From a virus: a stretch of 28,098 nt of DNA. The stretch is from the IMG/VR virus record IMGVR_UViG_3300030430_000921, positions 1-28,098 of that record. The stretch is one strand, 5' to 3'. The translations under genes were made by a program, and so were the position numbers. Of the stretch, positions 1 to 28,098 are shown in pieces (within the stretch, counting starts at the first letter, position 1; the number at the start of each line of letters is the position of its first letter). The notes under the pieces are model-generated. The model saw only the letters and a program-made list of their open reading frames with translations. It was not told the DNA's origin and searched no databases.

Positions 1-456
1 ATATCATCATTTTTTGATAGCACAGACAGAACATTTTTTCTTACTGGAGTGCAAATGGAAGTAGGCTCTGTAGCCACACCATTTGAGCATAGGTCAATCG
101 GTGATGAATTAGCTTTGTGTCAGAGGTATTATACTGTTATTGCAGATGGTGCTGTACTAAATAGCTCTAGTTTTGGTGTAGGCACAATGTACACTTCTTC
201 AACAGTTTATGGTGTAGTAGATTTTCCAACTCAAATGAGAGCAAACCCAAGTGTTGAAACAACAGATATTGCAGATAGTATGGTTTTTTATAGAAATAGT
301 GCAGGTGATTTACTTAATGAGGTTCAATTTGGTATAGCCACACCTAATAGAGTAGAGTTTTTTAATCAATCAGATGTTAGTGGTACAGCAGGTCAAGCAG
401 GTTTTTTTAGATTAAATAGTTCATCAGCAAAACTTGCAGCAAAATCAGAATTATAG
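1..456 (+). CDS. Tail protein, C-terminal part (5' end outside window)
   Basis: The reading frame is open from base 1, so an ATG at 49 is internal and the gene begins upstream. The visible part reads ISSFFDSTDRTFFLTGVQ, then MEVGSVATPFEHRSIGDELA and LCQRYY. The 'LTGVQ-x-E-x-G…FEHR…LCQRYY' signature is a recurrent ending of phage tail-fibre or receptor-binding structural proteins, where it closes a beta-rich carbohydrate-binding-like domain. The remaining ~115 residues are Ser/Thr/Asn-rich with no catalytic motif. The stop TAG (454-456) overlaps the ribosome binding site of the next gene. The tail-protein assignment rests on family resemblance; receptor binding is inferred. Confidence 0.75.
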   Translation: MSSFFDSTDRTFFLTGVQMEVGSVATPFEHRSIGDELALCQRYYTVIADGAVLNSSSFGVGTMYTSSTVYGVVDFPTQMRANPSVETTDIADSMVFYRNSAGDLLNEVQFGIATPNRVEFFNQSDVSGTAGQAGFFRLNSSSAKLAAKSEL

Positions 457-465
457 GAGTTGATT

Positions 466-642
466 ATGTTTAGCAGTGTAAAAAAAATTAAAGACCCAAC
501 AACGGATAAAGTGTGTAGTTATAAAGTAACTACTGATAATTCTAATAAAATTTTATATGTACCATTATCTCCTGACAACACAGATTACCAAGCAATTCAA
601 GAATGGGTAGCTGAAGGCAACAAGATAGAGGAAGCAGATTAA
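466..642 (+). CDS. Small hypothetical protein in tail-gene cluster
   Basis: A 58-residue product starting MFSSVKKIKDPTTDKVCSYK. The ATG at 466 was chosen because AGGAG (455-459) lies six bases upstream; an in-frame TTG at 460 is too close to that site. The protein is hydrophilic, ends in an acidic stretch (EGNKIEEAD) and has no signal peptide or membrane segment. Its stop overlaps the next start as TAATG, so it is translated with the tail genes. Small proteins of this kind often follow tail-fibre genes in marine phages, and a structural or assembly role is a guess. Confidence 0.7.
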   Translation: MFSSVKKIKDPTTDKVCSYKVTTDNSNKILYVPLSPDNTDYQAIQEWVAEGNKIEEAD

Positions 643-1121
643 TGTTGGGTCACGCTGCTATAGCCGAAGCCGCCATTGCAGATGTAGGTGGTAACTTACT
701 TGCAGCTAGTGCAGAGTTAAATGGTGTGGCATCTAAGACATCTGTTGGCGTTGGTATATTAGCTGGTATAGCCGATTTAAGTGGTAATTTTACACAGACA
801 TCTACCGCTTTATTTATTGGTGTTGCCTCTGCCGATATTAGTGCAGACTTCACACAAACATCAGCAGCTAATAGATTAGATGTATCTGAAATAGATATTA
901 GTGCTGATTTCACACAAACAGCAGATGGTACATTAATAGCTATAACATCAGCTACAGCAGATTTGAATTTTACAAAAACATCATCTGGAGATATAATGTT
1001 TGAAGATGTTGTAACAGATGCCACAACAGAAACATATACAGAGATAACACCAAGTGGTACAGAGACATGGACAGAAATTACGCCTAGTGGCACAGAGACA
1101 TACACAGAAATAGTGAGGTAA
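642..1121 (+). CDS. Repetitive fibrous tail-associated protein
   Basis: A 159-residue protein made almost wholly of tandem repeats. From about residue 23 there are five consecutive units of 20 residues with the core 'A-D-[IL]-S-x-[DN]-F-T-Q-T', for example ADLSGNFTQTS, ADISADFTQTS and IDISADFTQTA. They are followed by three 11-residue units of the type TETYTEITPSG. Such Thr-rich short-period repeats usually form beta-structured trimeric shafts in phage fibres. The start ATG overlaps the previous stop (TAATG), with GAGG about ten bases upstream. No enzymatic motif is present. The structural role comes from repeat architecture and position among tail genes. Confidence 0.75.
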   Translation: MLGHAAIAEAAIADVGGNLLAASAELNGVASKTSVGVGILAGIADLSGNFTQTSTALFIGVASADISADFTQTSAANRLDVSEIDISADFTQTADGTLIAITSATADLNFTKTSSGDIMFEDVVTDATTETYTEITPSGTETWTEITPSGTETYTEIVR

Positions 1122-1123
1122 GC

Positions 1124-2020
1124 ATGGCAAGTACATATACATCAAATCTAGGGGTTGAAAAGATAGGTGCTGGTGAACAAGCTGGTACTTGGGGTAATAC
1201 TACAAACAACAACTTAGATATAATAGACAGAGCAATTAATGGCGTGGGTGCTATAACTTTATCTGGTACAACACATACTTTGACAACTACTGATGGTACA
1301 TTATCAGATGGTGGCTTTAAAGTTCTTGTCTTAGGCGGATCTCCGTCTGGCACAAACACAATAACAATATCTCCTAACGATCAAGATAAAATGTATTTTG
1401 TGCAAAATGGAACAGATCAAACTGTAACATTTACTCAAGGTTCTGGAGCAAACGTATCATTTGTCGCTGGTTCTAAAGGTATGATTTATGCTGACGGTGC
1501 AGGTTCTGGTGCAGCAGTTGTTGATCTTACTGCTAATATAGATGTGGAAGCTCTTAGACTGGACGGCACTGCCGTGTCATCAACAGCAACAGAGCTAAAT
1601 GTTTTGGATGGTGATACATCGGCTACATCAACTACAGTTGTTGATGCTGATAGAGTTGTATTTAACGATGCAGGAACAATGAAACAAGTTGCTGTAACAG
1701 ACATGAGTACTTATTACAATGCTAACGCTTTTTTAGTTCCTTCTGCAATAACAAGCACTGGAACACTTACACCTTCTTCTGCAAAATCTATTTATCAAAG
1801 AGTTGACACATCTAGCGGAAACGTCACTGTAACATTAGCCATAGGAAGTTTAGCCATAGGTCAATATATTATTCTTGATAAGACGAGTTCAAGTAACACT
1901 ATGACTGTTGCTTACCCTTCTAACTCACAAGGTGTATCACTTGGTAGCTCTGCTTCTTTTGCGTTTGCGATAAATCAAAACGGAACAATTTTTACTTTTA
2001 TTGAATCAATTAAATACTAG
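1124..2020 (+). CDS. Phage tail/virion structural protein
   Basis: A 298-residue protein beginning MASTYTSNLGVEKIGAGEQA, then GTWG. The N-terminus 'LGVEKIGAGEQAGTWGxxTNxNLDIID' recurs in structural proteins of uncultured marine phages, where the first ~60 residues probably form a virion-attachment region. The middle has 'LRLDGTAVSSTATELNVLDG', a motif common in phage fibre stalks. The C-terminal third is a Ser/Thr-rich beta domain. GAGG lies about seven bases upstream of the ATG. It sits between the fibrous repeat protein and another Ser/Thr-rich structural protein. Fibre, appendage or short tail protein is the likely class; the precise role is unknown. Confidence 0.72.
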   Translation: MASTYTSNLGVEKIGAGEQAGTWGNTTNNNLDIIDRAINGVGAITLSGTTHTLTTTDGTLSDGGFKVLVLGGSPSGTNTITISPNDQDKMYFVQNGTDQTVTFTQGSGANVSFVAGSKGMIYADGAGSGAAVVDLTANIDVEALRLDGTAVSSTATELNVLDGDTSATSTTVVDADRVVFNDAGTMKQVAVTDMSTYYNANAFLVPSAITSTGTLTPSSAKSIYQRVDTSSGNVTVTLAIGSLAIGQYIILDKTSSSNTMTVAYPSNSQGVSLGSSASFAFAINQNGTIFTFIESIKY

Positions 2021-2027
2021 GTGATAT

Positions 2028-3092
2028 ATGACAATACCATTTATGCCAAACGTAGGATTTACTGAAGTAAGTTCAGCAGGAAGTTTAAATGATAAAGCAG
2101 GTACTAAAACTAAGTTACCAATACAGTTCTTTAGATTAACAGATAATATATCTGGTAATTTAAGTCTTAGTGATGACTCTGCACACAAAAAAATAATACT
2201 TGATACAAATGGAAATAATATTACTAACTCTTCTGGATCACCTTTGACAACTAACTCAAGCACTACATTGGAGTTAAAAGGTAGTGGTAATGTACAATGC
2301 ACTTTAAAAACTTTTACTGCTTCAGAAAGTTCAACAGGTCACACAGGCACAACCACTTTTAGTAATAGTGATAGCTCAACTTTAGTTGTTTCAACATCTA
2401 CGACAGATACCACAACGACAGCTTCTCTTGATAGAAATTTTACAGATGGTGCAGGATCTTTTGGTCATGGTGTTCCTATAGCAACTGTTAGTTGGAATGA
2501 TTCTGATGTTCCTGCCGCTTTTCAAAATGCTGACTCATCTTTAAATGGTGGTGGCAATTTTACTTCTGGTACTTTGTTTTTGGGAGCTACTTCTCAATCG
2601 GTTAGTTCTGCACCCTCTGGAAGCACAATCAGCCTACCTCGAAGTTGTGGATCATTCACAAGTTTAATTAATGCAGGTATTTCTTCATATATTGGTAGTA
2701 CACCTGCCCTTTTTCAAAATTGTGCGTCAGGGAATCCTTATCAATTTATTTATGTGAGGCAAGGCGAAACTGTAACACCAATGTCAGGAAATTTAAGAAT
2801 GTGGATAAGGCTACCATCAACTCAAAATAATAGAGTATTAACTTTTACAAATAATTTAGCAATATCTTGTGTTTTATCTGGTGCAGACCCTTATGATGGT
2901 GTTACAGTTAGTGCAGGAGCAACAGCCGTGGTTACGAGATCAGATTCCACAGATGGTTCTTTTAATGTTACTGGAACAATATCTGGTACAAACGGAAGTA
3001 GTCAACCTTTTGCTTTAGCAGAAGTTAATAATGGTACTGGTAGTATTAATACTAGTGCTTATACTGGAACTTTATCAGCGAGTGCTTTGTAA
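2028..3092 (+). CDS. Ser/Thr-rich putative tail structural protein
   Basis: A 354-residue protein with a strikingly Ser/Thr/Asn/Gly-rich composition and few charged residues, typical of secreted or virion-surface beta proteins. It starts MTIPFMPNVGFTEVSSAGSL behind AGGTGA. Residues 20-60 resemble the start of an appendage-attachment region ('SLNDKAGTKTKLPIQFFRLTD'), and the rest looks like repeated beta-sandwich material. Four Cys residues are present (for example in NVQCTLK, RSCGSF, FQNCAS and ISCVLS). Its stop overlaps the start of the stabilization-like protein (TAATG). I do not recognise a named family; it is structural by context. Confidence 0.65.
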   Translation: MTIPFMPNVGFTEVSSAGSLNDKAGTKTKLPIQFFRLTDNISGNLSLSDDSAHKKIILDTNGNNITNSSGSPLTTNSSTTLELKGSGNVQCTLKTFTASESSTGHTGTTTFSNSDSSTLVVSTSTTDTTTTASLDRNFTDGAGSFGHGVPIATVSWNDSDVPAAFQNADSSLNGGGNFTSGTLFLGATSQSVSSAPSGSTISLPRSCGSFTSLINAGISSYIGSTPALFQNCASGNPYQFIYVRQGETVTPMSGNLRMWIRLPSTQNNRVLTFTNNLAISCVLSGADPYDGVTVSAGATAVVTRSDSTDGSFNVTGTISGTNGSSQPFALAEVNNGTGSINTSAYTGTLSASAL

Positions 3093-5242
3093 TGCCTATG
3101 ACAGCTTTAAAATTTAAACCTGGTATTGTATCTGATATTACATCTTATAGTAATGAAGGCGGTTTTGTTGATGGTGACAAAGTAAGATTTAGATTTGGTT
3201 TCCCAGAAAAGTTTGGTGGTTGGGAAAAATATAGTCCTAATCAATATCTAGGTAGTGCCAGAAGATTGCATAACTGGGTGGCTCTTGATGGTTCTGATTT
3301 CATGGGTATTGGCACACATCTTAAATACTACATAGAAGAAGGTCAGACATTTAACGACATTACACCCATTAGAAGCACTACAAGTGCAGGTGATGTAACA
3401 TTTTCTGCAACAAGCGGATCAACAACAATTACAGTCACAGATACAGCACATGGTGCTAATGAAAAAGACTTTGTAACATTTTCTGGTGCGGCAACTTTGG
3501 GCGGAACAATCACCGCTACGATACTAAACGCTGAGTTTCAAATAACATCATTGATAAGTTCTAATGCTTACACAATTACATCAAGTGTTGCAGCAAATTC
3601 ATCTGATACTGGTAATGGTGGTAGTAGTGTTGTAGGCACATATCAATTAAATGTTGGATTAGACAACACAGTAGGCGGAACTGGTTGGGGTGCTGGTCAA
3701 TGGAGTGGTACAACATCTGGTGCTTTAGCAACACAATTAGCAGAAGCCTTGGATGCAAGTGAAACTGCAATAGATGTAGACAGTGCAACAGGTATTACGG
3801 CTGGTGATTTAATATTGATAGAACAAGAACTAATTACAGTTGGCACAATAAGTTCTAATACTTTAGGAACTGGTGGAGGTCCATCAACCAGAGGTGCAAG
3901 TGGTACAGATGCAGCCACACACGCAGACAATACTCTTGTAAGATTAGCAACTGGTAATGCAGATTCTGCCAATGACTTTGTTGGATGGGGTGATGCAGCA
4001 AGTGTCACGACCCCTGGAGCACAGATAAGACTCTGGTCACATGATAATTTTGGTGAAGATATTATTATAAACCCAAGAGATGGTGGATTGTTTTACTGGG
4101 ATAAAACAAATGGTTTAAGCACTAGAGCCGTAGAACTTAGTGCAACATCCACTTACTCTGGAGAAACAAGCGTGCCAACTATTGCTAAACAAGTTCTTGT
4201 GTCAGACCAAGACCGTCATGTCATAGTGTTTGGCTGCGATGGATTAGGTGCAAACTCGTCTGCTACACAAGGAAACGGAATACAAGATCCATTGTTGATA
4301 CGTTTTTCTTCACAAGAAAATCCAGTAGATTTCTTTCCAACTGCTACAAACACAGCAGGTGATTTAAGATTAGGTGGTGGATCTACCTTTGTACAAGCTG
4401 TTGAAACAAAACAACAGATATTAGTCTTCACTAACAAAACACTACACGCTATGAAGTTTATAGGTCCACCATTTACGTTTGGTCTTCAAGAATTATCAAA
4501 AAACATAACTATTATGAGTCCTTTTTCTGCCATAGCTGTTGAAGATGCAGTGTATTGGATGGGAGTAGATACATTTTATATATACTCTGGTGGTCAAACA
4601 ATACAACTGCCATGCACTGTAAAAGACAAGGTATTTTTAGATTTTAACTTCGAAGAGCGTGATAAGGTTCATGTAGGTTTAAACTCTGAATTTAGTGAAA
4701 TATTATGGTTTTATCCATCCTCTAGTGGAACAACTGTAGATAAGTATGTTGCGTATAATTATTTAGAAAAAGTTTGGTATTACGGCACACTTGCAAGACA
4801 AGCATGGCTTGATAGAGGTATAAGAAACTTACCACAAGCAACAGGAAATCAATATCTTTATAACCATGAAGTAGGATTTGATGATGATGGGTCCGCTATG
4901 ACATCATTTATTGAATCTTCTGCTATTGACATAGGTGATGGTGATAAATTTTTATTTATTAAGCAAGTTATACCAGACATTACATTTAACGGATCAACGA
5001 GTGTTAACCCAGATGTATCGTTTACAATGAAATCTAAAAACAATCCTGGTGCTAACTTTAATCAAACTACAGAAAATACAACACAAAGATCTGCAACAAC
5101 GCCAGTAGAACAATTTACACAAAAGTTAGATTATCGTTTACGAGGTAGGTCTTTTGCTTTAAGAATAGATTCTACATCACTAGGGACAAAATATAAATTG
5201 GGTACACCAAGAGTAGATGTTAGAGTGGATGGTAGACGCTAA
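3092..5242 (+). CDS. Packaged-DNA stabilization-like / tail tube closure protein
   Basis: A 716-residue protein. The N-terminus 'MPMTALKFKPGIVSDITSYS…GGFVDGDKVRFRFGFPEKFGGWEKY' followed by 'ARRLHNWVALDGSDFMGIGTH' is typical of large marine-phage proteins annotated as stabilization protein (P22 gp10-like class), placed at the head-tail connection. The middle (about 90-300) carries inserted Gly/Thr-rich beta domains. The C-terminal half has Trp/Tyr-rich blade-like strands ('VEDAVYWMGVDTFYIYSGG', 'KYVAYNYLEKVWYYGTLARQ') suggestive of a beta-propeller. The start overlaps the previous stop (TAATG); an in-frame ATG two codons downstream is an alternative. The assignment rests on sequence pattern and neighbourhood, not on a search. 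Confidence 0.68.
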   Translation: MPMTALKFKPGIVSDITSYSNEGGFVDGDKVRFRFGFPEKFGGWEKYSPNQYLGSARRLHNWVALDGSDFMGIGTHLKYYIEEGQTFNDITPIRSTTSAGDVTFSATSGSTTITVTDTAHGANEKDFVTFSGAATLGGTITATILNAEFQITSLISSNAYTITSSVAANSSDTGNGGSSVVGTYQLNVGLDNTVGGTGWGAGQWSGTTSGALATQLAEALDASETAIDVDSATGITAGDLILIEQELITVGTISSNTLGTGGGPSTRGASGTDAATHADNTLVRLATGNADSANDFVGWGDAASVTTPGAQIRLWSHDNFGEDIIINPRDGGLFYWDKTNGLSTRAVELSATSTYSGETSVPTIAKQVLVSDQDRHVIVFGCDGLGANSSATQGNGIQDPLLIRFSSQENPVDFFPTATNTAGDLRLGGGSTFVQAVETKQQILVFTNKTLHAMKFIGPPFTFGLQELSKNITIMSPFSAIAVEDAVYWMGVDTFYIYSGGQTIQLPCTVKDKVFLDFNFEERDKVHVGLNSEFSEILWFYPSSSGTTVDKYVAYNYLEKVWYYGTLARQAWLDRGIRNLPQATGNQYLYNHEVGFDDDGSAMTSFIESSAIDIGDGDKFLFIKQVIPDITFNGSTSVNPDVSFTMKSKNNPGANFNQTTENTTQRSATTPVEQFTQKLDYRLRGRSFALRIDSTSLGTKYKLGTPRVDVRVDGRR

Positions 5243-5631
5243 TGTTAATAACTAGTATTCCACAGTACATTCAAGGTATTACAAATGCAAAAGTAGATTT
5301 AACGACAACAAATCTTACAACTTTGTTAACAGTTCCTAGTGATGCCGATTTTAATGCAGCTATTGTAAACTCTATATTAGTGGCAGAAGATAGTGGCAAT
5401 GCTGATACAATTACAGTGCAACTTGTTAGTGGTAGTGATACATTTGTTTTGTTCAATGTCAAAGCAGTAGGAGCTAATACAACTGTAGAATTACTTACAA
5501 AAGATTTAATATTACAAAGTGGTGAGGTATTAAAAGTACAAGCCGCAACAGCCAACAGATTACATGTTGTGGCAAGTATTCAAGAGTTATCTAAAACAAG
5601 GGTAACAACAAGTGCGATATCAAGAATTTAA
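5242..5631 (+). CDS. Small beta-rich virion protein
   Basis: A 129-residue protein with alternating hydrophobic/Thr strands ('VDLTTTNLTTLLTVPSDADF', 'TVQLVSGSDTFVLFNVKAVG', 'ELLTKDLILQSGEVLKVQAA'), consistent with a single beta-sandwich. Small proteins of this type next to stabilization-like proteins in marine phages are usually virion components. The start overlaps the upstream stop (TAATG), so it is coupled to the 716-residue protein. No signal peptide or catalytic motif is visible. Function unknown beyond the structural context. Confidence 0.65.
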   Translation: MLITSIPQYIQGITNAKVDLTTTNLTTLLTVPSDADFNAAIVNSILVAEDSGNADTITVQLVSGSDTFVLFNVKAVGANTTVELLTKDLILQSGEVLKVQAATANRLHVVASIQELSKTRVTTSAISRI

Positions 5632-5675
5632 AAGGGCGTATAGACGAATTTGTTAAAATAATATAAGGTAACAAT

Positions 5676-6482
5676 ATGAGTTTAGGTAAATTATTAAAAC
5701 AAATAGCACCAATAGCCATAAGTGCCTTTGCAGGACCAGCAATAGGTACTTCTTTTGGTGCTAGTCCTTTCGTAAGTAGAGCTTTAACAGGAGCTCTAAC
5801 TAGTAAATTGATGGGTGGTAGATCAAAAGATGCACTAAGAACCGCACTTTTAGCAGGTGTTAGTGGTGCAGCCTTTGACAAATTTAGTGGTGCAGATCAA
5901 GCTGTAACTGGTCCAGATCAAACAATTGTTCGTGGTGGATCATCACAGCCTCCTCCTAGTAACCCTGATATTGCAAAAAGAATGGGAATAGATAAAGCTA
6001 CTGCCGTACCAACCGAAACAGCTACAAAAGGCATAGCAGAAACTTTTAAACCACGGACATTTAGTGCGGAATTACTTAAATCTGCTGGTGTTGGTGGCGA
6101 TAATCTGTTTGCTCGTTTACTTAATACACCATTGGGTGAAGGTCTTACAGCAGGATTAATTGCACAATTATTAGCTGGTGGTGATGAAGACGAAGATACT
6201 AGGACAGCATTTGAAAAACGACCATTTGGAGCAGGTGGTCCAGGCGGCAGACTAGGTGGGATTACCTTTGCAAAAGAAGGTGGTGAGATGGGATTTCCAA
6301 GACGTACAGGCGGCATTGATCCATCAGAAGGTTCTGGAACAAAAGATGATGTGCCTGCTTTGTTAATGGCAGGTGAATTTGTTTTGACAAAAGATGCAGT
6401 AAAGGGTCTAGGTGATGGCAATCAAAGAAAAGGCATCCAAAGAGCATATAACATGATGGATAAATTAGAAGCGAGGGCGTAA
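5676..6482 (+). CDS. Putative ejection/virion protein with Gly-Ala-rich N-terminus
   Basis: A 268-residue protein. Residues 1-70 are hydrophobic and small-residue rich ('IAPIAISAFAGPAIGTSFGA', then 'LRTALLAGVSGAAF'), as in proteins that insert into membranes during DNA ejection. A second hydrophobic segment lies near residues 150-170 (GEGLTAGLIAQLLAGG). The C-terminus contains 'DDVPALLMAGEFVLTKDAVK', a conserved closing motif of such marine-phage proteins, followed by a basic tail. The start follows AGG about eight bases upstream, after a 44-base gap from the previous gene. It heads a run of four genes that look like a short-tailed phage's internal or ejection proteins. The ejection role is inferred. 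Confidence 0.6.
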   Translation: MSLGKLLKQIAPIAISAFAGPAIGTSFGASPFVSRALTGALTSKLMGGRSKDALRTALLAGVSGAAFDKFSGADQAVTGPDQTIVRGGSSQPPPSNPDIAKRMGIDKATAVPTETATKGIAETFKPRTFSAELLKSAGVGGDNLFARLLNTPLGEGLTAGLIAQLLAGGDEDEDTRTAFEKRPFGAGGPGGRLGGITFAKEGGEMGFPRRTGGIDPSEGSGTKDDVPALLMAGEFVLTKDAVKGLGDGNQRKGIQRAYNMMDKLEARA

Positions 6483-7411
6483 TGGCAAACGGCACAGTTA
6501 CATATGAAAATATACAAAGATTACCTCCATTCTTAGAGGGTCTGCAAAAAAGATTATTGCAGACTGGATTTGGTGAGTTTGATGGTGAAACTCAAACTAC
6601 ACCAGGATTGCTTGATTCTCCCCTTAACCTTCCACAATTTCAGATAGCAGGAATAGACCCTCTAAGAACCCGTGCAATATCATTAGGTGAAAATTTAGTA
6701 GGTTCATTTAGACCTTTTATAGAGGGTGCAAGAGATCAATCGTTAGCTGGTCAACAAGCCTTAACATCAGGACTACAATTCTTGCAGCCAGGAGCCATAC
6801 AACAATTTCAAAATCCGTTTCAAGAACAAGTTATTGATGTGGCAATGAATGAACTTGACAGGCAAGCAGCGTTGCAAAGATCAAGAGCAGATGCGGCTGC
6901 CGTAGGAGCTGGTGCTTTTGGTGGATCAAGACAAGGTGTGCAAAGAGCAGAAGCAGATAGAGGTTTACAACAAGTAAAAGCAGATACTTTATCTAAGTTG
7001 TTAGCATCAGGCTTTGGAACAGCCTTACAAGCTGCACAGAACGCAGGAAGGCTATCTGGTGGGCTTGGACAAGCTTTTGGTACTTTAGCAGGCACAACAG
7101 GCGATATAGGGCGTTTACAGCAGGCTTTAGGTCAGGCAGATATATCACAGCTATCACAATTAGGTGCATTAAGACAAGGACAGTCACAAGCAGAATTAGA
7201 CGCACAAAGACAAAACTTATTACAACAAGCACAAGAGCCTTTCACAAGGTTGCAATTGGGACAAAATTTACTGCAAGGTATGCCAAGTGCGTCAATACCG
7301 TCAACATTCCAGCAGTCTACCACACCATCTGCAAATCCATTCTTGCAGGGTATAGGTGCATATACAACATTGTCACAAATTGCACCTTTTGGTGGCTCTA
7401 AGTCAACATAG
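6482..7411 (+). CDS. Putative internal virion / DNA-transfer protein
   Basis: A 309-residue protein, Gln/Ala/Leu-rich and predicted mainly helical. It carries the segment 'NPFQEQVIDVAMNELDRQAA' followed by 'RADAAAVGAGAFGGSRQGVQ', a pattern I associate with conserved virion proteins of uncultured marine phages. The C-terminal 60 residues become Pro/Ser-rich. The start overlaps the upstream stop (TAATG) and eight bases separate it from the next gene, so it belongs to the ejection-type cluster. No catalytic residues can be named. The role in genome delivery is inferred from context. Confidence 0.6.
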   Translation: MANGTVTYENIQRLPPFLEGLQKRLLQTGFGEFDGETQTTPGLLDSPLNLPQFQIAGIDPLRTRAISLGENLVGSFRPFIEGARDQSLAGQQALTSGLQFLQPGAIQQFQNPFQEQVIDVAMNELDRQAALQRSRADAAAVGAGAFGGSRQGVQRAEADRGLQQVKADTLSKLLASGFGTALQAAQNAGRLSGGLGQAFGTLAGTTGDIGRLQQALGQADISQLSQLGALRQGQSQAELDAQRQNLLQQAQEPFTRLQLGQNLLQGMPSASIPSTFQQSTTPSANPFLQGIGAYTTLSQIAPFGGSKST

Positions 7412-7419
7412 GTAGTTAA

Positions 7420-9243
7420 ATGGTACAAGTTCCTGATAAAATAACCACAGACACTGGTAATAAACAACTTGATAGTATTCTATCGTCAATTTTAAACTTT
7501 AATATTAAAAGTGCTTTAGGTGTAGGTGGACCTGGTTCAAAACAAACTTTAAGTTCAGGATTAACAAATCAAGGCAGTATTTTTGATCAAAATTTACAAA
7601 AAAAATTACAAGAACAAAAAAGTTTACAACAAACTGGTAAGTTACCAATAGTAAGTCCTAATGTAGTTGTTGAAGAACCAATTTTACAAAAGCCACTTGA
7701 CTTAGGTGAAATAATTACAAAACAACAAAAACAAGGTGATAAAAGTACAATTTTGCCAGGTGAAGAAACAATACCATCTTTTGTTAAAGATGCTAAACCT
7801 AATGAGTTTGACATAGGCAAAGGTACAATCCCTGATGAAGGAAATGTAATAGACGAAACATCATCACCAAAATTTACAGATCCCGAAGCAGACGTAGCGA
7901 AAATTGCAGCAGAGAAAGAATTTGATATAGCTTCAGCACCAGATGAAGATATGTATGCCGATGTGCTAAAAGAAGAGGCTGCTGAAAAAGCGAAACAACC
8001 AACTGAGCAAGAACAATTGTTCGCTAATGTTATGGACGACTATAATAAATTATATGGAGAAGGCACAGGTCCTGAAGGTCCTAAATCAATAGCGGATTAC
8101 AAAAAAGATTTTGCAGAAGCAACTGGTATTGACATATCAGGTGAGCCAGACAACCGTTCAGCATTAATGGCTTTAGGTCTATCACTGATGCAAAATAGAG
8201 CTGGTAAAGGTTTTAATTTATCTAATATTCTTGGCGAGGTTGGGGCTGCTGGAGAAAAAGCTTTACCTAAATTTGAGGCTGCAAGAAGAGAAGCTAGGGC
8301 TGGTCAAGTTGCTGCTGGTAAATTTGCATTACAAGAACGAAAAGCAGATACTGCCGCAGAATTAGCATTTGCAAAAGAAAGACGTTTAGCTTTAATGAAA
8401 TTAGGCACTGAAGCTAGAGGTTACAAACAACAATATTTAATTCAAGAACTAAAAAATCAAGCCTCTTTTCAAGAGGAATTACTTAAAGCAAGAGCTAAAG
8501 CTATTAAAGATGGCAAATTAGATTTAAAAAAATCTCTTGATCAAGAAGTACAAGGTGTTAAAGGTGTTAAAATACAGTTTGGTTTTGACCAAACTGGCAG
8601 TGAAAAAATACTTAACCCTGTATCTGCTGCAAAAGGTTTGGCTGATGGATATGGTAATATTCTTCAAGCTGAGGCAGCTATTACACAACTTGAAGAAATA
8701 TCAAAAGAAATAGCTGCATCTCCATCTCCAGCCTTAACAATTGTATCTGACAGGGTAAAATCTGTTTTAGCCTCTTTAGGTGTTGATCCTAAAAGTTTAT
8801 TTAAAGAACAAAAATACACAGATGCAGATGGCAAAACAGTTACAATACCAGCAATATCACAAGAAGCAACAGCTCGTGCCATACAAGACAGGCTCCTTGC
8901 ACAATATAAAAGATTCTTAAGTCAAGAAACAGGTAACGGTATTTCTAATGTTGATTATCAGAACCTACAGAGACAAATCGGCGAAATAACAACTTTAACT
9001 AATCCACAAGAAAGGTTAGTAAGGTTGCAAGAATTAAGAAAAATATTTTCTGTACCAAAAAGAAGAATTGAATCATTGTTTGATCAGTTAAATGACAGAG
9101 GATTCCATGCAAATGATGAAAATTATAAAAGGACACAGGAAGTTTTATTTGATGTGCTACAAACATCAACTCCAGAATCATTTAACAAAAACTTTCAATT
9201 AACAAATCAAGGTATAAAAATAATTAATGTTGCAGGATTGTAA
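7420..9243 (+). CDS. Putative internal virion protein, coiled-coil rich
   Basis: A 607-residue protein. The first ~230 residues are low-complexity, rich in Lys/Gln/Glu/Pro and probably disordered. From about 235 a conserved-looking stretch 'EPDNRSALMALGLSLMQNRAGKGFNLSNILGEVG' leads into long charged helices (about 290-420) typical of coiled coils. No membrane segment is seen. A GAACAATTGTTCG palindrome lies in its coding sequence at 8011-8023. It is coupled to the 1078-residue protein by a TAATG overlap, which suggests the two are made in fixed ratio and may assemble together, as internal core proteins of podoviruses do. Function inferred. Confidence 0.6.
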   Translation: MVQVPDKITTDTGNKQLDSILSSILNFNIKSALGVGGPGSKQTLSSGLTNQGSIFDQNLQKKLQEQKSLQQTGKLPIVSPNVVVEEPILQKPLDLGEIITKQQKQGDKSTILPGEETIPSFVKDAKPNEFDIGKGTIPDEGNVIDETSSPKFTDPEADVAKIAAEKEFDIASAPDEDMYADVLKEEAAEKAKQPTEQEQLFANVMDDYNKLYGEGTGPEGPKSIADYKKDFAEATGIDISGEPDNRSALMALGLSLMQNRAGKGFNLSNILGEVGAAGEKALPKFEAARREARAGQVAAGKFALQERKADTAAELAFAKERRLALMKLGTEARGYKQQYLIQELKNQASFQEELLKARAKAIKDGKLDLKKSLDQEVQGVKGVKIQFGFDQTGSEKILNPVSAAKGLADGYGNILQAEAAITQLEEISKEIAASPSPALTIVSDRVKSVLASLGVDPKSLFKEQKYTDADGKTVTIPAISQEATARAIQDRLLAQYKRFLSQETGNGISNVDYQNLQRQIGEITTLTNPQERLVRLQELRKIFSVPKRRIESLFDQLNDRGFHANDENYKRTQEVLFDVLQTSTPESFNKNFQLTNQGIKIINVAGL

Positions 9244-12200
9244 TGGGCGTTGTTAAATTTAAAGTAGGTGATGAAGAGCTTGGTTTTCAAATCAAAGGTG
9301 ACAAGCCAACATTTAGCGAACAATTAAAAATTGGTCGTTATCTTAAATCTTTAGAAAGTGGCGAAAATCTTGAAACAGCAGATGAAGAACCAACAGATCC
9401 TAAGTTACAGTTCGATGTAGAGACTGGCATAAAAAGTAATGCATTACGTTCAGCACTTGGTGTCGCTGAAACAAAAGAAGAAGAAGACGCTATTCTTAGA
9501 AAATTTGATTTAACAGATGATGATTTTTTAAGAGATAAACGTGGTAGACTTGCGTTAACGCCTACAGGTGCATCAAAGTTTGGTCAAGAGACAGACAAAA
9601 ATATATTGATAGATGAAGAAGGATTTAGTCGGTATGACTTTTCTGATTTATCTGGCATAGCACCAGAACTAATTGGTGGTGTGGGTGGTGCAATTTTGGG
9701 ATCAGTATTGTTACCTGGAGTAGGCACGGTGCTTGGCTCTGCATTAGGTGCAGGAGCTGGAGCAGGAGCAGGGCAAGCAGTCGAAGAACTAGGCGAAACT
9801 ATTGCTGGTGTGCAAAGACAAACACTATCTGAGGTTGGTAGTGATGTTGCAACTGAAGCAGCCATTGGTTTTATAGGTGATGGTTTGTTTGGATTACTTG
9901 GCAAAGCTTTCAGAGGCACTAAAGCTGCAATGAAACCAGGTAAAGATTTTACTGAAACTGAGTTGAAAACTGCTGGTAAGTCAATACAATCACCGTTAGA
10001 TGAGCAAGGTAGAATATACGCTGATGATCCAAGAATTGGTGTTTTAGCAGAAGAAGGTGATGTGGCGTTTGCAGGATTAAGAGATAAAATAAATCCACAA
10101 AAATTTGCAGATTTATCAGAACGTGAAAAATTAAGGTCAATTGAACGTGGTGGTTTTGGTTTACTGCCCACATTAACTGGTATAAGAGCACCATCACTTG
10201 TAGCTAGAATACAAGCTATTGGTGAGAAAATATTTAAAACTTCTGACCGCTTAAAGAATAACAACGACAGAATTAGACAAGTTGTTGATGCTTATAAAAA
10301 GCAGATTGGCGTAGGAGATGAAGTAACAACATCTGAAATAGGTGATATATTAGTTGAGGGTATTAAACAGGGTAACAAAAAGTTATTAGATCAACATAAA
10401 AAAGTTTCTGAAGATGTAGTGCAACATTTGAATGACACCGTTGATCAATTTACCAATGCAACCTTTAATAAATCAGGTGTCGAGGAAGATTTATTTGATA
10501 TTTTACAACAAACTTCAAAAAACACTGAGGACCTTGTAAAAGCAGAGTTTGAGGCTGTTGATAAAATATTAGCACAATCAGATTTAGCAACTAAAGAATT
10601 AGTGCCTTTAAAATCACTTGAAGATAAATTAAATACTTATTTAAGAAAATATCAAAGACGAATCAAAGGTAATACTCCTGATGGATTGCAAATAGAAAAT
10701 CTTGCAAGAATTTTATCTGGACAAGGCAAGATAGGCAAACAAGTTAAACTTAAAGGTAAAGTAAGTTTTGAAGAACTTTATGATATAAGACAAGCTTTAA
10801 GTGACATAAGAATGGATGGCAGGACATCTGGCACTGTAAGAAGTATGTTAACTAATTCTTCAAGGACTGGTATTTTAGATAATGTTGATCAAATTTTTAC
10901 AGATTTAGGTAGAGGTGGTATTACAAAAAAATTTATTGCTGGTAGAACTGGTGGTGAAGAGAGACTAATTGATACCGATGCTTTTAATATACTTACAAGA
11001 GATTTAGGCACTGATCAAGTAGATGAAATTAAAAAAGCTGGCGAGTCTTTTGCATCGGCTAGGGCAAAGTTTTTTGAAGCAAAGTCTGCACAAGAAAAAT
11101 TATTTGATAACGCAACAATTAAAAAGTTTGAAGCCATCGCAAGACGAGAAGGTGCTGATGCTGTTGATACACCAACATCAATTAATATATTCAAGGATAT
11201 AATAAAACCAAATAATGGCAGATTTGTTAAAAGAGCTTTAAATTATATTAAAGAATATGCTCCAGGTGATGTTAGTGGAGATGCTTTTGCTGAAAGATTT
11301 AGGCAGAGAGCTTTAAATCAATTTCTAAAAGATGCTGTTGAGACATCAAACTTAAACTCTGTGTCAAAAGATTTTAACGGTACAGCTTTTGCAAACGCTA
11401 TAAGAAACTTAGGTGACACAGGAGATGTGTTATTTGGTGCACAAAAGGATGATATATTAAGACTAGCAGATGAGTTTGATGCAGTAAATTTTAAAAACTT
11501 AAGTGCTGAAGATGCACTGACACAATTAGAAGGTTTGAATCCTAATGCAACTTTCTTAGATAATATGAAAGAATTGCAAAGAATACAAAAGCAACTTGAT
11601 GCACAAAAAGCAAATGAAATACAAAAGAAAGTTTTAGCAGGTGAGTTTAAAGAGATAGGACCGATTGAGACAGCCGAACTGTTAGTAAAACCTAATTCAT
11701 CAGCTAGAGATCTTAAAGGCATTGTTGACTATTACAAAACAAACAATGTTGAAGGCTATAACAAAATTAAAAGTTATTACATAAATCGTATGATTGACGA
11801 TTTTGGTGAGTCAGTTATGACTGATGGCAAAACACTTAATGCTTTTGCAGACAGACTATTAAGTCGTGCTAAGGACGGCAAACTACAGGTTGTATTTGGT
11901 GAACAGATGGGTAAAAGCATGGAAGAGTTTGCTAACATACTTAAATTTAATGCTAAATCCGCAGAGGGTGGTGATCTTGTTGCTGCTAATATAGCTGCCT
12001 CACCATTTCAAAATGTTGGTAAACTTATTAAGTTTTCGATACTTGGTCGTAAAATGTTATCTAAAGGATATTATGATGACATAGTAAAGCAATATAAAAA
12101 TGAGGTTAGAGACTTAAGAACACCAAGAGAAAAAGCTATGGTATTAGGTAATATTATTGCACAAACATTATCACAGTTGCCAGGGCAAACAATACAAGAG

Positions 12201-12479
12201 GGTTTAAACGAGGCAGAAAAACAAACAGAAGCTTTATTAGAAAGCACAGGTGTAACACAAAATTTATCACAACTTAGAGATCAATTAGGTCCTGCTATCC
12301 AGCAGACAAGATCCAGTGTAAATGAATTAAGGAATATAGCGTCTGCACCTAACATATCTCCACCAGCACAAGGCACACGGTTAGCAGGAGTTGATATAAC
12401 AAATCCAGCTAACGCATTGTCACTAGGTTTAAGTCCGCAAGATATGGCTATAGCACAAAGAACAAGAGGTACAGCATGA
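9243..12479 (+). CDS. Large internal virion / ejection protein
   Basis: The largest protein here, 1078 residues. After a charged ~135-residue N-terminus comes a Gly/Ala-zipper hydrophobic segment at roughly 140-180 ('GIAPELIGGVGGAILGSVLL', then 'GSALGAGAGAGAGQAVEELG'). A second hydrophobic stretch lies near 208-222 (AAIGFIGDGLFGLLGKAF). The rest is long, charged and helical. A glycine zipper followed by long helices is typical of podoviral proteins that insert into the envelope or form the ejection conduit. No transglycosylase motif was recognised. The stop overlaps the lysozyme start (ATGA), so ejection and lysis genes share one transcript. Confidence 0.62.
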   Translation: MGVVKFKVGDEELGFQIKGDKPTFSEQLKIGRYLKSLESGENLETADEEPTDPKLQFDVETGIKSNALRSALGVAETKEEEDAILRKFDLTDDDFLRDKRGRLALTPTGASKFGQETDKNILIDEEGFSRYDFSDLSGIAPELIGGVGGAILGSVLLPGVGTVLGSALGAGAGAGAGQAVEELGETIAGVQRQTLSEVGSDVATEAAIGFIGDGLFGLLGKAFRGTKAAMKPGKDFTETELKTAGKSIQSPLDEQGRIYADDPRIGVLAEEGDVAFAGLRDKINPQKFADLSEREKLRSIERGGFGLLPTLTGIRAPSLVARIQAIGEKIFKTSDRLKNNNDRIRQVVDAYKKQIGVGDEVTTSEIGDILVEGIKQGNKKLLDQHKKVSEDVVQHLNDTVDQFTNATFNKSGVEEDLFDILQQTSKNTEDLVKAEFEAVDKILAQSDLATKELVPLKSLEDKLNTYLRKYQRRIKGNTPDGLQIENLARILSGQGKIGKQVKLKGKVSFEELYDIRQALSDIRMDGRTSGTVRSMLTNSSRTGILDNVDQIFTDLGRGGITKKFIAGRTGGEERLIDTDAFNILTRDLGTDQVDEIKKAGESFASARAKFFEAKSAQEKLFDNATIKKFEAIARREGADAVDTPTSINIFKDIIKPNNGRFVKRALNYIKEYAPGDVSGDAFAERFRQRALNQFLKDAVETSNLNSVSKDFNGTAFANAIRNLGDTGDVLFGAQKDDILRLADEFDAVNFKNLSAEDALTQLEGLNPNATFLDNMKELQRIQKQLDAQKANEIQKKVLAGEFKEIGPIETAELLVKPNSSARDLKGIVDYYKTNNVEGYNKIKSYYINRMIDDFGESVMTDGKTLNAFADRLLSRAKDGKLQVVFGEQMGKSMEEFANILKFNAKSAEGGDLVAANIAASPFQNVGKLIKFSILGRKMLSKGYYDDIVKQYKNEVRDLRTPREKAMVLGNIIAQTLSQLPGQTIQEGLNEAEKQTEALLESTGVTQNLSQLRDQLGPAIQQTRSSVNELRNIASAPNISPPAQGTRLAGVDITNPANALSLGLSPQDMAIAQRTRGTA

Positions 12480-12925
12480 ACGTAGAACAGCTAAGAGACA
12501 CTCTCAAAGTTGATGAGGGCTGTGTAAATTCCATTTATTTAGATCACCTTAATTTACCCACGCTAGGAATTGGGCACCTTATTAATGAGTGGGATGAAGA
12601 ATATGGCAAGCCAGTTGGCACACCAGTATCAGAAGAACGTGTCAACGAATTATTTGAAAAAGATGTCCAGGTAACCTTAGAAGAGTGCGAACAATTATTC
12701 GGAAATTTTCAGGAGTTACCTGAAGAAGTACAGCAGATCTTAGCCAATATGATGTTTAATCTTGGCAGACCAAGGTTATCCAAATTTAGGAAACTTTGTA
12801 AAGCTGTGGCTGAGAGAAACTGGCAAGAATGTGCCGCCCAAATGCACGATTCAAAATGGAGAACACAAGTGCCAAATCGTGCCGAAAGATTAATCTCTCG
12901 TATGAAGGCTATTGATAGCACCTAA
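12476..12925 (+). CDS. T4-type lysozyme (endolysin, GH24)
   Basis: A 149-residue muramidase that hydrolyses the MurNAc-GlcNAc bond of peptidoglycan. The catalytic triad is visible with exact T4 lysozyme spacing: Glu14 in VDEG, Asp23 in YLDH and Thr29 in TLGIGH (Glu+9 = Asp, Asp+6 = Thr; Glu11/Asp20/Thr26 in T4). The C-terminal half has the family helices ('EVQQILANMMFNLGRPRLSKF' region, 'SKWRTQVPNRAERLISRM'). There is no signal peptide or membrane segment, so release should need a holin, and none is obvious beside it. The start is ATGA-coupled to the preceding gene. Its last 36 bases overlap the minus-strand gene at 12890-13102. Confidence 0.92.
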   Translation: MNVEQLRDTLKVDEGCVNSIYLDHLNLPTLGIGHLINEWDEEYGKPVGTPVSEERVNELFEKDVQVTLEECEQLFGNFQELPEEVQQILANMMFNLGRPRLSKFRKLCKAVAERNWQECAAQMHDSKWRTQVPNRAERLISRMKAIDST

Positions 12926-13102
12926 ACCTAAACTAGTAACTTTGTTTTTGTATTTACTATATTCCTCTTTATTAAACTCTCTATCTATCAATAAACCTAA
13001 TTGTTGTCTTATATTTCTTCTTTGATAATCACATATTTTATTTAATTTATCATAACTTTCTAAATCTATACCAACTGACTTGAATTTTGTTGTATCTGCC
13101 AT
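12890..13102 (-). CDS. Small ribbon-helix-helix (CopG/Arc-like) protein
   Basis: A 70-residue product starting MADTTKFKSVGIDLESYDKL. The pattern 'K-x-V-x-I-D-x-E-x-Y-D-K-L…YQRRNIRQQLGLLIDREF' is a classic RHH fold: one beta strand that pairs in the dimer to contact DNA, then two helices. The start at 13102 is supported by a strong ribosome binding site (GGGAGGT, six-base spacing) and a sigma70-like promoter at 13137-13165 on the same strand. A longer in-frame ORF upstream lacks such support. It converges on the lysozyme and starts 14 bases from the divergent DUF1064 gene. Likely a DNA-binding regulator or antitoxin-like protein; no toxin partner was seen. Confidence 0.72.
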   Translation of the reverse strand: MADTTKFKSVGIDLESYDKLNKICDYQRRNIRQQLGLLIDREFNKEEYSKYKNKVTSLGLGAINSLHTRD

Positions 13103-13115
13103 TACACTACCTCCC

Positions 13116-13496
13116 ATGTATGTCCATAATAAAAGAATTATAACCAGAAAAACCCGTAAACCCAACAAGTTTTTCGCAAAAAAAACTTTATTTATGGGAT
13201 TAAGTTTTGACTCCAAATGGGAGGCGGAGCGTTGGGGACAGTTAAAAGCTATGGAAAAAGCTGGTGTAGTTACACAGTTAGAACGTCAGATAAAGTTTGA
13301 GCTTAAAATTAACGATATAAAAATTTGTAATTACATTGCTGATTTTAGATACTTGCTGCAACAGGAAGATAAATCATTAATTCTTATAGTAGAGGATGCC
13401 AAAGGCATACAAACACCTGAATTTAAATTAAAAAAGAAAATGATGAAAGCTATACATGGTATAGACATTCATCTTTCTTATAAAAATAAACGATAA
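13116..13496 (+). CDS. DUF1064 phage nuclease-like protein (PD-(D/E)XK-like)
   Basis: A 126-residue protein matching the DUF1064 pattern: 'FDSKWEAERWGQLKAMEKAG', then 'YIADFRY…LIVEDAKGIQTPEFKLKKKMM'. The Glu of KWEAE, the Asp of ADFRY and the E-D-A-K element are the expected metal-binding residues of a restriction-endonuclease-like fold. Family members are proposed to be phage Holliday-junction resolvase-like nucleases; that role is inferred here. The start is uncertain because no clear ribosome binding site precedes ATG 13116 or ATG 13194. The family normally has a basic 'NKK…GxxFDS' lead-in, which favours 13116. The gene's 5' end overlies the promoter of the minus-strand RHH gene. Confidence 0.75.
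   Translation: MYVHNKRIITRKTRKPNKFFAKKTLFMGLSFDSKWEAERWGQLKAMEKAGVVTQLERQIKFELKINDIKICNYIADFRYLLQQEDKSLILIVEDAKGIQTPEFKLKKKMMKAIHGIDIHLSYKNKR
13137..13165 (-). promoter_or_regulatory. Sigma70-like promoter for minus-strand RHH gene
   Basis: On the minus strand TTGGGT (13165-13160), a 17-base spacer and a perfect TATAAT (13142-13137) lie about 35 bases upstream of the RHH start. The promoter sits inside the first codons of the divergent DUF1064 gene, so transcription of the two should interfere. Confidence 0.5.
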
Positions 13497-13516
13497 TTTC
13501 CAGGTACAATCATACT

Positions 13517-13538
13517 AGAGGGGGTCTTTACCCCCTCT
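13517..13538. terminator. G/C hairpin between convergent genes, possible bidirectional terminator
   Basis: A stem AGAGGGGGT / ACCCCCTCT (9 bp) closes a four-base CTTT loop between the DUF1064 gene (ends 13496) and the ParB-like gene on the other strand (ends 13631). It lacks a strong T-run on either side, so intrinsic termination may be inefficient. No gene is visible in the rest of the 134-base gap. Confidence 0.55.
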
Positions 13539-13630
13539 GTATAAGCCTTATATCAAGAATTTTTTTACGCATCTTCTCAATGGTAGTGGCAAATCATCCT
13601 GATAAAGTAATTTTGCAATTACCATACCAG

Positions 13631-14389
13631 TTACGACCTTTGATTATAAATCTTTAGTCTTATTCGTTTTTCTGGACTAGTTTTATGATTATATAATCTT
13701 TCTATACATAAGATAAAATCATTACGACTGCCTTGATTTGTCAACTTGGAAGAATAATTTCTAAGTCTATTTTCAAAGATACTCCAAACAAAATTTGGAT
13801 CATTCATCACAGAAATCATGGCACGAATAAAAGTTCCTTTTTTATATTTATCAAAGTATTCACCGACCTTTAATATAGATTTTGCAATATCTTTACCTTT
13901 TTCAAGATCATGCACCACAAAGTGCCCTTCCCTAAATTGAGCATAATCATAAGAATCAAGATAACCTTTGCCGTTTAACATTGCCAAAGAGTCGGATACA
14001 CTAAAATCATAAGTTCTAACAAACCACTCCAAGGTTACATAGTGCTTTGATCCTAACTTAAAATGAGACATCATGTACTCATTCATAGTCCACTTACGAT
14101 TAACAGAATTTAACTTTCGTATATCCTGAAGTGTAAGACCTTCTTTAACTATATAGTGAACTGGTAAACCTAAAACTTTATAAGCCTCAAGTCTATGCTG
14201 ACCATCACAAACTTCCATTTTTTCGTTGACGATTATAGGAATATTTAGATCTCTCTGATCTATTTGAGCAGATAAATCTTTAACATGCTTATTAACTACA
14301 TCTCTATTACCAACTAAGAAAGTAAACTTTTCATAGTCAGACGTTATATGTATTTTATTTTTATTAATATTTTGCAATTTTTTCTCCAT
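13631..14389 (-). CDS. ParB-like (ParB/Srx fold) protein
   Basis: A 252-residue protein with the ParB N-terminal signature: 'VVNKHVKDLSAQIDQRDLNI' followed by 'VCDGQHRLEAYKVLGLPVHY' (DGQHR at residues 62-66), the phosphate/nucleotide-contacting motif. The remaining ~170 residues are helical and unlike plasmid ParB DNA-binding domains. Phage ParB-like proteins of this size are often annotated as nucleases or methyltransferase-associated proteins; CTPase or nuclease activity cannot be decided here. The start shares a base with the upstream RHH gene's stop (TAATG), so the two are co-translated. It is transcribed against the rest of the genome. Confidence 0.78.
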   Translation of the reverse strand: MEKKLQNINKNKIHITSDYEKFTFLVGNRDVVNKHVKDLSAQIDQRDLNIPIIVNEKMEVCDGQHRLEAYKVLGLPVHYIVKEGLTLQDIRKLNSVNRKWTMNEYMMSHFKLGSKHYVTLEWFVRTYDFSVSDSLAMLNGKGYLDSYDYAQFREGHFVVHDLEKGKDIAKSILKVGEYFDKYKKGTFIRAMISVMNDPNFVWSIFENRLRNYSSKLTNQGSRNDFILCIERLYNHKTSPEKRIRLKIYNQRS

Positions 14390-14820
14390 TAGCTGAAAAT
14401 TGTCTTCATTTCTGCATCTTGCAATTTTTTAAGTTGCTCCTGCATTTTTCTTTTTTCTCGCCTGGCGTAGCGATAGTCTTTAGTCATTAAAGCAACAGTT
14501 GATGCTATTGATCTATTATCCTCCTTTGCAATCTTGACTAAATCCTCATACACGTTTCCATGAACATTAAGAGATTTAAATTTATTTTTCTCCTCTAACT
14601 CTTCAAGCTCATATATTGGCTCCATGTAATGACCATCTGGATCAGCAAATTCTTGTCGAAAAGAATTATGTAATTTTTGTTGAGCTTCTGAAATAGTGAG
14701 TAAACCATTTTCAGCATCCTCAATAATTTTTCTCGACACCTGATCCCAATTTAATTTTGGTTCTTCAACAAGCCTTTTTCTTATTCTAGGCTTACGAAAA
14801 ACCTTTTTTTCTTTACTCAT
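14389..14820 (-). CDS. Ribbon-helix-helix DNA-binding protein, operon partner of ParB-like gene
   Basis: A 143-residue protein. The N-terminal ~40 residues are very basic (KEKKVFRKPRIRKRLVEE). The C-terminal half carries an RHH-like segment, 'KSLNVHGNVYEDLVKIAKED' followed by 'NRSIASTVALMTKDYR', and then a charged helix. A strong ribosome binding site (AAGGAGG) lies six bases upstream of the ATG. It is coupled to the ParB-like gene by TAATG. RHH proteins paired with ParA/ParB-type genes commonly bind centromere or operator repeats, so autoregulation or partition is plausible, but no ParA is present in the window. Confidence 0.7.
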   Translation of the reverse strand: MSKEKKVFRKPRIRKRLVEEPKLNWDQVSRKIIEDAENGLLTISEAQQKLHNSFRQEFADPDGHYMEPIYELEELEEKNKFKSLNVHGNVYEDLVKIAKEDNRSIASTVALMTKDYRYARREKRKMQEQLKKLQDAEMKTIFS

Positions 14821-14853
14821 TTTTTGCCTCCTTTTAAATAAAATAAGTAATGT

Positions 14854-14869
14854 TATGTATAATTACATA
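14854..14869. promoter_or_regulatory. Inverted repeat, candidate RHH operator
   Basis: TATGTA-TAAT-TACATA is a 6-bp inverted repeat with a 4-base spacer. It lies in the divergent gap between the minus-strand RHH/ParB operon and the plus-strand replication operon, 34 bases upstream of the RHH start. Position and symmetry suit an autoregulatory site; binding is inferred. Confidence 0.4.
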
Positions 14870-14892
14870 GTATTAAATATTAATAATGCAAG

Positions 14893-14948
14893 AAAAAAAT
14901 AAAAAAAGATAGTTTTATTATTGACATTGTTGTAATGATGTCTATATT
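14893..14948 (+). promoter_or_regulatory. Promoter P1 of the replication operon (A-tract + TTGACA + GTAATGAT core)
   Basis: An A7-T-A7-G tract (14893-14908), as in an UP element, precedes TTGACA (14921-14926), a 16-base spacer and TATATT (14943-14948). The spacer and -10 form GTAATGATGTCTATAT (14932-14947), the first of five copies of a shared core. It drives the gene starting at 14989. Confidence 0.75.
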
Positions 14949-14988
14949 GAGTAATGCAAGTAGAAATTTAAACGAAAGTGAGGTTAGT

Positions 14989-15423
14989 ATGGATATGAAT
15001 TTCTATAACATGAATGATGCACAGCTTCTGGAGGCTAAGTTAACACTTAAGCGTCAGATGGATGAGCATAAAGCAAAGATGGAAGAGCTTAACAGTCTTT
15101 TGCAGGCTAGGTTTTTTTCTGTTGCTCGTGAAGAATTGCAGCGACAGGGTAAAGACTTCGGTACTACAACTGTATTCTCTGAACAAGAAGAGAAAGTTAA
15201 GGTCTCTATCAATAAAAAAGTAACGTGGGATCAACAACTACTTCGTCAAGCTTTTGATAATATGGATGTTGAAGATGCAAGGCACTATGCCAAGATTACT
15301 TATGGTGTTGAGGAGCGTAAATATACAAATGCACCTCCTGGCATTATAGATCAACTTCAGCCTGCCAGAACTGTAGAGCAAGGCACAGTAAATATTGATC
15401 TCGTTCAAACAGAGGAGGCTTAA
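14989..15423 (+). CDS. Coiled-coil protein heading the recombination operon
   Basis: A 144-residue protein starting MDMNFYNMNDAQLLEAKLTL. The ATG at 14989 follows GAGG by five bases. The upstream in-frame ATG at 14935 lies inside promoter P1 and is rejected. Residues 10-50 form a charged heptad-like helix (LEAKLTLKRQMDEHKAKMEE). The remainder contains 'KVKVSINKKVTWDQQLLRQA' followed by 'FDNMDVEDARHYAKITYGVE', a pattern of small phage proteins encoded just before Sak4-like ATPases. It ends directly at the ATPase start. It is perhaps a recombination accessory factor; that is inferred from neighbours. Confidence 0.65.
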   Translation: MDMNFYNMNDAQLLEAKLTLKRQMDEHKAKMEELNSLLQARFFSVAREELQRQGKDFGTTTVFSEQEEKVKVSINKKVTWDQQLLRQAFDNMDVEDARHYAKITYGVEERKYTNAPPGIIDQLQPARTVEQGTVNIDLVQTEEA

Positions 15424-16287
15424 ATGGCTTTGGAGATAATCACTGCCGAGCAACGTATGGCAGAAAAGAGAGGTCATAAGATGGTCATCTGTGGTCAAAG
15501 TGGTGTGGGCAAGACAACTCTTGCCCGTACACTTGATCCAGATAAGACTTTATTTATTGATCTTGAGGCAGGTGATACTGCCATTAAAGATTTTCCTATT
15601 GATGTAATAAGACCAAAAACATGGCAAGAGTGTCGTGATTTTGTTTGTTATATCGGTGGAGTAAATCCATCTTTATCAAGAGAGCCGTATGACTCAATTC
15701 ATTATGAACGAGTGATGCAAGAGTTTGGTGACAAGCTTGTCCAGATGAACAAGTATGATACTATTTTTGTTGATAGTATAACTGTTGCTGGTCGATTGTG
15801 TTTTCAATATTGCATGTCACATCCAGATAATATTATTGAAAGATCTGGTAAAGTTGATACTCGTGCCGCATATGGTATGCACGGTAGAGAGATGATGGGT
15901 TGGCTTACACATCTACAACACATTAGAGACAAGAATGTAATTTTAGTTGGCATACTTGACTCTAAGATAGATGAATATGGTCGCACTAATTATGAGTTGC
16001 AGATTGAAGGATCTAAAACTGCGAGAGAACTACCTGGCATTGTTGATGAAGTTATAACAATGACAGTGATGGGTGGAGCAGATAATGTAAAACCCTATAG
16101 AGCTTTCGTGTGTCAAACTCTTAATGAGTGGGGATACCCAGCTAAAGATAGATCTGGAAAGCTTGACGTAATGGAAGAGCCACATTTAGGTAGGCTTATC
16201 AACAAGCTTAACGGTCAGACAGATAAAAAGGACTTAAATTTTGTTAGTCCGCAATCACAACCAACACAGAAGGGAGAAGTACAGTGA
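15424..16287 (+). CDS. Sak4-like RecA-fold ATPase (single-strand annealing/recombination)
   Basis: A 287-residue P-loop ATPase. Walker A is GQSGVGKTT (residues 24-32) and Walker B is TIFVDS (113-118). The compact core without an N-terminal extension suits phage Sak4/AAA_24 recombinases, which anneal or exchange single strands with help from a phage SSB. The next gene is SSB-like, the usual pairing. GAGGAGG lies about six bases upstream of the ATG, which follows the previous stop directly. The C-terminus ends in a Gln/Lys-rich tail. The protein acts in cytoplasmic phage DNA replication and repair. Family confidence is high, the exact activity inferred. Confidence 0.85.
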   Translation: MALEIITAEQRMAEKRGHKMVICGQSGVGKTTLARTLDPDKTLFIDLEAGDTAIKDFPIDVIRPKTWQECRDFVCYIGGVNPSLSREPYDSIHYERVMQEFGDKLVQMNKYDTIFVDSITVAGRLCFQYCMSHPDNIIERSGKVDTRAAYGMHGREMMGWLTHLQHIRDKNVILVGILDSKIDEYGRTNYELQIEGSKTARELPGIVDEVITMTVMGGADNVKPYRAFVCQTLNEWGYPAKDRSGKLDVMEEPHLGRLINKLNGQTDKKDLNFVSPQSQPTQKGEVQ

Positions 16288-16889
16288 TTGATTTAAATAA
16301 CATAAGTGGTGGAGGAGGCTCAGATTTCGAGTTGATTCCAGATGGCACAATTGCCAGAGCAATTATTACTATTAAACCTAATGCAGTTACAATGCCTGAG
16401 TTTAGTAATACTCCAATATTTAGGGCATCACAAACTACTTCATCAAAGTGGCTTGAAGTAGAGTATACAATAATTGGTGGTCAGTTTGATAAACGTAAGT
16501 TTTGGACTAATCACTTTTTTGATGGTGATGCCAAAGATGATAATGGTGTATCCAAGTCAAGAAAGATTGGATTGCAGTGGTTGAAAGCAGTTGTTGAAAG
16601 TCATAATAATATTTCAGCAATGGACGCTTCGCCAGAGGCTCAAGCAGTCAGACAAATAGATATGCAAAAAGGTGGAGTAGCTTCTATCAATGGCATGAAT
16701 GTTTGTGTTAAAATTGGCATTGAGAAATCAAACGATCAACAATATGCTGATAAGAATAAATGCAGAATTGTAATGACACAAGGTATGGAAGGTTACATAC
16801 CAAGTGGTTCTGTTAATCCATCACCAATGGGGGGCGGCACTCCACCAGCAACAAATGGTGGCAACACTGTTCCAGATTGGGCAAAGTAG
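16284..16889 (+). CDS. DUF669-like single-stranded DNA-binding protein
   Basis: A 201-residue protein starting at GTG 16284, overlapping the previous stop as GTGA, with GGGAG seven bases upstream. The core reads 'IPDGTIARAIITIKPNAVTM', 'SSKWLEVEYTIIGGQFDKRK', 'KIGLQWLKAVVES' and 'MNVCVKIGIEKSNDQQYADK', matching DUF669-type phage OB-fold proteins. The C-terminus is Gly/Pro/Asn-rich and ends PDWAK, a flexible SSB-like tail. Coupling to the Sak4-like ATPase suggests they act as an annealing pair on single-stranded DNA. Confidence 0.75.
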   Translation: MIDLNNISGGGGSDFELIPDGTIARAIITIKPNAVTMPEFSNTPIFRASQTTSSKWLEVEYTIIGGQFDKRKFWTNHFFDGDAKDDNGVSKSRKIGLQWLKAVVESHNNISAMDASPEAQAVRQIDMQKGGVASINGMNVCVKIGIEKSNDQQYADKNKCRIVMTQGMEGYIPSGSVNPSPMGGGTPPATNGGNTVPDWAK

Positions 16890-16901
16890 TGATGGAAAGA
16901 A

Positions 16902-16974
16902 TTGCAGGGGCTAACTGACCTTAGTCTACTTGCAACTCGCTTGGGTAGTGCGAGTGCCCTAAAACTACCCACCA
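16902..16974 (+). ncRNA. Structured leader RNA with H-type pseudoknot
   Basis: In the 106-base gap before the zinc-finger gene, TTGCA (16902-16906) pairs with TGCAA (16931-16935) around a hairpin GGCTAA/TTAGTC (16909-16914 with 16921-16926). Next, ACTCGC (16935-16940) pairs with GCGAGT (16950-16955), while the loop bases GGGTAGT (16943-16949) pair with ACTACCC (16964-16970). This gives interleaved 6- and 7-bp stems, two bases in loop 1, none between stems, and GCCCTAAA in loop 3. The 3' end reads ACCA. It lies about 10 bases before the ribosome binding site. The geometry is visible; a riboswitch or translational-control role is inferred, and no known class was recognised. Confidence 0.6.
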
Positions 16975-16995
16975 TCTATAGCCAGTGAGGATCTT

Positions 16996-17280
16996 ATGAA
17001 AACGTATGAACAAGCAAAAAAAGAACTAGATAAAGAAGTAAACAAACACATTGAATATATTAAGCATATAAAAAAAACTAAGTCTTTTGATTTTAAATGT
17101 CCTCAATGTAAAAAAGTTAAAAAAGTTAGAGTTGTGTCTTACAACTTAGGCAGAGAAGGTCTTAAATATTGTCATGCAAATTGTAGACAGGCTGCTCAAA
17201 GACAAAGAGACAAACAAAAGTTTATTGATGAAATTAATAATTTAAAACAAAGAATCAAAGAGTTAGAAAATGATTCTTAG
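16996..17280 (+). CDS. Small zinc-finger protein
   Basis: A 94-residue basic protein. Residues ~35-60 hold CPQC and, after ~23 residues, 'YCHANCRQAAQRQR', matching the small phage/bacterial zinc-finger pattern C-x2-C…YC-x3-CRQAAYRxR. Lys-rich helices flank it, and the C-terminus is a likely coiled coil (INNLKQRIKELEN). GAGG lies five bases upstream of the ATG. The gene follows the pseudoknotted leader, which may control its translation, and overlaps the helicase start by 11 bases. Nucleic-acid binding is likely; the function is unknown. Confidence 0.72.
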   Translation: MKTYEQAKKELDKEVNKHIEYIKHIKKTKSFDFKCPQCKKVKKVRVVSYNLGREGLKYCHANCRQAAQRQRDKQKFIDEINNLKQRIKELENDS

Positions 17281-18952
17281 ACCATATCAAGAGATAGCAG
17301 TACAAGATGCTTCTGATGCACTTGATAAACACAAAAACACAATAGTTGTAGCACCAACTGGTGCTGGTAAAACAATTATGCTATCTGCTCTGATTGGCAA
17401 GAGATACTCTAAAGGCAAAAAGATTTTAGTCCTGCAACATCGAGATGAACTTGTTGGACAAAATACAAACAAATTTACTCGTGTTAACCCAAAAATAAGC
17501 ACAAGTGTTGTAGACGCATCCGAAAAAAATTGGTCAGGTAATGCTGTTTTTAGCATGGTCCAGACCTTATCGAGACCGAACAATTTGGCTAACATGTCTA
17601 AAATCGACATGATGGTGATAGATGAAAGTCATCATGCAATAGCCGATACATATATGAGAATTATCAAAAAAGTCAAAGAAGCTAACGAGTCAGTTGAAAT
17701 TGTTGGCTTTACTGCTACACCTAATCGTGGTGACAGAAAAGGGTTGAAAGATGTATTTAACAACTGCTCACACCAGATAGAAGTTGCTAGTTTGATACGA
17801 GAAGGTTTTCTTGTACCACCAAAAACATTTGTTATAGATGTCGGTGTCCAGCAAGACTTGCAAAATGTTCGTAAAACTGTGTCAGATTTTGACATGGGAC
17901 AGGTCGAACAGATTATGAATAAACGTGCCATTAATGAAAAGATAGTTGAAGAGTGGCAGGAAAAAGCAGGCAGTAGAAAAACAGTTATATTTTGTAGCAC
18001 AGTAATTCATGCACAAGACTTATGTGATGAATATAGACGTGCACAAATCCGTGCTGAAATTGTGACAGGTGAAACACCATCAGACCAACGAAAGCAAATA
18101 CTACATGATCTTGAGCACGGTGATGTGCAAGTTGTGGTCAATGTTGCAGTATTAACAGAAGGCTTTGATGCACCACCTGTCAGTTGTATTGTGCTTACAA
18201 GACCGTGTTCGTATAAATCTACAATGGTGCAGATGATTGGTCGTGGACTACGAACAATAGATCCAGAAGCACACCCTGGCGTAATTAAAAAAGACTGCAT
18301 AGTTTTAGATTTTGGTACAAGTGTTTTGACACACGGTTCACTTGATGAAGGTGTGGACCTAGATGGTAAAGATCAAATGCGACAAGGAACTGGACCAGAA
18401 AAAATATGTCCAAACTGTAAGTGCCTTATACCATTAAGTGTTCGTGTATGTCCTATGTGTGGACATGAAATCGAAATGCAGGCAAAAGAATTATTAGAAA
18501 CATTTAACATGACAGAGGTTGATCTGATAGATAGATCACCATTTAGATGGATAGATTTATTTAACAACGGCAGGTGCATGTCAGCCAGTGGTTTCAACGG
18601 GTTTGGTTTAGTTGCACATTTAGATGATCTATCCGTGGCGTTAGTTAAACGTACAAGGGGTAGACTTAGAGTTGTGGGTGTCGGCACCAAAGAACAAGCT
18701 TTAGCTTCTGCTGATGATTTTTTGAGGCAAATAGAAGATAGTGATGGTGCTAAGAAAGGTAAACGCTGGTTAAATCAAGCTATGACAGAAAAACAAAGAC
18801 AAGCTTTAGCTAGGAAAAACAAGGTAGTTAGTCAGTTAGATCTTAGTTTTAGTAAGTATAAGGCGGCTTGTTGGTTAAATTATTTGTGGAATAAACAAGA
18901 AATTGATGGCAAAGTTTTAGACTATTACGAAGGAGATAACAATGCAGCGTAG
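17270..18952 (+). CDS. Superfamily 2 DEAD/H-box helicase with C-terminal zinc ribbon
   Basis: A 560-residue helicase. It shows a Q-motif-like RPYQ at residues 4-7, Walker A APTGAGKT (28-35), motif II DESH (118-121), motif III TAT (148-150) and motif VI QMIGRGLR (321-328). After the two RecA domains comes a four-cysteine zinc ribbon (CPNC at 380-383, CPMC at 394-397) and a ~150-residue C-terminal domain. The pattern suits phage UvsW/RadD-like helicases that remodel branched DNA or start replication forks. It lies between the SSB-like gene and the nuclease/primase genes, consistent with replication and recombination. It overlaps the previous gene by 11 bases and the next by 11. Confidence 0.9.
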   Translation: MILRPYQEIAVQDASDALDKHKNTIVVAPTGAGKTIMLSALIGKRYSKGKKILVLQHRDELVGQNTNKFTRVNPKISTSVVDASEKNWSGNAVFSMVQTLSRPNNLANMSKIDMMVIDESHHAIADTYMRIIKKVKEANESVEIVGFTATPNRGDRKGLKDVFNNCSHQIEVASLIREGFLVPPKTFVIDVGVQQDLQNVRKTVSDFDMGQVEQIMNKRAINEKIVEEWQEKAGSRKTVIFCSTVIHAQDLCDEYRRAQIRAEIVTGETPSDQRKQILHDLEHGDVQVVVNVAVLTEGFDAPPVSCIVLTRPCSYKSTMVQMIGRGLRTIDPEAHPGVIKKDCIVLDFGTSVLTHGSLDEGVDLDGKDQMRQGTGPEKICPNCKCLIPLSVRVCPMCGHEIEMQAKELLETFNMTEVDLIDRSPFRWIDLFNNGRCMSASGFNGFGLVAHLDDLSVALVKRTRGRLRVVGVGTKEQALASADDFLRQIEDSDGAKKGKRWLNQAMTEKQRQALARKNKVVSQLDLSFSKYKAACWLNYLWNKQEIDGKVLDYYEGDNNAA

Positions 18953-19223
18953 TGAAGCTTTACAAAAAGCAGAACAATTAATCAATGGTGCCAGGGCTAG
19001 AACGCATGGTGACGCAAGAGATACGCATGAATCAATAGCTAAAATAATGAATGTATTGTGGAGACACAAACTCAAAGCAGAACTTACTTATGATGACATA
19101 TATAAATTTTGCATAGTGCAGAAGCTTGTTCGAGATTCTCAGAATCCAAAGAATATGGACAATCCGATAGATGTAATAGGTTATGCAGCTCTGTGGGCAG
19201 AGGGTAAAAGTGGCAAAAGTTAA
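18942..19223 (+). CDS. DUF6378-like small phage protein
   Basis: A 93-residue protein: 'ALQKAEQLINGARARTHGDA', then 'DTHESIAKIMNVLWRHKL', 'KFCIVQKLVRDSQNPKNMDN' and 'PIDVIGYAALWAE'. The pattern 'A-x-x-L-I-N-G-x-R…H/YGD…I-x-K/R-x-x…D-x-x-GYAAL-x-E' is that of DUF6378, a common phage family encoded among replication genes and resembling all-alpha nucleotide-pyrophosphatase-like folds. AAGGAG lies seven bases before the ATG. Nucleotide metabolism is possible but unproven. It overlaps the helicase by 11 bases. Confidence 0.75.
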   Translation: MQRSEALQKAEQLINGARARTHGDARDTHESIAKIMNVLWRHKLKAELTYDDIYKFCIVQKLVRDSQNPKNMDNPIDVIGYAALWAEGKSGKS

Positions 19224-19503
19224 TTTAGATTATGAATTGAACATGATATCTAAGGATAAAAACCATTATATACGCAAAGGTAGCATGGTGCTGCCATATT
19301 TTATTGATGAAGCTGAGGATCATATCTTAGATCATTTTGATAAGTACATAGATCAAATTGTTCAAGATGGTCAAGATGAACTATTAGGTGGCACAATAGT
19401 GGTTGAATTTTTAGGAATTAGTCACTGTTTTAATTTTATGGTAATAGAAAAAGGAGTAACAGAATGGACGAACTTAACAACGGGAACGGACACAGTGCAT
19501 TAA
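19210..19503 (+). CDS. Hypothetical protein, GTG start
   Basis: A 97-residue product read from GTG 19210 (AKVNLDYELNMISKDKNHY after the start). AGAGGG lies five to ten bases upstream; the earlier in-frame ATG at 19183 has no ribosome binding site and would overlap the DUF6378 gene by 41 bases. The protein is acidic in the middle ('FIDEAEDHILDHFDKYIDQI') and ends with hydrophobic strands ('GGTIVVEFLGISHCFNFMVI'). No family was recognised. It overlaps both neighbours, as replication-operon genes do here. Confidence 0.6.
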   Translation: MAKVNLDYELNMISKDKNHYIRKGSMVLPYFIDEAEDHILDHFDKYIDQIVQDGQDELLGGTIVVEFLGISHCFNFMVIEKGVTEWTNLTTGTDTVH

Positions 19504-19676
19504 AGGCATTGTCCGAACAATTTCAAAAAATAGGTTGGAATAAACAACTGGTGCATTTGACACAGGATGAAGCACTTGCCATAATCTCTGCAATTCAATC
19601 AGTCAGTGGAGATAATGATGGCGTTCTCGACCTTAATCCAAAGTCAATCTCACCAGATGATGAAATCCCATTCTAA
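19464..19676 (+). CDS. Small hypothetical protein
   Basis: A 70-residue acidic protein, MDELNNGNGHSALKALSEQF, then 'QKIGWNKQLVHLTQDEALAI'. It is helical in the first two thirds and ends 'SPDDEIPF', like the acidic 'DDDIPF' tip of bacterial SSB proteins that docks partner enzymes. GGAG lies about seven bases before the ATG. The SSB-like tip suggests it might recruit replication proteins or be an SSB-mimicking adaptor; this is inference from eight residues. It overlaps the previous gene by 40 bases and ends one base before the nuclease start chosen here. Confidence 0.62.
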   Translation: MDELNNGNGHSALKALSEQFQKIGWNKQLVHLTQDEALAIISAIQSVSGDNDGVLDLNPKSISPDDEIPF

Positions 19677-19677
19677 T

Positions 19678-20385
19678 ATGTTGAGCAAAGAGATAATTAA
19701 AATTATTGATGATTCTATCATTGATAAAGATAAAGATAATGAGCGTAGGACTTACTTAGGTGCTTCCAGTTTAGGAGACTCCTGTTCTCGCAAGATCCAG
19801 TATAGATACATGGGTACACCAGTTGACGAGGGTAGAAACTTTAGTGCACAGACACTTAGGATATTCCAGTTTGGACACGAAATAGAGTTTAGTATGGCTG
19901 GTTGGCTGCGTCAGGCTGGGTTCGACCTGCGTGTTGAAGATAAAAATGGCGAACAATTTGGTTTTAGTATAGCTGAAGGTGAGATCAAGGGTCACATTGA
20001 TGGTGTGATTTGTTCGGGTCCACTAGATACACCTTACCCTATGTTATGGGAGTGTAAGTCAGCTAATGATAGAAAGTTTAAAGAGTTTCAAATAAAAGGC
20101 GTGACAATAGCAAATCCAGTTTACGCTGCACAGGTCGCACTATACCAGGCATATATGAAGTTAACAGACAATCCATGCCTGTTTACTGTTCTTAATAAGA
20201 ACACAAGCGAGATTTATTATGAGTTTATACCTTTTAACAAAGCTTTAGCACAAGAAGTAAGTGATAAGGCTGTATCAATACTTGAGGCAACAAAAGCAAA
20301 TGAAATGTTACCTAGACTAGCACAGTCTCGTGATTATTTTGCTTGTAAATATTGTGAGTTTCAGGACAGTTGTTGGAGTAATTAA
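19678..20385 (+). CDS. Cas4/RecB-like PD-(D/E)XK nuclease with Fe-S cysteines
   Basis: A 235-residue nuclease from ATG 19678. Longer in-frame starts overlap the upstream gene and lack ribosome binding sites. The catalytic pattern is GHEIE near residue 67, Asp108 in GHIDG, Glu125 and Lys127 in WECKSA, and the QVALYQAYM motif near 152. One cysteine at 36 (GDSCSRK) and a C-terminal 'CKYC…SCW' (223, 226, 232) form the four-Cys set of the 4Fe-4S cluster of Cas4/AddB-type exonucleases. It probably resects DNA ends for the Sak4/SSB annealing pair. No CRISPR array or other cas gene is present, so a CRISPR role is unlikely. Confidence 0.85.
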   Translation: MLSKEIIKIIDDSIIDKDKDNERRTYLGASSLGDSCSRKIQYRYMGTPVDEGRNFSAQTLRIFQFGHEIEFSMAGWLRQAGFDLRVEDKNGEQFGFSIAEGEIKGHIDGVICSGPLDTPYPMLWECKSANDRKFKEFQIKGVTIANPVYAAQVALYQAYMKLTDNPCLFTVLNKNTSEIYYEFIPFNKALAQEVSDKAVSILEATKANEMLPRLAQSRDYFACKYCEFQDSCWSN

Positions 20386-20434
20386 ATATGAGGACGAAGG
20401 TAGTCTCGTCCCCATATACTTCAGCCAATGAAGT
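20386..20434 (+). promoter_or_regulatory. Two-hairpin leader before the primase-helicase gene
   Basis: Directly after the nuclease stop, ATATG-A-GGACGA (20386-20397) pairs with TCGTCC-C-CATAT (20406-20417): 11 pairs with one A·C mismatch and an 8-base loop. A second hairpin ACTTC/GAAGT (20418-20422 with 20430-20434) follows, then GAGG and the ATG at 20447. There is no T-run, so this is more likely an RNA processing or translational-control element than a terminator. Confidence 0.5.
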
Positions 20435-20446
20435 GAGGTCAGTATA

Positions 20447-22615
20447 ATGAACATAATAAAACTTGGCAATAAAAATAGAGACATGTCAGCCAATGAACTT
20501 GTCGATTTAATTAGCGAAAAAGTGCCACCCAGTGTGCAAATAAGTGCACTAAAAGACACTTATCCACAAGGGGTTGTTCGGGGTGATGTATTTACAATCG
20601 GATCACTAAACGGTGAAGCTGGTAAATCACTTAAAATAGATATTAATCCACGCTCACCTTACTTTATGAAGGGTTCAGACTTTAACGGATCACAGGGCAT
20701 CGGAGGCATAGTTAAGATTTTAATGGAGGGCAGAGGTATGCGTTTGCCTGAAATCAAAGAATTGTTCGGAAACTATTTAGATGATACAGCTCATGTTGAA
20801 CAGGAAATACCACAGGAACTAAGCGTAACTTTTAAGCGTGCTATTGATGTAAATACGCCATTTGACTCCGAACATTTATACCTGTCAGTCGATGGTGAGA
20901 TCCTGTGTCGGGTTCGTAGATACAATATAAAAGATGATAATGGCAATCCAATCATGGATAGTCATGGTAAACCAAAGAAAGAGTTTAGACAGTTTACAGA
21001 CTCCCCTTACCCAAGGATACCAGATGTCAGACCTTTGTATAACATACCAAACATAGCTGCATCGGAAAAAGTTATATGGGTCGAGGGCGAAAAGTGTGCA
21101 GATGCACTCAATGAGCTTGGATATACTGCTACTTGCACTATGGGAGGTGCAGGCATGTTATCTCGTAAATCAGCCAGTCGTTTTGACTTCAGCCCTTTAC
21201 AGGACAAAGAACTAATTATATGGGGCGATAACGACACGGCAGGACGTAAAGTTGCTGAACTGGTTCAGGAATTAGCCCTTAATGCTGGTGCAAGATCGGT
21301 TACTACACTAACGCCACCACGAGGTAAACCAGAGGGCTGGGACGCAGTTGATGCAATATCAGAGAACTTCGATGTTCAACATTTTTTAAACACAACTGTT
21401 AAACATACTAAGCGTAATATTAATTTACTGGATGATAGCCTGCTGGTCAGCAGATTCGAAGGTCAGGCACCCGAACAAAAGTTTTTAGTTGATGGTACAT
21501 TTCCATTGGGCGTGCCCATAATTTTCTCAGCAGCAGGGGATGCTGGTAAAGGTATGATGACACTGGATTTAGCGATGAAAGTCGCATCAGGTCAGCCCTT
21601 AGCTGAGAGTTTTGGTAGCACAATAGGTGAGTTTGGCAATGTTGTAGTGTTTACGGCAGAGGACGATGAAGCAGAAATGCACAGGAGAATTGAACGCCTG
21701 GATACGAACAATTTGCGATTTAATTATCAACACGAGCTGCGTGTGGTGTCTTTGCCTAACGTAGGTGGTGTGTTTCCTATACTGCAAGAGACACGAGATG
21801 GTTATAGGACCAGTGATGAATTTGATAAACTTTACGAACAAATGTTGCAAATGAATAACTTGAAGTTAATAATTTTTGATCCGTTGGCTTCGTTTGTTCA
21901 TGCAGATGTAAATGCAGACCCAGCCGCAGGAGCCGCACTTACTGGCTTGTTAGCACAGATCGGAACTGAAACTGGTGCATCAGTTGTTATGTGTCACCAC
22001 ATGACTAAGGTAAAAGATGATACAATTATTAATACGCCTGAGCAGGCAAGATTGCTTATCCGTGGTACGTCAGCACTGGTTGATGGTGTCAGATGTGCCT
22101 TTGCCCTGTGGCAAGTTGATGAAGCTACTGGGCGTAGACGTTGCATGGATATAGGCACAGAATATGAGCGTAATAGGTGTTTTGACGGGGCAGTTGTAAA
22201 AAGTAATGGTCCTGCTAACAGAAACATTAGACATTTTGTTAGAAATAGTTATTCTGGATTACTAGAAGATAAGACTGAGGAGATAAAGCGATTACATTCT
22301 GGCTCTAATCGTGAAATTAAGAAGGACGCTTTGTTTGCTTGGATTGCAACCTGTGAAAGGGAGGGCAGAGCGTTGACACAACAGTCGGGAGCAGATGCTA
22401 TCATTCAGCGATTACACTCTGATCGTGATGCACCAACAGTCTTAAATAACTTAACGCAGCGTAGTATTGACGGAATTGTTCGGGAACTAATCCAAGAAGC
22501 AAGAATCGGGAAGTATTCATTTACCGCTTCGGGTGGTCGAAAATGGCTCGGAACCACCGATGGTGTGATGTCCCAAGGCGAATACGAAGCGTCAACAGCA
22601 ACAGATAATGTCTAA
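20447..22615 (+). CDS. Phage primase-helicase (TOPRIM + RepA/DnaB-like ATPase)
   Basis: A 722-residue bifunctional replication protein. The N-terminal ~200 residues lack a zinc-finger cysteine pattern. The TOPRIM domain shows EGEK at 213-216 and GDND at 260-263, the metal-binding residues of primases. A RecA-fold ATPase follows: P-loop AGDAGKGM (363-370), Walker B LIIFDP (474-479) and CHHMTK (516-521), as in RepA/DnaB-like helicases. The P-loop has Gly after Lys where Ser/Thr is usual. GAGG lies eight bases before the ATG, after two hairpins. A perfect DnaA box falls within its first codons (20560-20568). It should prime and unwind the phage fork. Confidence 0.87.
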   Translation: MNIIKLGNKNRDMSANELVDLISEKVPPSVQISALKDTYPQGVVRGDVFTIGSLNGEAGKSLKIDINPRSPYFMKGSDFNGSQGIGGIVKILMEGRGMRLPEIKELFGNYLDDTAHVEQEIPQELSVTFKRAIDVNTPFDSEHLYLSVDGEILCRVRRYNIKDDNGNPIMDSHGKPKKEFRQFTDSPYPRIPDVRPLYNIPNIAASEKVIWVEGEKCADALNELGYTATCTMGGAGMLSRKSASRFDFSPLQDKELIIWGDNDTAGRKVAELVQELALNAGARSVTTLTPPRGKPEGWDAVDAISENFDVQHFLNTTVKHTKRNINLLDDSLLVSRFEGQAPEQKFLVDGTFPLGVPIIFSAAGDAGKGMMTLDLAMKVASGQPLAESFGSTIGEFGNVVVFTAEDDEAEMHRRIERLDTNNLRFNYQHELRVVSLPNVGGVFPILQETRDGYRTSDEFDKLYEQMLQMNNLKLIIFDPLASFVHADVNADPAAGAALTGLLAQIGTETGASVVMCHHMTKVKDDTIINTPEQARLLIRGTSALVDGVRCAFALWQVDEATGRRRCMDIGTEYERNRCFDGAVVKSNGPANRNIRHFVRNSYSGLLEDKTEEIKRLHSGSNREIKKDALFAWIATCEREGRALTQQSGADAIIQRLHSDRDAPTVLNNLTQRSIDGIVRELIQEARIGKYSFTASGGRKWLGTTDGVMSQGEYEASTATDNV

Positions 22616-22817
22616 GAAGGGCAGATACTCTAAACAATCAAGACAGTACAATGCTTTGCGTGCCTACACAAAAAAAATAATGGCAAAAAAGACGCAGCCA
22701 GATGAATCCGAACAATTATTCGAAGACGATCCCAGGGCAGCAAAAGAAATAGAATATGGTAGAGTCAGACGTAACCATACGACTATCTGGACCAGAAGTA
22801 ATATCACTGAATGTTAA
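22608..22817 (+). CDS. Small basic hypothetical protein
   Basis: A 69-residue protein, MSKKGRYSKQSRQYNALRAY, then 'TKKIMAKKTQPDESEQLFED', with a strongly basic N-terminus and a mixed C-terminus. It overlaps the primase-helicase by eight bases and has no strong ribosome binding site, so it depends on coupling. It contains a CGAACAATTATTCG imperfect palindrome at 22709-22722. No domain was recognised; the basic N-terminus would suit nucleic-acid binding. Confidence 0.5.
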   Translation: MSKKGRYSKQSRQYNALRAYTKKIMAKKTQPDESEQLFEDDPRAAKEIEYGRVRRNHTTIWTRSNITEC

Positions 22818-22830
22818 AAAATATTTTTTA
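22815..22830. terminator. Perfect AT palindrome, weak terminator or promoter-upstream element
   Basis: TAAAAAATATTTTTTA is a perfect 16-base palindrome at the stop of the preceding gene, ending four bases before the -35 of promoter P2. As RNA it gives a weak A/U hairpin with a U-run; as DNA it resembles the A-tracts upstream of P1, P3 and P4. Confidence 0.35.
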
Positions 22831-22833
22831 TGC

Positions 22834-22862
22834 TTGACTGCATATGTAATGATTGCTATCTC
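22834..22862 (+). promoter_or_regulatory. Promoter P2 (GTAATGATT core)
   Basis: TTGACT (22834-22839) is followed by the core GTAATGATTGCTATCT (22846-22861), matching 13 of 16 bases of the core at 25312 and 26324. It lies about 35 bases before the gene starting at 22896. The -10 (TATCTC) is poor, so it may depend on an activator or be weak. Confidence 0.6.
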
Positions 22863-22895
22863 TTATTATATATAACTATCATAAGGAGCAAGTAT

Positions 22896-23087
22896 ATGAG
22901 TAGATATAAAGATAAAATGATAGGAGTAATGGAGGATTTTTATTCTTATCTTAACGTAGATAGCATGACAAATGAGCAAGCTATTGCAAAAATTAAAAAA
23001 GATTATGGCGAACACTGGGAAGAATATGTCCGTGATATTATAGCTGAAGAGGAGTGTGCACATGTCTCAACTAGTCAGACGTATTGA
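22896..23087 (+). CDS. Small hypothetical protein
   Basis: A 63-residue protein starting MSRYKDKMIGVMEDFYSYLN. The ATG at 22896 has AAGGAG seven bases upstream; the earlier in-frame ATG at 22830 lies within promoter P2. The segment 'TNEQAIAKIKKDYGEHWEEY' is helical and charged. It resembles short phage proteins of unknown function placed after early promoters. It overlaps the metallopeptidase gene by 26 bases. Confidence 0.68.
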   Translation: MSRYKDKMIGVMEDFYSYLNVDSMTNEQAIAKIKKDYGEHWEEYVRDIIAEEECAHVSTSQTY

Positions 23088-23478
23088 TATGGCACTGCAC
23101 ATTCAACAACTATGTGCAGAAAATCATATATCCGTCAGCTATCAATCACTTGATGCTGATGTCCCAAGTTACTATGCTAATGTTAGTAAAAAGCATATTC
23201 ACATAAGACCAACTAAAAATACGGGTTATTATGTGTCAGCTTTACATGAGATTGGGCATATACTTGGAGATAGTCAAACTTACAATAATACTGTGAAGGA
23301 GAGGGAAATTGGTGCGTGGATTTGGGCAATGCTTAATGCAAAAGTTTGGACAGATACGGCAGATCGTGTCATGTCCCAGGCTTTACAATCGTATGATATC
23401 AGTGCTGAGGAGTGCAAGGAAATCCAGCAAAGATGGAATCCCTGCCACAGAGACGATGAAGAACAAATCGCAGTTTAA
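23062..23478 (+). CDS. ImmA/IrrE-like zinc metallopeptidase
   Basis: A 138-residue protein from ATG 23062 (GAGGAG seven bases upstream; the GTG at 23056 is too close). HEIGH at 62-66 within 'YVSALHEIGHILGD' is the HExxH zinc site, and Glu82 in 'KEREIGAWIWA' matches the third ligand of the 'E-x-E-A-N-x-F-A' helix in ImmA/IrrE proteins. Family members cleave or activate repressors (ImmA cleaves ImmR in ICEBs1) or control stress regulons. No adjacent HTH repressor was seen, so the substrate is unknown. A phage copy suggests removal of a host or phage regulator, as inference. Confidence 0.72.
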   Translation: MSQLVRRIDMALHIQQLCAENHISVSYQSLDADVPSYYANVSKKHIHIRPTKNTGYYVSALHEIGHILGDSQTYNNTVKEREIGAWIWAMLNAKVWTDTADRVMSQALQSYDISAEECKEIQQRWNPCHRDDEEQIAV

Positions 23479-23590
23479 TAAAATATTTATGAGAAACTTA
23501 ATTGCTCATATCAACAATGCAACTCCCACAAGGGAGTTGACTTTGTTTGAAAAGATATATGTGAAAGTAGCAAAATTATGTCGAAAATGA
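23456..23590 (+). CDS. Possible 44-residue protein
   Basis: An ORF MKNKSQFNKIFMRNLIAHIN… rich in Lys/Asn, overlapping the metallopeptidase end by 23 bases and the next gene by 13. There is no clear ribosome binding site. A hairpin (CAACTCCC/GGGAGTTG, 23520-23539) lies inside it. Coding is plausible because it would fill the gap and link the flanking genes, but the support is weak. The longer in-frame ORF from 23309 is mostly a shadow of the metallopeptidase gene. Confidence 0.35.
   Translation: MKNKSQFNKIFMRNLIAHINNATPTRELTLFEKIYVKVAKLCRK
23520..23539 (+). terminator. 8-bp hairpin, possible weak terminator or attenuator
   Basis: CAACTCCC (23520-23527), loop ACAA, GGGAGTTG (23532-23539) is a perfect stem-loop followed by ACTTTGTTTG, a broken T-run. 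It lies in the interval after the metallopeptidase gene. Confidence 0.4.
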
Positions 23591-23808
23591 TTGTATATAT
23601 CTGTGTGGTTTGGATCACGGGTAGTCAGCATAGTGATGGGATTACACGATGTTTACTACATGAGAGCCAAGTAAAATATGAAACTTTGGCTGATTGCAAA
23701 GCAGATCGGGAATACTCCATCAACTTGTTAAGGCTTAGAATTAGACAAGAGTTTGGAGATGTGCCCGAACAAATTATCATTCAGCCATCTTGTTTGGAGG
23801 AAACATAA
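23578..23808 (+). CDS. Small putative secreted Cys-rich protein
   Basis: A 76-residue protein. The N-terminus MSKMIVYICVVWITGSQHSD has a short hydrophobic core that could act as a signal or anchor. The mature part holds three more cysteines (TRCLLH, ADCKAD, PSCLEE) that could form disulfides in the periplasm. Its stop overlaps the next start (TAATG). Small phage periplasmic proteins with this layout are common and uncharacterised. An ATG at 23587 is an alternative start. Confidence 0.58.
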   Translation: MSKMIVYICVVWITGSQHSDGITRCLLHESQVKYETLADCKADREYSINLLRLRIRQEFGDVPEQIIIQPSCLEET

Positions 23809-24149
23809 TGAAGTCTAAAAGCGATAAATGTTGTAACTGTAATGAGAAAATTGTTCGGGGTATGGCGTTTCCCTTGATGGAAAAAAGTTTGTGCATGAGT
23901 TGTTTTGTACATTTTGGATTGGCACAAAAACTTGATATTAGCATGCTGCATTATCAGAATTGTTCGAAGTTACATTGCTTTACCTGTGAGCATGCGTTCA
24001 TTAAAGCACTATGGGCACTGGACTACAAACAGACGCAAATGGGTAACTGGTATAGGTGCACCAGCGACCCCAAAGTTGTTCGGATTTATGACGAGTTACT
24101 TACCAACTTACCAACTTGCACGGTAAGTAGATTGGAGGGTAAGTTGTAA
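23808..24149 (+). CDS. Cysteine-rich putative zinc-binding protein
   Basis: A 113-residue protein with eleven Cys. An N-terminal 'CCNC…SLCMSC' pair (residues ~8-35) could bind zinc, and 'NCSKLHCFTCEH' (about 52-63) a second. A TGG- and Tyr-containing region (NWYRCTSDPKVVRIYDELL) follows. GGAGG lies eight bases before the ATG, which overlaps the upstream stop. No family was recognised. The last ~50 bases carry the first ACTTAC repeats of the downstream cluster, so that DNA has two functions. Confidence 0.62.
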   Translation: MKSKSDKCCNCNEKIVRGMAFPLMEKSLCMSCFVHFGLAQKLDISMLHYQNCSKLHCFTCEHAFIKALWALDYKQTQMGNWYRCTSDPKVVRIYDELLTNLPTCTVSRLEGKL

Positions 24150-24300
24150 GTTGTTGTTTTTATTAGATAAAATTAAGTTACTTACCGAGGTTACGAAAGG
24201 CTTCGGTAAGTATTTTATGCCTTGTAAGTCATTGATTTTATTGAAACTTACCAACTTACCGTACTTCCCCCCCTATAGGGGGTATAGGGGGAGGGTAAGT
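24098..24300. repeat. Cluster of 11 ACTTAC/GTAAGT hexamers
   Basis: ACTTAC or its complement starts at 24098, 24106, 24123, 24139, 24146, 24180, 24206, 24224, 24246, 24254 and 24295. ACTTACCAACTTACC occurs twice exactly (24098-24112, 24246-24260), with hexamers 8 bases apart, and a near-inverted copy lies at 24138-24152. ACTTACCGA (24180-24188) and TCGGTAAGT (24203-24211) form a 9-bp inverted repeat. The cluster sits just upstream of the small-terminase gene. It looks like a multi-site protein-binding region, possibly a packaging signal or iteron array. A 66-codon ORF through it (24151-24351) is not convincing. Confidence 0.7.
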
Positions 24301-24314
24301 AACCCCTCTCCCCC
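24267..24314 (+). terminator. Paired G/C hairpins upstream of the small terminase
   Basis: CCCCC-TATA-GGGGG (24269-24282) is a perfect palindrome. TATAGGGGG repeats in tandem (24274-24282, 24283-24291), and GGGGGAGGG (24287-24295) can pair with CTCTCCCCC (24306-24314). These are strong stems in otherwise AT-rich DNA. No T-run follows, so a transcription pause, terminator or packaging-site element are all possible. Confidence 0.45.
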
Positions 24315-24350
24315 TACCCCAATAACTAAAATAAATGGAGTCAAAACGTA

Positions 24351-24863
24351 ATGCCAAAAGTAGGTGAAAATTTACCAAAAGAACAAAGAGAAAAAGGTCT
24401 TAAACGATTAACGCAAAGACAACAAGACTTTCTTGATAACTTTATGCACAAGGATATGACGCAGACTAATGCCGCCAGGCAAGCTGGATACAGTAACCCG
24501 TCAGTAGACGCAGTTAGGTTGTTGCGTAATCCAGTAGTGCAGGAGCGATGGCAAGAAATGCAGGAGGAGAATCGGGCTCGCTTCGGGGTCACTCTTGATA
24601 AGTCGCTTCGGGACCTGTTAAAGATCCGTAACGAAGCACTGGATCGGGAAAGATATGGCGAGGCTATTCGGGCTGAAGAACTACGCTTACGGGCTTCTGG
24701 AGTGCTTATAAACAAGTCCCATGTACTACATGAGAAAGTTGACAAGATGTCGAAGGAGGAAATACTGGCTGAACTTCAGGCTCTACAACAAAAAGCTGAG
24801 TCACGCATGAAGAGAGCCAATGTTTCCCATATAGAACCAAAAAAGATAGGTAAAACTAGCTAA
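24351..24863 (+). CDS. terS: Terminase small subunit (Terminase_2-like)
   Basis: A 170-residue protein. 'LTQRQQDFLDNFMHKDMTQT' then 'NAARQAGYSNPSVDAVRLLR' and 'NPVVQERW' match the Terminase_2/TerS DNA-binding HTH domain (residues ~20-65). A helical oligomerisation region (about 75-115) and an extended charged C-terminus follow. The protein should bind the packaging site and hand genomic DNA to the large terminase, which is not in the window. GGAG lies about ten bases before the ATG. The 200 bases upstream are packed with repeats and could include its binding site. The gene is richer in TCGGG and G+C than most neighbours. Confidence 0.87.
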   Translation: MPKVGENLPKEQREKGLKRLTQRQQDFLDNFMHKDMTQTNAARQAGYSNPSVDAVRLLRNPVVQERWQEMQEENRARFGVTLDKSLRDLLKIRNEALDRERYGEAIRAEELRLRASGVLINKSHVLHEKVDKMSKEEILAELQALQQKAESRMKRANVSHIEPKKIGKTS

Positions 24864-25277
24864 AAGTGGGATTATCGGGGTAAAAACTTGCTGTGTCGGC
24901 AGCCAAGGAGACCGAACAATTCCTACAGGCATCGGGATCGGGCTAGTGATCGGGCTGTTACCTGCTGCGGAACCGTATAATTGTTCGCAGTCAGGTGCAG
25001 GTACAGCATAGGGATCGGGGGTGTCCACGTTCCTTCTTCGTAGTCATACGTACAATTGTTCGGATTCAGGCACAGCAGGTCAGGCTGCCCAGGAAGGATC
25101 GGGGTGAACGGGGATCGGGACTCGCTGCCTCCTGGTTGAATACGCACAATTGTTCGGAGTCGGTACCAGGCAGCAGGTGTACCAGGAGTCGCTGACGCAG
25201 CAGGTCAACGCCTGGGGCGTGAAAGCGTACAATTGTTCGTACTCACAGCAGCAGGTACAGCAGCGATACCAGGCATG
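24864..25277. repeat. GC-rich noncoding island of short repeated words
   Basis: About 410 bases with no supported gene and composition unlike the AT-rich surroundings. It is built from recurring words: CGAACAATT/AATTGTTCG (24913, 24979, 25054, 25148, 25231), GCAGCAGGT/ACCTGCTGC (24960, 25170, 25197, 25248), and many ATCGGG and CCAGG/CCTGG copies. AATTGTTCG-N-A-N-TC followed within about 25 bases by CAGCAGGT recurs as a composite unit (25051-25080, 25145-25178, 25228-25256). ORFs here lack ribosome binding sites. The island ends at the A-tract of promoter P3. Function unknown. Confidence 0.75.
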
Positions 25278-25330
25278 AAAAAAAATAAAAAAAGTTGTTG
25301 ACATTAATATTGTAATGATTACTATATATT
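25278..25330 (+). promoter_or_regulatory. Promoter P3 (A-tract, TTGACA, GTAATGATTACTATAT core)
   Basis: A8-T-A7-G (25278-25294) precedes TTGACA (25298-25303) and GTAATGATTACTATAT (25312-25327). Depending on which bases form the -10, the spacer is 16 (TACTAT) or 19 (TATATA). The leader continues CAGCCATAGGAGAAA, nearly identical to that after P4. The ATG inside the core (25315) is not a start. Confidence 0.75.
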
Positions 25331-25359
25331 ATATTAATTCAGCCATAGGAGAAATAAAA

Positions 25360-25761
25360 TTGGATTATAACAATATGAAAGAAGCTGTAATTAAGCAGCT
25401 TAACATGAGCGAAGAAGACACTAAGCAAACACTAAAAGACGTTATTAATGGCGGTGCTGCTGGTGGATTCTCAGGTTTTATTTATCATTACGAAACAGTT
25501 AAATTTGCCAAAGATAACATAAAAGCTATTTATGGCTATGCTAAAGAGCAAGCCCAAGAGCTAGGCGAAGACGTTTACAAAATGATACAAGGGTTTAGTT
25601 GTTTAAAAGATATGAGCCCGTTAATCTCAGAAATTGCCGACACTATACACGGTCACCCAGATAAGGCAACGGTTACCGATGGAATGGATACGCAGATACT
25701 TAACGCTTTAGCTTGGTATGCTCTTGAGGAGGTAGCACATAGGGAGGTCGAAGATGCTTAA
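25360..25761 (+). CDS. Hypothetical protein, probable TTG start
   Basis: A 133-residue protein. TTG 25360 is chosen as start because AGGAGA (25347-25352) lies eight bases before it and the leader matches the one before the next P4-driven gene. The ATG at 25315 is inside promoter P3, and ATG 25375 is too far from the ribosome binding site. The sequence 'EAVIKQLNMSEEDTKQTLKD' then 'INGGAAGGFSGFIYHYETVK' is helical with a Gly-rich turn. Later come 'KDMSPLISEIADTIHGHPDK' and 'ILNALAWYALEEVAHREVED', typical of small cyanophage and marine-phage DUF proteins. No function can be assigned. Confidence 0.7.
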   Translation: MDYNNMKEAVIKQLNMSEEDTKQTLKDVINGGAAGGFSGFIYHYETVKFAKDNIKAIYGYAKEQAQELGEDVYKMIQGFSCLKDMSPLISEIADTIHGHPDKATVTDGMDTQILNALAWYALEEVAHREVEDA

Positions 25762-25963
25762 ACAATCAGCACACATTCACATAATTGAAGACGATAACGG
25801 AGACATTGCAGACATTAAGTCATATTGTTCTGATGACTGCAATAAGCAGGACAACGGAGATAATTACCGAGGCTGGAACGGATTAAACGAAATTTCGACC
25901 AGTCAGAAGTGCGAAAACTCTAACTGCAATAACCAGATAGCAGGAGTTAACGAAGATGATTAA
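25754..25963 (+). CDS. Small acidic Asn/Cys-rich hypothetical protein
   Basis: A 69-residue protein, MLKQSAHIHIIEDDNGDIAD, with many Asp/Asn and five Cys ('SYCSDDCNK', 'KCENSNCNNQ'). The two Cys pairs (C-x3-C and C-x4-C) could form a small metal-binding ribbon. GGAGG lies about seven bases before the ATG, and the gene overlaps its predecessor by eight bases. No family was recognised. Confidence 0.65.
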   Translation: MLKQSAHIHIIEDDNGDIADIKSYCSDDCNKQDNGDNYRGWNGLNEISTSQKCENSNCNNQIAGVNEDD

Positions 25964-26123
25964 AAAAATTAATGATATTCAAAAAATGTTCGCTTTTTAC
26001 GGTTTTACAAATTGTCCGATAAATAGAAAAAAAATAACTAGCCTTATAATTAGGGGATTTAGTAAAGAATCAATTTACTTAATTGGTTGCGATATTTATA
26101 ACGGCACCAGTCATTTAAAATAA
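25956..26123 (+). CDS. Very small hypothetical protein (55 residues)
   Basis: ATG 25956 lies nine bases after AGGAG (25942-25946) and overlaps the previous gene by eight bases. The product begins MIKKINDIQKMFAFYGFTNC and ends YLIGCDIYNGTSHLK. It is basic and aromatic with two Cys. The ribosome binding site and overlap geometry support translation; no domain is recognisable. Confidence 0.6.
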   Translation: MIKKINDIQKMFAFYGFTNCPINRKKITSLIIRGFSKESIYLIGCDIYNGTSHLK

Positions 26124-26278
26124 TCGGGGAATTGTTCGGGAAAATCGGGAGCGGGGCGACCTGCTGCCGATTTTTTTTGTCTTGGTTTTGGCTACAGGTA
26201 TTATTGGTTACCTGCGGCAGCACCAGTCCGAACAATTGTTCGAAGTCGCAGCAGGTATCCTGGTATATCCTCTTGCCT
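26124..26278. repeat. Second GC-rich repeat-word island
   Basis: About 155 bases sharing the words of the island at 24864: AATTGTTCG (26130), ATCGGG copies, ACCTGCTGC (26159), and the composite CGAACAATTGTTCG…GCAGCAGGT (26229-26256). CTGCGGCAG and CCTGG also recur. There is no gene. It starts right at the previous stop and ends at the A-tract of promoter P4, the same placement as the first island. Confidence 0.72.
26229..26242. promoter_or_regulatory. Perfect CGAACAATTGTTCG palindrome
   Basis: A 14-base perfect inverted repeat matching the CGAAC-N4-GTTCG form of Gram-positive/actinobacterial LexA boxes. It lies about 70 bases upstream of promoter P4. It may bind a dimeric regulator; LexA is only one option, because the same word is also abundant inside genes. 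Confidence 0.5.
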
Positions 26279-26280
26279 GT

Positions 26281-26341
26281 AAAAAAATAAAAAAAAGTTT
26301 AATTACCTGTTGACATATTAGTAGTAATGATTACTATATAT
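26281..26341 (+). promoter_or_regulatory. Promoter P4 (A-tract, TTGACA, GTAATGATTACTATAT core)
   Basis: A7-T-A8-G (26281-26297), TTGACA (26310-26315) and GTAATGATTACTATAT (26324-26339), with the same nine-base TTGACA-to-TAATGAT spacing as P3. The leader CAGCCAATAGGAGAAA also matches P3, so the whole module of about 80 bases looks duplicated. Confidence 0.75.
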
Positions 26342-26366
26342 ATAAACAGCCAATAGGAGAAAACAA

Positions 26367-26516
26367 ATGAGTAAATATAATTCAGATGCAATAGATGAAT
26401 GTTGCGATCAAATACTAGGTCATACGAACTGGGGTTATGGCAAAAATCCAAATACTAAAGAAATAGAATGTGTCGTTATATTCTATAAAGAGCCTGAGGA
26501 TGAAGATAATGACTAA
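26367..26516 (+). CDS. Very small acidic protein (49 residues)
   Basis: The first gene after promoter P4, with AGGAGAAA eight bases before the ATG. It begins MSKYNSDAIDECCDQILGHT and ends KEPEDEDND. It has two adjacent Cys plus one more, and a strongly acidic tail. Strong promoter and ribosome binding site support expression; no family was recognised. It overlaps the following membrane microprotein by eight bases. Confidence 0.62.
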   Translation: MSKYNSDAIDECCDQILGHTNWGYGKNPNTKEIECVVIFYKEPEDEDND

Positions 26517-26598
26517 GTGGGAGGTAGCTTTGGTGGTGGCTCAGTCCATCACCTTTTTTGCAGTTATAAGTGCAGTCGTAATAATAATACCATTTTAA
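26509..26598 (+). CDS. 29-residue single-pass membrane microprotein
   Basis: The ORF MTKWEVALVVAQSITFFAVI… continues SAVVIIIPF and stops just before the ribosome binding site of the GGCT gene. Residues 6-29 are almost entirely hydrophobic, giving one membrane helix after a short MTKWE head. GAGG lies nine bases upstream, and the start overlaps the previous stop in TAATGACTAA. It may be a small holin-like, superinfection-exclusion or membrane-modulating peptide; none of these can be chosen from sequence. Confidence 0.55.
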   Translation: MTKWEVALVVAQSITFFAVISAVVIIIPF

Positions 26599-26608
26599 GG
26601 AGGTAGTA

Positions 26609-27145
26609 ATGAAAAAGATATACTTTGCATACGGTGCGAATACAAATAAAGAGGCTATGAAGCATAGGTGTCCTAACGCCAGGGCTATTGGGGCTGGGCA
26701 TTTAAATGACTTCAGATTAAAGTTTAACAATGTTGCGGATATTGATAAGTTTACTTATCCAGAAATTGAATCAGCTTGGTATAGTGAAGCCCCAGTGGTT
26801 ATTTGGGAAATTACACCAGATTGTGAGAAAGCCCTAGATAGATTCGAAAGCTTCCCAAGCTTGTATAGAAAAATTGAAGTAGACGGATACATTCACGAAA
26901 AGAATACGAATGGTGATTACTTTAAACACTATCACGGATTCGCTTACAAAATGAACTGGTCGGGTCTCAACATACCTAATGCTAGTTATGTTCATACGAT
27001 AAGGGAAGGTTTAAAAGGGTTCCATCCTAAAAGTAACTGGGACTATATCGATAAGATGATAGACGAAGCCATACTTGAAAGCTTCAAAGCATCAGAGGAA
27101 AGCCTTAATTCCCATCGGAAATACGGTGGGTCTAACTGGCGATAA
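26609..27145 (+). CDS. Gamma-glutamylcyclotransferase (GGCT/AIG2-like)
   Basis: A 178-residue protein behind a near-perfect AAGGAGG. The N-terminal MKKIYFAYGANTNKEAM has the family's Y-G-[AS]-N substrate-binding loop (YGAN, 8-11). 'VVIWEITPDCEKALDRFESF' then 'PSLYRK' carries the likely catalytic Glu80 and the conserved LYRK region. GGCT enzymes release 5-oxoproline from gamma-glutamyl amines or peptides. The amidoligase at 27392 is the known genomic partner type, proposed to make amide linkages that GGCTs remove or edit. Both may modify peptides, cell-wall material or small molecules during infection; the substrate is unknown. Confidence 0.82.
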   Translation: MKKIYFAYGANTNKEAMKHRCPNARAIGAGHLNDFRLKFNNVADIDKFTYPEIESAWYSEAPVVIWEITPDCEKALDRFESFPSLYRKIEVDGYIHEKNTNGDYFKHYHGFAYKMNWSGLNIPNASYVHTIREGLKGFHPKSNWDYIDKMIDEAILESFKASEESLNSHRKYGGSNWR

Positions 27146-27161
27146 GTTTACCCCTGGCAAC

Positions 27162-27188
27162 AACCCCAGCTTCAGGCTGGGGTTTTTT
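27162..27188 (+). terminator. Strong Rho-independent terminator after GGCT
   Basis: AACCCCAGC (27162-27170), loop TTCAG, GCTGGGGTT (27176-27184) with a run of six T (27183-27188). This is the clearest intrinsic terminator in the window; it ends the P4 operon and insulates the origin region. Confidence 0.9.
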
Positions 27189-27200
27189 CCTGAACGGGTA

Positions 27201-27214
27201 CGAACAATTGTTCG
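27201..27214. promoter_or_regulatory. Perfect CGAACAATTGTTCG palindrome beside the origin
   Basis: The second perfect 14-base copy, 13 bases past the terminator T-run. It is followed by TGTTCATCGGGCATCGGG, words shared with the GC-rich islands, and lies about 43 bases from the first DnaA box. Confidence 0.55.
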
Positions 27215-27256
27215 TGTTCATCGGGCATCGGGCACCAGGGGCATCTGCTCAATAGG

Positions 27257-27312
27257 TTATCCACAACTTATCCACACATATAGGTTTAAGGTTTTTGGAA
27301 TTTTTTTTTAAA
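27257..27312. other. Probable replication origin: tandem DnaA boxes and AT-rich tract
   Basis: Two perfect TTATCCACA boxes (27257-27265, 27268-27276) lie on the same strand 11 bases apart, one helical turn. They are followed by AT-rich DNA ending in a T10/A5 tract (27301-27314) that could be the unwinding element. A CGAACAATTGTTCG palindrome lies upstream and AATTGTTCG (27313-27321) downstream. TTATCCACA is the high-affinity DnaA box of many bacteria, so host DnaA may open this origin. Only two other perfect boxes were noticed in the window (20560-20568; 2800-2808 on the minus strand). Confidence 0.65.
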
Positions 27313-27328
27313 AATTGTTCGTATTCAC

Positions 27329-27356
27329 TTGAATATTGCAATCATTACTATATAAT
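27329..27356 (+). promoter_or_regulatory. Promoter P5 for the amidoligase gene
   Basis: TTGAAT (27329-27334), a 16-base spacer and a perfect TATAAT (27351-27356). The variant core GCAATCATTACTATAT (27338-27353) matches 14 of 16 bases of P3/P4. AATTGTTCG (27313-27321) ends seven bases before the -35. Confidence 0.75.
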
Positions 27357-27391
27357 AAATTTAAGTTAAACAACAAAAAGAGGAAATTAAG

Positions 27392-28098
27392 ATGCAAGCT
27401 TTATTTCAAAAAATAGGTTCCAAGTCCAGATATGCTTTAGGCTTTGAGCCTGAGGTAAAAAACAATAATAAAAATTATATTGATTTAAACGAAAATAACG
27501 AAGCTAGTTTGAACCCTATTAAAGGTCTAGTTCATAAACCCGACGGTTCAAGAGCTGACATTGAGCAAGACTTACCAGTTCTTGCTGATTGTCAAGTTGC
27601 ATGGGATTATTTAAAAGATTGTCTTAAACTTTTAAGTGATAACAATAGTTATATTAACACTGATTGCTCAGTACACATGCATGTTAGCACGTTACCAATT
27701 AGACCTGATTTAACTAATGAGCAATTTACTTTAAAGTCTATTGATTTAAAAAATAGATATTCTGGACTTGGACATTATTTAAGTGATAGATCTAATTTAG
27801 ATGCTTTATTTGATACAAGACAATCAGTGCAATTGCCGCTGGACGTTGTAAAGGACGTGGGATATAGAATTAGTAAACATATTGACTTTTTTGGTTCAAC
27901 AATAGCACGTTCAAGACGTGATGCTTATTTTTGCAAATATCCAGCTTCACATAACAGTATTAAAAATGCTAATCCAACGTTACAAAACTTAGCAAGATTA
28001 TTTAAAGGTAACGGTTCAGTCGAAAAATATAGTGCAATTAGTGTTAAACATTATAGCACAAAAAAGACTTTAGAATTTAGATCACATTCTGGCACTAT
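27392..28098 (+). CDS. Putative amidoligase (ATP-grasp/GS-fold COOH-NH2 ligase), 3' end outside window
   Basis: At least 235 residues, open to the window end. The start ATG 27392 follows AGAGGAAA by about eight bases and lies 36 bases after the -10 of P5. Family motifs of the glutamine-synthetase-like amidoligases are visible: GFEPEV (17-22), KPDGSRADIE (49-58), CSVHMHVS (92-99) and TLEFRSHSGT (226-235). The Glu and His residues bind metal and ATP, and the E-F-R element closes the active site. These enzymes join a carboxylate to an amine using ATP, and phages often encode one near a GGCT, as here. The substrate is unknown; peptide tagging or envelope modification are candidates. Confidence 0.85.
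   Translation, partial: MQALFQKIGSKSRYALGFEPEVKNNNKNYIDLNENNEASLNPIKGLVHKPDGSRADIEQDLPVLADCQVAWDYLKDCLKLLSDNNSYINTDCSVHMHVSTLPIRPDLTNEQFTLKSIDLKNRYSGLGHYLSDRSNLDALFDTRQSVQLPLDVVKDVGYRISKHIDFFGSTIARSRRDAYFCKYPASHNSIKNANPTLQNLARLFKGNGSVEKYSAISVKHYSTKKTLEFRSHSGT

Follow-up and report, generated by a model that had tools for sequence, protein, structure and literature searches.

In phage T4, the operator of gene 32 consists of a pseudoknot and a less structured ribosome-binding site. The pseudoknot nucleates the binding of the phage's single-strand-binding protein (SSB), which then covers the ribosome-binding site; the gene for a homing nuclease overlaps the pseudoknot (PMC535899). Two other structured RNAs are the STAXI motif (RF01728), which is a pseudoknot RNA near genes for SSB and other DNA-handling proteins, and the L17 downstream element (RF01708), which lies directly behind the gene for a nucleic-acid-binding protein (PMC2864571). 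Here we describe an RNA element from uncultured phages that would, by analogy, work like the T4 gene 32 operator without belonging to it.

We analyzed a 28-kb virus record from IMG/VR (IMGVR_UViG_3300030430_000921, positions 1 to 28,098), which we refer to as the window. Unless another locus is named, coordinates are those of the window; the parts of the element and the genes around it are on the + strand. The element lies in a replication module that also encodes a Sak4-like protein, an SF2 helicase, a Cas4-type exonuclease, and a primase. Upstream is a gene of the phrog_2300 family (16284-16889), which encodes a candidate SSB with a predicted OB fold. Behind the element, as cargo, is a Cys-rich open reading frame of 94 amino acids (16996-17280; CPQC...CHANC) with no Pfam or PHROG match. 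It is followed by an SF2 (ResIII-type) helicase (17270-18952), which is the usual immediate neighbor of the element in relatives.

The fold, which is about 68 nt long, consists of a hairpin (16903-16934; helices A and C) and an H-type pseudoknot (16935-16970; helices D and E), and helix B connects the former to the loop of the latter. The resulting architecture is two interlocked knots, with the helices running A B C C' A' D E D' B' E' from 5' to 3'. Helix A, which is supported by covariation, pairs TGCAGG (16903-16908) with CTTGCA (16929-16934). The apex of this hairpin, which includes helix C and its loop (16912-16928), is variable in sequence and is 13-22 nt long across copies. Helix D pairs ACTCGC (16935-16940) with GCGAGT (16950-16955), and helix E pairs GGGTAGT (16943-16949) with ACTACCC (16964-16970). 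Loop 1 (TT, 16941-16942) crosses helix E, the GGGTAGT strand of helix E joins GCGAGT of helix D without a gap, and loop 3 (TAAA, 16960-16963) is A-rich. The third crossing helix, B, pairs GGGC (16908-16911) with GCCC (16956-16959). The first base of helix B also belongs to the innermost pair of helix A in the alignment, so the two helices may compete there. Beyond the element are a Shine-Dalgarno-like GTGAGG (16985-16990) and the ATG of the next gene (16996-16998), which is 25 nt past the element.

A preliminary description of this sequence had proposed a pseudoknotted RNA in the gap between the two cistrons, with D and E as interleaved, gapless helices behind a closed hairpin. All of the strings that it named are present in the window, D and E lie as it described, and the same fold recurs across IMG/VR relatives. 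The outer helix of its hairpin also stands, but its inner helix (GGCTAA/TTAGTC, 16909-16914 and 16921-16926) was partly misassigned: these strands can pair, but they compete with helix B, which is better supported and which was overlooked.

Comparative evidence strongly supports that the pseudoknotted structure is real. Since the element alone folds barely better than shuffled sequence (z = -1.33, which is unexceptional, and with a program that is blind to pseudoknots), we set single-sequence folding aside as uninformative, and settled the fold by comparison with relatives. We aligned 34 divergent copies by hand, helix by helix, and verified each copy in the fetched DNA. In this alignment, whose sequences are related, whose cells are not independent events, and whose copies were chosen for pairing, 185 of 199 cells of helix A are paired, as are 133/136 for B, 193/193 for D, and 230/230 for E. 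When whole 3' strands were swapped between sequences, the mean was 0.70 for A, 0.87 for B, 0.59 for D, and 0.76 for E, and the observed value was never reached. Two-sided changes occur in all 6 pairs of helix D and all 7 pairs of helix E; compensatory changes in both stems were the test that had been set for the original proposal. Helix B occurs as CGGC/GCCG, GGGC/GCCC, TGGC/GCCA, AGGC/GCCT, CGGT/ACCG, and CCTC/GAGG. D and E are interleaved, they abut coaxially, and compensatory changes are kept, as in an H-type pseudoknot.

An independent MAFFT alignment of 23 copies gave similar support, with 96.2% of cells paired (versus 78.2% ± 1.0 when shuffled) and two-sided changes in 18 of 22 pairs. 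None of 500 shuffles was as high, and sliding the partner left just 36-48% of cells paired. A covariance model from which helices B and E were left out has one match in the window (E = 2e-15), the window being one of its training sequences. A model with helices A and D only recovers three divergent copies from outside the training set (L256, L233, and L318; E = 0.0009 to 0.006) and also finds L260, which is not in the hand alignment (E = 0.0005). The element lies close downstream of 146 of 168 distinct upstream proteins. These loci were gathered largely by protein search (and some by RNA pattern), so the element was not selected by pairing alone.

The alignment also indicates which strand folds. 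Across the 34 copies there are 20 G-U pairs and 7 A-C mismatches (11 and 0 in helix D), so it is the RNA of mRNA sense that adopts the fold. Outside the helices, little is conserved: loop 1 is variable, as are the apical loop and the junctions, and the only nearly invariant bases are the AA before the 3' strand of helix E (31/34 copies) and the A after it (33/34). The near-lack of conserved unpaired bases speaks for recognition by shape or for mechanical stability, rather than for a ligand pocket or a catalytic core. It makes a riboswitch, a ribozyme, and a tRNA-like structure all look like poor explanations.

A structural descriptor found the same fold as 97 distinct element sequences in 397 fetched IMG/VR loci, although these loci overlap, and the count may include a few false positives (an earlier version of the descriptor had 16 matches in 2.0 Mb of mono-shuffled sequence). 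A pattern scan matched at least 119 stretches, and further loci came from scans for variants of the RNA or for the upstream protein by itself. The carriers are hundreds of phage contigs from uncultured phages, and all of those seen are from IMG/VR; we infer, not from sample records, that they are mostly marine. The element was absent from the cultured phage and bacterial genomes that we searched. Homologs of the upstream gene in Wolbachia phage WO, AcaML1, a Megaira phage, and Rhodospira and Bradyrhizobium contigs were candidates for carrying copies, and those we inspected lack the element.

The preliminary description had recognized no class, and Rfam 15 agrees: there was no family at the curated threshold in the window or in 12 divergent loci. 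At a relaxed E-value, the window had a single match, to a snoRNA (13.9 bits), which lies outside the element. We found no description of the element in the open-access literature. The element is a real RNA class that is not in Rfam 15; it adds a common and well-supported structured RNA, whose fold order is also missing from Rfam, in hundreds of phage contigs. We saw no genuine tandem copies and no match to RF01728; STAXI is a tandem array in Enterobacteriales, whereas this element is a single complex fold in uncultured phages. It shares with the L17 downstream element its place behind the gene for a nucleic-acid-binding protein, but differs in structure and hosts and has no Rfam match. An apparent duplication in IMGVR_UViG_3300029309_000369 (L077/L108) is explained by a scaffold gap (16417-16428) that joins two haplotypes, which mimics a duplication; these haplotypes differ in the cargo gene behind the element. 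In L296, L307, and L308, the intact element has, just upstream of it, a degenerate sequence that repeats part of the first hairpin (ATTAGTGGCA...).

The upstream protein has no Pfam or NCBIfam match (Pfam does not support the name DUF669, which we considered), and phrog_2300 has no assigned function. An AlphaFold2 model (pLDDT of 86.5) predicts an OB fold. With this model, Foldseek matched chains of RPA and SSB, though weakly (best E-value of 0.0027), and VIA-align gave Z = 9.2 over 118-123 residues for PrgE of pCF10, whose structure has also been solved with DNA, and Z of about 4 for RPA, PriB, and SSB. Because of the predicted OB fold and the matches to PrgE, RPA, and SSB, we consider the upstream gene to be a candidate SSB gene.

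The genes behind the element are diverse. Most often, the next gene is an SF2 helicase whose N-terminus is MILRPYQ or MLLRPYQ. Others include Cys-rich open reading frames, an HNH endonuclease (L046), a DNA methyltransferase (L190), an endolysin-like gene (L294), and small helix-turn-helix-like open reading frames, among others. The tie to a zinc-finger gene that had been suggested from the window is not supported, as most copies are followed by an SF2 helicase or by other genes and many zinc-finger homologs lack the RNA. Searching with the Cys-rich open reading frame found 30 loci, and about half of them have the same structure.

What is most constant about the element's context is its position relative to the next start codon. 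It mostly begins 0-21 nt past the upstream stop codon. In 149 of 151 loci of the non-coding type, the next gene starts 12-34 nt downstream of the element (median of 25 nt over all 151); the two exceptions (L307 and L308) are probably members of a coding clade. In that clade (21 loci), the next gene begins at an ATG that overlaps the stop codon of the upstream gene and precedes the element by 27-31 nt, so that the element itself is translated. Its subgroups encode unrelated peptides from the same fold (for example, EVVKLGKGGAGAVNPP in L203 and SFRSSTNAGEGEASALHNSP in L233), so it is the RNA that is under selection. Considering both types of loci, the constant context is that a start codon lies before or after the element at a distance of no more than about 30 nt. 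A 306-amino-acid gene and other sequence separate the SSB-like gene from the element (about 1.15-1.2 kb) in the L042 group, and the element is still 26-27 nt ahead of the next start codon. Similarly, in L150, about 60 nt is inserted between the SSB gene and the element, and the distance to the start codon is kept.

The parallels to the gene 32 operator of T4 and RB69 are a phage replication gene, an OB-fold SSB (here predicted), and relaxed sequence with strict structure (PMC535899). In addition, both pseudoknots are a few tens of nucleotides upstream of a start codon (here, in 149/151 non-coding-type loci), although copies of the coding clade depart from this placement, as their start codon lies upstream of the element. 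There are other differences. The T4 operator is a simple pseudoknot followed by UUAAA repeats, which are absent from the window's spacer, while this element has an extra hairpin and a third crossing helix. And the T4 operator precedes the SSB gene itself, whereas this element follows an SSB-like gene, so simple autogenous repression of SSB, as in T4, does not apply.

Our preferred explanation, which we hold with about even confidence, is that the element is a cis-acting structured RNA that is recognized by its shape and that most likely controls the translation of the next gene. It would act at the mRNA boundary that follows the candidate SSB gene, as a rigid knot within about 30 nt of the next gene's start codon, read by shape and not by sequence. 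When the knot is bound or stably folded, initiation or early elongation at the next gene would be reduced; when it is unbound, or opened by ribosomes, ribosomes would pass. That the action is at the level of translation is something we infer. A translational operator would be in keeping with the fixed distance to the start codon, the indifference to the identity of the next gene, the conservation of shape alone, and the adjoining OB-fold protein. Against it, the variety of next genes gives no hint as to function, and we found no conserved alternative pairing with the Shine-Dalgarno region.

We considered other ways in which the element might affect translation. Sequestration of the Shine-Dalgarno sequence by the C-rich 3' strand of helix E was rejected, as its duplex energies with its own downstream region were no better than with swapped regions. 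For the 3' strand of helix A against the downstream region, there was a weak signal (0.011, in one of seven tests), and one group has a recurrent TCTAGC close to the start codon. Read-through or frameshifting at the stop codon was also rejected, as a second stop follows at once in the window and we saw no slippery site by eye. A leader peptide (IARAN-type) in the window's group was rejected as well, as the other groups lack it.

If the element is a translational operator, then the most plausible binder would be the phage's own OB-fold protein, by analogy to T4 gp32 and its pseudoknot, but this is speculative. We are quite doubtful of the full proposal, in which the OB-fold protein binds a triple-pseudoknot RNA and so sets the output of whatever gene adjoins it. 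If it is true, then arriving cargo, such as a helicase, a zinc-ribbon protein, an HNH nuclease, a methyltransferase, or a lysis gene, would be controlled by the state of replication, and one clade of phages would have folded the operator into coding sequence.

The strongest alternative to an operator is that the element forms a 3' boundary for the SSB-like gene, as a mechanically strong knot that would block either 3'-to-5' decay or the run-on of ribosomes. An abundant SSB message would thereby outlive the downstream part of the operon. This would fit with the element's usual start just past the upstream stop codon, and structure without sequence conservation suits a mechanical barrier. Also, the L042 group has another structured RNA directly behind the SSB gene. 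However, the element in the L042 group is far from the SSB gene and yet is placed before the next start codon, and in one clade it is inside a translated frame. We consider a barrier to decay possible but rather unlikely.

H-type pseudoknot riboswitches such as SAM-II and preQ1 have a short loop 1 and an A-rich loop 3, and the D/E pseudoknot resembles them in these respects. A metabolite riboswitch that controls translation of the next gene would suit a compact pseudoknot ahead of a ribosome-binding site, which was the layout that the preliminary description had compared to riboswitches. But a pocket would have to be built from unpaired bases, of which almost none are conserved; moreover, the ribosome-binding site is outside of the knot, there is no conserved expression platform, the next genes do not share a pathway, and in one clade the element is within coding sequence. 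A riboswitch seems improbable.

We also think it improbable, and slightly more so, that the element acts on the transcribing RNA polymerase, as do the put RNAs of HK022, which are antitermination RNAs. In favor of this, the element is indifferent to the gene that follows and is tolerated in both coding and non-coding sequence. But the element is about 2 kb into the operon, far from the promoter-like site at 14921, and antitermination would not explain the fixed distance to the start codon.

The HDV ribozyme has the fold order P1 P2 P3 P1' P4 P2', and leaving out helix E, all 34 copies have the same nested double-pseudoknot order (A B C C' A' D D' B'). Nevertheless, a self-cleaving ribozyme that is related to HDV-like ribozymes is very unlikely. 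The junction that bears the catalytic C in HDV, which would lie between the 3' strands of D and B, is just 0 or 1 nt in all 34 copies; the 3' strand of A usually runs straight into the 5' strand of D; P1.1 and the conserved core bases are missing; and the pseudoknot with helix E is extra. Also, cleavage within the open frames of the coding clade would destroy the mRNA of that gene.

Similarly, there is very little chance that the element is a tRNA-like structure at which RNase P or RNase Z would separate the two messages, even though D and E form one coaxial stack of 11-13 bp that is followed by A in 33/34 copies and, in the window, by the ACCA that had suggested an acceptor end: ACCA is next in just 9/34 copies, the stack is not fixed at 12 bp (helix E has 6 or 7 bp), and ARAGORN found no tRNA in the window.

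Overall, the range of mechanisms is narrowed. Because pairing is kept where almost nothing else is, the element is a clean case of an RNA that is selected for its shape. Some copies are intergenic and others are within a coding region, and the element marks a site of cargo-gene exchange, which offers a testable route to how arriving genes come under control. In L046, an HNH endonuclease gene (5127-5684 of that locus) lies directly behind the element, which parallels the overlap of the homing nuclease gene with the T4 pseudoknot and suggests that the spot is a target for mobile genes.

Other features of these phages may also be of interest. In L173 (5645-6000), L178, L179, L183, L184, and L188, a second conserved and structured-looking non-coding segment (AATTTTCTGGAAGTCAGGATTACGGCGAAAGCTGTGCGTCTCCAGAGATAG...) lies directly behind the SSB-like gene and is followed by a long hairpin; Rfam had no match to the second segment in L042. 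In the window, intergenic regions of the right arm contain palindromes, CG(A/T)ACAATTGTTCG, at 24974, 25049, 25143, 25226, 26229, and 27201, with a weaker one at 22707; these dispersed sites look like the operator sites of a repressor. Near-identical promoter-like repeats (TTGACA...TTGTAATGATTACTATATAT) lie ahead of short blocks of genes at 14921-14948, 25298-25335, 26310-26347, and 27324-27361, and three of these are spaced about 1012 nt apart.

Follow-up and report, generated by a model that had tools for sequence, protein, structure and literature searches.

A repeated DNA word under selection in uncultured marine phages and a candidate XRE-type protein for its recognition

What is the role of a nine-base word that recurs throughout a phage genome, within genes as well as between them? 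This question is raised by AATTGTTCG in the window, the whole 28,098-base virus record that was analysed here; related, more complete records measure 52-59 kb. We counted 24 exact copies at 22 places (14 forward, 10 reverse). Dinucleotide shuffles of the window gave 0.26 copies on average and no more than 2, and a second-order Markov model predicted 0.20, in agreement with an earlier sequence-only reading that had put the chance expectation well under one copy. When all 9-mers of the window were ranked by z-score against a Markov background, this word came first. All 22 places listed in that reading are present and the variant CGAACAATTATTCG was correctly placed at 12688 and 22709; the first two copies start at 5924 and 8015 rather than at 5921 and 8011. 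No published report of this repeated element was found in the literature, and examination of the window for RNA elements gave no Rfam match and no tRNA. Among genome contigs, TerL relatives turn up in various MAG bins and in a small number of Pelagibacteraceae single-cell genomes, a spread that points to no one host.

An imperfect palindrome, CGAACAATTGTTCG, frequently bounded by outer TGA/TCA, has this word as its strong arm. Perfect palindromes at 26229/26234 and 27201/27206 carry a copy on each strand. The copies, and three genes considered below, are located as follows.

5924-5932, forward: copy of AATTGTTCG in an ORF, context CAAACAATTGTTCG
8015-8023, forward: copy in an ORF, AGAACAATTGTTCG
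9317-9325, reverse: copy near the start of a large tape-measure-like gene
12688-12701, unstranded: CGAACAATTATTCG in a lysozyme-like gene; relative G001 has the same place
12893-13114, reverse: gene for a small ribbon-helix-helix-like (RHH) protein, an alternative candidate binder
13631-14389, reverse: gene for a ParB-like protein (phrog_12305), accessory and not the cognate binder
17577-17585, reverse: helicase copy, kept in 23/23 distinct relatives compared
19514-19522, reverse: intergenic copy ahead of the exonuclease gene, kept in G001-G003
19950-19958, reverse: copy in the Cas4-like exonuclease gene, kept in 28/28 distinct relatives compared
20760-20768, forward: primase copy, fully conserved
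21705-21713, reverse: primase copy, 97% conserved
22474-22482, forward: primase copy, fully conserved
22709-22722, unstranded: CGAACAATTATTCG in a small gene, kept in G001-G003
23849-23857, forward: small-gene copy, 90% conserved
23958-23966, forward: small-gene copy, 90% conserved
24351-24863, forward: terS, terminase small subunit (phrog_51), followed by the array in every lineage examined
24913-25239, forward: array just 3' of terS, with copies at 24913 (reverse) and 24979, 25054, 25148 and 25231 (forward)
26130-26138, forward: intergenic copy
26229-26242, unstranded: perfect palindrome CGAACAATTGTTCG, with a TTGACA promoter-like box 68 bp on, at 26310
27201-27214, unstranded: perfect palindrome CGAACAATTGTTCG, past a hairpin and T run that resemble a terminator
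27313-27321, forward: intergenic copy, immediately upstream of a promoter-like element

Copies fall inside genes and between them, as had been noted, at 0.46/kb and about 5.6/kb respectively, a 12-fold difference; half of those in the window sit within genes, and the coding copies are selected there. Their density increases rightward. This rise is real, but its earlier description as a thickening toward the origin is unsupported, no origin having been shown there. Orientation has no consistent link with transcription genome-wide, given the 14:10 split in the window and about equal numbers in G001.

Comparison with relatives showed that the copies are maintained as DNA. Between helicase and primase, 7/7 copies are kept in each of three relatives whose DNA is about 80% identical, versus about 20% of all 9-mers, and among 23-35 distinct relatives the copies are the best-conserved words of the helicase, exonuclease and primase genes. 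The coding copies are thus under strong purifying selection at the DNA level. Together with the genome-wide spread of the word, this bears out the proposal that the word marks DNA across the whole phage and is not confined to a few operators. G001-G003 carry 35-45 copies per genome (39 in G003). In more diverged relatives most of the helicase-to-primase copies are lost and new ones appear elsewhere, a turnover that resembles what would be seen for sites tracking a changing protein. The core TTGTTCG is common to the lineages, and its flanks drift lineage by lineage. As a separate observation, G016 has a repeated word of its own, TGCCGCA (20 copies), without a clear palindrome or array.

The densest block of copies adjoins the 3' end of terS, and most of its members share one orientation. 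Palindrome centres in the window are 61, 75, 94 and 83 bp apart, and in every lineage the spacings follow steps of roughly 10.5 bp. For 101 approximately non-redundant spacers, R was 0.46 at 10.5 bp, a periodicity matched by 0/5000 jittered sets. The array persists after terS even between lineages with unrelated spacers. It is followed by A/T-rich DNA, and its copies lie upstream of the next promoter without overlapping it.

A gene for an XRE-type helix-turn-helix (HTH) protein lies about 1 kb past the right end of the window, at extended coordinates 29058-29441, which are positions 5199-5582 of L167. All 13 records that encode this protein have 30-52 copies of TTGTTCG, and 9 records without the gene have 0-6, although XRE, TerS, primase, exonuclease and helicase are inherited together, so that the co-occurrence is confounded by descent. 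No XRE gene was found in G010, G020 and G022, yet they have 15-40 copies; their contigs end before the place of the gene. The recognition helix reads SLRTWCHYE in 56/56 hits of the window's lineage, and SERGYRCYE (23 hits) or SARMYRYYE (5 hits) where the flanks differ, a co-change for which about three or four lineages supply the evidence. The protein matches HTH_19 and HTH_3, both below curated cut-offs. Its predicted fold is similar to those of C.Kpn2I, Aca1, Aca10, P2 C and Stl, in Foldseek matches that cover mainly the HTH half with E above 0.001. Solved structures of Aca1 include complexes with 14- and 19-bp palindromes. None of 38 loci has AATTGTTCG within 180 bp upstream of the XRE gene, and in L167 the nearest copy, at 28334, is inside the preceding gene. 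A promoter region with no nearby copy is unlike that of an autoregulated repressor. No Phage_integrase was found in 12 records, so that lysogeny is at most a possibility for this phage; an integrating prophage was rejected on the same result.

Taken together, these comparisons suggest that a single sequence-specific protein of the phage, most likely XRE, may bind the copies in a stoperator-like form of regulation, an explanation to which we give about an even chance. We infer three things: that the word is recognised by XRE, that this protein gathers on the array and that it acts on transcription. The expected site is the dyad TGAnnnCGAACAATTGTTCGnnnTCA, in which the AATTGTTCG arm would be essential and the other arm would range from perfect (intergenic copies) to absent (many intragenic copies). 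The phased array behind terS is probably where several XRE molecules come together, a process that would need sites on one helix face. XRE would also occupy the copies scattered through genes for replication, packaging and structural proteins. Its likeliest effect would be a stoperator-like shut-down or timing of rightward-operon transcription, possibly with exclusion of phages that carry the same word. The XRE proteins of G005 and G013 are expected to favour the flanks GTTCG[CG]TnT and GTTCGGGTTT, respectively.

Among the kinds of mark first suggested (partition, packaging, Chi-like or regulator), a regulator site fits best, and partition by the window's ParB-like protein, Chi and host bias do not. 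Packaging is harder to set aside, although we think it unlikely: the array could be a pac/cos or origin element for TerS or a Rep-like protein, with the scattered copies secondary. A nucleoprotein site of this kind would suit an array that is phased, mostly same-oriented, next to A/T-rich DNA and placed after terS in every lineage examined, and across lineages the TTGTTCG core is conserved, as is the TerS HTH. It leaves unexplained, however, the selection on single copies in helicase, exonuclease and primase and the conserved copies distant from terS, and the TerS HTH is nearly constant even where the flanks change. It is rather doubtful that the sites belong to a DNA-organising or partition system, with dispersed copies and a main array serving as centromere or compaction sites of a non-integrated genome through XRE or RHH rather than a ParB-like protein. 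The layout, the lack of any integrase found, the RHH protein in most carriers and the ParB-like cassette of some relatives are in keeping with such a system. In contrast, ParA (AAA_31, PF13614) is absent from 10 records, which led us to reject classical ParABS; RHH is missing at E<0.01 in G013-G015 (G013 has a 34% identical 58-aa ORF); and the presence of the ParB-like gene does not go together with that of the word.

This last point also counts against ParB-parS partition through the window's own ParB-like protein, which we find scarcely credible even with its gene at hand. In G003 the region of that gene is missing although 39 copies are present, the ParB-like carriers G006 and G016-G019 have 2-6 copies of TTGTTCG, near chance, and the 10 records gave no ParA. 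This protein was rejected as the binder because its presence does not track the sites. A host-derived word, whether a Chi-like motif, a LexA-type box or a general word bias, is very improbable. Gram-positive SOS boxes have the form GAAC-N4-GTTC, and CGAACAATTGTTCG fits it. Nevertheless, the flanks follow the phage lineage, the copies cluster in a phased array, and cultured SAR11 phages HTVC023P/027P are without excess (50 kb examined). In most relatives whose 716-aa structural protein is 81-96% identical, the DNA around that gene contains 0-2 copies; codon or host word bias, which had been named as a possible refutation, was rejected on this ground. Abundance is limited to phages with this right-arm lineage, unlike a Chi-like or host word. 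We can also speculate, with a small chance of being right, that a non-ParB phage protein organises the whole genome, nucleating on the array beside terS, bridging to dozens of selected genic sites and coupling gene shut-off with compaction, replication or packaging; lineage-specific versions of the site would then form a genome-wide self/non-self code.

Cluster A mycobacteriophages are the best-known case of dispersed regulator sites that silence an entire phage genome, and a similar layout is found here in uncultured marine phages. Three features are unusual: copies within genes are under strong selection, a helically phased array holds its place next to terS, and the core is conserved while its flanks shift in step with the recognition helix of a single small protein. 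The analysis names one candidate protein and one DNA sequence, so the proposed XRE recognition is directly testable. If true, it would offer a means of predicting mutual exclusion among these marine phages.

Several known systems share part of this arrangement. The centromere sites of phage-plasmid N15 are dispersed. As in N15, several separate palindromic sites lie on one phage genome, here for one putative protein. N15 has four sites, IR1-4, bound by SopB, and a ParA/ParB pair (PMC7205306); in contrast, the larger relatives here have more than 40 sites, no ParA, and a ParB-like gene that does not track them. Regulators of the Aca1/Aca2/Aca10 and P2 C/Stl types are the candidate's best structural and sequence neighbours, and structures of Aca1 and Aca2 bound to palindromic or operator-like DNA have been determined. 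By current understanding, such regulators act on a single operator or a few, most often their own (PMC9410881, PMC9410906), whereas the present word recurs dozens of times and no copy is close to the promoter of the candidate. In cluster A mycobacteriophages (L5 repressor family), an HTH-type phage protein is served by 20-30 copies of one site, the stoperator, whose motif drifts with its protein between related phages (PMC6550527, PMC9283540). The L5 sites are 13-bp, asymmetric, transcription-oriented and monomer-bound, and lie in promoters and short intergenic spaces (PMC9283540). The site described here differs: it is palindromic but degenerate, shows no genome-wide orientation, frequently lies mid-gene and is repeated in a helically phased array behind terS; its candidate protein is a short XRE, and no integrase was found. 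Similar to stoperators, it occurs in more than 20 copies over the phage genome (24 in the 28-kb window, 35-45 in G001-G003), has an HTH-type candidate protein, and drifts between related phages along with that candidate.

The sequence-only reading had proposed that one 9-mer is hugely over-represented, and counting bore this out. Counted over both strands, there are 24 copies of AATTGTTCG (14 forward, 10 reverse), falling at 22 places; dinucleotide shuffles gave a mean of 0.26 and a maximum of 2. The word also heads the list of 9-mers set against a second-order Markov background (0.20 expected), and the copy positions read by eye proved correct to within 4 bases. Copies are found at ~5.6 per kb between genes versus 0.46 per kb within them, and their orientation relative to transcription is mixed. 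We aligned 143 instances from the window and three relatives (G001-G003) on the invariant 9-mer and obtained the consensus ..AA..CGAACAATTGTTCG.A.TCA, in which a single arm is strong, the other is degenerate and the outer contacts are weak. The second arm, CGAAC, matched at a mean of 3.3 of 5 positions in intergenic copies, 1.8 in genic copies and 1.2 in background. Genes of this phage include:

window: Sak4-like annealing protein
window: helicase
window: Cas4-like exonuclease
window: primase-helicase (39% identity with a protein of Wolbachia phage WO)
24351..24863, + strand: terS, terminase small subunit
29058-29441 (extended coordinates), where the gene would sit in the window's phage: XRE-type HTH protein, 127-133 aa, right arm, directly ahead of the late genes

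The window itself is a viral contig of 28,098 bases; contig L167, 99.6% identical over 23860-28098, prolongs the window phage rightward.

Copies inside genes are strongly conserved. In the helicase-to-primase region, all seven are identical between the window and each of G001, G002 and G003, at 80-82% identity for the region and with only 18-21% of 9-mers overall kept. Copies were 97-100% conserved in same-lineage helicase (n=23), exonuclease (n=28) and primase (n=35) genes, placing them among the top-conserved 9-mers (mean 9-mer conservation 0.19-0.31). Four related forms, at 17866, 18251, 21835 and 24076, whose core is TTGTTCG or TGTTCG, are invariant too. The copy at 22474 fixes an arginine codon as CGN, which is AGA or AGG in many diverged relatives. 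Relatives with other flanks mostly lack the helicase-to-primase copies and carry copies elsewhere. Flanks of the shared TTGTTCG core vary: the window lineage has gAnTCA, whereas [cg]TnT is seen in G004, G005, G007 and G011 (the last retaining AATT in front) and GGTTT in G013.

The XRE-type protein emerged as the candidate binder from gene comparison and HMM searches. Profile A3 found it in 13 of 25 records, a fourteenth match (G008) being left out as weak (E = 0.006, 312-aa frame). All 13 carry 30-52 TTGTTCG, and nine records without it carry 0-6; three more (G010, G020, G022) have 15-40 with no XRE gene found, and their contigs end short of its place. TTGTTCG was enriched 6.4- to 13.5-fold in the window and in 10 XRE-encoding records; the corresponding values for G006 and G016-G019 were 0.5- to 1.9-fold. 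The recognition helix is GLSLRTWCHYE or GVSLRTWCHYE in 56 of 56 window-lineage matches, even where the remaining protein drops to 64-69% identity; alternatives are SERGYRCYE (23) and SARMYRYYE (5). The TerS HTH is almost constant over the lineages whose XRE helices were compared. An AlphaFold model (mean pLDDT 77) had as neighbours C.Kpn2I, Stl, Aca1, Aca10, Aca2 and P2 C, all XRE regulators, with matches mostly via the HTH half and E >0.001. Since right-arm genes are co-inherited, the link between protein and site is an association rather than proof.

A row of copies lies 3' of the terS stop codon in all terS-bearing lineages examined. In the window lineage the first copy is 56 bp past the stop (57 in a few), and spacings cluster at 51-53, 61-62, 74-76, 82-86, 94-96 and 107 bp; diverged lineages, with unrelated spacer sequences, cluster near 41, 52, 63, 75 and 84 bp. 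For 101 same-orientation, approximately non-redundant spacers, the resultant length was 0.46 at 10.5 bp and at best 0.48 at 10.8 bp. The nominal Rayleigh p (~1e-9) is too optimistic because the spacers keep residual relatedness; nonetheless, the jitter test concurs, with none of 5000 jittered sets equalling the observed periodicity. As the array adjoins terS, it may have a packaging or replication role. ParB partition, Chi and host bias were not supported as explanations of the word.

Judged from positions, G005 has an apparent second TTGTTCG row distant from terS (43746-44247; L258:3746-4247), with spacings near 40-44, 52, 64 and 74-75 bp. The G+C-rich intergenic spacers (24880-25260, 26130-26260, 27180-27260) hold further repeated words, including ATCGGG (15 copies in the window versus 3.4 expected) and GCAGCAGGT-like words, and diverged relatives have TCGGACT at the equivalent place. 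These are possibly sites for a second protein. Promoter-like elements at about 14921, 25298, 26310, 27323 and 22836 have TTGACA and TATATT in common and an inner GTAATGATTAC/GTAATCAATAC-like box, as if read by another regulator or belonging to a phage-specific promoter type.

The virus is a member of a large marine group: IMG/VR contains at least 593 relatives of its 716-aa structural protein, and distant relatives occur in the SAR11 phages HTVC023P/027P and the Roseobacter phages CRP-901/902. HTH_19 had no match in the whole records of HTVC023P and HTVC027P, and 50 kb of each held no such abundant word. The structural gene at 3092-5242 is 81-96% identical to many marine contigs, and the word is mostly missing from the DNA around it there, a sign of mosaic exchange between the left and right arms. 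An accessory two-gene cassette (13631-14820, minus strand), absent from G003-G005, encodes a ParB-like protein and a 142-aa protein whose tail appears ribbon-helix-helix-like. Right-arm genes (27393-28098, 26609-27145) include one that is gamma-glutamyl cyclotransferase-like (phrog_2520) and, from its translated sequence, a putative amidoligase-like gene extending past the window edge. L339, a Porticoccaceae MAG contig, has a distinct abundant word, CAATTGAAC, repeated 11 times over 18 kb where 0.22 copies are expected, perhaps another dispersed-site system.

Cluster A mycobacteriophages carry 20-30 stoperator sites, which drift jointly with their repressor (PMC6550527, PMC9283540). The sites described here are similar in that dozens of selected copies lie within and between genes, together with a cooperative-looking array. 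However, they lack one defining feature of stoperators, orientation with transcription, and differ in palindromy, mid-gene location and the terS-linked array; therefore, we do not class them as a stoperator system, though they may work like one.
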